Source: Meghimatium bilineatum
Taxonomy: Eukaryota; Mollusca; Gastropoda; Stylommatophora; Philomycidae
Assembly: GCA_034231615.1 (NCBI GenBank)
Contig: CM067317.1
Coordinates: forward strand, 16,142,394 to 16,206,393
DNA: 64,000 nucleotides
Direction of reading: 5' to 3'
The translations under genes and the position numbers were made by a program. The notes beneath the pieces are model-generated. The model was given only the letters and a program-made list of their open reading frames with translations, made no database searches and was not told the origin of the DNA. Positions 1-64,000 of this stretch are shown here, piece by piece. Numbering within the stretch: the stretch's first letter is position 1; each line of letters begins with the position of its first letter.

Positions 1-1550
1 TATTAATTTATTCAAACATTCCTGATAGTAGTTCCAGTTAGGCCTAAGTTGCGACTTCAGAAAAAGCCAAAATGAATACCACTGAAGATTGCAACTATCC
101 TTTCTTAAATTTACATGTGGACGACATAATGAGTATGGCTGTATCACAACTAATGTCAAATTTCAAAACTGAGTATCATAATATGAATCATATTCATATC
201 ATCTGTAGGCTACTCATGTGAATATCTGTCTCTTCTGATTCCTGGAGACAAGATTATCTAGTTATATTTTCTAATGTTGAGATTGGCAAAGAATTATTTT
301 AGAAGCGTTTTCAGAGTCAAACACTTTGATAGTACAATACTAAAATGACTTGAACAAAAGATATAAGCTAGGCCTTATTTTTATTTTTATTGGCACAAAG
401 TGGTAGGCTAAGTGTTAGTGCAGCCTATTTTATTATACCAGATGCAACATCATTGATTTATGCTATCAGTGTTTACTGTTTACAACTGTCATAGTGTATT
501 CTCAATGCGCTACAGCCGAATGTGAAAAAATATGTGCTATGATTCACCGTATGTTGTATTTTCTTGAGCATAGTCATAGTTGGTTGGTGGCTTGCTTAGT
601 CATGACAACAATTAATGGCAGGAATCCCCTTCAGCAGCGAGTCAACAGTTGATTGGAATTTCAGAATTATTTATATAGGCATCTAGAGTACACTCATTAC
701 ACTGCATGATATTCAGTCATTGATTGTGATATAATTAATAATATTATATTTAGGCCTACTGAGGCTATCTACCTAATTCCTATTCATTCAGTTAGTTTTT
801 TATTTTAATTGCCCTGAACAGAGGCCACACAATAATAATCTGTGACTAATATTTGTTGTGATAATTTAATATTAACTAAAACACTAATGGTCAATTTTTT
901 TAATCTGGAATATGTAAATCCTTAAAGAAGGTCGCCCACAATCTCAACGACTAGAAGCACTCTACCGAACTATTTGCCTAGCAATCATTCTATTTGTTGT
1001 TGATTACTTCCATTTTTCTTCTTTCAATGCTGATTTCCGGTGAGGTCTCATTTTGTAATATTTCGTTAGAGACAAATATCGTCATATTACTTTTCAAATC
1101 AGTTAGATTTATAATTCCGTAATTACGGGGTGAGTATTCAGTATTCTTATATAGTGTGTCTCAGGATTTTTTTGTGCTTTAGCAAAATGTATCTCTTATA
1201 GTGAGGTCTGCTTCTTTCACCGTGGACACATAGTCAACAATGGCTATATCAGAGATTTTTTTTACCATAAAAAATAGCGGTGACCGCGGTAATCGAGTTC
1301 TCATTCACATCATTCACGGTTAAATTCTGAAGGCCTCCTATATAGACTGTACTGGATGGGAAGGGAAAGGGTTACATAAAACAGCTGTTTGACTTTATCT
1401 CTTTTCAGTAGTCTACACAATTGTCAGCAGGCAAGAAAAAGCATATACAGTGTGTATGTATGTGTGTGCGTACGTGCATCTATGTATGTAGGTGCACCTA
1501 TGTATAAGAAAGGAGACTGGCAGGGCCGTAAATACATTTATATTAAGAAT
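1..1550. other. No gene seen
   Basis: AT-rich DNA with frequent stops in every frame. I see no conserved motif, splice-bounded exon or RNA gene. Around 1441-1505 there is a short alternating purine/pyrimidine stretch built on GTAT and TGTG. Two copies of the octamer TAGGCCTA lie at 39 and 751. Confidence 0.5.
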
Positions 1551-1554
1551 ATTA

Positions 1555-2320
1555 TGAGATGGAAATAGTGCTTCTTTCAAATGATATAAAGGTATTGGAA
1601 CAACTAATCAAGAACACAAAGAAGTATAGCGAAGCACAAAACTTGTATTTAAACACGTAAAAAACAAAAATCATGTCAACAGATATAACAACACAACAAC
1701 CAAAAATCAGAATAGACAATACCGAGATAGAATGTGTGGATAAATTTGAATACTTAGGAGCAAACATCAACAGTGCAGGAGACTGCATGGCAGAAATAAG
1801 GAAGAGATTGGCAATGGCATATTGCAAAATAACACTGTTGAAAAACATATGGAAAAACAACAAAATAGAAACAAAAGTGCTAATGTTATGAACTTTTATT
1901 TTTCCGGTTGCAACATACGGCTGTGAAACATTGACCCTAAGTAAAACAGCGGCAAAGAAGATCAACGCATTCGAGCTGAAATGCTACAGAAAGATACTTA
2001 GGATATCATGGAAGGAAAAAATCAGAAACTCAGATATTATAAACACATAAAAGATTCCAGAGTATTGGTTACTAAACACAATAACAAAAAGAAAACTACG
2101 CCTGTTTGGTCATATAAAGAGACACAACTGATTAGAAAGACAAATAATGGAGGGAAGAGTCCTGGGGATGAGGAGAAAGGGCAGACCAAGAGGACGATGG
2201 ACTGACGTTAAAGATAACATGAATACATCGCTAGAAAATGCAAGCCACATCGCCCAAGATAGAGAGAGGTTCGGAGAGTTCATTGGGAAGACAACGTTCT
2301 GGAAGGAATACGTCACATGA
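1555..2320 (+). mobile_element. LINE family A fragment: reverse transcriptase C-terminal half (pseudogene)
   Basis: Conceptual translation, with stops near 1660 and 1889 and further breaks, gives the region just after the RT catalytic box (EIVLLSND), then KFEYLGANINS, a degraded YGCETLTL thumb motif, CYRKILRISWKEK and the late LFGHIKRH and RRKGRPRGRW motifs. It ends with EYVT and TGA at 2318-2320. This is the usual order of the 3' half of an endonuclease-RT non-LTR element. Only the 3' part is present, as expected for a 5'-truncated or eroded copy. Related copies lie at 9975, 12975/15570, 18900/34180 and 41866. It is not functional. Confidence 0.85.
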
Positions 2321-2374
2321 CACATGAGAGGGAGGCGGCGGTTAAACATAAAAGGTCAATAGTGCGTTTTAGAT

Positions 2375-3135
2375 TGTCAATACTTCAATCCGTTTTCGTG
2401 TGTCAATACTTCACTCCGTTTTCGTGTGTCAATACTTCAATTCGTTTTTGTGTGTCAATACTTCACTCCGTTTTCGTGTGTCAATACTTCAATTCGGTTT
2501 TGTGTGTTAATACTTCAATTCGTTTTCGTGTGTCAATGCTTCACTCCGTTTTCGTGTGTCAATACTTCACTTTGTTTTCGTGTGTGAATACTTCAATTCG
2601 TTTTCGTGTATCATTACTTCAATCCGTTTTTGTGTGTCAATACTTCAAGTCGTTTTTCCTGTATCATTACTTCAATCCGTTTTTGTGTGTCAGTACTTCA
2701 ATTCGTTTTCGTGTGTCATTACTTCAATTCGTTTAGGTGTGTCAATTCGTTTTCGCGTGTCAATACTTTAATTCGATTTCGTGTGTCAATAATTCAAGTT
2801 ATTTTTGCGTGTCAATACTTCAAATAGTTATAGTATGTGAATAATTCAATTCGTTTTCGTGCGTCAATACTTCAAATCGTTTTCGTATGTCTATATTTCA
2901 ATTAGTTTTACGTGTGTCAATACTTCAAGTCGTTTTTGTATGTCAATACTTCAAGCCGTTATTATGTGTCAATACTTTAATTCGTTTTTGTGTCAATACT
3001 TCAAGTCGTATTTGTGTGTCAATACTTCATTTCGTTTTCTTGTGTCAATACTACAAGTCGTATTTGTGTGTCAATAATTCAAATCGTTTTCGTATGTCAA
3101 TATTTCTATTCGTTTCGTATGTCAACACTTCAATT
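2375..3135 (+). repeat. 26-bp minisatellite
   Basis: About 29 head-to-tail units of roughly 26 bp. Each contains GTGTCAATACTTCAA followed by TTCGTTTT or a close variant. Units diverge gradually towards the 3' side, where some lose or gain a few bases. Because the unit has few stops, several short open frames run through it; these are products of the repeat, not genes. Confidence 0.93.
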
Positions 3136-4350
3136 CAATAAAATATTGGATGACTGTGTGGTAAATCGCAAAGTTGGTAAGGGATGGGGGTTGACTTTAG
3201 GCCTACCCTCTGGATACGTCATTAGGTTTTTTTGCACTAATTGCATGCTGTGATTTGCTGGTAGAGTGCATTTGAAACACCTCCCTAATCTACGGCCATA
3301 GGGTAAATTAAGGCTTAAGATGGTGAGACTGTCATGGCAAGGTTGAATATGATTTGAAAAAGTAAGAACAGTATTACAGTAAAGATCAATATATTTCAGA
3401 TAACTAGTGCTAAGTATACTTTTATACTGATATGAAATCTAGACACTCAATGCAGATACGGAAATAAGGATTCAGGCTTTGTAATACAAATACTACAGAC
3501 GTTTGTTAAGAATTAGTGATATAGAACCAGTGATATTTTTCTGGGGATACGCACTTTTTTTTCCCTCAGGAATATTCTTTTATTTTTATTTCAGTTCTGC
3601 CCAACATTGTGTAAGTAGACACAAAAATAAACCCGACAAAGGCTCCTTTTTCGTGGAAAAACAATAACCAACACACGAGTGATAACGTGAAAGATACAAT
3701 AGTAAATGTGTTGGGTTCTATTTTCAACCAGTTTTGTGTATAATTTTCAACTAACAATGTCAATAAGACACCGCACCAGTATAGTAATCAGCGGTAATGA
3801 TCAAAGTTATCGATGCCCATAATAGTTACAAATAAAAGATAGGCCTAATTGTCAATTTCTAAAGAACACCGGGTATTCGCCGTAGATGCGACCGGTTGCG
3901 AGAAGTCCTTTCTCGGTGTAATCTTTTAGCTCTGATTCGAACGTCATTTATCCTGGATGGTGCAATTTTATTTTGACTTTGATTGGTTGGCATATCAAGT
4001 ATACGCAAAGTGGCGAAGGATCAAAGGCATCAGCCAAGTAAGTGACGCTGTGTGGATCGGCTCAAAGGATTAATTTGGAGATAGACTTGCCTTCAACAGC
4101 GCAGGTATGTATTGTGGACTTTCGTGAATGCTAAAGTAGAAAGTATTTCAAGTAGCAAGTATTATGCCAAGTTGTGATGAAGCTGGATTAAATCGTATTT
4201 AGAGTGTAAATTCCAGATAATACAATGTAAAACTTTATGACCACACAGACAAAGCTAAGAAAAAACTGACAAACAATGCTTTGTAGCCAATTTTTTTTTA
4301 AAGGTATGTTTCATATATTAACATTTTAATAAATATTCTCGAAGCAATGA
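3136..4350. other. No gene seen
   Basis: Unique-looking AT-rich sequence. Translation shows no recognisable domain. Two TAGGCCTA octamers (3198, 3840) are the only recurrent motif noticed. Confidence 0.45.
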
Positions 4351-4357
4351 ATTGTCA

Positions 4358-4580
4358 CGTTTTCAAGGACATGTGCTGAGAAGAACACAGCTTGAACCCT
4401 TAACAACCACTGGAAATATCAAAGGAAGACAGGACACGACAAAGAGAAGTTGCTATAAATGGACTAGTATTATGGTACGGGAGACGTTCACCAACCAAGC
4501 TTATTGACAACACAAGAGACAGAGAGTCGTGACGAAACACGATCGCCTACGCCATTCGACATGACGATTGATTGATAATG
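4358..4580 (+). mobile_element. LINE 3' end fragment with (GATT)n tail
   Basis: Translation with a few breaks gives a GHVLRR-like start, LEPLTTTGNIKG, a repeated-lysine/arginine stretch and TRDRES, then HDD and stop. This is the conserved 'GHVLRR..LE.LVTTGKI.GKR' C-terminal segment of many EN-RT LINEs, known to me from the family. A GATTGATTGATAATGA stretch follows, a typical simple-repeat 3' tail. Only the last roughly 70 residues remain. Confidence 0.72.
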
Positions 4581-4660
4581 AGTTGTGTTTGCGCGTGTAA
4601 ATATTGGGGTGGGGGTGTTACCACTAAATGTCTAGGCGATTTTTTTCGCTAACTAAACGT

Positions 4661-4673
4661 ATACCCACTTGTT
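4661..4673. repeat. Target site duplication (left copy) of RNase H LINE
   Basis: ATACCCACTTGTT here is repeated exactly at 5562-5574, bracketing the antisense LINE copy with its simple-repeat tail next to this copy. Confidence 0.85.
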
Positions 4674-5561
4674 AGTTAGTTAGTTAGTTAGTCGTTGAAT
4701 CATCGTCAATGCACTCCGGACAAGTCCATAGGTGCTCAGATCTTTCCTTGAGTGTTTCCGCCATTACACGTTGACTGACAGTCCCAGTACGTTGTTGATT
4801 GACCATCATTCTTTTTCGCCCACGAAAACTCTCCTTTCTAGCGACACCACATTTAAAACCAAGTTCCTTTATTCTAATCATGGAACAAGAGTCATCGTCA
4901 CTTGTACAGTCATTTGTTCGTGCGTTTTCACGTAGGGCATTCAAAATGTCTGCCCGATCCATTGCTCCATCAACAGCCGTAGTAGATAGCAGCGTGGGCG
5001 GCCAACCTATCTGCTCTTTTATTACCCCGGACTCCCGCGTGTCCCGGCACAAAAATAAAAGTCACTGTACGCACACATGAATTATTCACTGCATCCAGCC
5101 ACTGTTCTCGAACGTACCCCGTTTGAACTTTCACAATTATGTTCATGGAGTCACTGAGGATACAGGCATGCTCGCAGACAGTCTGTGAGCAGACCCATTG
5201 CAAAGCTTTGGTCACCGCCAGAATCTCCATTGTCAAGCTGCTTGTCGTCTGAACGAATGCACCACTTTCTTCTCTGATAGTCTCCCCCCGCCTTTGAGCA
5301 GTGAAAGCCCAGGAACTCCTGATGTGTCTCTCAACCGACCCATCTGTATATATAACTATATCACCTTCCCTGGAATTCTCACTGATCAGAGCGAGCACCT
5401 CCGACTCGACCACTGTCGGACACCATTCCCTGCACTCTCTATTGAGTGTTATTACTCCTTCGAAGGCTGTTGGATAATCCGAGGGTGCCAGACTCCATTC
5501 GGCACCAGGTAGTACATCCTCCAATCTGCAGACACTCTGTATAACGTCCTCTGCGCGCCCC
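4674..5561 (-). mobile_element. 5'-truncated LINE with RNase H domain
   Basis: Read on the minus strand, this encodes a ribonuclease H domain with all four acidic positions visible: YTDGS (first Asp), MEILAV (Glu), LSDS (Asp) and GHAGVRGNKRAD (His and last Asp). A C-terminal region with a WTCPEC cysteine pair follows. The reading frame shifts once near 5000. The copy ends at a (CTAA)n tail (4674-4693 on plus) and is bounded by a perfect 13-bp target site duplication, so its 888 bp are the complete inserted piece: a 5'-truncated retrotransposition. RNase H would remove the RNA strand during replication in an intact element; RT and endonuclease are missing here. The open frame continues past 5562 into flanking DNA, but that extension is not part of the element. 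Confidence 0.9.
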
Positions 5562-5574
5562 ATACCCACTTGTT
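5562..5574. repeat. Target site duplication (right copy) of RNase H LINE
   Basis: ATACCCACTTGTT, identical to 4661-4673. It marks the 5' truncation point of the antisense LINE. Confidence 0.85.
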
Positions 5575-5965
5575 TTTCCCCTAACAAAAACAATGTATAA
5601 AACACAAGATAAACATATTCATCCGGCAGTAAATATACAAACTTGCCTTTTATCAAGAATTACGATTGGCAGTGGCGTAAACGTAGGCCTATATGTGGTG
5701 TCTGTGGACATGTAACGAGACGCGATTCTCTTTTATACAATTATTTTGCAAAGAGCAGTTGTGGATGGAAGGAGAAGAGGCAGAGAACAAATACTGAATT
5801 GACAACACTAAGGAATGGTCTATGCATGCTTTTTATACTCTTCCAAACGGATGAGGGTAAAGGTGTATGGAGGGCTTTTTGTGCGGATGTCTCCAGTGTG
5901 CCTCACCCCCACTACCCTGACGGGTTATGTGTTTTATTATTATATGTAGGCATATGTATCTCTGT
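5575..5965. other. No gene seen
   Basis: A spacer between the RNase H LINE and the Tigger-like transposase. A short open frame exists but has no recognisable motif until the transposase homology begins near 5970. It may be the eroded 5' part of the transposase gene. Confidence 0.4.
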
Positions 5966-6706
5966 GTTTGTGCGTGTCCCGAGAATAATAAGACAGCCTG
6001 AAGCAACATTATTAGCACAAGCAACTGCAGTTAACAGACACAATGATTTAACAATTTCAAAATTTACTGTAAGTTTCTTATACAATACTGAATGTGTAAG
6101 TGGGGGCTGAGATTTATTATCTCGATGAAACTATTGTGAGAACAGTACAAAATGTTCCCAGTCATTGCACCACGTGGTACCAAACAGGTTGGGAAAATCA
6201 CACCAAGAGAGCGAGGTGAACTTGTCATAATACGCTGCATTGTTTCTGCTTCTGGAGACAGCTTGACACCAGGGTTTGTGTTTCCAAAAAAATGTTTTAA
6301 ACACTTTATGTTAAATGTAGCGCCCGAAGGCTCTTTAGGACTTACCCGCAATTGAAACTGGATGACAAGTGAACATTTTGTGAAAGTGGTTGAGCACATT
6401 ATAAAATGTGTTAGACCTTCAAATGTACTAAACTGTCCCTCCAACATCAATGATAAATCGACTGCAAGCATCACGTAAATACCAACCATTTATTATCGGA
6501 GCCCACTTGCCATCATTGCAATTATCGATAATCACGAAAGTCACATTTCATTTATCGCTCTGGAGTCATTGGATCTGACTGCCTTTGGTTCCATGAAAGC
6601 AGCATGTAGCCATTTAGCAGATTCATGGATGATAAAGAATGTTGGAAAAACCCTCTCCATCTATCAACCTGTAGAGCTTGGAGGTACTGCTTTTATTACG
6701 GCAAAC

Positions 6707-6716
6707 CCAGCATAAT
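6707..6716. repeat. Target site duplication (left) of LINE in Tigger pseudogene
   Basis: CCAGCATAAT, repeated exactly at 7160-7169. The LINE's simple-repeat tail abuts this copy. Confidence 0.8.
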
Positions 6717-7159
6717 CAATCAATAAACCCCATAACCCTTCAGGGTCGTAGGGGTACCACATTGGATGCTTCAGCATACAGAGTCCTCCAGCGAATTCTA
6801 TCCTCAGCGATGCGGATGAGTGTGGAAATATCTAGCCCTGTCCATGCCTTGATGTTGTCTGTCCATGTCTTTATTTGTCCTCCTCTGCTTCTTCCACCCT
6901 CGACAGTTCCCTGCAGTATTGTTTTTGACACGGAATCGTGCCTGCATACATGTCCGAACCATGCTAGTTTTCGTCGTTTCACTATTGAAAGCAATGACTC
7001 CTGGACACCTGCACACATCTCTACTTTATTTCTTACGTACACATTAGTCTTATGTTCCCTATAGGAAATTCGTAGAATTCTTCTGTAGCATTTATACTCG
7101 AAAGCCTGTAATCTTCTCTCCATGTCCGCAGTGAGTGTCCAACTCTCACAACATAATAT
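6717..7159 (-). mobile_element. 5'-truncated LINE inserted in the Tigger pseudogene
   Basis: On the minus strand an almost unbroken frame gives CESWTLTADMERRLQAFEYK, CYRRILRISY, KLAWFGHVCRHDS, GRSRGGQ and WRTLYAEAS, the standard C-terminal succession of EN-RT LINEs. A (GATT)n tail lies at 6717-6726 (ATCAATCAAT on plus). A 10-bp duplication, CCAGCATAAT, flanks it. The frame has few breaks, so the insertion is younger than the transposase relic it splits. Confidence 0.87.
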
Positions 7160-7169
7160 CCAGCATAAT
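7160..7169. repeat. Target site duplication (right) of LINE in Tigger pseudogene
   Basis: CCAGCATAAT, identical to 6707-6716. Transposase homology resumes immediately after it. Confidence 0.8.
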
Positions 7170-8035
7170 ATCTGCATTCAAAGATACTGACATTTGGCCA
7201 CTGGATCAAGATATTTTCAATGTTGAAGATTTTCTACCTTCTGACAGCACAGACAGGCCTCAGGTTACAGACGCACCAGTCACTATTTCAATTGAGTCTA
7301 ATTTAGGCATGGCTGATAAAAGGGCCTCAATCAGTGGTACTTCAAACTTCCTGGCATCATCGACAACAACATATACAGTGTCTCCAAATGATGATGCACT
7401 AGCAGAAGCTTTAATAGCGTTTTCTCCTGAATTATTTAAAGGATATCCTAAAGCCGTCTTTCGTAAGGAAAGCAATCGAGAAAGAAAATATGGGAAAGCA
7501 ATGCTGGCAACATCGCCTCCATCAATGATGGAAATGATAATGAAATTGAAATGTTGATCAGAAAACATAAAGAATGTTACCATAGCAAAAGCCACGAACT
7601 TACTTTTTATGTTTGAAGAAAATGTCAGTAATTCTGATAATGATACTGAGAATATATCATATGAAGATGGCACAGACTCTGACGTGTCTGAACTAGACGT
7701 GATAGTGATGATGAAAACAACAATATCAGAATGGATGGTGTAGAAAGTACAGACATAAATCTTGGTCTACATGTTGTGTGTGAGTTTGAGACAGTATAAG
7801 ATAACAAAATATTGAATTGGGAAAGTCATGGCGCATGAAGATGGTGATGTGGAAATTAGCTTTTTAAGAAAAAATGGAATATGTTTGAAGTTTTTTTCCC
7901 TACTGTAGAAGATATAGGGACTGTTAAAATGAGTCAAATTAAGGCAATTTTACCACATCCTATTTTCTGCAAATGTACAAAAATAATAGAAAACTGTCTA
8001 CGTTTCAAGATATCCTTTGATAATATACAATTGTA

Positions 8036-8780
8036 TTCATTGATTTTCATGGACTATTTCTTCTAACTATCTAACCGCGACATCCATTATTTTTTTAATC
8101 ATCATAGACCTACTCTCTGATTGGAATCCCATTAATGGTTAAAGATAAGGTTTCACATCACAAGTTGTAGGCCTATACTTTTTATTTACAAAAAGAAACA
8201 GCTTAAAGATAACAACACCGAACAGACCTGTCGATGAATGTCATAGTAATGATGTTAACACTATATTTAGTTAAAGGCTGTGTGCCAGGTCCGTAGATGT
8301 GAGTACATTAAGGAGGGGTTTTACCTAAACTATTTTGTTTAAAAAAAGTCACTCGTGCGTTTTCGTGTGTAAATTTCATTGTTTGACGAGATATTTGAAG
8401 ACCTATTTTTGCGAAAAATGACTACGGGTGGGATTTTTATCGATATTTTGGCTAAGTTCCTAATGCTAACGGCCATGTTAGATTCATTGGGGGGGGGGGG
8501 GGTTGAACAGTCCAAATCACCGCTTGTCTTCGGCCTGCTGTGTGTTCTGAAATGAGTCCCTCATTTGTTACACACATACATAAATATGTCACGTGACGTT
8601 TTCTTTCCAGGACGTTATTTTCATCATGGACATTCAGAACGCTTTTTTTGTATTGGGCTAGCAGGCTTGCGTTGACAAGGGACGTGTTCATACTCTTTAA
8701 TATTGCTAGTCCATCGTCTTCTTAGTCTTCCTCTTTTTCCCATCTTGGAGATTTGCATGCAAAAATCAGTCTTTCCATGC
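8036..8780. other. No gene seen; contains a 14-G homopolymer
   Basis: No coding signal. A run of 14 G occupies 8489-8502. A TAGGCCTA octamer is at 8168. Confidence 0.5.
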
Positions 8781-8784
8781 CATT

Positions 8785-9707
8785 ATGTCACATAGAAATA
8801 AGAAGAGTGGTAAGACAATGATACATTTTATCACCAAGCCTATTTAATATCTATACAGAGAATATCTTTAAAAATATAGAAGAAATGCCAGGACTCACGA
8901 TCAATGGGAAAATAATAAACAACCTTAGATATGCAGATGACACTGTTCATTTAGCAGAAAGTGAACATGAATTACAAAGACTAATAGATCAAGTAAATAC
9001 ATCAAGTAATGATTTTGGGCTGGATATAAATATAAAAAATAAAAACTATGATAACAGCAAAGATACAGAAGAACAAGAGCTAAACATAAGCATGCATGGA
9101 GAGAAACTACAGCAAGTAAAACAGTATCAATATCTTGGACACATAGTCACAAATGACGACAGATGTGAAACAGAAGTTAAAAAGGAAAATAGGAATGGCT
9201 AAATGTACCTTCAATGACATGAGGAAAATAGTTACATCTAAACAAATCACAAACACGTTAAAAGTGAGAATGATAAAATGCTACATCTATTCTATATTAA
9301 TGTATGGCTCAGAAACATGGACACTAATTAAACAATTAGAAGACAGAATGGATGCCTTTGAGATGTGGGTATATAGAAGAATAGAAAACAATTCATGGAA
9401 GGAGAAGAAAAGAAACAAAGAGGTTCTAAAACACTTAATATGAAGAATAACTAAGAGAAATAAAGATCAGGCAAATAAAATATTTTGGACACATTAAAAG
9501 ACATGACACCTTATTGAAGACCTTACTTGAAGGTAAAGTCAAAGGGAAGCGGGCAAGAGGTAGGTAGAGATACAAGTGGGAGAGTACCATCACAACATGG
9601 ACAGGTTAAGGTCTAGAAGAGTGGTTCACCAAGACAAGAGGCAAGGGATGTTGGAGGTTTATTGCAGCCAACCTTTGTTGCGGAGACGGTACTGGATGAT
9701 GATGATG
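8785..9707 (+). mobile_element. LINE family B copy (RT domain to 3' tail), frameshifted
   Basis: Translation gives a degraded 'QGCxLSPxLFN' motif (YILSPSLFN near 8820), then the RT catalytic box RYADDTVHLAES (near 8930), QVKQYQYLGHIVTND, a frameshift near 9170-9190, then YGSETWTL, FEMWVYRRI, SWKEKK and a broken GHIKRHD/KGKRARG tail. It ends in GATGATGATGAT (about 9694-9707). Family B copies at 40955, 53145 and 56205 share the same sequence and tail. Only the second half of the ORF is present. The two catalytic aspartates survive but frameshifts make it inactive. Confidence 0.85.
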
Positions 9708-9734
9708 TCACTTTACATGTTAAAAATACCTGCA

Positions 9735-9965
9735 ACGTTCTTCTTATGACTGTATTTAGAAGCCGCCCTTCATTTAATTTCAGCATTTACACAACTTCAA
9801 TGTTATTCTTTTTCTCCGTCCATGGTATTTGTAGAATCATTCTATAGTACTTCATTTTAAATGAAATTATCCATTTGATATTGTCTTGTTTAAAGTCCAG
9901 GTCTCTAGTCGTATGTTGCATGCTTGGAAACACACGGTCTTAAAAGATTATTTCAGTAATTTTAT
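9735..9965 (-). mobile_element. LINE RT C-terminal fragment (antisense)
   Basis: Minus-strand translation gives a degraded thumb segment followed by ISFKMKYYRMILQIPWTEKK, equivalent to the 'FEMKCYRRILRIPWTEKK' segment of EN-RT LINEs. Nothing else of the element can be recognised. Confidence 0.6.
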
Positions 9966-9974
9966 ATATATATA

Positions 9975-10100
9975 TTGGATACAGAAATCGAAGACATTCT
10001 GAACATGACATTGGGAGAGGCTGGGCATCTTTCACAGAACTGAGAGGCTTACAAAGTGATAGTGAGGAAAACGTTCTGTAAAAGACACGTCACATCCTTA
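9975..10100 (+). mobile_element. LINE family A 3' end fragment
   Basis: About 120 bp closely matching 43013-43135, the end of the family A copy there: the shared words GACATCGAAGACATTCTGAACATGAC (with variants) and GAGGCTTACAAA are visible. Stops interrupt it. Only the extreme C-terminal coding end remains. Confidence 0.7.
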
Positions 10101-10254
10101 TACAGATCTGTGGACTCACCAAGAATCATCCTTCATAAGTGACTCTAGTTGCCTTTTCCCGTGAATTTAATTGGCTACTGTGCATACTTTGTGTCCGCAG
10201 CCAATGAAAATCTTGGTGAAAAAAGAGACTTGTTTGCTTGTCTCTTAATGTAGA

Positions 10255-10602
10255 AGGTGCACGAAGAAAAGAAAAAGTAGAGAAAGGAAGGAAATAGATC
10301 AATGATGTAGATGAAAGAGATAACTAAAGGAGAAAACCGTGCAAATCATAGATGAAACACATGATTGAGGGAGGAACGATGAGGGTTGAGATGGTCAGGC
10401 CTACCCATAGGTAAATGCACCATAATAATTAACACTACGAGAACTAAAATAAGGGCAACACTCTCTACGAAATAAAATAGATAGGCGAAGAAGACAAATA
10501 CGGAAGACACATGAGATGACTGAAGGAGATAACGTAGACTGAATGAGACACATACGGAAGATAACTGAATGAGACACATAAAGGAGATAAAGGGGATAAC
10601 TA
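10255..10602 (+). repeat. Degenerate purine-rich tandem repeat, first half
   Basis: Repeats built on GGAGATAA, GAATGAGACACAT and AAGGAGA with irregular spacing. The array resumes at 11424 after an inserted LINE. No gene. Confidence 0.65.
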
Positions 10603-10614
10603 AAGGAGACATAT
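10603..10614. repeat. Target site duplication (left) of LINE C copy
   Basis: AAGGAGACATAT, repeated at 11412-11423. Confidence 0.82.
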
Positions 10615-11232
10615 CTATCTATCTATCTATTCGCCGAGACCCTTTTTTGCCTTTCGACGTCAGGGGTAGAAGAGTTCTATGAAGACGGCCCTCTTGTGTG
10701 CTGAGTATATTGTGGAGTTTGTCGCTTCTTTTATTTCGGTGGTCCATCGTTTTGGTGGTTGGCCTCTAGGTCTGCCTTAGCTGTAGCTGTGTAGCATAGC
10801 TTGTTGTGGTATGCTGTCTAATGGTAGTCTGCTGATGTGTAAAAAATAATTTGATCTGTTGTCTCTTGATGTATTCTAAGGTTGGGGTGGTGTCGGTATT
10901 TTGTCAGTTGTCCTCATTACTCACCCTGTCTCTTAGCGATATTCCTAGGAATCTGCATAAGCATGTCATTTCAGCTGTCACCAGTTTACGTTTGTCTTGC
11001 GCTGTCGTTGTTCATATCTAGCATTGGTAGCACAGTGTTGGCATAATACTCGTTTTGAATAGTGTTATTTTGGTGTTTAAATCTACGTAATTGTTTCTGA
11101 AGATTGGTGTCATTTGCCCTAGGCCTTGGTATGCTTCACTACATCTATTGTGTATTTCTTTGCTGCTCTTGCCGTCTGTTATATTACTTCCTAAGTATGT
11201 GAATTATGTTACTTCGTTAAGTCTATTGTTTT

Positions 11233-11297
<65 letters not shown>

Positions 11298-11411
11298 TGT
11301 TTCTTTCTTTTCTTCCTATCTTCATTACTTCGGTCTTTTCTATATTTATCTCCATGTTAAAGGTATGACATGTTTGATGTAATCTATCTATTTGTCTTTG
11401 TAGTTATATAC
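10615..11411 (-). mobile_element. 5'-truncated LINE family C copy with (TAGA)n tail
   Basis: The plus strand begins with (CTAT)n, the complement of a (TAGA/GATA)n 3' tail. Homology to 54602-54870 and 52215-52450 follows: the shared words GACGTCAGGGGTAGAAGAG and CTTTTATTTCGGTGG are visible. On the minus strand it is the degraded C-terminal part of an RT ORF. A 12-bp target site duplication, AAGGAGACATAT, bounds it exactly. A (TA)n tract lies inside it at about 11237-11294. The target was the purine-rich tandem array. Confidence 0.85.
11237..11294. repeat. (TA)n microsatellite
   Basis: About 29 TA dinucleotides. A shorter (TA)n sits at the same place in the related LINE fragments inside the palindrome (21223, 32075), so the tract belongs to the LINE C family and has expanded here. 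Confidence 0.95.
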
Positions 11412-11423
11412 AAGGAGACATAT
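11412..11423. repeat. Target site duplication (right) of LINE C copy
   Basis: AAGGAGACATAT, identical to 10603-10614. Confidence 0.82.
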
Positions 11424-11730
11424 ACAAGAGATAATTGAAGAAAACAAAGGAGGATCTGATGCTGACGCAGATAAATAAAGGAGATACAGAAGGCAGCTGG
11501 AGAAAAAAAAACAAGGAGAAAAATTAAGGAAACAAAAGAATTGGACACATTACGGAGACGGATGAAGGAAATAAATGAAGGAGATGGGTGAATGAAATAA
11601 TGAAGGGGATTGATAAATAAATAGATGGATGAATGAGATTAATATGAATGAGATAAATGAAGTAGATGGATGAATTAGATAAATATGACTGAGATAATTG
11701 AAGGAAACGGGTGATAACAACAAATTAGGG
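11424..11730 (+). repeat. Degenerate purine-rich tandem repeat, second half
   Basis: Continuation of the 10255 array: units such as GATAAATGAA, GGAGATGGATGAAT and GATTAATATGAATGAG. Low complexity, no coding content. Confidence 0.65.
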
Positions 11731-12055
11731 AGACACTTTATAGTAAAAATAATATGTTAATCAATAAACATCTGTGAGTTCTTAAATTATATCAATAAAA
11801 TGTCGTTCTAACTTGGAGAACAACTTGACATATCGGAGCAATTTGCAACAACCATAAATTTGGCTGTAGTTGGTTGATATGACAAAGATAAGGGTACATT
11901 GCGACAGCTGAGACAACACATTTTAAAAGTTCTAGCCTTCAGTAATAATTTAACGCAAACTGCCTCTAGTATTCTTAGGCGGCAAAAAGATCGATTTTAT
12001 GAAACCTTATACTCGATTCCCTTAGAATTGCCTAGCGAAAGAGAAAGCTAAAGAG
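11731..12055. other. No gene seen
   Basis: AT-rich spacer with no recognisable motif. Confidence 0.4.
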
Positions 12056-12059
12056 AAAC

Positions 12060-12295
12060 AAGACAAATACAATTTTGTAGGCAGATAAAAAAGCATGACA
12101 TCTAGTTTTAGAGTTACTGGGCGAGATTGTCGTTCTGTGACCAGTCAAACTGGGACAGTCCTGTAGTATGTGTTCTGGTGGTGTCTGTGTTGCTACCCCG
12201 CAGATTTGGGCCGCAGAGTCGCTAATACGTATTCGGTTAAGACGACCCACAGGAACTTTCCTGCAAAGCAAGCGGCGAGCAGCGCAAGATAACCA
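12060..12295 (-). mobile_element. LINE C-terminal zinc-binding-like fragment (antisense)
   Basis: Minus-strand frame contains GRLNRIRISDSA, ICGVATQTPPEHILQDCP and a following basic segment. This matches the cysteine/histidine C-terminal region after RNase H in some LINEs ('C..CG...T..HIL..CP'). Only this last domain remains. Confidence 0.68.
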
Positions 12296-12604
12296 AATTG
12301 TTCTATACTTGTCTAATACCGGACTGTATATTTAGTCAGAACTGTAAATAAGTTATAACTTCCTTTTTGATTAAAAATTTGATTATCTTTTTGTGAAAAA
12401 TCGACAGAGAAGAAGGGGAGGGGGAGGGGGATTGGCTTTTAGCAGGATTTTTTTTACAAAGTTCCAAAGAAGCGATTTTATAAAAACAATCAAACTGTGT
12501 ACCGAAGTAGACCAATCGAGACAAGGACTATTACAGCAAAAAACCCGAATAGGCCTAAATATTGAAGTATCCTCAGGACCACAAACATAAAACATCCGTA
12601 TTCG
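12296..12604. other. No gene seen
   Basis: Short open frames on both strands have no recognisable motif. A G-rich stretch lies near 12406-12432 and a TAGGCCTA octamer at 12550. Confidence 0.4.
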
Positions 12605-12825
12605 TATTACTTCTTCTTCTTTCTTCTTCAGCGTTCATTCTCAAACTCCCACTGGATATCTCTTGTAGCAGGACCATGGTCCTATTAGATTTCCAGAAGG
12701 ATGTAGTTCAGAGAATGGAAATGCGTTGTGTCGCCGTTTTATTTGCGCCAATGGCCCGTCACATCCGTTTTCGGCGGATATTAGTATTACAAGAGCAATA
12801 TGCCTACTTGTAAAAATAAATTGAA
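12605..12825 (-). mobile_element. SINE-like dispersed repeat, antisense, with (GAA)n tail
   Basis: Starts on plus with TTCTTCTTCTTTCTTCTTC, the complement of a (GAA)n tail, then CATTCTCAAACTCCCACTGGAT and sequence shared with copies at 34486, 38110, 38262, 43190, 47485 and 63345 (for example CAGAGAATGGAA / CAGAGAACGGAA). Non-coding. I name it SINE-like from its size, its tail and its dispersal. Confidence 0.7.
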
Positions 12826-12974
12826 TTAGGCCTGTTCTAGGGACAGCGAGCGCATTGCAGCTCAAGCATACGTTTTTCTGTACTTGCCTAACCACATCCC
12901 CATCAAAAGATGTCAAAACATTTAAACTGTGTACTCACTAAAATCTCTGAGGACGGACCAATCTATATAATATA

Positions 12975-13000
12975 TATAATCATCATGTCACATATTCTTT
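12975..13000 (-). mobile_element. LINE family A 3' extremity (left part of split copy)
   Basis: Reverse-complement continuation of 15570-15775. When the LINE D insertion and one copy of ACATATTCTTT are ignored, the minus strand reads FCKEYVT and stop, as at the family A end near 2320 (WKEYVT, stop). The 11-bp duplication occupies 12990-13000. Confidence 0.7.
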
Positions 13001-15569
13001 TAAGGAAATAAAACGCCAAATCACGACATCCTAATTGTGATGGGGGATTTGAATGCAAAAGTTGGCGATAACAACGAAGGAGTAAAAGAACACATGGGAA
13101 CACATGGATTAGGAAATATAAACCAAAACGGAGAGAGGCTTATAGAAACTTGTGTAATGACCAACCTTGTTTTAGCAAGTACACTATTCAAACATAAAGA
13201 TATACACAAAACCACTTGGAATTCTCCAGACAAAGTAACAAAAAATCAGATAGACCATATATGCATCAATAGAAAACACCGCACCACGATCCAAGATGTT
13301 AGAGCATACAGAGGCGCAGACGTAGGCAGTGATCATAACTTATGTATTGCCAAACTAAAAGTGAAACTAAAAAGGATCACTAAAGCTGAAAAACATAGAA
13401 AAATAGATTCTAATCGCCTGTTAGAACAAAACATTCAAAACGCATACAAGCTGGAATTGCAAAATCGTTTCTCCGCTTTGCAAAATCATTCCACTGACCA
13501 TTCTGAAGATCTCATAGATAATAGAACTACATCTTGGGACAACATCAAAAATGCTATGAAAGAAGCCGCCGTTTCAGTTGTGGGTTATACTACTAGTGAG
13601 AAAAAGAAATTCTTAAGCGAGACAACATGGAATAAAATCAAATTAAGAAAAGTGGTTAAATTACAACTTTTATCTACTAAAGAACCAGTAAAATATGACA
13701 TAATTAGAGGGAATTATAATGTGATGGACAAAGAAATAAAAAAGAGCGCACGACAGGACAAAAGAACACATATAAACGAATTATCATTAAAAGCAGAAAA
13801 TGCCGCAAAGAATGGAAACAGCAAAACATTACATCATATAATCAAGCAATTATGTAACACAACAGTCACAACAAACAACGTACCCATCAAAGATAAAAAC
13901 GGAGAACTACTATCAACCACCCACGACCAAACAAAGAGGTGGGCAGAACACTTTAATGAACTATTAAATAGACCTCAACCAACAGCTACTCCAGATTTTG
14001 TCAATGACACACAAATGACAACCATGCCAGTATCATGTGAAATTTTCTCTATCACCGAATTAAAATATGCTATCCATAAACTAAGAAATAACAAAGCCGC
14101 TGGCGTTGACGAAATAACAAGTGAGATGCTTAAAGCTTCTGATGATAACACATTACAAAACTTGCTGTCTCTTATGAATGATGTCTGGTGCAATGAAAAT
14201 CCACCTCAACAATGGAAAGACGGTATCATCGTCAAACTCCCTAAGAAAGGCGACCCATCAGACTGCAACAACTGGCGGGGTATCACCCTATTATCAGTCA
14301 TAGGCAAGGTCTTCCTAAGCATCATATTGGAAAGATTAAAGAATGCTGTTGATAAACTACTCAGAGAAGAACAAGCAGGCTTTAGATCAGCTCGCTCCTG
14401 CACAGACAACATATTTTCTCTTCGCATCATCATTGAAGAATCACTCGAATTTCAATCCCCGCTCATAATCAACTTTGTTGACTTTGAAAAAGCATTTGAT
14501 AGTCTTCATCGGCCTACGTTATGGAATATTCTACAGCAATACGGTTTTCCTACTAAAATAATCAATGTTATAAAAGCATTCTACACCAACTCACATTGTT
14601 GTGTTCAAACAAACACTGAGAAGTCAGAATGGTTCCAAGTTGTTACGGGCGTTAAACAGGGATGCATCATGTCCCCATTACTTTTCTGCGTCGCTATTGA
14701 TTGGGTCATGAGAAAGAGCACTGAAAATGAGCTGACAGGAATAAAATGGATTAATAATACCGTTCTCGAAGATCTTGACTACGCAGATGACCTGGCCCTT
14801 TTGAGCGCAAACCACACAGATGCTCAATCTAAGCTTGACAATCTCCAACACTACTCAAATCAGATAGGGTTGAAAATCAACACATCAAAAACTCATATAC
14901 TAGATTTTACGAGATCCAACGACAACATAGAAATTCAAAATGTTCCATTATTAAAAGTCAACAATTTTACATATTTAGGCACCAATCTAGCATTGGATGG
15001 AGACTCATCAAAAGAAATTTTACACCGTATTGCCCTTGCAGCGGGTGCTTTCAATAAACTACGCAACATCTGGACGTCAAACACACTAAGAAACACCACA
15101 AAACTCAAGTTATTTAACTCCAACATCATCCCTATTCTATCATATGGGTGCGAAAGTTGGAAAGCCACAAAAGCCACAGATAAAAGACTCGACTCCTTTG
15201 AAAACAAATGCCTACGTACCATTCTGAACGTTAAGTGGAGTGACTTTAAATCTAACACTACTATAAGAGAGGAAAGCAAACAAACCTATATATCTTCCTT
15301 CATTAGACAAAGGCGTTGGACTTACATCGGCCATGTTCTCAGAATGAACAGCCTAAGAATTCCCCAGCAATCACTATATTGGGTGCCACCTGGAGTAAGA
15401 AGAAAAGGGAGACCTAGAGAAACTCTACGAAGAACCATTAATAGAGAAGGCATGTCAATGAACCTAAACAACACGCAACAATTGAAAGACCTGGCAACAC
15501 AAAGACAGAAATGGAAAGCTATGGTTTCTGCCCTATGCGCCGCCTATGGCCCTGGAGGAACATAACATA
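13001..15569 (+). mobile_element. LINE family D copy, 5'-truncated, with target site duplication
   Basis: The element starts inside the endonuclease coding region at 13001 and ends just after the ORF stop with a short (CATAA)n-type tail (15561-15569). ACATATTCTTT occurs at 12990-13000 and again at 15570-15580, an 11-bp target site duplication. Its ORF is unbroken, so insertion is recent compared with other LINEs here. It landed in the last codons of an antisense family A copy. Confidence 0.92.
13004..15565 (+). CDS. Endonuclease (partial)-reverse transcriptase polyprotein of LINE D
   Basis: One open frame of about 853 codons. The element enters the frame with no true start; the first ATG is at 13040. 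Numbering from 13037: residues 3-10 GDLNAKVG and 97-102 GSDHNL are the C-terminal half of an APE-type endonuclease. The RT domain begins near 395 (LPKKGDPSDCNNWRGI), with FVDFEKAFDSLH near 480, GVKQGCIMSPLLF near 537 and the catalytic YADDLALL near 580. YIGHVLRMN (about 763) and KGRPRETLRRT (about 791) are the usual C-terminal motifs. No RNase H is seen. The endonuclease nicks target DNA and RT copies the element RNA there. The RT residues are intact but the endonuclease N-terminus is lost, so this copy is probably inactive. Clade is most like RTE-type elements (single ORF, short tail), not verified. Confidence 0.93.
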   Translation, partial: GNKTPNHDILIVMGDLNAKVGDNNEGVKEHMGTHGLGNINQNGERLIETCVMTNLVLASTLFKHKDIHKTTWNSPDKVTKNQIDHICINRKHRTTIQDVRAYRGADVGSDHNLCIAKLKVKLKRITKAEKHRKIDSNRLLEQNIQNAYKLELQNRFSALQNHSTDHSEDLIDNRTTSWDNIKNAMKEAAVSVVGYTTSEKKKFLSETTWNKIKLRKVVKLQLLSTKEPVKYDIIRGNYNVMDKEIKKSARQDKRTHINELSLKAENAAKNGNSKTLHHIIKQLCNTTVTTNNVPIKDKNGELLSTTHDQTKRWAEHFNELLNRPQPTATPDFVNDTQMTTMPVSCEIFSITELKYAIHKLRNNKAAGVDEITSEMLKASDDNTLQNLLSLMNDVWCNENPPQQWKDGIIVKLPKKGDPSDCNNWRGITLLSVIGKVFLSIILERLKNAVDKLLREEQAGFRSARSCTDNIFSLRIIIEESLEFQSPLIINFVDFEKAFDSLHRPTLWNILQQYGFPTKIINVIKAFYTNSHCCVQTNTEKSEWFQVVTGVKQGCIMSPLLFCVAIDWVMRKSTENELTGIKWINNTVLEDLDYADDLALLSANHTDAQSKLDNLQHYSNQIGLKINTSKTHILDFTRSNDNIEIQNVPLLKVNNFTYLGTNLALDGDSSKEILHRIALAAGAFNKLRNIWTSNTLRNTTKLKLFNSNIIPILSYGCESWKATKATDKRLDSFENKCLRTILNVKWSDFKSNTTIREESKQTYISSFIRQRRWTYIGHVLRMNSLRIPQQSLYWVPPGVRRKGRPRETLRRTINREGMSMNLNNTQQLKDLATQRQKWKAMVSALCAAYGPGGT

Positions 15570-15775
15570 ACATATTCTTTGCAGAACATAGTCTTCCTTA
15601 TGAATTCTCTGAATGAACACTCCGCAATTCCTTGCGAGGTGACCTGCCGCAATTAATTGCCCCATCGTCGTTTTTGACGCCCTCTTCCCATGTTGCCGTT
15701 AACTCTGCCTTCAGTTATTAATCTTTTCATGCTTTTATGTCTCTTTATATGACCAATGAAAATATAAAAAAAAAT
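15570..15775 (-). mobile_element. LINE family A C-terminal fragment, interrupted by LINE D
   Basis: Minus-strand translation gives FIGHIKRHKSMKRLITEGRV, a GRGRQKRRWGN segment and REFIRKTMFCK, the late family A motifs. It joins 12975-13000 across the LINE D insertion. The 11-bp duplication is at 15570-15580. Confidence 0.8.
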
Positions 15776-15872
15776 AACAGAGCTTTCTTATTAGGATGTT
15801 GTTTAGGAGCCAGCCCCCTTCGACGCTTATTGATCTTAACACTTCTTGATTTGTCTTTTTAGCTGTCCATGT

Positions 15873-16985
15873 TATGTTATGCTCATCCAGGGCCATAGGC
15901 GGCGAATAAGGCAGAAACCATAGCTTTCCATTTCTGTCTTTGTGTTGCCAGGTCTTTTAGTTCTTGGGTGCTGTTTAGGTTTATTGACATGTCTTCTCTA
16001 TTAATGGTTCTTCGTAGAGTTTCTCTAGGTCTCCCTCTTCTTTTTACTCCCAGTGACTCAAAATTTGGTGACTGATGGGGAATTCCTAGGCTGTTCATTC
16101 TGAGAGCATGGCCGATGTTAAGACCATAGCCTTTATATAATGAAGAAATAGATATAGGTTTGTTTGCTTTCCTCTCTTATAGTAGTGTTAAATTTAAAGT
16201 CACTCCACGTAACGATCAGAATGGTACGTAGGCATTTGTTTTCAAAGGTGTTTAGTCTCTTATCTGTGGCTTTTGTGGATTTCCAGCTTTCACATCCATG
16301 TGATAGAATAGGTATACTGTTGGAGTTAACAACCCGAGTTTTGTATGGTGTTTCTTAGTGTGTTAGACGTCCAGATGTTACGTAGTTTATTGGAAGAACC
16401 TGCTGCAAGGGCAATACGGTGTAAACAATTTTTTTGATGTGTCCCCATCCAGTGCTGATTGGTGCCTAAATATGTAAAATTGTTGACTTTTAATAATGGA
16501 ACATATTGAATTTTTATATCATCGTTGGATCTCGTGAAATCTAGTATATGAGTTTTTGATGTGTTGATTTTAAGGCCTAACTGATTTGAGTAGTGTTGGA
16601 GATTTGTCAAGTTTAGATTGAGCATCTGCGTGGTTTGAGCTTAAAAGGGCCAGATCCTTTGCGTAGTGAAGATATTCGAGAACGGTACTGTCAATCCATT
16701 TTATTCATGTCTGCTCATTTTCAGTCCTCTTTCTCATGACCCAATCAAGAGCGACGCAAAAAGAAGTAATGGGGACATAAAGCATCCCTGTGTTAACGCC
16801 CGTAACAACTTGGAACCATTCTGACTTCTCAGTGTTTGTTTGAACACAACAATGTGAGTTGGTGTAAAATGCCTTTATAACATTATTTTAGTAGGAAAAC
16901 CGTATTGTTGTAGAACATTCCATAGCGTATGCCGATGAAGACTATCAAATGCTTTTTCAAAGTCAACAAAGTTGATGGGATGTCC
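15873..16985 (-). mobile_element. LINE family D second copy, degenerate, antisense
   Basis: Strong nucleotide similarity to 14465-15569 in reverse, beginning with GTTATGTTATG (complement of the CATAA tail) and ending where the RT FVDFEKAFDS motif would begin. On the minus strand KRRGRPRETLRRTINRED, SKTHILDFTRSNDD and the GMSPLLF-equivalent region are recognisable but broken by frameshifts. It lies about 300 bp downstream in opposite orientation to the intact copy, so the two can pair as an imperfect inverted repeat. Confidence 0.9.
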
Positions 16986-18150
16986 TGTGATAGAAAAGGC
17001 TTATTGGTAGCGCCACAATAGAGTGTGACAGTAATCAAAATGTTTGGCCGTTTGTCATTGACAGACAAGTGTGACAGTAATGAAAGGATGCAGCGTTACA
17101 GTAGTGTGACCGAGTCACTATCGACGTGATAGAGTCACAATAGATGTAATGGTGTTCAAGCCTTGTTGTTGAGTCTTTTGGATGCAAGACTATCTGGAAA
17201 CTCTAGTGGTGTGATCAGTTTCGTTGAAGTGGTGATCTATTTCAATTCAATGAAACATACAGACACTTCGTATCATAGATATATGTGGTTATTTCATATG
17301 CTATTCACTGTTCATGTGTACAATCTGTGCAATTAACATGTGAGGTCGTTGCCTCCACAGTTCAATCTAAACATCAGTGAGTTATAACAATACGTGAGGT
17401 ATACTAAAGTGTCTATCACATCCAGAAATTACGAACAACTTGTTCGTCAACTACTAGAGACCGTAAACCGTCTCCCTACGGCGAGTGCTATTCTCACTTA
17501 TAGTCCTTGAACCGAGTGTTAGAAACAAGCTCTACTTCACGACCGAGTGTCAAGTATCTAACAAATCACTGAAGTCTAATACAACTTAGTCTTCAAGACC
17601 AGTGTGGACTGCGTGTCCCAAACAACTGTCCGATATCCAAGTCCTGAATCGAATGTCTCAGAAGCACCGAGTGAATTCCAAAAATTCCAAGCTCTCACTG
17701 CCCGGTCTGACTGCATGACACTCAATGTTCTAAAAAACTCATCTCAATGCTATTTCTAACCGAAATCTTCAATCTCCGCCTTTTTTCAAAACTCAGTCCT
17801 GGCCAATCGACTTGACTTTCCAGAATCTTCCATAGGTGATGCTCCGCCTTCATTCATCTTCAGTTGACCACCGAAACTCCATACGCCCGTCCTTAGTTTG
17901 TATGAAAGCTTCCTAGCGTTTCTTGAATACAAGTTCCGCCTCCTTTTCTCAATTTGACCAGTGCATGTAGTTGTTCTTCAATGTGTCAACCAACATGTTA
18001 ACACTTCTCTCGCCTGATCGATTGAGAAACCACCTGGTCGACATGATACAGACCCCTGCCACTTATTATTGTTTTAGTCCTGGTACTTCGTACCATGTAC
18101 CCGAGTTGAGATTGGCAATCTTTACAAAACATCACTTCTTCTATTTACAC
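16986..18150. other. No gene seen
   Basis: Sequence with a recurring ACCGAGTG word between about 17100 and 17700 but no clear repeat period and no coding signal. Confidence 0.45.
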
Positions 18151-18785
18151 ATGCTGCCAAGAAACAAACTGTGGTAATATCAAAAATTGGATTGACATGT
18201 TATATTCATCTAAACGTACAGTTTTCTTGTTATTGAGTTATGCTACCAAGAAACAAACTGTGGTAATATCAAAATTGGATTGACATGTTATATTCATCTA
18301 AACGTACAGTTTTCTTATTATTGAGTTATGATACCAAGAAACAAACTGTGGTAATATCAAAAATTGGATTGACATGTTATATTCATCTAAACGTACAGTT
18401 TTCTTATTATTGAGTTATGCTACCAAGAAACAAACCGTGGTAATATCAAAATTGGATTGACATGTTATATTCATCTAAACGTACAGTTTTCTTATTATTG
18501 AGTTATGCTACCAAGAAACAAACCGTGGTAATATCAAAAATTGGATTGACATGTTATATTCATCTAAACGTACAGTTTTCTTGTTATTGAGTTATGCTAC
18601 CAAGAAACAAACTGTGGTAATATCAAAAATTGGATTGACATGTTATATTCATCTAAACGTACAGTTTTCTTGTTATTGAGTTATGCTACCAAGAAACAAA
18701 CTGTGGTAATATCAAAAATTGGATTGACATGTTATATTCATCTAAACGTACAGTTTTCTTGTTATTGAGTTATGCTACCAAAAAT
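18151..18785 (+). repeat. 89-bp satellite, seven units
   Basis: Units start at about 18151, 18240, 18328, 18417, 18505, 18594 and 18683, each 88 or 89 bp and nearly identical; an eighth breaks down at 18772. Each contains CCAAGAAACAAACTGTGG and CATCTAAACGTACAG. The length difference comes from an A4/A5 run. Diverged half-units continue to about 18960. Confidence 0.95.
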
Positions 18786-18899
18786 GCAAACGTTTTATCT
18801 GTGGTAATATATTTGTGTGACGAGTGACATGCTTTCTACTGTTTCATTCATTCAAACACACAGCTTTCCTATTATTGACTTTAGTTATCAAGACGCAAA

Positions 18900-19141
18900 C
18901 GTTACATCCGTGATAATCAAGGTATACAACGTTTTGTTATTACATTCGTACTGTCAACCATGCCACCTCCTATTACAGTCCTTGGTATACGTAAAATTCT
19001 TCTGTAGATACATCTCATTTCGAAAGCAGCGATTCTTTGTGCTATTGTTTTTTTTTAATGTTCATGCCTCACAACCGTATATTACCACCGGAATTACACA
19101 TGTTCTGATCATACATAGTTTGGTATTGCTGCTGGTACCTT
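18900..19141 (-). mobile_element. LINE family A fragment, C-terminal side (split by the palindrome)
   Basis: Minus-strand translation gives a VVIYGCEA thumb motif (one stop after it) and, in another frame, FEMRC..RRILRI. It continues the reading frame of 34180-34345 when the 15-kb palindrome and one TACCTT are ignored. It ends in the target duplication. Confidence 0.8.
19136..19141. repeat. 6-bp target site duplication (left) of the palindromic element
   Basis: TACCTT directly abuts the first base of the palindrome and recurs at 34180-34185 immediately after its last base. The bases beyond each copy differ. A 6-bp duplication is the size reported for Maverick/Polinton integration. Confidence 0.85.
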
Positions 19142-19154
19142 AGTAGTATATAGC

Positions 19155-19610
19155 CAGCATAATAGGACGTGGATAAGACATGATAAGACATGATAGGACA
19201 TGATAAGACATGATAAGTCATATAGCCCATATAACAAAATACTCAGGATAAGGGTGATAAGCAGAGGTCGTGCAGGTCGTGCAGAGGTCGTGCAGGTCGT
19301 GCAGAGGGCGTGCAAAGGTCGTGTCATGTTACATAACCGGATAATACACTCGACACGAGTGTGCTTTTTTATAGTCCATATAACATTATACTCGGCCTGG
19401 AGAGACCGTGTAAATGGGCGTCATGTTACGTCATGTTACATAACCGAACAATACTTAACTCATATAACAATATACTGGATACGGAGTGATCGTGCAAAGG
19501 TGGCACCATGCCCCGTGCTGTTACATAACGGGCTTTAATATAGCCCAAATAACAATAAACGTGTCATACAAAAGTCGGGTAAAGGTTGTCACCTGGTACT
19601 TATCCGGTTA
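19155..19610 (+). repeat. Subterminal repeats, left end
   Basis: Two kinds of repeat sit just inside the terminus. First, AGACATGATA units (19165-19220) and GTCGTGCAG units (19264-19310). Second, a roughly 100-bp module repeated about three times, each with GTTACATAACCG and CATATAACAATATACT words and a CGTGCAAAGG stretch. Subterminal repeats often act as binding sites for a recombinase; here that is only a suggestion. Confidence 0.75.
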
Positions 19611-20229
19611 ATATATACCTTATATAATAATGAGATGTGAATGTGTCGAGTGTGCGGCTGAATGTACTGAGTGTGTCCGCACATCCCATATGACGGCAAT
19701 CGAAACCGGCCGAACCGACCGGCGGCGGAGTGTGGCCCGGAGCGATACCCACTCGCTGTGGCCGAATCCGGGGAAATTGTGTATCTAATGATGCGAATGT
19801 GTGTGGGGTGGGTCTGTTATTTGGTAGTGGAATTTTCCTTTTATTTGTTTTGGTGATACAAGGAGCTGGGCTCGTGATAAAGAAAAAATTTCCACTGCGA
19901 CTTCCAGTGAATGAGTTCTGCAAAACCCCACCTTCTCCCACTTGTTTCGGTGGGGTTGCGTTTGGTGAGTATTAACATGTTATGACCTTATTTGTTTAGT
20001 GGCTATTTTGTGGTTTTTCCACTGAAATTTATTTATGGTTCTATCTTTTTATATAAAACGAACCAATTTTAAACCAAATGTGAAAGAGCATGCAAAGTTC
20101 AGATCATAAAACTGCCAGATGCAAACAATTCCTTAGAAGGAATAGTACTGACGTGTGTGTCACTTGTGTTTAAAATTCAAATTCCCACCAGCAAAACACC
20201 ATAAAACTTTACGATACAAGGCCAATTAA

Positions 20230-20700
20230 CCATCTGTTAGGGCACGGAAACTTACACAAAATGTTGTCAGCATAACCGGGTTACGCTGTCGGGGTCATCC
20301 ATAACACTACCCTATTTAGAGCTGGTTCAAACTGTACGATGACATAACACAGACGCGTACTTTTCCACAAAGAAAATGGGATGGAAACTTTGAAAGAATG
20401 AGGTCAGCATAACCGGATCACGCGATCGGTGTCAGCAATATGAATGCCCTATTTAGCTCTGTTTCATTGTGTTGAAGCTCAAATTATGTTCCGAAAAACA
20501 TTGTAAATCATGAGGCTACAAGGTAAATTAGCCCTCTATTAGCTCACGGGCTATTTCAATATATACTAATTAGCGTACTTTTCCACAAAGAAAACGATAC
20601 TGGAATCTTAGCACGATTGATGTCAGCATAATCCGATCACGCAACCAATATATGAAAGTGAACACCCTTTATCTATCTTAGCTGTCTCTGTCTGTATATA
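20230..20700 (+). repeat. Repeated module with GTCAGCATAA core, left arm
   Basis: GTCAGCATAACCGG, or a near variant, occurs near 20266, 20402 and 20631, each followed by a GATCACGC-like word and a CTATTTAG/CTTTATC stretch. GCGTACTTTTCCACAAAG precedes two of them. Spacing is irregular (about 135 and 230 bp). Non-coding; role unknown. Confidence 0.6.
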
Positions 20701-20818
20701 AGCACTATAAACATGGTTGGTGTCCGAATGTAGGGATTTCGTTTCGTGATCATGCTATATTATTATTAATGATATTAATATACTGATACAAATGTTATTT
20801 AAATTATTAGTTTGAATT

Positions 20819-21103
20819 TCAAACAGTATTGTACAAAATATTTCCAACTCTATGAAATATTTTTAAACTAGAAACCCAATCCCTGTTTACACTCCAGCAA
20901 TAAACCCCACAGGTAGGTCTTAACGGCTTAATTACTGGCTCGAGACGACGAACGCGTATCAATCGATAATCACCAAGCGTGACGGGTTGACCACGGTATA
21001 AAATTGTGGTTAACACCTTCTGTTCTGACAATCGTCGCTCTGACACTTTTATTACGGCAATTTTGAATATTTGTAAATCTGACTGTGCAACACAATTTAG
21101 CAA
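20819..21103 (-). CDS. Unknown ORF of about 94 codons, left arm
   Basis: Open on the minus strand, with no ATG at its 5' end, so it would need an upstream exon or a non-ATG start. It is rich in basic residues (RLIRVRRLEPVIKPLRP) and ends in YNTV. I recognise no family. It is identical in the mirrored arm, which only reflects the palindrome. It could be the last exon of an element gene or a chance frame. Confidence 0.25.
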   Translation of the reverse strand: MLNCVAQSDLQIFKIAVIKVSERRLSEQKVLTTILYRGQPVTLGDYRLIRVRRLEPVIKPLRPTCGVYCWSVNRDWVSSLKIFHRVGNILYNTV

Positions 21104-21218
21104 TGTGGTATGAGTGTTCTTAAACTCCCTAAGTCTTTGTACATATATAGTTAAATATACCTTGATGCAAGAGTTAGAAATTGTACAAAATTAATACAAT
21201 TTCATTATTACATGCCCT

Positions 21219-21222
<4 letters not shown>

Positions 21223-21252
<30 letters not shown>

Positions 21253-21510
21253 CTGTTTTTCTTTCCGTTCTTCCTAGCTTCGGCCTTTTCTTTTGTTTAT
21301 CTTCATGTTAAAGGTTGGTATGTTTGATGTAATCTGGGTGTTTATCTTTGTATGTGTTCTTATGACGCTGGTAGTAGTGATTGGTCGTCTGCGAAGCGCA
21401 ATTCGTTTGAGTTATCTCTTATATTGTTTTCTTCAGTTGTTTTTGCTGCTTTGGTGATGTGATCTAAGTATGTTATATATAGATGGACACACACACACAC
21501 ACACATACAT
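21223..21510 (-). mobile_element. LINE family C RT fragment, left arm
   Basis: Begins with a (TA)n tract and shares CATGTTAAAGGT and TGTTTGATGTAATCT words with 11340-11390. On the minus strand RFADDQSLL, an RT catalytic box, is visible. It ends at a (CA)n stretch (21486-21505). The same fragment sits in the other arm, so it was in the sequence before the inverted copy was made. Confidence 0.82.
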
Positions 21511-21859
21511 ACTTACAGATATTTTCAAAGCTCTGTAGCGTGTTTAAATCTTTACAAAAGAAACATTTGATATATATGCACATTCTCAAACTTCCCCCTT
21601 ACAGTTGAGTGATTCCAAGTTGTTATCAAACACGGTTCGGGGTTGCCACACAATTGGAGTTATTAATAAACAATCTTTTTTAATGTTAAATTTTAAAGAA
21701 AGGAGCGCATTAATCATAATATGAATAAGGTTCTCCACACATTCTTCTGTGCCTTGGCCAACGGTTCTCATTATTTAATGCTTATATGCAAGTGCTTCTC
21801 ACATTGTAAAATTGAAAATTATGGTGCTGGGTGGTTAATATAACTCATATAACAAAATT

Positions 21860-24680
21860 TTTCTCAGAATATTCACACTAGCTTCTATCACATTCTACCC
21901 TGTTTAATATTTTCTTAGTATGTTCTCACTAGGCTCTGCAACTATTTTCTCACTTCACGCTTTAGCCATGGTCGCCGGGTGGTCTCTGTATGAGCTTCAA
22001 CTATGTTCTACCATATTATCATTATGGTCTCACTAACTTCTAACAGGGTCTACTTTGGTCCAATATATTCTTAGTATATTTTCGCTAGAGTCTTAAACTA
22101 GGTTCTCATGTGCAGCTTCAATTATGTTCTCTCTGTGTTTTGAGTTATTTTTCTCTACCAAAAGGTTTCTTATTAACATATTTCATTAGCGCAAACGGCG
22201 TGTTTATCAGATGTCGAAATTAACAAGTCACACGAAAACACATTTCAGCCCTTTCTCACTAACAACATAGTACATTTGAGAAGTTTTATTTGTGTAAACT
22301 TAACATTTATTGGTGTGTTGTTTTTTTTTCACAACTAGATAACCCACTTATACGGATTTTCGATGTTTTATTAGTTGTCTAAATTGTCATACGAAAATAC
22401 ATTTCAGTATTTTTGCAGTGACAACATGACAAATTTTATCGGGTTTGTATTTGTGTGACTGTACCATGTACCATTTTTCCACAATTAACCAATCTGATTT
22501 TAGTGATTTTCATTATGTTTTATCATTTGTCTAAATTATCATACCACACGAAACATATTTCAGTACTTTTACACAAACATTATAACACATTTTTTTATTT
22601 GTGTAAGTACATCATTTACAATTTTTTCACAAGTAACCAACCCACTTTTACTATGTTATCATACTAAAAGAACCAATTTTTTAGTACGTTGCCACTAACA
22701 ACATAACACATTTTGCCATGTTTTTATTTGTGGGCCTGCGCCATTTATCAATTTTAGTGATGTTCGTTATGTTTTATCAGTAGTTATCTAAATTAGATAC
22801 CATACAAACCCATATTTCAGTACTTTTGCACAAACATCATAACACATTTACCATGTTTTATTTGTGCGCTTCCAACATTTATTACTATTTTTGCAATTAC
22901 ACAATCCGAATTGGGTGATTTTCGTTATGTTTTATCAGATGTCTAAGTTATGATACCATACGAAGCTATTTTTCAGTACGTTGCCATTAACAACATAACA
23001 ACTTTTGACATGTTTTTATCTGTTGGACAATCACTTATCACTTTTTCACAACTAGGCAGTTTGGTGGTAGCGCCTTTCAGTGTGATCAGACAGTATTTAT
23101 CTTTTTTTCTATACTTACAGTTGCGCATTTCACGACATTTAGATACAAAACACGGTTCCAATGAACTTATTTTCATATGGTAAACTGCATGTTTTATCTG
23201 TTTTCAAAATTATTATCCCATACGAAATAACATGCCAACACTTCTCACTAACCTCATACACCATTTCGACAAACTTCTGTTTATGAAACAGCATCGCTGA
23301 TCACTACTCATAGACAATACCAACACATTTCACACATAGATTCTGTCAATATCCCGTACTGATAGTCCGTGCTTATCCCCCGTGCTTATACCACGTTCTG
23401 ATATCCCATGCTAATAGCCCGTGCTGTTATACCTATCAAAATCCGCTGCTGATATCCGCTGTCAAGATCCGCTACTGATAGCTCTAGTCAAGAACTGATG
23501 CTGACATCCCTTGATGTCAATCGACGTGTTGCATCCTTTTTTCACAACTAGGCAAACTGCTTATAACACTTTTTGTTATGATCGAAAGCATTGGGCGCTG
23601 ATTTTCTAGACATACAAGGTAAATGTTTCTATTTGTATATACCACGTCTCATATTACATATTTCCATATGACAAATTGCTTGTTTAGCCCTTTTAACAGC
23701 TATGCAAGTCGCTTTTAACACATTTACATATAATAAACTGCATGTTTTTCACTTGTCACAGTTAGGCAAGCCGCTTTTAACGCATTACCATTTGACAAAC
23801 GGTATGTTTTATCAGTTATCACACCATATGAAAACCTATTACAAGGCGTTTACACTAAAACACAACGCATTTATCACTTTTCACAGCTAGACGTGCTGCT
23901 TTTCGTAGTTTTACAATGAGTAAAGTCACTATTTCACCCGTGTCTAGACTAACAATGACAAATTACAGTGGTTTTATGTACCAACATGTTTAATATTACA
24001 TATATCCAAATGACAGAAGGCATGTTTATCACTTTTCACAACTAGGCAAAGCCCTTTTAACACATTTTGCTATAATCAAAGACATTGGGTGGGGACTTTC
24101 TAGACTTACAATGCAAATTTCCTTATTTGTATGTACCAACAAGGTTCATATTACGTATTTCCATAGGACAACCTTCATGTTTTATCACTGTTCACAACTA
24201 GGTAAATCGCTTTTAACAATTGTTGGTATTACCAAAAGCTATGTGTGGTGGTTCTCTAGACTTACACTGTAAATTTTCCTATTTTTATGCACCAACCGGT
24301 TTCATATTGCATATTTCCAAACGACAAAGTTCATGTTTTATCACTTTTCACAGCTAGCCAAAACGATTTTAACACTTTTCATATGACAAACCACATGTTT
24401 TATTAGTTTTCTAAATTATCAGGTTATATGAAACCACATTACAATACGTTTACACTAAAAACATAACGCATTTAAGTACTTTTCACAGCTAGACAAACCA
24501 CCTTTCGTAGTTTTCGCAATGAGCAAAGACATTATTTTGCACGTTGCTAGACTTACAAAGGCAAATTACCATACTTTTATGTACCAACAAGGTTCATATT
24601 ATATATGTCCATATGACAAGCTTCAGGTTTATCGCTTTTCACAATTAGGCAAACCGCGTTTCGCAAACCCCTAGCTATAA
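21860..24680 (+). repeat. Degenerate repeat field of the left arm
   Basis: About 2.8 kb of diverged repeats. Recurrent words are CATGTTTTATCA, TTCACAACTAGGCAAA, CATATGACAAA, AACATAACACATTT and, before 22140, TATGTTCTCACTAG. Period is roughly 150-200 bp and irregular. Near 23345-23480 there is a subfield of CCGTGCTGATATCC-like units of about 18 bp. Short frames in it are not credible genes. Confidence 0.7.
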
Positions 24681-25203
24681 CCCGGGTGATATCACATGAC
24701 ATTAGCCAAGGCCGATAGCCCCTGTTGATACCCATGACAATGACCTAGGACACTACACCCTGTTAATAGCTCATCGGGATATCACCCTACTAACAAACCA
24801 TACTAATATAATATTCGTTATTAACACCAACACGACTAAAAAACCCTGATACAGGACTATCTGGCTAGGAACAACTGACACATTTCTTACAACTAAATAC
24901 CGATACAATATAAGAGCCGTTGTTGTTGGTTATGGTTTGCATATATTTCCCAGTTATAGACAAATATATACCAAGCTAAACTCGACAATATATTTTTTTT
25001 AAAAGACAATCACATATTTAAAAAAATACTGACAAATACAGAAAAGACATACACAGAAAAATTTAACAACGCAGGTTGCCTCATAATGGTTTGTTGAATC
25101 ATTTGAACGACATACATAGCGTAGTTAGAAAGGGGTATATTTGGTGTCAGCATTTACCATCTATAAGAACAGCTTCAATTGGTTGTGTCGGTTGTCTAAA
25201 CAC

Positions 25204-26290
25204 TCAACCCAACGGATGGTCGTTTATAAAATATAAGTCGAAAGACGTTCCCACAGTGTTCTCCAGCTGATATTTGGTATTTGGCCGCGTATTCTGGGCA
25301 ACATTCATAGGGTCAGCTTCGTTAACTTTCTGAACAAAGAGGTCAAAGTCGTGTCTATTATTTATCAGCGCTGGGTACTCTAAAACAGCCGAATTGTTAA
25401 CTGAGCCGTGAAAAAATCTTGGTTCTAATGTCTCTCGATGTCGTAATATCAAATGTTTGGAAAAGTTCACTTTGAACCTCTTAGTTTGGTCAGTGAACAT
25501 GGGTCTTAGAACCTCATTCCAGTCTTGTATATGAGGTATCGTTGGGGGATGAAAAAACGTGTAAGTCGCGCTGGACTTACGAACTGTGATATGTGTATGT
25601 ATAGTTGACCAATTATCGATATATATTTGCTGTATGTCTAATGGTAAACCAGCTAAAAAATCGAATTGGGGTGAGTTAGGTGCCCGTGGTGTTAGTGTTC
25701 TTATGGTGCCGTTATTGTCTGGTAGTAGTGGTTGTGGTGATAATGGAGGTACACTGTTTTCAGAGGTAGCAGACAGCGACAAGGGCGATGTAATTTCCAA
25801 AACTGCTGCTAACGAAGAGCCAGTCATATGTGGGGGTGAAACTGATAACGTTAGTGGTGTAACTGGCGCAGATGCATGACCAACACGCCCGTTCATTTGT
25901 TCTTGGTGTTTCTTTACGTGTCGCTGTAAAGACGCAACAGCAGAATAGTCACTCTTACAAACAGAACAGTTATATCGACGCTTAATGTGCAAATTCTGAC
26001 AATGTCTACGTAGTGTATATACGCGTTTAAACTCTTTCCCACAAGTTTCACAGGCGTAGGCTTTGCTACCCGGGGCGACCTGGTGATGATAAAACACAAA
26101 GATGTCAATAGGAGAAACACATATATTTTAGTCGATGTAACAACCAAACCATAATAAAAGCATCGCTTAATAACAGAATATACGCAATAATACACACTAA
26201 TTATAACCAAACAGAGCTAATGCAGTGACAAACGGGCATGGTGGTTAGCTCGCCACATACCGACGAGGTAAGCACCATAAAAACTAACAT
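25204..26290 (-). CDS. Zinc-finger protein of the palindromic element, left copy (2 exons)
   Basis: Mirror copy of 27032-28118. Exons 26261-26290 and 25204-26079 with an intron of 181 bp are proposed. Two C2H2 fingers lie at the N-terminus, followed by a Pro/Ser/Thr-rich linker and a C-terminal globular region. It differs from the right copy by one residue (Asn here, Lys there, from the 25279/28043 difference). Transcription runs away from the palindrome centre. Confidence 0.7.
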
Positions 26291-26648
26291 ACATCATATA
26301 ACAAAACAAAGGTATTACATACAACCAACGTACCGGTTGAACTGAAACCATAACGGCTAATTATACAACAACAGAGGTTAGCTTTTCGGTTATCTATTAT
26401 ACCTCTGTAACACACTAGAAAACACGTTGGGTGTTGGTAGTTCAAAAAACACGACTTAATGAGACCACTAAGGACTGTCACGGATATTTATTAGACCTGG
26501 GGAACCAAAAAGCTATTTTCACTAACCCTAATCGCCATGAAAAATTATATATGTCTATGTACCAGTGAATTATTTTTTTTTTAGCTAGTCATAAGCGAAC
26601 TTTTATCACACCAAACAAATTCAACCACATACCCTCCTCTTATTACTA

Positions 26649-26673
26649 TAGCCACTAACACATACAAGGTGAC
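26649..26673. other. Central 25-bp loop of the palindrome
   Basis: The only non-palindromic DNA in the element, bracketed by ATTACTA and TAGTAAT. The two zinc-finger genes diverge from here, with first exons about 360 bp away on either side, so the loop region must hold, or separate, two mirrored promoters. AT-rich TATATAAT words lie at about 26771 and at the mirror position. Confidence 0.9.
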
Positions 26674-27031
26674 TAGTAATAAGAGGAGGGTATGTGGTTG
26701 AATTTGTTTGGTGTGATAAAAGTTCGCTTATGACTAGCTAAAAAAAAAATAATTCACTGGTACATAGACATATATAATTTTTCATGGCGATTAGGGTTAG
26801 TGAAAATAGCTTTTTGGTTCCCCAGGTCTAATAAATATCCGTGACAGTCCTTAGTGGTCTCATTAAGTCGTGTTTTTTGAACTACCAACACCCAACGTGT
26901 TTTCTAGTGTGTTACAGAGGTATAATAGATAACCGAAAAGCTAACCTCTGTTGTTGTATAATTAGCCGTTATGGTTTCAGTTCAACCGGTACGTTGGTTG
27001 TATGTAATACCTTTGTTTTGTTATATGATGT

Positions 27032-28118
27032 ATGTTAGTTTTTATGGTGCTTACCTCGTCGGTATGTGGCGAGCTAACCACCATGCCCGTTTGTCACTGC
27101 ATTAGCTCTGTTTGGTTATAATTAGTGTGTATTATTGCGTATATTCTGTTATTAAGCGATGCTTTTATTATGGTTTGGTTGTTACATCGACTAAAATATA
27201 TGTGTTTCTCCTATTGACATCTTTGTGTTTTATCATCACCAGGTCGCCCCGGGTAGCAAAGCCTACGCCTGTGAAACTTGTGGGAAAGAGTTTAAACGCG
27301 TATATACACTACGTAGACATTGTCAGAATTTGCACATTAAGCGTCGATATAACTGTTCTGTTTGTAAGAGTGACTATTCTGCTGTTGCGTCTTTACAGCG
27401 ACACGTAAAGAAACACCAAGAACAAATGAACGGGCGTGTTGGTCATGCATCTGCGCCAGTTACACCACTAACGTTATCAGTTTCACCCCCACATATGACT
27501 GGCTCTTCGTTAGCAGCAGTTTTGGAAATTACATCGCCCTTGTCGCTGTCTGCTACCTCTGAAAACAGTGTACCTCCATTATCACCACAACCACTACTAC
27601 CAGACAATAACGGCACCATAAGAACACTAACACCACGGGCACCTAACTCACCCCAATTCGATTTTTTAGCTGGTTTACCATTAGACATACAGCAAATATA
27701 TATCGATAATTGGTCAACTATACATACACATATCACAGTTCGTAAGTCCAGCGCGACTTACACGTTTTTTCATCCCCCAACGATACCTCATATACAAGAC
27801 TGGAATGAGGTTCTAAGACCCATGTTCACTGACCAAACTAAGAGGTTCAAAGTGAACTTTTCCAAACATTTGATATTACGACATCGAGAGACATTAGAAC
27901 CAAGATTTTTTCACGGCTCAGTTAACAATTCGGCTGTTTTAGAGTACCCAGCGCTGATAAATAATAGACACGACTTTGACCTCTTTGTTCAGAAAGTTAA
28001 CGAAGCTGACCCTATGAATGTTGCCCAGAATACGCGGCCAAAGACCAAATATCAGCTGGAGAACACTGTGGGAACGTCTTTCGACTTATATTTTATAAAC
28101 GACCATCCGTTGGGTTGA
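27032..28118 (+). CDS. Zinc-finger protein of the palindromic element, right copy (2 exons)
   Basis: The long open frame (27195-28118) has no ATG before the fingers. I propose a 30-nt first exon (27032-27061, ATG at 27032, donor GTATGT at 27062) and acceptor CACCAG at 27237-27242, both phase 0, giving about 301 residues. Residues from about 16 to 63 hold two C2H2 fingers: CETC...H-x4-H and CSVC...H-x3-H. A Pro/Ser/Thr-rich stretch follows (about 75-140), then a C-terminal domain of about 150 residues with DWNEVLRPMF, a KVNFSKHLILRH segment and FINDHPLG at the end. From memory, similar C-terminal domains occur in uncharacterised proteins beside Maverick-type polymerase genes of invertebrates; I could not check this. 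Function is unknown; the fingers suggest DNA binding. Confidence 0.72.
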
Positions 28119-28641
28119 GTGTTTAGACAACCGACACAACCAATTGAAGCTGTTCTTATAGATGGTAAATGCTGACACCAAATATACCCCTTTCTAACTA
28201 CGCTATGTATGTCGTTCAAATGATTCAACAAACCATTATGAGGCAACCTGCGTTGTTAAATTTTTCTGTGTATGTCTTTTCTGTATTTGTCAGTATTTTT
28301 TTAAATATGTGATTGTCTTTTAAAAAAAATATATTGTCGAGTTTAGCTTGGTATATATTTGTCTATAACTGGGAAATATATGCAAACCATAACCAACAAC
28401 AACGGCTCTTATATTGTATCGGTATTTAGTTGTAAGAAATGTGTCAGTTGTTCCTAGCCAGATAGTCCTGTATCAGGGTTTTTTAGTCGTGTTGGTGTTA
28501 ATAACGAATATTATATTAGTATGGTTTGTTAGTAGGGTGATATCCCGATGAGCTATTAACAGGGTGTAGTGTCCTAGGTCATTGTCATGGGTATCAACAG
28601 GGGCTATCGGCCTTGGCTAATGTCATGTGATATCACCCGGG

Positions 28642-31462
28642 TTATAGCTAGGGGTTTGCGAAACGCGGTTTGCCTAATTGTGAAAAGCGATAAACCTGAA
28701 GCTTGTCATATGGACATATATAATATGAACCTTGTTGGTACATAAAAGTATGGTAATTTGCCTTTGTAAGTCTAGCAACGTGCAAAATAATGTCTTTGCT
28801 CATTGCGAAAACTACGAAAGGTGGTTTGTCTAGCTGTGAAAAGTACTTAAATGCGTTATGTTTTTTAGTGTAAACGTATTGTAATGTGGTTTCATATAAC
28901 CTGATAATTTAGAAAACTAATAAAACATGTGGTTTGTCATATGAAAAGTGTTAAAATCGTTTTGGCTAGCTGTGAAAAGTGATAAAACATGAACTTTGTC
29001 GTTTGGAAATATGCAATATGAAACCGGTTGGTGCATAAAAATAGGAAAATTTACAGTGTAAGTCTAGAGAACCACCACACATAGCTTTTGGTAATACCAA
29101 CAATTGTTAAAAGCGATTTACCTAGTTGTGAACAGTGATAAAACATGAAGGTTGTCCTATGGAAATACGTAATATGAACCTTGTTGGTACATACAAATAA
29201 GGAAATTTGCATTGTAAGTCTAGAAAGTCCCCACCCAATGTCTTTGATTATAGCAAAATGTGTTAAAAGGGCTTTGCCTAGTTGTGAAAAGTGATAAACA
29301 TGCCTTCTGTCATTTGGATATATGTAATATTAAACATGTTGGTACATAAAACCACTGTAATTTGTCATTGTTAGTCTAGACACGGGTGAAATAGTGACTT
29401 TACTCATTGTAAAACTACGAAAAGCAGCACGTCTAGCTGTGAAAAGTGATAAATGCGTTGTGTTTTAGTGTAAACGCCTTGTAATAGGTTTTCATATGGT
29501 GTGATAACTGATAAAACATACCGTTTGTCAAATGGTAATGCGTTAAAAGCGGCTTGCCTAACTGTGACAAGTGAAAAACATGCAGTTTATTATATGTAAA
29601 TGTGTTAAAAGCGACTTGCATAGCTGTTAAAAGGGCTAAACAAGCAATTTGTCATATGGAAATATGTAATATGAGACGTGGTATATACAAATAGAAACAT
29701 TTACCTTGTATGTCTAGAAAATCAGCGCCCAATGCTTTCGATCATAACAAAAAGTGTTATAAGCAGTTTGCCTAGTTGTGAAAAAAGGATGCAACACGTC
29801 GATTGACATCAAGGGATGTCAGCATCAGTTCTTGACTAGAGCTATCAGTAGCGGATCTTGACAGCGGATATCAGCAGCGGATTTTGATAGGTATAACAGC
29901 ACGGGCTATTAGCATGGGATATCAGAACGTGGTATAAGCACGGGGGATAAGCACGGACTATCAGTACGGGATATTGACAGAATCTATGTGTGAAATGTGT
30001 TGGTATTGTCTATGAGTAGTGATCAGCGATGCTGTTTCATAAACAGAAGTTTGTCGAAATGGTGTATGAGGTTAGTGAGAAGTGTTGGCATGTTATTTCG
30101 TATGGGATAATAATTTTGAAAACAGATAAAACATGCAGTTTACCATATGAAAATAAGTTCATTGGAACCGTGTTTTGTATCTAAATGTCGTGAAATGCGC
30201 AACTAAGTATAGAAAAAAAGATAAATACTGTCTGATCACACTGAAAGGCGCTACCACCAAACTGCCTAGTTGTGAAAAAGTGATAAGTGATTGTCCAACA
30301 GATAAAAACATGTCAAAAGTTGTTATGTTGTTAATGGCAACGTACTGAAAAATAGCTTCGTATGGTATCATAACTTAGACATCTGATAAAACATAACGAA
30401 AATCACCCAATTCGGATTGTGTAATTGCAAAAATAGTAATAAATGTTGGAAGCGCACAAATAAAACATGGTAAATGTGTTATGATGTTTGTGCAAAAGTA
30501 CTGAAATATGGGTTTGTATGGTATCTAATTTAGATAACTACTGATAAAACATAACGAACATCACTAAAATTGATAAATGGCGCAGGCCCACAAATAAAAA
30601 CATGGCAAAATGTGTTATGTTGTTAGTGGCAACGTACTAAAAAATTGGTTCTTTTAGTATGATAACATAGTAAAAGTGGGTTGGTTACTTGTGAAAAAAT
30701 TGTAAATGATGTACTTACACAAATAAAAAAATGTGTTATAATGTTTGTGTAAAAGTACTGAAATATGTTTCGTGTGGTATGATAATTTAGACAAATGATA
30801 AAACATAATGAAAATCACTAAAATCAGATTGGTTAATTGTGGAAAAATGGTACATGGTACAGTCACACAAATACAAACACGATAAAATTTGTCATGTTGT
30901 CACTGCAAAAATACTGAAATGTATTTTCGTATGACAATTTAGACAACTAATAAAATATCGAAAATCCGTATAAGTGGGTTATCTAGTTGTGAAAAAAAAA
31001 CAACACACCAATAAATGTTAAGTTTACACAAATAAAACTTCTCAAATGTACTATGTTGTTAGTGAGAAAGGGCTGAAATGTGTTTTCGTGTGACTTGTTA
31101 ATTTCGACATCTGATAAACACGCCGTTTGCGCTAATGAAATATGTTAATAAGAAACCTTTTGGTAGAGAAAAATAACTCAAAACACAGAGAGAACATAAT
31201 TGAAGCTGCACATGAGAACCTAGTTTAAGACTCTAGCGAAAATATACTAAGAATATATTGGACCAAAGTAGACCCTGTTAGAAGTTAGTGAGACCATAAT
31301 GATAATATGGTAGAACATAGTTGAAGCTCATACAGAGACCACCCGGCGACCATGGCTAAAGCGTGAAGTGAGAAAATAGTTGCAGAGCCTAGTGAGAACA
31401 TACTAAGAAAATATTAAACAGGGTAGAATGTGATAGAAGCTAGTGTGAATATTCTGAGAAAA
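28642..31462 (-). repeat. Degenerate repeat field of the right arm
   Basis: Mirror image of 21860-24680, with TGATAAAACATG and GCCTAGTTGTGAA as the recurrent words. Non-coding. Confidence 0.7.
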
Positions 31463-31810
31463 TTTTTGTTATATGAGTTATATTAACCACCCAGCACCAT
31501 AATTTTCAATTTTACAATGTGAGAAGCACTTGCATATAAGCATTAAATAATGAGAACCGTTGGCCAAGGCACAGAAGAATGTGTGGAGAACCTTATTCAT
31601 ATTATGATTAATGCGCTCCTTTCTTTAAAATTTAACATTAAAAAAGATTGTTTATTAATAACTCCAATTGTGTGGCAACCCCGAACCGTGTTTGATAACA
31701 ACTTGGAATCACTCAACTGTAAGGGGGAAGTTTGAGAATGTGCATATATATCAAATGTTTCTTTTGTAAAGATTTAAACACGCTACAGAGCTTTGAAAAT
31801 ATCTGTAAGT

Positions 31811-32068
31811 ATGTATGTGTGTGTGTGTGTGTGTCCATCTATATATAACATACTTAGATCACATCACCAAAGCAGCAAAAACAACTGAAGAAAACAATAT
31901 AAGAGATAACTCAAACGAATTGCGCTTCGCAGACGACCAATCACTACTACCAGCGTCATAAGAACACATACAAAGATAAACACCCAGATTACATCAAACA
32001 TACCAACCTTTAACATGAAGATAAACAAAAGAAAAGGCCGAAGCTAGGAAGAACGGAAAGAAAAACAG

Positions 32069-32099
<31 letters not shown>
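31811..32099 (+). mobile_element. LINE family C RT fragment, right arm
   Basis: Mirror copy of 21223-21510: (TG)n, then the RFADDQSLL box near 31920-31950, then the (TA)n tract. Confidence 0.82.
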
Positions 32100-32102
<3 letters not shown>

Positions 32103-32217
32103 AGGGCATGTAATAATGAAATTGTATTAATTTTGTACAATTTCTAACTCTTGCATCAAGGTATATTTAACTATATATGTACAAAGACTTAGGGAGTTTA
32201 AGAACACTCATACCACA

Positions 32218-32502
32218 TTGCTAAATTGTGTTGCACAGTCAGATTTACAAATATTCAAAATTGCCGTAATAAAAGTGTCAGAGCGACGATTGTCAGAACA
32301 GAAGGTGTTAACCACAATTTTATACCGTGGTCAACCCGTCACGCTTGGTGATTATCGATTGATACGCGTTCGTCGTCTCGAGCCAGTAATTAAGCCGTTA
32401 AGACCTACCTGTGGGGTTTATTGCTGGAGTGTAAACAGGGATTGGGTTTCTAGTTTAAAAATATTTCATAGAGTTGGAAATATTTTGTACAATACTGTTT
32501 GA
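32218..32502 (+). CDS. Unknown ORF of about 94 codons, right arm
   Basis: Mirror copy of 20819-21103. The frame stays open upstream to about 32131 without an ATG. No family recognised. Confidence 0.25.
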   Translation: MLNCVAQSDLQIFKIAVIKVSERRLSEQKVLTTILYRGQPVTLGDYRLIRVRRLEPVIKPLRPTCGVYCWSVNRDWVSSLKIFHRVGNILYNTV

Positions 32503-32620
32503 AATTCAAACTAATAATTTAAATAACATTTGTATCAGTATATTAATATCATTAATAATAATATAGCATGATCACGAAACGAAATCCCTACATTCGGACA
32601 CCAACCATGTTTATAGTGCT

Positions 32621-33091
32621 TATATACAGACAGAGACAGCTAAGATAGATAAAGGGTGTTCACTTTCATATATTGGTTGCGTGATCGGATTATGCTGACA
32701 TCAATCGTGCTAAGATTCCAGTATCGTTTTCTTTGTGGAAAAGTACGCTAATTAGTATATATTGAAATAGCCCGTGAGCTAATAGAGGGCTAATTTACCT
32801 TGTAGCCTCATGATTTACAATGTTTTTCGGAACATAATTTGAGCTTCAACACAATGAAACAGAGCTAAATAGGGCATTCATATTGCTGACACCGATCGCG
32901 TGATCCGGTTATGCTGACCTCATTCTTTCAAAGTTTCCATCCCATTTTCTTTGTGGAAAAGTACGCGTCTGTGTTATGTCATCGTACAGTTTGAACCAGC
33001 TCTAAATAGGGTAGTGTTATGGATGACCCCGACAGCGTAACCCGGTTATGCTGACAACATTTTGTGTAAGTTTCCGTGCCCTAACAGATGG
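32621..33091 (-). repeat. Repeated module with GTCAGCATAA core, right arm
   Basis: Mirror image of 20230-20700 (TTATGCTGAC words at about 32690, 32917 and 33048). Confidence 0.6.
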
Positions 33092-33710
33092 TTAATTGGC
33101 CTTGTATCGTAAAGTTTTATGGTGTTTTGCTGGTGGGAATTTGAATTTTAAACACAAGTGACACACACGTCAGTACTATTCCTTCTAAGGAATTGTTTGC
33201 ATCTGGCAGTTTTATGATCTGAACTTTGCATGCTCTTTCACATTTGGTTTAAAATTGGTTCGTTTTATATAAAAAGATAGAACCATAAATAAATTTCAGT
33301 GGAAAAACCACAAAATAGCCACTAAACAAATAAGGTCATAACATGTTAATACTCACCAAACGCAACCCCACCGAAACAAGTGGGAGAAGGTGGGGTTTTG
33401 CAGAACTCATTCACTGGAAGTCGCAGTGGAAATTTTTTCTTTATCACGAGCCCAGCTCCTTGTATCACCAAAACAAATAAAAGGAAAATTCCACTACCAA
33501 ATAACAGACCCACCCCACACACATTCGCATCATTAGATACACAATTTCCCCGGATTCGGCCACAGCGAGTGGGTATCGCTCCGGGCCACACTCCGCCGCC
33601 GGTCGGTTCGGCCGGTTTCGATTGCCGTCATATGGGATGTGCGGACACACTCAGTACATTCAGCCGCACACTCGACACATTCACATCTCATTATTATATA
33701 AGGTATATAT

Positions 33711-34166
33711 TAACCGGATAAGTACCAGGTGACAACCTTTACCCGACTTTTGTATGACACGTTTATTGTTATTTGGGCTATATTAAAGCCCGTTATGTAA
33801 CAGCACGGGGCATGGTGCCACCTTTGCACGATCACTCCGTATCCAGTATATTGTTATATGAGTTAAGTATTGTTCGGTTATGTAACATGACGTAACATGA
33901 CGCCCATTTACACGGTCTCTCCAGGCCGAGTATAATGTTATATGGACTATAAAAAAGCACACTCGTGTCGAGTGTATTATCCGGTTATGTAACATGACAC
34001 GACCTTTGCACGCCCTCTGCACGACCTGCACGACCTCTGCACGACCTGCACGACCTCTGCTTATCACCCTTATCCTGAGTATTTTGTTATATGGGCTATA
34101 TGACTTATCATGTCTTATCATGTCTTATCATGTCTTATCATGTCTTATCCACGTCCTATTATGCTG
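33711..34166 (-). repeat. Subterminal repeats, right end
   Basis: Mirror image of 19155-19610, including TATCATGTCT units at about 34101-34150. Confidence 0.75.
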
Positions 34167-34179
34167 GCTATATACTACT

Positions 34180-34185
34180 TACCTT
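34180..34185. repeat. 6-bp target site duplication (right) of the palindromic element
   Basis: TACCTT, identical to 19136-19141. Confidence 0.85.
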
Positions 34186-34345
34186 GCCAAAAATGTTTAA
34201 TTTGCGCAAGTTTCAATGTCGCTATTGCAATAATTCTCTTAATTTCTACAGTGCAGTCTCCTGGGCTATTTATGTTTGTGCCCAAATACAGGAAATGTGT
34301 TACATCTTCTAGTTCAACATTGCCAATTTTCTAAATTATATATTT
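34180..34345 (-). mobile_element. LINE family A fragment, N-terminal side (split by the palindrome)
   Basis: Minus-strand translation gives KIGNVELEDV, LYLGTNINSPGDCTVEIKR and an AQIKHFWQG segment, aligning with FEYLGANINSAGDCMAEIRK of the copy at 1740-1810. The frame then runs directly into 18900-19141 across the palindrome. Confidence 0.83.
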
Positions 34346-34485
34346 GTTATATATTAATTGGCTTGTCTCACAGACTCCTCTCAAATATGTTCAGAGTGTA
34401 GAAAGAAATCACAGGCGCGAATGTGACTCAGCCTATTAATTTTATTTCTGGTGCTGAATTGAGTTGATCATCAGACATTATATTT

Positions 34486-34640
34486 TTTATGTTCTAAAAC
34501 TCCCACTGGATCTTTCTTGTAGTAGGATAATAGTTCTACTAGATTTCCAGGTGAATAAAAGTCCAGAGTACAAAAATGCGTCCTGTCTCCATTTTATTTG
34601 GGGAAATAGCCAGACACATCTGACTTTGAAGTGAAAAAAA
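34486..34640 (-). mobile_element. SINE-like dispersed repeat (antisense)
   Basis: Contains TTCTAAAACTCCCACTGGAT, CTTGTAGTAGGA, AGATTTCCAGG and CATTTTATTTGGGG, matching 12635-12800. The tail end faces the palindrome. Non-coding. Confidence 0.65.
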
Positions 34641-35690
34641 AAACGTTCGGTCGTTTACCACTTCCACTGAACGGTGGATGTGTGTAAACATATCGATAGT
34701 AGATAAGCCGTATGAGAGAACTGGTTCTCGTACTGTACCCTGGATACCAATCTAAAGGCAAACAGCATATAAGCATATTTGACTTTTTTATAGTTGTAGG
34801 TATCGCTATCGACATAACTACAGCCATTCTTTATAGTGACATAACCGTGTTTTTCTTCGCTGAATATGTTCTTAATAACAGTCAGCTTCTTGTTATTTAA
34901 TAGTACACCATCCAGATAAACGAAGACAGTTATATTTGGGAAATACTTTATAATCAAGTCTAGATATGATGAAGATACGCTGATTATACTCATATTATAT
35001 AAACTGGCGTATCTCACCCTGTCCCCTATATGCCCCCCTTATTTTACATCAAAGACTAAACGGGAAGAAGTGAATATTTGCAGGCTATAATATTTGAACT
35101 ATCGTTTCAAATTCAAGCTAACATTTGTAATATGGTACCATTGTACATCTATGGCACGCTGTTGTTTGGATACACGTCTTTGTGCTAACAGGCGATACAC
35201 GCATCATGCCATGACAGTGTACACATAGATCGTGTTTAATTAAGTCGAATGGTTGTCGTTTTGGAAGTGTCAACAAACTGAATTTAGTTTATGTTTCGCC
35301 GTTAGCTCTGGTGATGTTAAATTCTAGAGTTTTGACTTTAATCACGCAATCATGTGGTTAAAAGTGCGGTTAAAAGTGGCCAGCATTGTTGCGACTAAAT
35401 CGTTACACGCTTTTATTTGATTACGTGTCTGAATACAAAATGGTGGAATGTGACTTCTTCCCTACATACAATTCATATTGTTGTTCGTCTATCACAAGTG
35501 ATGATAACCATTTGTAACATCCACTTTTTACATTTAGTTAGAGTTGTGTCCTTAACTATGAGTTCGTTGATGGCTAATACGCCCTATTATGACCGCATTG
35601 GCCGTAAACAGTTCGGGCATGGAATGACCTTTGTAGGTAATTTTTGGTCTACCAGTGACTTTCTAGCTACTCTCGGTTGTTGAACTGCTA
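34641..35690. other. No gene seen
   Basis: Short frames up to about 120 codons on both strands, none with a recognisable motif or with splice-bounded ends. Confidence 0.4.
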
Positions 35691-35699
35691 CATTCTCCT

Positions 35700-36065
35700 C
35701 AATTCATAAAAAAGATGCGCTTTTTTTTACTACAGAGCACCATGTAACTCTATTTTACGCAAGTTCTTCCCATGAATCTTGGTATAATTCAAAGTCTTTC
35801 AGAATTAACGAGTTCTTGTGGCGCCTCTTTTGGCCACCCTGAGAACGTATGCCTTTCTGCAAAGAGAAGTATCGTTGGCAAGAGATGGTCTGTCATACTT
35901 ACCAGATGACATGCCCAACGAATCGGTGTCTGTATAAGAATATTGTCAATGCTAGGGATACCAGATCTGCCAAAGACAGTGGTATTCGGAATCTTGTCTT
36001 TCTATCTGATGTTCATAACTTTTCTGAGACAATGCATATTTCTATACATGCATATAACCCATCAG
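35700..36065 (-). mobile_element. LINE C-terminal fragment (antisense)
   Basis: Minus-strand frames give a degraded RHRFVGHVI segment, a QRYFSLQKG piece, RSQGGQKRRHK and DSWEELA.NRVTW, in the order found at the end of EN-RT LINEs ('GHV.R..+.P+.....G+RSQGGQ+KR..D.....W..LA.DR..W'). Stops interrupt it. Confidence 0.7.
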
Positions 36066-36359
36066 AGTAGGAAGTTTATTCTAAAAGCATTACATACCGC
36101 TAAGAGTTGACATTTTATAGATATGGAAGAGAGATATAGAGACTCCCACCTCCAACCCCCTTCCATAAATTGCACATAGAAAATAAGAGGTTCAGCGCTA
36201 GTAATTCCTGGTAATAGAAGTTAATTTTTTTCTTTTCTTCAATGGTTTGTATATGTCCCACGCTCGAAAATGGAGAGGACTTCTAAAAATATTCAATATA
36301 GACAACAGGCCGATGTCGTCAGAAAGGTCATCATTCAGTTTGAATGATCTATGAAAGTG

Positions 36360-36850
36360 TGATTATGAATGCATGTAAAAACTTCAATGAGCAATGGTAA
36401 AAACAGAAGTAGTAGGCACCAGAGGCATATAATAGATGTAGGAGCAGACAGGTAGTATGGTAGTAGTGGATAGAGGTAGCAGGGGACACAGGTAGTGTAG
36501 TAGTCAATGACAGAGGCAGTAGGGATTAGTGGTAGTTGGTAGTAGGGGACATAGGTAGCAAGCGACATGGATATAAAGGCGCAGAGGTAGTAATGAATAG
36601 AGTTATAGAGGCAGTATGGTAGTAAAGGGCAGAGGTAGAAGTAGTAGGGGTAATAGGGAACAGAAGTAACACGGGACAGAGGTAGTATGAGATAGGTATG
36701 AGGGAATAGAAATAGTAGGAAACAAAGTTTTATGAGACAGAGTTGGTTGTAGGGGTCTGAGGAAGTAGGGGACAGAGGTAGTAGGGGACAAGATAGCAGG
36801 GGGCATAGATAGTAGTGGAAAGAAGAAGTAGGGAAAAGATGTATATATAG
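36360..36850 (+). repeat. Purine-rich degenerate repeat (GGTAGTAGGGGACAGA type)
   Basis: Irregular units built from GGTAGTA, GGGGACAGAGGTAG and GGAATAGA. The opposite strand gives long Pro/Ser/Leu/Tyr frames that are artefacts of the repeat. Confidence 0.75.
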
Positions 36851-37440
36851 AGGAATGGTGAGTAGTAGGAGACGTATCATGTGTATTACTCAGATATTCT
36901 TTCCTCAACTGTTAGGCCCAGGCAACAGATTATCTCGTAACGTAATTGAAACGGATACACCGTCTATGAGTGTGCTTTTAGTAAATGTGCCGCTTATATT
37001 TAGTTTACGTTTCTATTTTAGATTTTCTCAGGACCTTCGTGTGTATTTAACTGTGTATATGCAAGTGGGTACACATGAGCGGATGCTGTAATTTGTCTAT
37101 CTTCTTTAATTTTGCGTTTCGGAGTTTATTACATTGCAGTTGCAACCTGGTAATTAAAATAACACAATGTGAAATGTGTTTAATATGTTCTTGCACTGTG
37201 TACAACATATAGGCCCTATATTTTTACAATAATGATATGTTGCTATGGTGTCATAAATTTTCAAAATATAAATTCATTCAGATAGACAATTTGTACTTGT
37301 ACAGGTTGTAGTAGGTAAGACTGGTAAGTAGCACGAACACAGTTTGAAAATCTGAGTAAGTTAATGAAGCCGTATTGATGACAGTTTCTGAAACTGCAGT
37401 AGTAATCATTATTTTTGGTTATAGTGATTTTGTAGCGAAA
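36851..37440. other. No gene seen
   Basis: AT-rich, without recognisable coding motif. Confidence 0.4.
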
Positions 37441-37442
37441 TT

Positions 37443-37538
37443 AATAAAACAGCAATAGTAGTAACAACAGAAACTGCTGCAGCAGTAGTAGTAATAACAG
37501 TGGTAGTAGTAGTAGTAGTAGTAGTAGTAATAGTAGTT

Positions 37539-37571
<33 letters not shown>

Positions 37572-37875
37572 ATAGTAGTAGTAGTAATAACAATAGTAGT
37601 AGTAGTAGTAGTAGTAGTAATAGTAGTAGTAGTAATAACAATAGTAGTAGTAGTAGTAGTAACAGTGGTAGTAGTAGTAGTAGTAATAGTAGTAGTAGTA
37701 GTAGTAATAGTATTAGTAGTAATAACAATAGTAGTAGTAGTAGTAGTAACAGTGGTAGTAGTAGTAGTAGTAGTAGTAATAATAATAACAGTGGTAGTAG
37801 TAACAATAGTATTAGTATCAGTAATGTTAATATTCACGGCATCAATAATGATAATAATAATAGTAGTAGTAGTAT
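37443..37875 (+). repeat. (GTA)n trinucleotide tract, about 430 bp
   Basis: Almost continuous GTA triplets with interspersed ATA, ACA and TTG variants. Internal higher-order copies are visible, such as repeated AATAACAATAGTAGT blocks. Frames through it read poly-Val, poly-Leu or poly-Thr and are not genes. Confidence 0.95.
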
Positions 37876-38094
37876 TCTTTAAATTGGGGTAATAATGTTG
37901 GCATCTGTGGCTATGTAGATAGCGAAGCTTACAGTGGCGAAAAGGACAAGTGAGCTTGACTTTGGTTAGCTTTCAGGTTTGTATCTCTTGTATAATACGG
38001 GAAACAAGTCTCTCGTATTGCTGGTCCACTAGTGAGAATGGTACATATTTCCAGCATTCGGTGTAACTGGTAAAACACCGAATGTATTAGTTAT

Positions 38095-38250
38095 CACACA
38101 GAAGTTGGATGTGTCTGGCCATTGTAGCAAATAAAACGGTGACACAACACATATCTGCTCTCTGGACTACATCCTGCCGGAAATCTAGTATAACCATTGT
38201 CCTGCTACAAGAAAGATCCAGTGGGAGTTTGAGATTAAAAAAAAATGAAA
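38095..38250 (+). mobile_element. SINE-like dispersed repeat (sense)
   Basis: GGATGTGTCTGGCCATTG, GACACAACACAT, GGACTACATCCTGC and GGGAGTTTGAGATT match 63510-63620. It ends in an A-rich tail next to the inverted copy at 38262. Confidence 0.7.
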
Positions 38251-38261
38251 TAGTAGTAGTA

Positions 38262-38400
38262 ATTGTTTTTCTGCACTCATTCTCACATTCCTGCAGATTA
38301 TCAGGATGTAGTCCAGAGAACGGAATATTTATGTCGTGGTTTACAGTTAGCTTCGATATTTACGCATTTTGTCCCGACACATTCAACTTCAGCATGACAT
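38262..38400 (-). mobile_element. SINE-like dispersed repeat (antisense)
   Basis: CATTCTCACATTCCTGCAGATT, then GGATGTAGTCCAGAGAACGG and a CCCGACACATTCAACTTCAG stretch, the reverse of 63505-63610. It forms a tail-to-tail inverted pair with 38095-38250. Confidence 0.7.
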
Positions 38401-38529
38401 ATTGGTCACTTTGAAATGGGACAGCCTACTCAACATCAAAACCTCTTTAGTCGCCGCTTAGGACATGCATGGAATGTCAATAGTAGTTGTTATTCTTGGC
38501 TTCCATTTTATATTCAAAAACACGAGGAC

Positions 38530-38565
38530 GTAGTAAGAGTAGCAGTAGTAGTAGTAGTAGTAGTT

Positions 38566-38598
<33 letters not shown>

Positions 38599-38620
38599 AT
38601 AGTAGTAGTAGGAACTGTTG
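38530..38620 (+). repeat. (AGT)n trinucleotide tract
   Basis: About 30 AGT triplets with a few TTGTAGT and AATAGT variants. Confidence 0.93.
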
Positions 38621-38689
38621 TTGTTATTGCTGCTACAATGATTTTATAGATCCAATTGATAGTACAGAAAAAGTAATAGTTCTCATAAA

Positions 38690-39170
38690 GGTAGTAGGAT
38701 TAGCAACAGTTGTAGTCGTAGTGACAGTCGTAGTAATTTAGTATTAGTAGATAGTAGTATATAGTTTTATATGTAGTAGTAGCAGCAGGAGTAGTGGTAA
38801 TGCTAGCAGCAGCAGTTTTAGTATAATATTAATAGTAGTAGTAGGTAGTTGTAGTGGCCGCAACAGAAGTAGTAAAATAGAAGTACTACGAGTGGTAGTG
38901 GTAATAGTAGTATTAGTAGTATTAGTAGTAGCAGCAGTAGTAGTGTTACCAGTAGTAGCTAAAGTAGAGTATTAGTAATTTGAACTCTGAATGTGCAGTA
39001 ACATTCATCTTAGAACAGCAGCATTAGTATTCATATTAGTAGCAACAGAAGCAGCACAACGTTTTAGTAGAAGTATTAATAACAGTAGTAGTAATATCAG
39101 TAGCAATATTGTTAGAAGCAATAGCAGTTACATTGATAACACACCGATAAGTTATATATATTATTAATAA
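38690..39170 (+). repeat. Degenerate AGT/AGC trinucleotide field
   Basis: Broken runs of AGTAGT, AGCAGC and AATAGTAGT words over about 480 bp, an eroded neighbour of the purer tracts at 37443 and 38530. Confidence 0.7.
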
Positions 39171-39750
39171 CAGTAACATTCGTATAGTAATACATTGCCT
39201 TAGAATTAGTAGCATAATAGTAATGACATTGTTGCTGTTTCATTTGAACATAACAGTTACAGATACTCTCTCATAGTATCTAAAGCTCAGAAAGAAAAAG
39301 ACGAAGATCCGATACTGGACATCTAAACGAATGAATGCACGGAATAAAGTAAACATCCAAAAAATCGATAAACAGAATTAAGACCGGGATAATGTTGAGA
39401 GGCTTGATTACCTGTACCAGACGGCATGGAACCTGTTGGAGAAGTGCAAACATAATTGATAGAACATCTGTAAAGAATACTGTTTGACTTCTTTGCATTA
39501 TTGCCGTGTTCTTCATTTATTTTTTCTCATAACCATTTAAGGAGTTTCTGACTCATAAATTCGGTAAAGGAAATATTGCAGTCGAAGATCTGGACATTTA
39601 AAATACATATTTTACACTGAAAGAACTAATCAATGTATCGAATAACCTCTAGTAGATGATATGGGAACAAATTCACTTTATGGACACCATATTACACTAG
39701 GTCAGATGTGGGCAAAAAAAGTATTGGGTCGGCAGTTCAATTTCAGCTTA
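39171..39750. other. No gene seen
   Basis: AT-rich spacer without recognisable features. Confidence 0.4.
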
Positions 39751-39756
39751 AGTTGT

Positions 39757-39842
39757 GTGGTGCATGGCTGAAAGGTTAGATCGTTGGTCTCACACATGTG
39801 AGGTCCAGAGTTCAAGCCCTGGTAAGGGCTAGGTTTTTTTTT
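39757..39842 (+). mobile_element. tRNA-like sequence, probable SINE head
   Basis: A pol III A-box-like TGGCTGAAAGG (39765-39775) and a B-box-like GAGTTCAAGCC (39808-39818) lie at tRNA spacing, with a CTCAC/GTGAG hairpin between them. A run of nine T (39834-39842) would end pol III transcription. The acceptor stem does not pair, so this is a tRNA-derived SINE head or tRNA pseudogene and not a working tRNA. Confidence 0.55.
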
Positions 39843-40945
39843 CTGTCGGAGTGTAACTTAACAAAACTCGCCCTTAACAAGATGCGGCGACAGCAAGGGC
39901 ATGCGGCCTTTTTCTCACACGCCGCTCGAATACTCCCTGTAAGTCCCTAACATGAAAAATACAGTATGACAGTATTGTGTGTTGTACAGACCAACATTAA
40001 TACATTTTAAAACTGCGATATTCTAAAAGATTTTGCAACTTGTTGTTGAAAACTTTCTCAATAGTAAAAGACTTGCTTTCAAAGCTTATATCCTCTCCTA
40101 TATCGAACTTCAAAAGTTTTCGCAGTTACTGTCTATGGAAGTCTACTTCCATCGTAATACTAATTTGAATCAACAAAATCAACTGTTTATCGCAATAATT
40201 TCCTCATTATCACTGGTTAACATCGTATTTGATAGTTTGTCATAGATATCTAGTGATTTGAAATTGACAAAACTCGAGAGCATTTGGTAATTTTAAACAC
40301 CACAACAAGCCAATAAAAATGGCATAGAGACCGGACTTGACCAATATATATGGGTCATATTTTACAAAATCCTGTCATAGGTAAAATAACCTAACTCAGG
40401 TAGTAGATTCCTACACATACCTTAACAGTAGCACAGAGAGGACTCACGATCTTGGTGAACGAAACCTCGGCTACAAAGACTCTCCAACCATAGCTTAACT
40501 CTACTGTCAAGCGTTTCATATACTAGAACATGGCTCATAGATGAAAAAGAATTAAGCATCCACAGGCAGTGGAGATAGACCGTCTAATTACATGGGATAA
40601 GTTTTTCTAAAGAAAAGCACCTCGTACGAGATAGACATGGTCGACTCACGTTCAAATCCTAGATCACGGTTTCCACCCCAGAAACTGTCACTCAGAGACA
40701 TCTTTTGATACGCAAAGTCCAAACTCACAATTGGCGTGTGATTGAGATTATCACCGTCAGTGATAATCTATTTGCTGCTACATCTGAACTTTTCGGTCCG
40801 ACATATTTAACGTCTTCATGCTTCATCATGATTTAACAGACCAACATCGGCCCCAAAAACCTCATTAGTCGCAGATCACTGTGCTAATGATGTATTACTT
40901 CCCTTTCAGGCCTCTTCAACCCACGAGTAATTTCATGTACTAACA
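39843..40945. other. No gene seen
   Basis: Mixed unique sequence. I could not recognise any coding motif or repeat family in it. Confidence 0.4.
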
Positions 40946-40949
40946 AAAC

Positions 40950-41230
40950 TTAAAATGAAGGGAGAATTATTAAAGGAAATAAAGATCAAGAAAATAAAAG
41001 ATTTTGGATACATTAACAGACATGACACCTTGTTAAAGACCTTACTTGAGGTTAAAGTCGAAGGGAAGCGAGCAAGAGGTAGGCAGAGATACAAGTGGGA
41101 GAGTAACATCACAAATTGGACAGGTTGTAATTCTAGCAGAGTACACCACCAAAATAAAAAAAGCAGGGGATGCTAGAGGTCTGTTGCAGCCAGCATTGGT
41201 TACGGAGACGGCACTTGATGATGATCGTGA
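40950..41230 (+). mobile_element. LINE family B 3' fragment
   Basis: Near-continuous frame with KIKDFGYINRHDTLLKTLLE, EGKRARGRQRYKWES and NWTGCNSSR, then GATGATGAT at 41217-41225. It matches the last roughly 90 residues of the family B copy at 56205. Confidence 0.85.
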
Positions 41231-41239
41231 AAGAAGGGC

Positions 41240-41862
41240 AGTTTGAAACTCTGCACACATTATAGAACAATTCCCCATCGAGGCCAACTCCTTGACGTGG
41301 AGATGGGGCTTAGTCCAGCCAACAGAGGCTGGATACTAAGATTGGTCGGGCCAACCCAATATCGAGCAGGGTCACAATCCTGCTCAAGCAAGCACAGGTG
41401 CTGAAGTCAGAGATGCCAGGCCGAGAGGCGCACCAGCAACCATGGTATCATGCAAACCGAATAGTTGACATGTCTGCACGACAAAATTATAAAAATCGTC
41501 ATGATGCACGCCCTGTGAAGTTCCCCCAGGCAGGAGCAATGCCGGATTCTGAACCTCGACAGAATCCACCCTCAGCTACTGGAGGTCCCTCTAGTCTACC
41601 TTGTGGAGCCAGGAGGCAGAAGAGGAAAGCGACTGGCCAACCAGACAGGACGAAAACCCCTCTGAATATTATGCACTGGAATGCAGAGGGAGTTAGAAAT
41701 TAAAAAAACCGAAACCAGTTAAGGGAAGAACACTGGCCAACAGAGATGGATATCCACAGAAAGATGTATGGGAGCACTGAGGAGCTTTCAAATACAGCAG
41801 CATTTATTAGGAAAGTAGGACTTGCTGTGTAGACATGTCAAACTCCGAACGAGAAGAAGAAG
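41240..41862 (+). mobile_element. LINE 5' region with start of endonuclease, and (GAA)n tail
   Basis: The frame 41398-41703 reads a proline/glycine-rich leader with a CGARRQKRK basic patch and ends with PLNIMHWNAEGVRN, the typical first motif of APE-type LINE endonucleases ('LNI..WNA.G...K'). A stop follows directly. From about 41750 the match jumps to a 3' end with ACTCCGAACGAGAAGAAG and (GAA)n, so most of the element's interior is deleted. It is a head-plus-tail remnant. Confidence 0.65.
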
Positions 41863-41865
41863 AAG

Positions 41866-43135
41866 AAGATAGAACAATTGCACTGATCAGTCATGCTAGC
41901 AAGATACTTCTCAAGATAATCATGAAAAGAATGGAACAACATATGAACAGAGAAATATAGTTCAGACATGGTTTAGACATAGCAGAGGCACTAGGGGTGG
42001 TATGTTCAACAGAGAAATATAATAGAGTAATGCAAAGAGTTCAATGCAGACATACATACATGTTTCATAGACTACTAAAAGGCATTTGACTGCATAACAC
42101 ACTAGAAATTATGGAACATGATGGAAAGCATGTTCTTCCACTATCTTATATCGCTCATTAAAATGCTTTATCAGGGACAACAGTCTTCTGCTCGTCTCGA
42201 GGGAGAAACATCTGACAGTTTGAGATTCAATAAAGATCAGACAGGGATGCATCCTCTCACCACACCTGTTCAATATATTTGCAGATAACATCTATGAAGT
42301 ACCCATATATGAAGACCCACTTTATGAACAGTTTCAACCCCTTAATACGGAGGACACGAAATCCCAGAAATCATGTATACAGATGGCAGCACAGTAATAT
42401 CAAGGAGCTCCACAGGTTGAGAACACATGCTTATGTCAGTCAAATATCATAACGAGGCACAAAATCATTTCCTGAATGCAAAACATACAAAAATAATGCA
42501 TATCAGCAGAGATGAACTCACACCTACAGTATTGCAAAGATCAACTAGAAAATGTCTGCAACTTTGAATATCTCGGGTCAACCATCAACACCACAAGTGA
42601 TTGCTCGGCACAGATCAGAAGGAGATTAGCAATGACACTACAAAAAACATCACAGATGAAAAATCTATGGCGAGGGGCAAACAGAAAAACAAAATTACAA
42701 CTATTAAGAAGCTATATATTTTCAGTGGCAACATACGGTTGTGATACGTGGGCAATGATATCTGCAATGGAAAAGAAAATATCGACATTCGAAATGAAAT
42801 TTTATAGAAAGGTCCTAAGAAAATCATGGACAGAAAGACGAACCAAGGCAGATGTTCGCAAAGATCTGAACATAGAAGAAACTGGCTCCTCAAAACCTTT
42901 TTTTTTTAGAACTTACACATTTCGGACATACAAAAAGGACACTGGTCTAGAAAGATTAATCATGGAGGGAAACGTTCCAGGAAAGAGAATAAGAGGCAGA
43001 CCAAGACTACAATGGACACACGACATCGAAGACCTTCTGAACATGACACCGGAAGAAGCTGGGCAGCTTGCACAGAACCGAAAGGCTTACAAACTGGCAG
43101 TGAGGACAGCGTTCTGTAAAGGAAAAGTCACATAA
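41866..43135 (+). mobile_element. LINE family A copy (RT to C-terminus), pseudogene
   Basis: The first 600 bp give broken RT fragments (ALISHASKILLKIIMKRME near 41875-41940). The frame 42512-43135 is open for 207 codons: FEYLGSTINTTSDC, LRSYIFSVATYGCDTW, FEMKFYRKVLRKSW, GKRIRGRPRLQW and AGQLAQNRKAYKLAVRTAF. The catalytic box is lost in the degraded part. It is the longest family A copy in the window and immediately precedes the host gene's first exon region. Confidence 0.85.
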
Positions 43136-43189
43136 AGAGACGTAAAGTAACTGCTTAGTACAGTACCGTAGTTTTAATTGAAAGAATAA

Positions 43190-43495
43190 TCGCACATGTG
43201 TTTTCGGGCCAGAAAGAGGAGCAAAGAGTAATGCCACTGTTACCTACTATGCACGTATTTTTTTAAGTGGCGACTATGGAGGTTTTGTGGGTGGAGTTGC
43301 CTATCTCACTCCATAGATGGTAAAGCTCTCCACAAGCCATGCTAAATTCGTATGTGTCAGATCGAAAAGCGAAGATATCGCAAGCAAGCTATAAACCATG
43401 ACGCAATGCATTCCGTTTTCCGGACAACATCCTTCTGATCTGCAAGAGTATGAGAGAGAGAGAGAGAGAGAGCGCAGACGAGGAAGAAGAAGAAA
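43190..43495 (+). mobile_element. SINE-like dispersed repeat (sense) upstream of host exon 1
   Basis: GGGCCAGAAAGAGGAGCAAAGAGTA, of which the core GAGGAGCAAAGAGTA matches GGGGAGCAAAGAATA at 63377; later CATTCCGTTTTCCGGACAACAT and TCTGATCTGCAAGAGT match 63572-63613. It ends in (GA)n (43451-43472) and a GAAGAAGAAGAAAGAGG tail. Its end is about 95 bp before the start codon of the host gene, so it may contribute to that gene's 5' end. Confidence 0.75.
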
Positions 43496-43587
43496 GAGGA
43501 ATATTGTTGCCCAGTGTTCATCTTTTAATTATGAGTACACGTCCTCTTTCAACTTATTTTTATCTATAAGGTACACAGTGATACGTC

Positions 43588-43680
43588 ATGGCAAACCATC
43601 TTCAAAGAACATCATTTGTGAAGTCAAAAAAGACGGACGGAGATCTAGATGTAGATGAGTACGAGCAGTATAAGATTCAG
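43588..43680 (+). CDS. Host gene exon 1 (coding part)
   Basis: Starts at the ATG at 43588 and encodes 31 residues ending DEYEQYKIQ. Donor CAG|GTAAGT at 43681, phase 0. The 5' UTR was not delimited and may overlap the SINE-like copy upstream. No in-frame ATG immediately upstream was preferred. Confidence 0.82.
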
Positions 43681-46600
43681 GTAAGTCAACATAATATATA
43701 CATAAGGCAGGTAAGTCAACATCATATATACAGAAGGCAGGTAAGTCAACATCATATATACAGAACGCAGGTAAGTCAACATCATAGATACAGAACGCAG
43801 GTAAATAACTTTTCTGGAAATGTATATTTAATCAGTTAAACAGCTCACATGATTATAGTAAATCAATAGCTCTTAATTTGGGGTCCACGGTTCCACCAAG
43901 TCCACGACCTTCTTTTAGGAAGTCCAGAAAAATGGTATGAACTTTTACATTAAAATTAAAAGGTAAATTAATAGATGGACAAAATATACTTCTCAAATTA
44001 ATATATACAATCTATAATATAATTACTATGTTCTGTCAGACTCTTCGGAACTCTATAAATAGCGCATTTACGTCACGGAATTGCGTGCGACATCCAATCA
44101 AAACGATAGGTGTTGTGACGTTTAACAAAGCAGACGAAATTTTTGTATACAAATGTTATTGATGCGCTAACTTCTGTACCAGCTTGTGGTTAAAGTTATA
44201 TAAAATATTTTATATTTAAAATGTACTTATAATTTGCTTTCAATGATGGTTGAAGATGATCCAATCGCAAGAAAGCGCCAAAAGAACGAAAAGCTAGATG
44301 GTTGAGTAGTCAAAGTGAAGAGTCATTCTCTCGGATTCGTGCCGCAAATGCTGCATAGCATAGACATAGAATTGAAAGAGAGATGCAAAGAATTTATCAA
44401 GAAACCCTTCAATAAAGACAGAAACGATTTGATTAGGATGATGATTTGCACCGGCGTTGAGCTAAACTAGAAAAATCACCATGGCAAAGAGAAAATCGAC
44501 AAGCTATGAATAGAGAATACCAATGACGTCACAGACATCATCCAACTGTTGAGCAAACGCAGATACATTGAGGAGCAGATGCCGAGGCTTACTCTTTGTC
44601 ACAAATGCATCGAAGTCAAGCAACTTCAAATGAAGCAGGAAAATTTGGTTTACAGACCAAATTATCAATGAGGATCGTGTTGCTACACATAACTATGGTA
44701 TTTTCTATATTATATGTCCATTTTGTGGTGCTAAACAATTTTCTAACCGTGGCAAGTTTACAAGTTGTTGCCGAAAAGGAAAGATCATGCTCCCAAAGCC
44801 ACACGACTTTCATGATGATAAGCTGGAGTATCCCGAGTTGCAGCGCTTGATGCTCTGATAATACACACCACAAATACACACTTCTCCGCGAGAATATTCG
44901 CTCTTCCACATAACACTCTTTTTTTTCCGCATCAATGGAAGCAAAATTTACGGATTGGCAAGGTAGGGGTCCATATTTTTTAAAAGTTCATGGACAAACT
45001 TATCATCTTTCTCATATACAACCGCCATGCAACAAAGTCCCAAAGTTCACTTAGTTGTATGATTTGTCAGTACTCAAGATACGTTCGACAAGCACACGCA
45101 GCAAATGCTACTTGCGAGAGATAAATTCTTGATAATATCAATCGATTTTATTGTCAACACAATACACTAGCACAGTCCTATCAGTTAATGCGGGATATCA
45201 AAACAAAAGAGATTCAGAATACTGCTAAAACTGAAAGAGAAATCCCAGTATTAAATATTGTTTTCAAGCGCGATTGTCAAGCGCGAAGACTCCCCCCCCC
45301 CCCCACTTATTCGTTACATTCATATTTACCCATTAAATCCAACAAAGCAGTTCATTAATATCAATATACTTAGTTCAAATATGGATCCAAAGTCATAGGC
45401 CTACTCGCTTTTGTTCCCATGCGGTCAACCGGGTTGGCAATGTGAGGCATATCAGGGTAAGCAACCCAATAAATTTAGTCCCGACGGGACGATGGGTCCC
45501 GAGGGGATCCGAACCAATCTAGTGTTCATATAATTAGACGACTTAAATTAAAACAAATATATATGTGGAGATTCTAAACTGATAAGTCGTAACCAGATAC
45601 TTAAGCTGGACATGAAAATATTTCTACTGAGCAGAATATTAAAGATAATGGACCGAGCATGATGAAAGCTATAGGCCTATTTCTTGTTTATAACGGGTTA
45701 CTTAGTTATCTAGTCTTATCTAATCGTTACTCTACACTGAACTTGATGACTAATAGTTGTGACTAACAGTTGTGCATTGACTACGCAAATATGTGTTTAG
45801 ATATACATTTCATGGCTGTTTACAGAGATGTGTTGAGTTTTCTTGCACATCAACTTATCTATTGTGTGTTTCAGATTATGTATTTTATAGATTGTGTCTT
45901 TCATAGATCCCTTTCAGATCAATATTTCTCATTCGTTTGTGAAGTAATTAATATTATGTATTTATTGTTTCTTATCTTCTTAGACCCGTGTCGAATATGA
46001 AGAACTTATTATCTGTTTCGTATTTTCTTAGACCCGAGACGAGTATGAGGAGCTTATGATCGAGTTTGAATTTCGCTGCAGGCGTGCTGCCATGATGAAT
46101 TACCACGAAGCATCCATCTATGATAGCAAAGTGTATAAGATGGAAATTGTAGCTGCTATATTAGGTCAGAACGATGTTGTATCATTGGTGTTGTACTTCC
46201 GTAAGTTATAATTATCTGTGAGAGACAGTAATTCACACAGTGGAATCTTTCATCTGTTATTGCAGTGATTACGGTTTATGAACCTTTACGGTACAGGTTG
46301 CAAAGAGTGTTGTGATTGAAGATTTTGCCATGACCAAAAGTAGTATAACCACGAATATCATGATAGCAACACGTATGCATTCTCAGCAACTCAAAAAGCA
46401 TGCTGAAAATTTTTTAAGTGGATGGACTTGAAGGCAATGGAACGCAGACAGAAAAGTGGTATAAGATGGCAAGAGTAATATAATATTTATTTTTGCGTCC
46501 GGACATGCTGGCTTCCGAGAAAATCAGCACATAGTCATATTGGTTTTAGAGAAAATTAAAACACATATATGCTGGTTTTCGAGGAAATGAACACATAAAC

Positions 46601-49600
46601 ATCCTAGTTTTCGAGGAAATTAACATACAGATATGTTAGTTTTCAAGTAAATGAACACATAGAAATGCTAGTTTTCGAGAAAATAAACACATAGACATGT
46701 TATTTTTCAAGGAAATGAACACATAGACATGTTATTTTTCAAGGAAATGAACACATAGACATGTTATTTTTCAAGGAAATGAACACATAGAAATGTTATT
46801 TTTCAAGGAAATGAACACATAGACATGTTATTTTTCAAGGAAATGAACACATAGAAATGCTAGTTGGTATAGCGATTACGAAGACTCTACCGCAGTGAAC
46901 AGACCTAATGCTCTTACGAAAATGGGACTAGTGATCGATGTAAACAAATGGATGTGTGAATCTGCTCCTTTGAACAAACTGCATGGACATCAGATCATGA
47001 GGGGGGGGGTACGGCTAAACATGAGTGTTATTCTGGTAACCGGAATGGGGGGGGGGGGGCTGGTAAACAGACACATATTTGGTGTGTGTGGTCAGTCTCA
47101 AAATGTTGAGAGATATATATTGAGAATGAAATTCAAACATTCTTGGACAGATGGTTCGATGTGTAGTGAGCATTATCTGTCGACTAACTGATTACTGCTT
47201 ACCCATGACCGTCAGAGATTATAGAAGACCTCTGCACAGAATTAATTGGACTTCATTAGTTACGTATTTGATTATTGTCGTGATTTTCATTTGTCATTGT
47301 TTATATACTTGTTGAAGTCGCCTTGGTTATTTTTAGCATGCGACTCCAAGTATAACAATAGTGACCAACGAAAATAACGAGAAAAATTAAAAAAAAGTAA
47401 CAAATGAAGTTGCTAATTAATTCTGGGCAGCGGTCTTCTATAACAGCAGACGGTCATGGCTTACCTAACAGCTGTTCTATTAGGTCAGATATTTTTCTAT
47501 GCTCATTCTAAAACTCCTGCAGATTAACAGGTGTAGTCCAGAGAACGAGATGAGTTGTATGGTTTACAGGTGTGCTGCTACACCTGCGCTTTCGGCCTAA
47601 CATCTCCAATTTCAGAATGGCTACTATATTTTTGGATCATCCATATGGATAAGACAGCACACACACTCCTAAACCTCCATAGTTGTCTCTTACGACATGA
47701 ATGACTGCTCACAGTGTTGTTATTTTATGCACCCGTTTCTGGCAAGATCATAAGATCATTCTTCAGTAAGTGTGTGTGTGTGGGGGGGGATGATTGGGGG
47801 GGGGGGGGTGTTTATAACAAAATAACAGTCGCCCATCTCCGTGTGCAAATACCTTTATTTAATAGGAAATTGGATGACCTTTTTTTTTGAAAAATTGCTA
47901 CAGGGATGGAGGTTTGAACACTTCCCCCCTCCCCATCTATGGACTTGATCTGATTGATAAAGTGGTGATTAATGAATAACATAATAAAGTTTTGTTTGTT
48001 GTTGTTTGGATTGAATAATTTGTGGTGCGTGCGTGGTTTTAATGATCCCTTATCCTGATATACAAATGATGTGAATTAAGCTATTAACATGATGTTCCGC
48101 ACAGAAAACATATAATCAAGCATCTTTAACATAGAGAAACTTGGTTTCTTCATTTTCCGCATTCATTTTCAAACTGCTGTCGATTATCAAGATGTGACCA
48201 CAAAGAACAAGGTTTACATGTTGTTAGTTGGTTTATAAAGTGACTGTGGTGCAAATGACTTTTCATTGTTCTTGTGTGAAAATCAGGGTTAGAAGATAAT
48301 CAAGATCTTAAAAGTATCTCCTTGTGGTGTATCTTGGAAACATATACAACGGCTTGTCTTGTGTTTCTGGCTGACACTTTTATAAATTGCTTCCAGGACT
48401 GTGGATGCTATAGATGGAATGAGAATTGTCTGCAATAAGGCAAGCAATATCTTCAACACAATTCAGCCGACAGGTCCAAAGGCACTGTTGCCACACATTG
48501 ATGCAAGAAATTCTGGTTCGGACGGCTTGTATGCATGGGCATTGAAGGAGCGGCCAATGTCAATGTGCCGATACGGGTAGATGAAGCTACGGATTAGTAA
48601 CGTCTAGAGTACATATTGAATCCCTCTGAAAAATCCACACACTCTAGAAAGGAGCGCCGTGTAAGGGAAAAGCTACGATGGCAACAATGTCTCATCTGTC
48701 TAGCACGAAACCGACAAAAGTGATGTTCATGGTCGCAAATACACAACAGTCAAATCGAAATGTCCATTGTCAAAAGATTTCGCTACAGCATACCACATTC
48801 ATGTAGGAGACATGCTTCAGGTACTGGATACACCAACCTAGAGCAGGCATACCTGGATATATAATAAAGCTGTGAATACGGCTCCCCATTGCACAAAGGA
48901 AAAGCATCGAACAAATGTTGGGGAGTACATTCTGTTCAAGCTCACTGAGCGAAGCAGTGTTGAGATTTGCACTCTGGACGTTGTAATGTAGACCGGTAGC
49001 AATTCATTATCTTTGAGGACGAAGCAGCCCGTCTAACTCGACTGTTGCCGTTTCCCAACACGACTTATACAGAGAAAATTTGGTTGAGTACTCAAGAGCG
49101 CAGTGGGCAATGATATCGTCTTTCTTACAAGAGACTTATTACCCGGCTGCAAAGCTACTTGTCAGATATGACGTAATCAACCAACATCATTGTGTGAAAA
49201 CGCCATGGCTCGTAAGGTCATTACATGCAGACGGGATGAGTGCATGGAAAATGCACAGGACACATCCCAGACTCAAAAGGTGCCTGGAACCGCTGCAGGC
49301 GAAAATGACATTATCTATGAGAACCGCTGCAAGTGAAAATGACCTCACCTATGAGAACCGTTGCAGGGGAAAGATCTATGAGGACGAAGTAACCCACGTC
49401 TAATTCGACTGTTGTTGCAAAACACGGCACATTCAGAAGACATTAGGTCCGGAATTTAGAGGCACAAAGGAAAATGAAATTACCTTTCTACACTGGGAAT
49501 GGTTCGCTGACTGCAACGCGCCTATTTCGAAGATTAACGCACAACGGTTACGCAGTAAAATACCAGACAGTCTTGTTGTTTTGCTTGACGACATATAAGA

Positions 49601-52600
49601 AGGTTATCACAAGCTAACTTTCTTTCAAACCGACATGTTTAACTTTTGAAACAGAGATACTTGTTAGCAATGTGATGTATCCTCGCCCTTAGCATGAGAG
49701 CTACATCCTCATGAAGAAAATATCGCCTTCGCTTTCAATAAGAATTCCTTGTTGTCAAGGCAAAAGAAAGAGGCTCTGACCAAAACATGCATTAATGGAC
49801 ACCATGTCTAATGAACTTCGTTTTGAACTTCACAAATGTTTTGCCTTTCCTTGTAATCTTACTTCCACTAACCTTAGTTCTATCTATTCGGTAATAATTC
49901 TATGGTGTTTCGGTAATACTCACAGACTCTCAAAGCATGCTGCGCAAGTTAGAAAAATACATTCTGCGAAAAGAATGGTGGGACTTATTGAATAATTCAA
50001 TTGTCCAGAGCATTATATGGATATGCTGCACTGGTCATGCTGGGGTCAGAGGAAACGAGAGAGTAGATATATTGGCAGGCAATGTCGCGATAGACGACAC
50101 AAAGCTTAGAAGAGATAAAGCAGACCTATGATCTATGTATGTTATGAACAATAAGGGGGATAGTACACATCCCTGTCTAGCTCTCGAGTGAATGTGGAAA
50201 TATGGGATGTACCTGTGCTCGTTCTTACTGCGCATTGACTATTGACGTATATGCTCTTCATTGTTGCTATTATTTGTTAATCTGTTTACATCCACCTCAA
50301 AAAATCCCTCTCTTTCGTTTTCGTTGTTTGGTGTGTTACATGGGCGTAGGCCTGTAATAATGTTGTGTTTACATGGTCTAATGTAATCGTGACCGACATT
50401 GATCTTTCATTCTGATGTGTAACTTGAGCTATGTTCTTAGCGAATATTGGGTCTACGAAAAAGTCCACACAGTGCTTTATTCTTGAAACTGGGCCAACTC
50501 CACTGTAAAGGAGCGTGTAATTTTGATATAGCTTCATACAGCCCCTGCCTTCTATTTTTGTATTTGTTAATTCTAGTATTTTGATGTGTCTCCTTTTCAT
50601 TTCATCTAGCAGGTCTTGTTTATTATTTTTTATTCCACAGATGTTGACTGTAGCAAATTTAATATGTTGTTTTATTAACGTGAAAATGCAAAGAAATTGT
50701 CAAAAGAAATAGATGATTTTAAAAAGGTTCAAAATCTAAGGGGAATGATTTCATTGTACTTGGGTTACACAATATGTGCTTCGTCCCTCTATATGAATTG
50801 GCATGTTGCCCACCAATGGTAAAACTCATAGCACGTAACTCGGTAGCTTTAAGTGATAATTGCCATAGATCTCCTTAAAAATTCAATTTTATAATAAAGA
50901 CGCTTTGAGCTGGATTCGAATCTGCAACCTCTGTGACACAAAGCGAACGGTATAAACACTACGTCACAAAAACCCTAAAGTACATGTTGTTGTCGATATC
51001 TAAATGCTGATGAGTAATGCTGCTCTTGTTAGCACAATGTCATTCTTAAAAATGTGCAGGTCTTCTGAAGTTGACTGTGATCCATACAGTCAGTTAGTGA
51101 CTGTTAAGGGTGTCTGTAGAAGTGTTTTCATGGCAGTTAACAGATAAGGCAGTCAATAAGGAGCTGTTTCACTGTTTCATTGGGATGAGAGCAGTGTCTA
51201 CAAGTGGGTAGTTGCTGGGGTTTGATACAGTTTAAGTTGTTATTGATCCTTGCATGTCCTGTTCGAAACTGAAAGATAAGGGATTGGTTTCTCCTGCAGA
51301 GGTTGTTATTGTTGTCAATGTCCTATGGCCGAGTCATTTCACTAAATACATTTCGACCAGTCAGTCCATTTGCTCAGCCAGACTTCCCTGGTGCTTCTGA
51401 GAATCTGACTTTTCCCATACTACAAGGTCTTTGCTTTGGATGTTTTGATGCGCCTCTTTTTGGAAGTCTGTCAGTTACTTACCTTCCTGCTATATCGCTA
51501 TTTACAGGGATCCTAAAGTATATAGGACTACTTCATTGTACTTGGATTACCCCATATATTGTCCATAGTTCTCAGCAAAGCGGTAGTCTACTGGCCAAGA
51601 GCATCAGTCATAGTACATAACTCCGTAGCTTCAAGTGATGATTCCCAGGAATCTAAAAAAAAAAGGTCCACTTTGTAATCAAAACGTTGCAAGTGGGATT
51701 CCAACACACCACCTATTGAGCACAAAGCGAACGGTTTTAGCCGATATGCCAGGTAGATACACTGAAGTGCAAAGGATTGGTCGAGGGAATATCACATAAT
51801 TATAACAGCAAATTGTCATCTTTCATGTTCCCTGTTCCATTCACAGTATTAATCACCATAAAATACCTTCTCCGCTTCTTTGATTTGCTGCCACGGACCC
51901 CCAACAACACCTGTCTCTTGACTTGGTTGTGCTCATTGATAGACGGGTACAATCGCATATCCCGGGCCTAAAACGTTAGTTTAAAAAAAAATCTTCGCCG
52001 ATCGTACATTTTTAGTAGTTTGTGACGTCACTATGCCTGTTCATGCGTGGTTATAAAATGTCTACCATAAGTACGCTAGACTAGACTTTGTTACCTCTAA
52101 TATTTTATGGCAGTTTGTCCTGATATAACCTAAATGGACTTTTTCCGCTAGTTGAAAGAGGCACGCCTCTCCAATAGAGAGGCAAACGCATTAACTACCC
52201 AGCTAGACTAATTCTTTCTTTCTTTTTTTTCCCGCTTTATACCCCTTTGTGCCTTGCGACGTCAGGGGTAGAAGAGTTCTCTTGAGATGACTTTTTTGTA
52301 TGCTTCTTATAAGATTGTTTTCGTTGACTCCTTTATTTGTATTTTCCATCGTTTGCATGGTCTGCCTTGGCTTTGTAACCATCATGCTTGTATGTAATGT
52401 TTTTTTAGGGGCACTGTCTGATGGTAGTTTGGAAGCATGTGAAAACTACTAAATATGTTGTCTTTTGATGTAATAAAGGATTGGTATGTGTTTGTTATTC
52501 TTCTGATGTTTTCGTTTAGCATTTGATTTCTTATTGTTACTCCAAGGATTCTACGTAGACAAGGCATTTCTGTGAACAAGCTTTCTTTTGGCTTCTGCTG

Positions 52601-54450
52601 TTAATGTCCAAGGTTGACTTTGGTAGCATAGTGATGGTATGATGATCGTTTCATATAGTGCAGTTTTGGTGTTCATGTTCACGTATTTGTTCACATAGAA
52701 AGTCTTCGACTGGTAAAAATGCAATACGTGTGTTACAGATACGATGGAGAAAAGAAGTGGCATGCTATAACATTAGCCAACAACGATATGGATGGGTTAG
52801 CTAAAAGTACAACACTTGGAACTGTCAGGCCAAGTTCCTGTTGCAAACTTTTTTTTATCTTACGCTACAGGCGAACAGTAACTCGTTCTAAGCCATACTG
52901 GAGAAAAGACACATACTGCCACCCCCTATCCCGGTTTGTTTATGGAGATACAACCTTTCTAACCGGCCTAACCCTCTTATACAGTATAAATAGTTTCAAA
53001 ATATGTATATAAATAAACAAATAACTACTCGTCGTCTGAAATATAGGGCCAATGAAAATAATCAAAACTAAAATTTATGCTATATTTCATCCCACATATT
53101 TCCTATAATAGGTAGGCCAGAGATATGTGATTGTACCAGATACTGTATATTGTCAATCTTATGATGTTTTTCTCCCACTTGTATCTCTTGACTACCTCTT
53201 GCTCTTCGCCTGTTAACTTTACCTTCAAGTATGGTCTTCAATGAGTGATCATTTCAAAATATGCTTTAAATATTTTATTTGTGTGATTTAAATTTCCTTA
53301 AATACTATATATTTCAAATGCAATGTTCTCAGAATCTTTTGTTTCACTTTACATGAAGTTCTTTCTATTTTTCTAAAATAACCAAATCTTAAAGACACAA
53401 ATTCTGTTTTCTAGCTGTTTGTTCGTTATCCATGTTTTTTTAAACAATACATTAGTATGGAGTAAATATATTACAGATGATGGAGTATTAGGCAAGATGT
53501 GACCTAGGCTCCTTTAGCTGAATATTTCTCCTAATAATATCATTGCAACATGAAGTGTATTGTACACATACGAGCATTAGAAATAATTATTTATCTCCAT
53601 GTTTTATCTACTTTATTCTACAGGCATGGACGAAGATATTTTATCCTAGTTCTTGTTTCAGAGCTTGTGCCTCTATTTTATTATCCATTAGTTAATAAAT
53701 TAGATGAATGACCATGTAAAGTTGAGAACCACTGTTGTTAATGATAACATACTAAATGGCAAATGATAATTATTACCATTATTGCAACCTTCAGGTACAG
53801 TTTCCCTGACGACAGTGGGTGCATGGCTTCTTCAGCAGAACTCAGATATATCATTAACCAACATAAGTAAACTAGGAGGTTTTGGCGTGGTCGGCATTGT
53901 GGCAGCTTTTATTATTGAGCTTCTGGGCAAAGGCAGTACGAGAGTGATACCTTCCTTCAGGTTACTACAATCAATGTTTATTTTTAAATAACATAATCTG
54001 ATATATATATATATATGTATAACCACGTCAGTAGTACATAATAAAAATTACTAATTTCAATGTAGCTTTCATTCTGTTCTCTGAATGTTAGTTCCTCAGA
54101 AAAATTCTCCTGTCCGTATACATGCATTAACGATCATACTCTAAGATGGCGGTCCCATGTCTTTTGTCTGAGTTCGGTTCTCTACCACAGCCATCATTGT
54201 AGGAAACTGAAGTTCAGCCTTGAAGTATGTATGATGCATGGATGGGCTGCAGTTGCACATATGCATACATGTATGCAATATGATACCTATGGGCAGCGAC
54301 GACTCTGACCATTTCTAAGACACAACGTTATTGTCATTTGATATCTTTGAATATGATGGATTGGGTTAGATCGATCTTACACCCACATCCAAATGGCTCT
54401 TTCCTTTAGGAGTGATTAACTGTGGATTATGATTGTGGCTTCTATAGATT

Positions 54451-54494
<44 letters not shown>

Positions 54495-57400
54495 GTAATC
54501 ATAACAGCTGTGAGCAGGTAACTTGACAATCCATAGCTTTGTTTTCAGTGGATCTCCAACGTGAAAAATGGATTAGGCTATTTGACTTAGGATTACAATG
54601 TTCTATCTATCTATTCGCTAAACCCTTTGTTGCCTTTCATCGTCAGGGCTAGAATAGTTTTCTGGAGATGGCCCTCTTGTGTGCTGAATATATTGTGGAG
54701 TTTGTCGCCTCTTTTATTTCGGTGGTCAATCGTTTTCGTAGTCGGCCTCTAGGTCTGCATTCACTGTATCTGTGTAGCATAGCTTACTGTGCTGTCGGAT
54801 GGTTGTCTGATGGTCGTCTGCTGAGCGTGCAAACCATTTAATTTGTTCTCTTAATATATTCCAATTGTGATCTGTATAATTGTTCTATAATTCGTGCAGA
54901 GTTTCAAATTGCCCTTCTTTGGGAACGGTATATATGCCGATCTTTTCCAATCTTTTGGTCATATTTCACTTTTACAGATCTCAACACATAAGGCATAGTA
55001 AACTATGAACCGGGTTCTCCTCCTGCTTGTATTAATTAGCTACCAGTTCATCGCATCCTGGTGACTTGTCAATTTTTAAGTTCTTAATTACCCAATGTAC
55101 TTTTCCTAATATGGGTTCTGGCCCAAGTTATGTGCTTCTATTTGTGTGTGAATCTGTGTCTATGTTAGGATCTTCGTACATTTCCCTACAGTATTCCGCC
55201 AACCTATTAAAAATGACCATATTTTCAGTTATAGTTTTTCTTGACTTGTCTTCTATTGCTCGAGTGAGTGGCTGGCTGGAATTTTTTTATCAGCGTTTTT
55301 GCTTCTGTAAACATTATTCTGGTGTCCCCATGTTCGTAGAGTTGTAGTTTTTCTTGTTATGTCTAGTTTTTCTTCTGATTTCTTTATTCCTCTCTTTGTT
55401 TGTCATATTTTAGTGATTTTAGTTTTATTTAGGTTGTTGATTAGTTGCAGTTTTGACTGGCTCTTCTTTTTGTCACTCTTCCGGGTATATGAGCCTGTGT
55501 AGATGACAGTATTGTGTCTCTGATGTTATTTGCGAGTTCATCTGGTGTGATCTCCTCTTGAACGACCATCAATGTACTATATTTGTTCTGCACCTCCACG
55601 CTGTATTCTGTTGATATCTAATGGGTCAAGCGCTTTTCGCTAACCTTCTGAGTCTGGTCTTCACATCTACTACTAATAACCTCGTTGTTGGAATTACAAT
55701 CTGCTCTAGGACAAGTCTTACAGAACAGTTGACCATCTGTGGTATATAGTGATAAAGTCTATTTGGTTTCTTGTCTTGTAATCTGGTGATGTTCAAGTGT
55801 ATAGGCGTCTAGGGTGTTGTTTTAACAGGGTATTGGCAATTACTAAGTCATTTTCTAGGCAGAACGTTAGCAGTCTTTCTCCTCTTTAATTTTGCTGTCC
55901 TAATCGAAATGTGCATTAAACTCTGCATTCCTCAAGTCTTCTTTCCCTACCAACTTTCGCATTTATTATTAGTTTGATGTCTTGTTTGTGTGTTTTGTCT
56001 ATTGTTTCCTGCAATTTTATGATTGATACCATTAAATTAGTAAAGGTTTATATATAATAGAATATCTGTTCACGTAATGTTGAAACACGAGTCATGGTGA
56101 CATTATTACTTGAACCGCGACCCCACTATTTGTTATGTTGTTAAACTCTGATATAACCAAACTAGACTAGCATCTGCGGTTGAAAAGTCACTCCTCACCA
56201 TCGCATATCATCATCATCATCAAGTGCCGTCTCCGCAACGAAGGTTGGCTGCAACGTATCTCCAACATCTCCTGTCTCTTGTCTTGGTGGTGCACTCTGC
56301 TAGACTGTAACCTGTCCATCTTGTGATGCAACTCTCCCACTTGTATCTCTGCCTACCTCTTGCTCGCTTCCCTTTGACTTTACCCTCAAGTAAGGTCTTC
56401 AATAGGGTGTCATGTCTTTTAATGTGTCCAAAGTATTGTATTTGCCTGATCTTTATTTCTCTTAGTAGTTCTTTCTTCATATTAAGTGTCTTTAGCACCT
56501 CTTTATTTGTTTTCTTCTCTTTCCATGATGTTCTCCCTATTCTTCTATATACCCACATCTCAAAGGCATCAATTTTGTCTTCTAATTGTTTATTTAGTGT
56601 CCATGTTTCTGAGCCATACATTAATATGGAATAGATGTAGCATTTTATAATTCTCATTTTTAACTTGTTTGTAATTTGTTTAGATATTAATAATTTCCTC
56701 ATGTCATTGAAGGTACTTTTAGCCATTCCTATTCTCCTTTTAACTTCTGTTTCACATCTGCCATCATTTGTGTCCAAATGATGTGTCCAAGATATTGTAT
56801 CAATATCTATGTGTCCAATATATTGATACTGTTTTACTTGTTGTAGTTTCTCTCCCTGTATGTTTATGTTTACCTCCTGTTCTTCTGTGTCTTTGCTGAT
56901 TATCATGGTTTTTTTTTGTGAATGTTTATATCCAGTCCATATTCATTACTTGATTTATTGACTTGATCTATTAGTCTTTGTAGTTCATGTTCACTTTCTG
57001 CTAAAAGAACAGTGTCATCTGCATATCTAATGTTGTTTATTATTTTCCCATTGATCTTGAGTCCTGGTATTTCTTCTATATTTTATTTAAAGATATTCTC
57101 TGTGTAGATATTAAATAGGCTTGGTGATAAAATGCATCCTTGTCTTACCCCTCTTCTTATTTCTATGTACGGAGAGTAGCTGTTTTCACATGTACCATCG
57201 CATATACATTTACTTAAACATAATATTAACCAAACAGGAGTTAAGGGACACAACAACGTATAACATTCAGCATGTTCATTACTCAGTTAACTACCTTATC
57301 TTATCTCACTAACATTTCACAATGTTTTTTTTTTTTAAATTAACGCGTATAGCCGAAGGGCAGAAGCTCATGTCAAAGTTGGAGCAGCATGGCAAACTCT

Positions 57401-60400
57401 AGCAATGAAGACGAGATCATATAGAGTTCAGTTAGACAACCCAAAATTAGATGTTCCGGTGTAAGTGTCTTAAATTATTGAATACTCTTGTTTTGTCTTG
57501 CAATCATATGTGTATATATTGTCTGTTCTCGAAACGAAAGCAAAGACTAGCAACAGCGTGACTTGTCATAGATGCCACAAGGTGACTACATACGATTAGG
57601 GTTGATATTATCTGTCTACTGTCTATTGTCTGTCTCCAAATGAACAATGGTTGATAGTATTCACATTTGCTGTTAAACGTATTGGTGAGAGTTTCTGCTG
57701 TCGTTCAAAGGCCAGATGAATCGCCTTAGTTGCATTAAGTCCATGTTTATACGACTATCTTGATGTTTTCTATCCACAGTTTTCTTGATCTACCTTTGGC
57801 CTTATATCCGGATATTCTTGTATTATATGCTCTTATTGGTATATTGTTTGGGTTCACTCTCATATAGTGACCGAATCATTTTACTTGCTGTCTTTCGATT
57901 TGCTCAATACATGATATTATACGAACTCTTGTCCTAATTTCTTCATTTCTTTTTCTTTAGCTTAGTAGCCACTGCAGCTTTTCTCAGACACTTCATTTCA
58001 CATGTAAAAATTTTCCTCTGCTGCGAGGCTATTAAAGACTATGTTTGACATTGGTAACACAATGTTAGTACACAAATTGTAGAGTATACATAAAGTTATG
58101 CTAAAGTTAGATATATCTGAGTACAAGACGCACATGTCGCAACCTAAAACACAAATTATTATATTATCTGGACTACTTTCTGCTGACCAGCTGGAATCTA
58201 CGAACAAATGCAGAAGAAGAAAGTGTGCATGAATTGGGTGAAAATTATGTGGTATATTCAAAACTACTGTGCAAGAAATCTATGGTGAATTTTTTTTAGC
58301 TGCAATTAAATGGAAAGGACTGGACATGTATGGATAAATCGAATGGTTACATGCACTTTTATCGAATATATGCAATTTTAAGGACTTTTACTTTCTTGTT
58401 ATATAGCTGAATCCAATATCCATATAGTATAGTCCGTGTTTTGCAAGGTGCCAAAAGGGGATGGGTGTGGTCACGAATAGTAATACAGCAACCTGCCATG
58501 TCCGTCACAATAAGTAACTATTGAGGTTGTGAGGTGGATTGACTACCCAACCCCATGATCTCTGCTGCGATGAAGCCTACTGAAGACCCATTCCCTGACT
58601 TCTGAGAGGGAATCAACTATTGAATCTGCAAGCATGCTTAGGGAATGAATGACAAAGCCCCCACCGGATTGGTAGATTGCCAGCTTCTCACATTCCATCA
58701 TACAGCAACATTAGACAAAACGTTATCTAGGATTTGCAAAAAGCTCTAAAACCTTTTCCATAAAAAATAATGCTAAAGAAACATCATTTCAAAGAAGAAA
58801 GTAAACTTCCAGTTTCTGGCTTAGCGAAACAAGAGTGGCAAAACATATTTTCTCTGGGATCAGCATCAACATCATCATCTGTTCATCATACACTTACTGC
58901 TGAGCTAGGTCTTCATCTATCGACCTTTCACTAGGTGTGGAGCTAGATCTTCAGCAATTAACCTTTCACTAGCTGTGGGACTATGTCGTCATCTATTCAC
59001 CTTTCACTAGCTGTGAGACTATGTCGTCATCTATTCACCTATCACTAGATGTGAAGCTAGATATTCATCTATTTTTCACTAGATGTGGAGCTAGATCTTC
59101 ATCTATTCACTTTTCGCTAGATGTGTGGATAGGTCTTCATCTAATAACCTTTCACTAGATGTGGAGCTAGATCTTCATCTATTCAACTTTCACTAGATGT
59201 GGAGTTGGATCTTTATCTATTCAACTTTCACTAGATGTGGAGCTAGATCTTCATCTATTCAACTTTCACTAGATGTGGAGCTAGATCTTCATCTATTCAA
59301 CTTTCACTAGATGTGGAGCTAGATCTTCATCTATTCAACTTTCACTAGATGTGGAGCTAGATCTAAATCTATTCAACTTTCACTAGATGTGAAGCTAGAT
59401 TGTCATCTATTCTTTCACTAGATGTGGGGTTAGGTCTTCATCTAATAACCTTTCACTAGATGTGGAGCTAAGTCTCATCAATTCAACTTTCACTAGATGT
59501 GGAGCTAGATCTTTATCTATTCAACTTTCACTAGATGTGGAGCTAGATCTTCATCTATTCAACTTTCACTAGATGTGGAGCTAGATCTTTATCTATTCAA
59601 CTTTCACTAGATGTGGAGCTAGATCTTCATCTATTCAACTTTCACTAGATGTGGGGTTAGGTCTTCATCTAATAACCTTTCACTAGATGTGGAGCTAAGT
59701 CTCATCAATTCAACTTTCACTAGATGTGGAGTTAGATCTTCATCTATTCAACTTTCACTAGATGTGGATCTAGATCTTCATCTATTCAACTTTCACTTGA
59801 TGTGGAGCTGGATATTCATGTATTCTTTCACTAGATGTGGGGCTAGGTCTTCATCTAATAACCTTCCACTGGATGTGGAGCTAGGTCTCATCAATTCACC
59901 TTTCACTAGCTGTGGAGTAAGGTTTTAATCTATTCATCTTTTACTAGCTGTGGAGCTAGGTCTTCATCTGTTGATTACAATGTGTTATATTAATATTTTT
60001 ATTGTATGCCCTATATTGTGTGTGTGACGCCACTCCTTGGTCGATTTATATAGTGATTCCTAAATATATTATGACAGGACGTGCAGTCTTACGAAGATGA
60101 AGAGTTAATGTATAGCTGTTTCTTTCTCTTTTTAGTGCTCTTTATTGTTCTTTCCATGAGTTACATAACTAAACTGATAAAGCGTATTTCCTTCTCACAG
60201 GTATGCAGAGTGGTACCTTGACTTGCTTACGCAAAGAGAGAGTTTATGTTCAAAAGTCTGCATACCAGAATTTACTTATCAACTTTACAGTAATCCGAAC
60301 CGAGTATTCCAACCATTGAAAGAACGCAGACAATTGTTTTTACAGTTCATAGAACTCGAGAAAATGGAATTTGATATGAATCCATCAAATATAAATGATC

Positions 60401-60429
60401 AAAAGGATAAGAAAAAGGTTCAAATGTAA
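43588..60429 (+). CDS. Host gene: 254-residue two-TM protein, five exons
   Basis: Five exons (43588-43680, 46032-46200, 53795-53960, 57353-57460, 60201-60429) total 765 nt. All four introns are GT..AG and the junction phases agree (0, 1, 2, 2), which is strong evidence for a real gene. The protein has a charged N-terminus, helical stretches EEYEELMIEF-like before a first hydrophobic segment (about 75-105), a second one GGFGVVGIVAAFIIELLG (about 115-135), then an amphipathic RRAEAHVKVGAAWQTLAMK region and a lysine-rich tail. Order and spacing recall SLATT 2TM domains (helix, TM, TM, helix with A..H); this is inference from memory. The function is not known. The introns carry LINE, SINE, Helitron and minisatellite DNA. 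Confidence 0.85.
43681..43806 (+). promoter_or_regulatory. Ladder of five tandem 5' splice sites, 30 bp apart
   Basis: CAG|GTAAGT occurs with GT at 43681, 43711, 43741 and 43771; a fifth, CAG|GTAAAT, has GT at 43801. The 30-bp unit has no stop in the exon 1 frame, so each further donor would add ten residues of a VSQHHIYR-like repeat without changing phase. Reading on past the last donor reaches a stop at about 43837. Choice among donors could give proteins differing by 0 to 40 residues. Confidence 0.85.
44270..45450 (+). pseudogene. Helitron N-terminal (Helitron-like N) relic
   Basis: Frame-broken translation gives basic coiled segments (RIRAANAA, IEREMQRIYQETLQ), then IICPFCGAKQFSNRGK, FTSCCRKGKIMLP, YPELQRLM and FSARIFALPHNTLFF (about 44710-44920). 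NTLAQSYQLMRDI lies near 45165 and YSLLFPCGQPGWQ near 45405. This is the order of the conserved N-terminal region of Helitron replication proteins ('CPFCGA..F', 'CC..GKV.LP', 'YPLLFP.GE.GW'), known from the family. The Rep and helicase parts are absent. It lies in intron 1 of the host gene. Confidence 0.72.
45455..45970. other. No gene seen (intron 1 remainder)
   Basis: Intronic AT-rich sequence. Short palindromic stretches such as GTCCCGACGGGAC at 45479 were seen, without a clear role. TAGGCCTA at 45672. Confidence 0.4.
45972..46035 (+). promoter_or_regulatory. 48-bp duplicated 3' splice site before exon 2
   Basis: TTCTTAG|ACCCG occurs at 45983/45984 and again at 46031/46032, followed by similar GAATATGAAGAACTTAT and GAGTATGAGGAGCTTAT. 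Use of the upstream site keeps phase 0 but meets a TAG that is the acceptor of the downstream copy, so it would truncate the protein after 15 added residues. Confidence 0.75.
46032..46200 (+). CDS. Host gene exon 2
   Basis: 169 nt, entering in phase 0 and leaving in phase 1. Acceptor TTTTCTTAG, donor CC|GTAAGT at 46201. Encodes a charged helix (TRDEYEELMIEFEFRCRRAA), NYHEASIYDSK and the start of a hydrophobic stretch, EIVAAILGQNDVVSLVLYF. Confidence 0.85.
46201..46512. other. No gene seen (start of intron 2)
   Basis: Intronic sequence without recognisable repeats or motifs. Confidence 0.4.
46513..46865 (+). repeat. 32-bp minisatellite in intron 2
   Basis: About eleven units. The last five or six are nearly identical, with ATGTTATTTTTCAAGGAAAT and GAACACATAGAC at an exact 32-bp period. 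Earlier units are more diverged (GCTAGTTTTCGAGAAAAT). Confidence 0.93.
46866..47484. other. No gene seen; two G homopolymers
   Basis: A 98-codon open frame (46895-47191) crosses two poly-G runs (near 47000 and 47048) and has no recognisable motif; I do not think it is a gene. Confidence 0.45.
47485..47640 (-). mobile_element. SINE-like dispersed repeat (antisense), intron 2
   Basis: CATTCTAAAACTCCTGCAGATTA, TGTAGTCCAGAGAACG and a GGTTTACAG...GCTACA...CGGCCTAACATCTCC series match the reverse of 63500-63620. Confidence 0.7.
47775..47814 (+). repeat. GT/G-rich tract
   Basis: (GT)n followed by two runs of G of about 9 and 14, separated by ATGATT. Together they could form a G-quadruplex on the plus strand. 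Confidence 0.85.
48145..48260 (-). mobile_element. SINE-like dispersed repeat, weak copy (antisense)
   Basis: CGCATTCATTTTCAAACTGCTG, GATTATCAAGATGTGACCACAAAGAAC and GTTTACA recall the same family but are strongly diverged. Confidence 0.45.
48380..49500 (+). other. Unassigned coding-like relic in intron 2
   Basis: Several frames remain open for 30-100 codons in turn on the plus strand (GMRIVCNKASNIFNTIQPTG near 48417, KDFATAYHIHVGDMLQVLD near 48775, VGEYILFKLTERSSVEI near 48917). This suggests a decayed mobile-element ORF, but I recognise no family. At 49288-49385 a roughly 34-bp unit, GAGAACCGCTGCA..GAAAATGAC, is repeated three times. Confidence 0.35.
49501..49990. other. No gene seen
   Basis: Intronic sequence without recognisable motif. 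Confidence 0.4.
49994..50130 (+). mobile_element. LINE RNase H fragment
   Basis: A short open stretch reads CTGHAGVRGNERVDILAGNVA, the last RNase H motif (His and Asp), closely matching GHAGVRGNKRADRLAAHAA of the copy at 4674-5561. Only this piece is present. Confidence 0.75.
50131..50700 (-). mobile_element. LINE fragment with endonuclease start and RT piece (antisense)
   Basis: From the right end, the minus strand reads a NICGI-like start (about 50650), then KRRHIKILELTNTKIEGRG, LLYSGVG, VDFFVDPIFAKNIAQV and NERSMSVTITLD, the N-terminal part of an APE-type LINE endonuclease. Further left (about 50180-50235) RARQGCVLSPLLFITYID is an RT motif. The intervening half of the endonuclease and early RT are missing, so the copy has an internal deletion. 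Confidence 0.78.
50745..50975 (-). mobile_element. tRNA-derived SINE copy 1 (antisense)
   Basis: On the minus strand a B-box GATTCGAATCC (50912-50922) is preceded at tRNA spacing by a diverged A-box region. The body shares CATTGTACTTGG, CACGTAACTCGGTAGC and GCACAAAGCGAACGGT words with the copy at 51530. Pol III-type SINE in intron 2. Confidence 0.75.
51060..51330 (-). mobile_element. LINE C-terminal fragment (antisense)
   Basis: Minus-strand frame reads RRNQSLIFQFRTGHARINNN, PTCRHCSHPNETVKQLLIDC: the 'FRTGH..++...L....P.C..C......+HLL..C' region after RNase H in some LINEs. The sequence to about 51520 may belong to the same element. Confidence 0.72.
51530..51765 (-). mobile_element. tRNA-derived SINE copy 2 (antisense)
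   Basis: A-box TGGCATATCGG (51741-51751, minus) and B-box GTTGGAATCCC (51695-51705, minus) at tRNA spacing, with a body matching copy 1 at 50745. Both point the same way, about 785 bp apart. Confidence 0.78.
52150..52208 (-). mobile_element. tRNA-like fragment
   Basis: Minus strand: TAGCTGGGTAGTTAATGCG (A-box-like), then a perfect GCCTCTC/GAGAGGC hairpin in anticodon-arm position. The B-box side is weak. Probably a SINE head or tRNA pseudogene. Confidence 0.5.
52212..52730 (-). mobile_element. LINE family C C-terminal copy (antisense)
   Basis: Minus-strand frames give TKTALYETIIIPSLCYQSQP, WTLTAEAKRKL, LRRILGVTIRNQMLNENIRR and a later piece matching 10635-10700 (GACGTCAGGGGTAGAAGAG). One frameshift lies near 52570. 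It is in intron 2. Confidence 0.8.
53145..53490 (-). mobile_element. LINE family B fragment (antisense), strongly degraded
   Basis: CTCCCACTTGTATCTCT, CTACCTCTTGCTC and AAGTATGGTCTTCAATGAG match 56335-56405. Further on, TATCCATG...ACATTAGTATGGAGTAAATA matches 56600-56635. Frames are destroyed. Confidence 0.72.
53795..53960 (+). CDS. Host gene exon 3
   Basis: 166 nt, entering in phase 1 and leaving in phase 2. Acceptor ACCTTCAG, donor TTCAG|GTTACT at 53961. Encodes TVSLTTVGAWLLQQN, a polar loop, then GGFGVVGIVAAFIIELLGKG, the clearest membrane segment of the protein. Confidence 0.85.
53961..54600. other. Intron 3 start: (TA)n and (GAT)n tracts, no gene
   Basis: A short (TA)n at 54001-54016 and a (GAT)n run of about 13 triplets at 54450-54493. 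Otherwise unremarkable. Confidence 0.7.
54602..56020 (-). mobile_element. LINE family C copy with endonuclease and RT, internally deleted (antisense)
   Basis: The plus strand starts with (CTAT)n tail complement and family C 3' sequence (54602-54870). The minus strand, read from 56010, gives an endonuclease part (AKVGREDLRNAEFN, ENDLVIANTLL, TSPDYKTRNQIDFI), a linker, LKIDKSPGCDELV and a start of RT (IPFPKKGNLKLCTNYRTI). It then jumps directly to the C-terminal piece, so the RT catalytic core is deleted. Many stops. It occupies intron 3. Confidence 0.83.
56203..57160 (-). mobile_element. LINE family B copy (antisense) with 228-codon open frame
   Basis: The minus strand has a (GAT)n tail at 56207-56222 and an open frame 56220-56906: YGSETWTLNKQLEDK, FEMWVYRRIGRTSW, FGHIKRHD, KGKRARGRQRYKWES and a closing NLRCGDGT. 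Upstream, after a frame break near 56910, the RT box region (YADD equivalent near 57020) and the 'ITKPI' segment near 57130 match 8810-8945. A 30-bp insertion-like duplication of GHI sequence lies near 56770-56820. It lies in intron 3 and is not functional. Confidence 0.85.
57353..57460 (+). CDS. Host gene exon 4
   Basis: 108 nt, entering and leaving in phase 2. Preceded by a poly-T stretch and acceptor GCGTATAG; donor CGGT|GTAAGT at 57461. Encodes RRAEAHVKVGAAWQTLAMK and YRVQLDNPKLDVP, an amphipathic helix following the second hydrophobic segment. Confidence 0.84.
57715..58000 (-). mobile_element. LINE C-terminal fragment (antisense), intron 4
   Basis: Minus strand reads CIEQIERQQVK.FGHYMRVNP, IPIRAYNTRI and KAKGRSRKLWIENIK: the 'GH..RM....P..A......G+..+GRPRK.W.D.I' C-terminal segment of EN-RT LINEs, with one stop. 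Confidence 0.7.
58001..58884. other. No gene seen (intron 4)
   Basis: AT-rich sequence. An 87-codon minus frame lacks any recognisable motif. Confidence 0.4.
58885..59975 (+). repeat. 38-bp minisatellite with higher-order structure, intron 4
   Basis: About 28 units, each with TTTCACTAGATGTGGAGCTA and GATCTTCATCTATTCAAC. Period is exactly 38 bp in the centre and looser at both edges. A variant unit with GGTCTTCATCTAATAACC recurs at about 59116, 59430, 59657 and 59843; the 59421 and 59648 occurrences share the same neighbouring units over about 227 bp, indicating block duplication. Confidence 0.95.
60201..60429 (+). CDS. Host gene exon 5 (terminal)
   Basis: Acceptor CTTCTCACAG, entering in phase 2. 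Encodes YAEWYLDLLTQRESL, a cysteine pair CSKVC, a QLYSNPNRVFQPLKERRQLF helix and a Lys-rich tail, with stop TAA at 60427-60429. Confidence 0.85.
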
Positions 60430-60459
60430 AGCAATTAGTAGGCATATATCGTAATTCCC

Positions 60460-60465
60460 AATAAA
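60460..60465 (+). terminator. Polyadenylation signal of the host gene
   Basis: AATAAA 31 bases after the stop codon. No other candidate closer to the stop was seen. The position is short for a 3' UTR but workable. Confidence 0.6.
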
Positions 60466-60469
60466 GAAC

Positions 60470-60939
60470 CCATTATGCACTGATGTATCATTATAAGGAA
60501 TTACATTTGATAAAAGCGAGATCGACCTCTATTTTGGGATAAGAATGCATTCAAACGAGATATGTATAATCCATGGAATCATAGGAACAGGATGTCATTG
60601 AGCATGTTACATGGAGGGAAAGATCAACAATGGTATATAAGCACAGCAGAAAGTGATATCAGATAGTTCAAAGACTGCACCATTGAGAAGATACACAACA
60701 TACATTGTCACAAGTGATCATGACATTCCTTGTTTATATGCTGTCGGAGACTGTGTATCTAAGATTTATTTTGCTAACCACATCCATCACCGTTTAAGCA
60801 TTGTAGCGCATAGTATAACATAAATATTGTCTTCTAGAAGATGGGTTTGTTCGACAATTATGACCCTATTAAAAAATTTTTAATTTTTTTTGAGTGCATG
60901 TTTTGAGAATTATAACAAATATGGATTGGTTAATGAGTA

Positions 60940-60983
<44 letters not shown>

Positions 60984-61130
60984 CTGAAATGTCACTGTTG
61001 ATGGTCATGTATCATATCTATTACATTTTATTTTAAATTGTGTGGATAACAAAAGTTATTTTGTAGAATAATCGTGCGCCTTGATCTCATGCAGTGTAAC
61101 TTAACTTGACTTCATCCAACGTCTTCCCTG
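60470..61130. other. No gene seen; (TA)n at 60943-60980
   Basis: 3' flank of the host gene, AT-rich, with a 38-bp TA run. Confidence 0.6.
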
Positions 61131-61139
61131 CTTTTTATT

Positions 61140-62404
61140 GGTTGCCTATATACAGTAATATGATGCTTGAAAGATTAAAGTCATCCTTAGACAAAAGACT
61201 TAGAGAAGAGCAGTCAGGCTTTAGACCAAGTCGTTCCTGCCTCGACCATATATTCACTCTTAGAACAATAATAGAAGAATGTCTAGAATTTAGAGCTAAT
61301 CTCATAATAAACTTCGTTGATTTTCAAAAAACCTTTGACAGCATCCATCGACCATCGCTTTGGGAAATTAAAAACATATACGGATTCCAAAATAAATATA
61401 TAAATGTGATAAAATCATTCTATACCAACCCAAAATGCTGTGTTAGAACATAAAAAGGCAATTCAGAATGGTTCCCTGTGATTACTGGTGTTAAACAAGG
61501 CTGCCATATGTCACCATTACTATTCAATATCGCAATTGACTGGGCTATGAGAAAAAGCACATCCAACACAAATTTAGGAATCAAATGGATAAATAAAACA
61601 ACATTAGAAGACCTGGATTTTGCCGATGATCTTGCACTATTGACTGAAAACCATCAAGATGCACAAACAAAAATTGGTAGATTAAAACTCATTGCAGGAC
61701 AAATAGGTCTCCAAATCAATTCATCAAAAACAAAATTTATGGACTTCACCAATTCACCTAACGAAATTACTTTAAATGGACAACAACTTGAAAAAGTACA
61801 GAAATTCTCCTATTTAGGAAGCAAATTAACACTCGACGGTGATGTCATGCCAGAAATTACAACTCGCATTGCACTAGCATCAAGTGCATTTAACAGACTG
61901 TCTAATATCTGGAAGTCAAAGTCAATCAGCACACGCACGAAAATGCGCTTATTTAATTCCTGCGTTATTCCGGTGCTATCATATGTATGTGAGAGCTGGA
62001 AAAGCTCTTTATGTCCAGAAAAGAAATTACTGAGTTTCGAAAACAAATGTCTTCGTAGGATAACTAACACCCATTGGAGTGAATTCAAATCGAATGATAA
62101 AATGAGAGAAGAGACACATCAAAATTTCATCACAGATGTTATCAGAAAACGCCGTTGGTTCTACATCGGGCATGTCATACGCGCAGACACCAACAGAATA
62201 CACCACCAATCGCTTGAATGGATACATACAGACAAAAGAGCAAGAGGTAGACCAAAAGAAACACTAAGAAGAACAATACTTAGAGAAAGTAAAACAACCA
62301 ATATTAATACTATTCAAGAACTGCACATAATAGATTTGAACAGACAGAATTGGAGAGATCTGACCTCTGCCCTATGCGCTAACTTCAGCGCAAAAGGAAA
62401 ATGA
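61140..62404 (+). mobile_element. LINE family D-related copy, one in-frame stop
   Basis: Homology to LINE D begins near 61150 (MMLERLKSSLDKRLREEQSGF) and continues in one frame to the stop at 62404, broken only by TAA at 61451. RT motifs FVDFQKTFDSIHR, GVKQGCHMSPLLF and catalytic FADDLALL (near 61620) are intact. The C-terminal motifs FYIGHVIRA, ARGRPKETLRRT and LCANFSA follow. It is diverged from 13001-15569 at many residues, so it is a sister subfamily. It is 5'-truncated, as it lacks endonuclease and the first RT motifs. No clear target duplication was found. Confidence 0.9.
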
Positions 62405-63340
62405 ATGAAATACACAGTATACAGAAAGCGACCAAGGAATTATAGTATCATCAAAAATGAGCGATGCTGTTTGAGATGAATACGAATGAATATTTTGGGG
62501 AAAAAACGTTGTTTTTATTGTAAAGGAAATACCGGCAATATTTGTTGACAACCGACTGTTTTTCTAAGTCACATGCCATTTTATATCTAGACGTCCGTGG
62601 TTTATGTCAACAAGAGAGAGTGAGAGAAAGAAAGAGAGAAGACTATAGAATATTTCAAGAAATACAAAAATAGGTTGGTGTGTTACCAAAATAAAACATA
62701 AAACAACTTAACAACGAGATACAGAGACAGACAGTCTGACCTATTTTTGTATTTCTTTACATTTTGCCCTGTGTTACCCCAGCCACCTACTTCCTGTTTA
62801 GGGTTGTTACCCTACACTGGTTGATTTATCCCTATAGAATATTTCTGAGCATCAAACAACTCTACTTTTCAGGTTACAAATTCCTAGATAAAATAAATTT
62901 AATAAGAGTCTAAAATAATGCTTTATTTAATTTTAAAAAAAGAATCGGATTAATCCTTCGAACAGATGACTGCATGCACAGTTCCTTCCCCTTTGTTGAG
63001 GAGGTCTAGCACCTATAACAAAACCTAACCATAAATCATCTATTCATGCTCAATCAGATTCCATGTGACAGAAGTAAAATTATTGTTCGTTTACTCAGAA
63101 ATAAAATACGCATGAAATAATGGAACATCGAGAGTAGAAAAGTTCAGTTTCTTTTCCTTATACAAAGGTTTTACATTTTAACTCCAGATTGCTGCATCTC
63201 TAGCATTTGCTTTGATGGAGTTTTCAGAACTTTTTCAAGTTCCAGATGATTAGTGTAGCCATGTCTGTAGGGTGATTCTGAGCGACACACTCCCAGGATG
63301 TAGCCTCGATGTTTAAACTCTATAGAGACACGTTGACAGA
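62405..63340. other. No gene seen
   Basis: AT-rich with a short GA-rich stretch at 62608-62642. No recognisable coding motif. A frame on the minus strand near 63171-63392 leads into the repeat at 63345 and is not thought real. Confidence 0.45.
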
Positions 63341-63344
63341 GCCA

Positions 63345-63640
63345 TTGAAGAGTTTCTCGCCAGTGTGTTACCGGGGCCCGAAAGGGGAGCAAAGAATAGC
63401 AACACTATTTACCTTCCACGAATGTCGTAAAAGGCGACTAAGGAGGTTATGGGCTGGAGTTGGCTGTCCCATCCCATATAGGGTAAGTGACCCATAGCCA
63501 CGCTGAAGTCGGATGTGTCAGGCCAAAAGTCGCAAATGTCGCAGCAATGCTGTAAACCATGACACAACACATTCCGTTTTCCGGTCTACATCCTGCTAAT
63601 CTGCAGGAGTTTGAGAACGAACGCAGAAGAAAAAAGAATG
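63345..63640 (+). mobile_element. SINE-like dispersed repeat, best-preserved copy
   Basis: GGGGCCCGAAAGGGGAGC, AATGTCGTAAAAGGCGACTA, GGATGTGTCAGGCCAAAAG, CATTCCGTTTTCCGG, ATCCTGCTAATCTGCAGG and GAGTTTGAGAACGAAC are the landmark words, ending in an A/G-rich (GAA)n-type tail. It serves as the reference for the copies at 12605, 34486, 38095, 38262, 43190, 47485 and 48145. No protein is encoded. Confidence 0.75.
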
Positions 63641-63644
63641 AAGA

Positions 63645-63945
63645 GTTTCTTCTGTCCACCGGCCAGAAGTTTTCCCTTTAGGAGTTGACCATACGTCTTG
63701 GGCTGTTTTGGGATGCATTTATCTGGTATGTGTACAATATGTCTGGCCCATCTCAATCGGGCCTTCTTCAGCATTGTGTGAATGCTTGGGATGTTGGCTC
63801 CAGTGAGGACTTTCAGTATCGGGTACTTTATCTTGATAAAGTTGCGGATACAGCATATGTGAAAGTGAATGAACACTGTACAGGTTATACGAGCGTATAG
63901 CAAGGACGTGAGCACATTGGCGCAAGACTTTTAATTTTGTTCAGC
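63645..63945 (-). mobile_element. LINE C-terminal fragment (antisense)
   Basis: Minus strand reads ILKVLTGANIPSIHTMLKKA, RLRWARHIVHIPDKCIPKQ, YGQLLKGK and AGGQKK: the 'TEVL.RA...SI..ML...QLRW.GHV.RMPD.RLPK....GEL..GKR..GGQKKR' segment of EN-RT LINEs. The last part of the window (63945-64000) shows nothing further. Confidence 0.8.
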
Positions 63946-64000
63946 AGCTAATGCTATTGCGTTCCCACACATTGTCGCGCAGTCTGACAAATGCAAGTCA

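Follow-up and report, generated by a model that had tools for sequence, protein, structure and literature searches.

The window, by which we mean the whole stretch of 64,000 nucleotides that was analysed, contains a near-perfect palindrome of 15,038 bp, and its presence in the assembled sequence is confirmed. The most probable reading is that of a mobile element built as a mirror image, in which no Maverick gene can be recognised; a sequencing slip is a less likely cause. Its sequence features lead us to propose, with confidence just short of even, that it is a non-autonomous linear element of the Polinton/Maverick type, which was formed by snap-back copying, was moved in trans and entered an older LINE-like element as one insertion.

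Architecture of the palindrome

Self-comparison of the window gave a single inverted match of positions 19142-34179 onto themselves, with 99.8% identity over 15,044 columns. The initial annotation had described two nearly perfect inverted arms of about 7.5 kb with almost no spacer between them, and both points were borne out. The runner-up by score among the matches listed, 200 at most, is an inverted pair of only 1.1 kb at 90% identity, so chance is ruled out as the origin of the palindrome. Its parts are as follows.

19142..26648, plus strand: left arm, 7507 bp, starting with AGTAGTATATAGCC (self-comparison and arm alignment)
26649..26673, no strand: central unique loop, exactly 25 bp
26674..34179, minus strand: right arm, 7506 bp, final bases ACTACT (self-comparison and arm alignment)
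19162..19323, no strand: subterminal short tandem repeats, a 10-bp GATAAGACAT unit and then 9/11/20-bp units
about 33998-34149: mirror of these short tandem repeats in the right arm
22203..23054, no strand: degenerate repeat block of the left arm, with a weak autocorrelation peak at 156
about 30267-31118: mirror of this block in the right arm
23541..24661, no strand: degenerate tandem repeats of the left arm, 62-bp and 156-bp units
about 28661-29782: mirror of the 62-bp/156-bp repeats in the right arm

When the arms alone were aligned (7507 against 7506 bp), 7500 of 7508 columns were identical, with 5 mismatches and 3 gap columns. These correspond to seven differences, namely five substitutions (left/right: G-A at 19196/34125, T-A at 21858/31463, G-A at 22365/30956, G-T at 22442/30879 and A-C at 25279/28043) and two indels (2 bp at 23117-23118 and a homopolymer A5/A6 at 24456/28866). 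The three differences that had been named before are real, but four more had escaped notice. An even spread of the differences along the arm is not contradicted (KS p 0.83, n = 7, a number that gives little power), and a single duplication event spanning the entire arm should produce such a spread.

Ends of the element and insertion site

The limits of the palindrome coincide exactly with 5'-AGTAGT...ACTACT-3', and an identical direct repeat, TACCTT, adjoins both ends, with an identity of exactly 6 bp and no further extension. Identical abutting 6-mers were obtained in 91 of 200,000 random position pairs of the window. The 61.8 kb outside AGT arrays contain 21 copies of AGTAGT and 18 of ACTACT, the element's own ends being counted. 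The features at and around the ends are listed below.

19008..19141, minus strand: left piece of an interrupted reverse-transcriptase (LINE-like) segment, coordinates derived from alignment
19136..19141, no strand: left copy of the target-site duplication (TSD), TACCTT, identity confined to exactly 6 bp at each side
19142..19147, plus strand: terminal motif (AGT)2, known from vertebrate Mavericks (PMC8097293)
34174..34179, plus strand: terminal motif (ACT)2, known from vertebrate Mavericks (PMC8097293)
34180..34185, no strand: right copy of the TSD, TACCTT
34186..34330, minus strand: right-hand remainder of the same reverse-transcriptase (LINE-like) segment, coordinates derived from alignment

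The empty site was reconstructed by joining longer flanks with a single copy of TACCTT, and its six-frame translation was compared within the window. One reading frame of the rejoined flanks matched across the junction (residue 500) at five other places in the window with E 0.0003 or better. Two of these paralogues are free of gaps, at 1709-1987 (39 of 93 residues identical, E 5e-17) and at 42542-42745 (27/68, E 5e-14). On the other hand, the more distant ones at 14930-15217, 61784-62056 and 11021-11230 show a gap of two residues that lies a few positions from the junction, which counts against the reading proposed here. At the DNA level, 400-bp flanks matched only weakly over the joint, with 67% identity in 92 bp (E 0.012). 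Since the flanks and one TACCTT restore a continuous reverse-transcriptase segment, the palindrome appears to be one insertion in an older LINE-like element. Moreover, it ends at transposon-like termini with a 6-bp TSD inside this reverse-transcriptase element, which argues for a single mobile-element insertion. The initial annotation was right about the structure and missed the transposon-like termini, the 6-bp TSD and the interrupted reverse-transcriptase element.

These results also bear on the possibility of an interior mis-assembly, in which a Maverick-like insertion and its TSDs are true and one half was overwritten with the other in reverse complement, through a chimeric fold-back read or the collapse of a repeat. 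Libraries are known to yield fold-back reads as artefacts, and a terminal inverted repeat (TIR) common to both ends could have carried the assembler from the false arm to the true right flank; the arm differences would then reflect either errors or the mixing of two alleles or two copies. However, five of the seven differences are substitutions and not homopolymer errors, and a fold-back artefact alone gives no reason for the exact stop at a TSD with rejoinable flanks. Furthermore, the bridging must use the TIR, yet TIR length in intact vertebrate Mavericks ranges from 46 to 1,447 bp, with a mean of 402 (PMC8097293). We regard such a mis-assembly as very improbable.

Coding content

The sole long open reading frame (ORF) of the element has 307 codons and occurs once per arm, both copies being directed outward from the centre.

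25204..26127, minus strand: left-arm copy of the 307-codon ORF, pointing outward from the centre, codon 283 AAT
27195..28118, plus strand: right-arm copy of the 307-codon ORF, codon 283 AAG, with two C2H2 zinc fingers at residues about 23-75

ATG is absent upstream of the zinc fingers, and the right-arm copy contains an AG (27241-27242) and a GT (28114-28115) that are compatible with splicing. The ORF may be an exon, and this would count against the Maverick reading, because intact vertebrate Mavericks are described as intronless (PMC8097293).

A Pfam search of nine ORFs and 18 frame pieces of one arm gave nothing above the family cut-off, and none of the Polinton core genes (protein-primed PolB, integrase, ATPase, protease and capsid proteins) was recognised in that arm. 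As no Polinton core domain exceeded the cut-off, the palindrome would be at most a non-autonomous Polinton/Maverick derivative. The Pfam matches of the 307-codon ORF were confined to its zinc-finger part, where a MuDR transposase DNA-binding domain matched below threshold (13.3 bits against a cut-off of 25, E 0.069). The 18 frame pieces, with X at stops, gave just two sub-threshold matches, to DUF7875 and to a zinc finger. A sub-threshold double jelly-roll match of the minus-strand ORF at 28651-28908 (12.2 bits against a cut-off of 27, E 0.1) was taken as chance.

No relative of the 307-codon ORF was found in 1217 word-sharing candidates, in a further 99, in phage records or in IMG/VR, and the 21 terminal bases of the element had no exact match in IMG/VR. 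Eight PHROGs matches up to E 1 all lie over zinc-finger residues 22-85, and the matches among solved structures (best 60 of 146) are zinc-finger proteins; the C-terminal half matched neither PHROGs nor solved structures. Structure prediction from the one sequence gave no reliable model (mean pLDDT 32.8). The C-terminal part may be similar to the N-terminal region of PolB from Polintons. As for RNA genes, the window gave no Rfam match that reached the gathering score, and a scan with the bacterial code found no tRNA.

The lack of recognised Polinton proteins and the sub-threshold MuDR match over the zinc fingers would suit a palindromic foldback-type non-autonomous element from another DNA transposon superfamily with 6-bp target duplications, on which the AGTAGT ends are coincidental. 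There are known foldback-type elements whose long TIRs contain internal repeats, and some of these, judging by paper titles, are related to Mutator. Nevertheless, the end motif, the TSD length and the total length are all consistent with Mavericks. Galileo of Drosophila belongs to the P superfamily, and its D. willistoni copies have TSDs of 7-8 bp (PMC4168063) against 6 bp here; Ginger2 termini read TGTNR (PMC2836005), whereas those of the palindrome are AGTAGT. An origin in another superfamily is improbable, if somewhat less so than a mis-assembly.

Comparison with Polinton/Maverick elements

Vertebrate Mavericks have perfect 6-bp TSDs, and their commonest end motif is (AGT)2//(ACT)2 (PMC8097293). 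The palindrome resembles them in its perfect 6-bp TSD (TACCTT on both sides) and in its ends, AGTAGT...ACTACT, which show the first of the two Maverick end motifs (AGT)2//(ACT)2 and (AG)3//(CT)3, though the published TSDs and motifs are those of vertebrates and may not be those of the host. Its 15,038 bp also falls within about 13-25 kb, intact vertebrate elements measuring 12,723-24,620 bp with a mean of 16,862 (PMC8097293). In contrast, its inverted repeats are 7.5 kb long, compared with 46-1,447 bp in intact vertebrate elements, it has no second, different half, and no core gene was recognised in it. The end repeats of Mavericks are expected to permit jumping-back in protein-primed replication (PMC8097293).

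A possible route to the palindrome

In the mechanism that we propose, a parent Maverick would replicate as free linear DNA through protein-primed strand displacement. In one round of replication, the growing or displaced strand would fold back near the middle, the 25-bp loop being the switch point, and would copy the end just synthesised. The product would carry one parental end twice and would have lost the other, leaving a correct terminus at each end, so that replication and integration enzymes provided in trans could copy it and insert it with duplication of a 6-bp target. The palindrome would then have formed before its chromosomal insertion and would be an integrated snap-back genome of the element, similar to a defective-interfering one.

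Palindromic inverted-dimer deletion derivatives arise from other protein-primed linear DNAs, namely adenovirus and the yeast killer linear plasmids, which differ from the palindrome in being extrachromosomal and not transposons. Adeno-associated virus (AAV), whose replication is hairpin-primed, is a single-stranded DNA virus and, unlike the palindrome, extrachromosomal, with a genome of about 4.7 kb. Among its defective particles, snap-back genomes form a major class; as proposed for the palindrome, one genome half is present twice, the second time inverted and self-complementary, in a symmetric or an asymmetric form, and they replicate once replication proteins and helper functions are provided (PMC8235507). 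The hairpin-capped inverted amplicons of yeast ODIRA are similar in that inverted junctions come from strand switching at short inverted repeats; however, the preferred repeat spacing is 40-80 bp against the 25-bp loop here (PMC10766183), and ODIRA concerns the host chromosome, not a mobile element.

Alternatively, an ordinary Maverick or another transposon with short inverted repeats may have been inserted, and these repeats may have grown inward in place until only 25 bp remained unique, through gene conversion or the repair of breaks, with an inverted repeat on the sister molecule or on the molecule itself as the template for copying one half onto the other. This would preserve both TSDs and the rejoinable flanks. 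Galileo TIRs are known to extend by recruiting internal sequence, and tandem repeats, which the arms of the palindrome also hold, are documented within very long ones (PMC4168063, PMC3573991). Galileo copy 112 of D. willistoni (9,021 bp, inverted repeats of 4,246 + 4,680 bp) is a close case: it is nearly all very long inverted repeat, has internal tandem repeats and identical TSDs and is described without a transposase segment, although its arms are unequal and 95 bp are left over by subtraction (PMC4168063). The initial annotation had stated that the large inverted repeats of known elements usually enclose unique genes, and this copy is a published exception. On the other hand, in-place expansion requires one conversion tract or several homogenising ones, of up to 7.5 kb, to halt at most 25 bp from the centre, and the arm differences do not set an older, outer TIR apart from a younger interior, though seven differences have little power. 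We consider this route possible but rather unlikely.

Snap-back copying followed by insertion in trans remains our preferred reading, and it has a wider form that is doubtful though worth stating. The palindrome may be a chromosomally fossilised Maverick snap-back genome. It would then be direct sequence evidence that these elements replicate in a free linear form, that palindromic deletion genomes arise from this form and that the integrase of the parent re-integrates them in trans. The virus-like life cycle of Mavericks has so far been inferred from genes; if this form is true, a palindromic Maverick with intact ends and a TSD would be a physical product of the replication cycle, and the ends alone would be sufficient in cis. 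No palindromic Polintons were found in the titles or abstract openings of the open-licence papers listed. A natural 15-kb palindrome with a 25-bp loop maintained in a chromosome, if true, would also be useful for studying tolerance of such DNA. Finally, transcription across the centre would yield a long hairpin RNA, and the element could in this way carry its own supply of small RNAs directed at the parent.

Structure of the palindrome and its ends

Comparison of the window with itself gave one inverted match that pairs 19142-34179 with its own reverse complement, and the coordinates of the palindrome in the initial annotation proved exact. The parts of the element are as follows.

Palindrome and its target-site duplication (TSD)
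19136-19141: left TSD copy, TACCTT, directly outside the palindrome
19142-26648: left arm, 7507 bp
26649-26673: loop, 25 bp
26674-34179: right arm, 7506 bp
34180-34185: right TSD copy, TACCTT, directly outside the palindrome

The arms are identical in 7500 of 7508 aligned columns and differ at seven places (five substitutions, one 2-bp indel and one 1-bp indel), three of which had been named in the initial annotation while the other four had escaped it. The palindrome starts with AGTAGTATATAGCC and ends with GGCTATATACTACT. The direct repeat TACCTT is exactly 6 bases long without extension either way. Identical abutting 6-mers were found in only 91 of 200,000 random position pairs in the window, so that the match at both exact ends is unlikely to be due to chance, even before the end motif is counted. 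An array of an 89-bp repeat (18151-18781, about seven copies, 97% matches) stops about 360 bp before the element's left end, and a dispersed repeat lies in the right flank (34483-34823; inverted copy at 37905-38244, partial copy at 12638-12765).

Interrupted reverse-transcriptase target

To reconstruct the empty site, 1,500 bp from either flank were fused around a single TACCTT, and the translated frame was compared within the window. The fused sequence encodes, on the minus strand, a stretch of reverse transcriptase that continues through the junction (frame residue 500), and matches of the joined flanks span the junction at five other places.

Junction-spanning matches of the joined flanks
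1709-1987: 39/93 residues identical, E 5e-17, gap-free
42542-42745: 27/68 residues identical, E 5e-14, gap-free
14930-15217: 34/96 residues identical, E 2e-11
61784-62056: 32/91 residues identical, E 2e-9
11021-11230: 23/71 residues identical, E 3e-4

The last three, more distant, each carry a gap of two residues within a few residues of the junction, plus one gap elsewhere. The right flank by itself gave matches that reach the junction and go no further, and the left flank by itself a single weak match starting just past it. The palindrome thus lies inserted in an older LINE-like element. The five places are paralogous, not orthologous, empty sites, the closest found in the window being 1709-1987 and 42542-42745; these two and 11021-11230 are degenerate pieces of the same reverse-transcriptase kind as the target.

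A genuine element with its TSD could also have had one half replaced in the assembly via a fold-back read. This is less likely, given the TSD, flanks that can be rejoined, and arms that differ by substitutions.

Coding content and repeats of the arms

Sixteen stop-to-stop ORFs with 70 or more codons overlap the right arm, including those running past its outer end, and nine of them were covered by the Pfam scan.

Longest ORF
27195-28118: 307 codons, right arm
25204-26127: near-identical copy, left arm

When the arm was shuffled 300 times with its composition kept, no open run of 307 codons appeared. The ORF's 3-base periodicity (2.16, against a shuffle mean of 0.74) is only suggestive as a coding signal because it lies under the maximum of 2.71 in 1,000 shuffles. 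Residues about 23-75 form two C2H2 zinc fingers, which score under the Pfam cut-offs and are backed by phmmer against solved zinc-finger proteins; outside the fingers no relatives were detected in the protein collection, IMG/VR, phage records, PHROGs or solved structures. There is no ATG upstream of the fingers and potential splice-site positions are present (AG at 27241-27242, GT at 28114-28115), so the ORF could represent an exon or else a captured fragment. The sole arm difference inside it is at codon 283 (AAT/AAG).

No polymerase, integrase, ATPase, protease or capsid domain was found in 18 frame pieces of the arm (X at stops), where matches up to E 0.1 were limited to DUF7875 and a zinc finger, both under cut-off. 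The match of a short ORF to a double jelly-roll was sub-threshold (E 0.1, 12.2 bits, cut-off 27) and was not used. The arms also contain short tandem repeats in their subterminal regions and, across about 2.5 kb, degenerate blocks built of 62- and 156-bp repeat units.

Possible origin of the element

For the observed product, with its TSD and its target, we favor a snap-back origin preceding integration. A strand of a free linear parent would have folded back near the middle and copied its own end, giving a genome that carries one end twice, which an integrase acting in trans could then insert; we infer this parent, the switch between strands and the order in which the steps took place. Adenovirus and the linear plasmids of yeast also give rise to palindromic derivatives, a parallel on which a literature search listed nothing relevant. 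AAV snap-back genomes are another known parallel, as described in PMC8235507. In yeast, according to PMC10766183, inverted junctions form where short inverted repeats lie preferably 40-80 bp apart; the 25-bp loop of the element is shorter, and for such spacing the authors of that paper expect one strand to form a hairpin.

The strongest rival is that the inverted repeats grew in place within a transposon, because there is a precedent in Galileo, whose inverted repeats can expand until almost nothing else remains. PMC4168063 describes copy 112 of D. willistoni, in which TIRs of 4,246 and 4,680 bp make up nearly all of the 9,021 bp; it has tandem repeats inside and its TSDs are identical. The arm differences are evenly spread (KS p 0.83, only seven points), which is compatible with snap-back and in-place expansion alike.

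Compared with Mavericks as described in PMC8097293, the TSD, the end motif (AGT)2//(ACT)2 and the length of the element all agree with the published figures, which are from vertebrates and may not hold for this host. The inverted repeats of the element exceed about fivefold the upper limit of 1,447 bp published for vertebrate Mavericks.

Other features of the window

The window contains reverse-transcriptase ORFs (RVT_1, DUF6451) and many repeats; it probably belongs to an animal.

13004-15565 (+): 853-codon reverse-transcriptase ORF (RVT_1, DUF6451)
61454-62404 (+): another reverse-transcriptase ORF of the same kind
4970-5659 (-): RNase H domain ORF (Pfam PF00075, E 1.2e-14)
8790-9707 and 56209-57168: inverted 0.96-kb repeat pair, 87% identity, about 47 kb apart
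58902-59969: array of a 38-bp unit, about 28 copies
37484-38977: AGT/GTA trinucleotides in long arrays (about 111 units at most), surrounded by strong GC skew

The DNA at 61169-62287 is about 66% identical to 14330-15448. The 3' part of the 853-codon ORF (14468-15573) has an inverted copy 295 bp beyond (15869-16976, 90% identical), a second and more diverged inverted pair near the palindrome.
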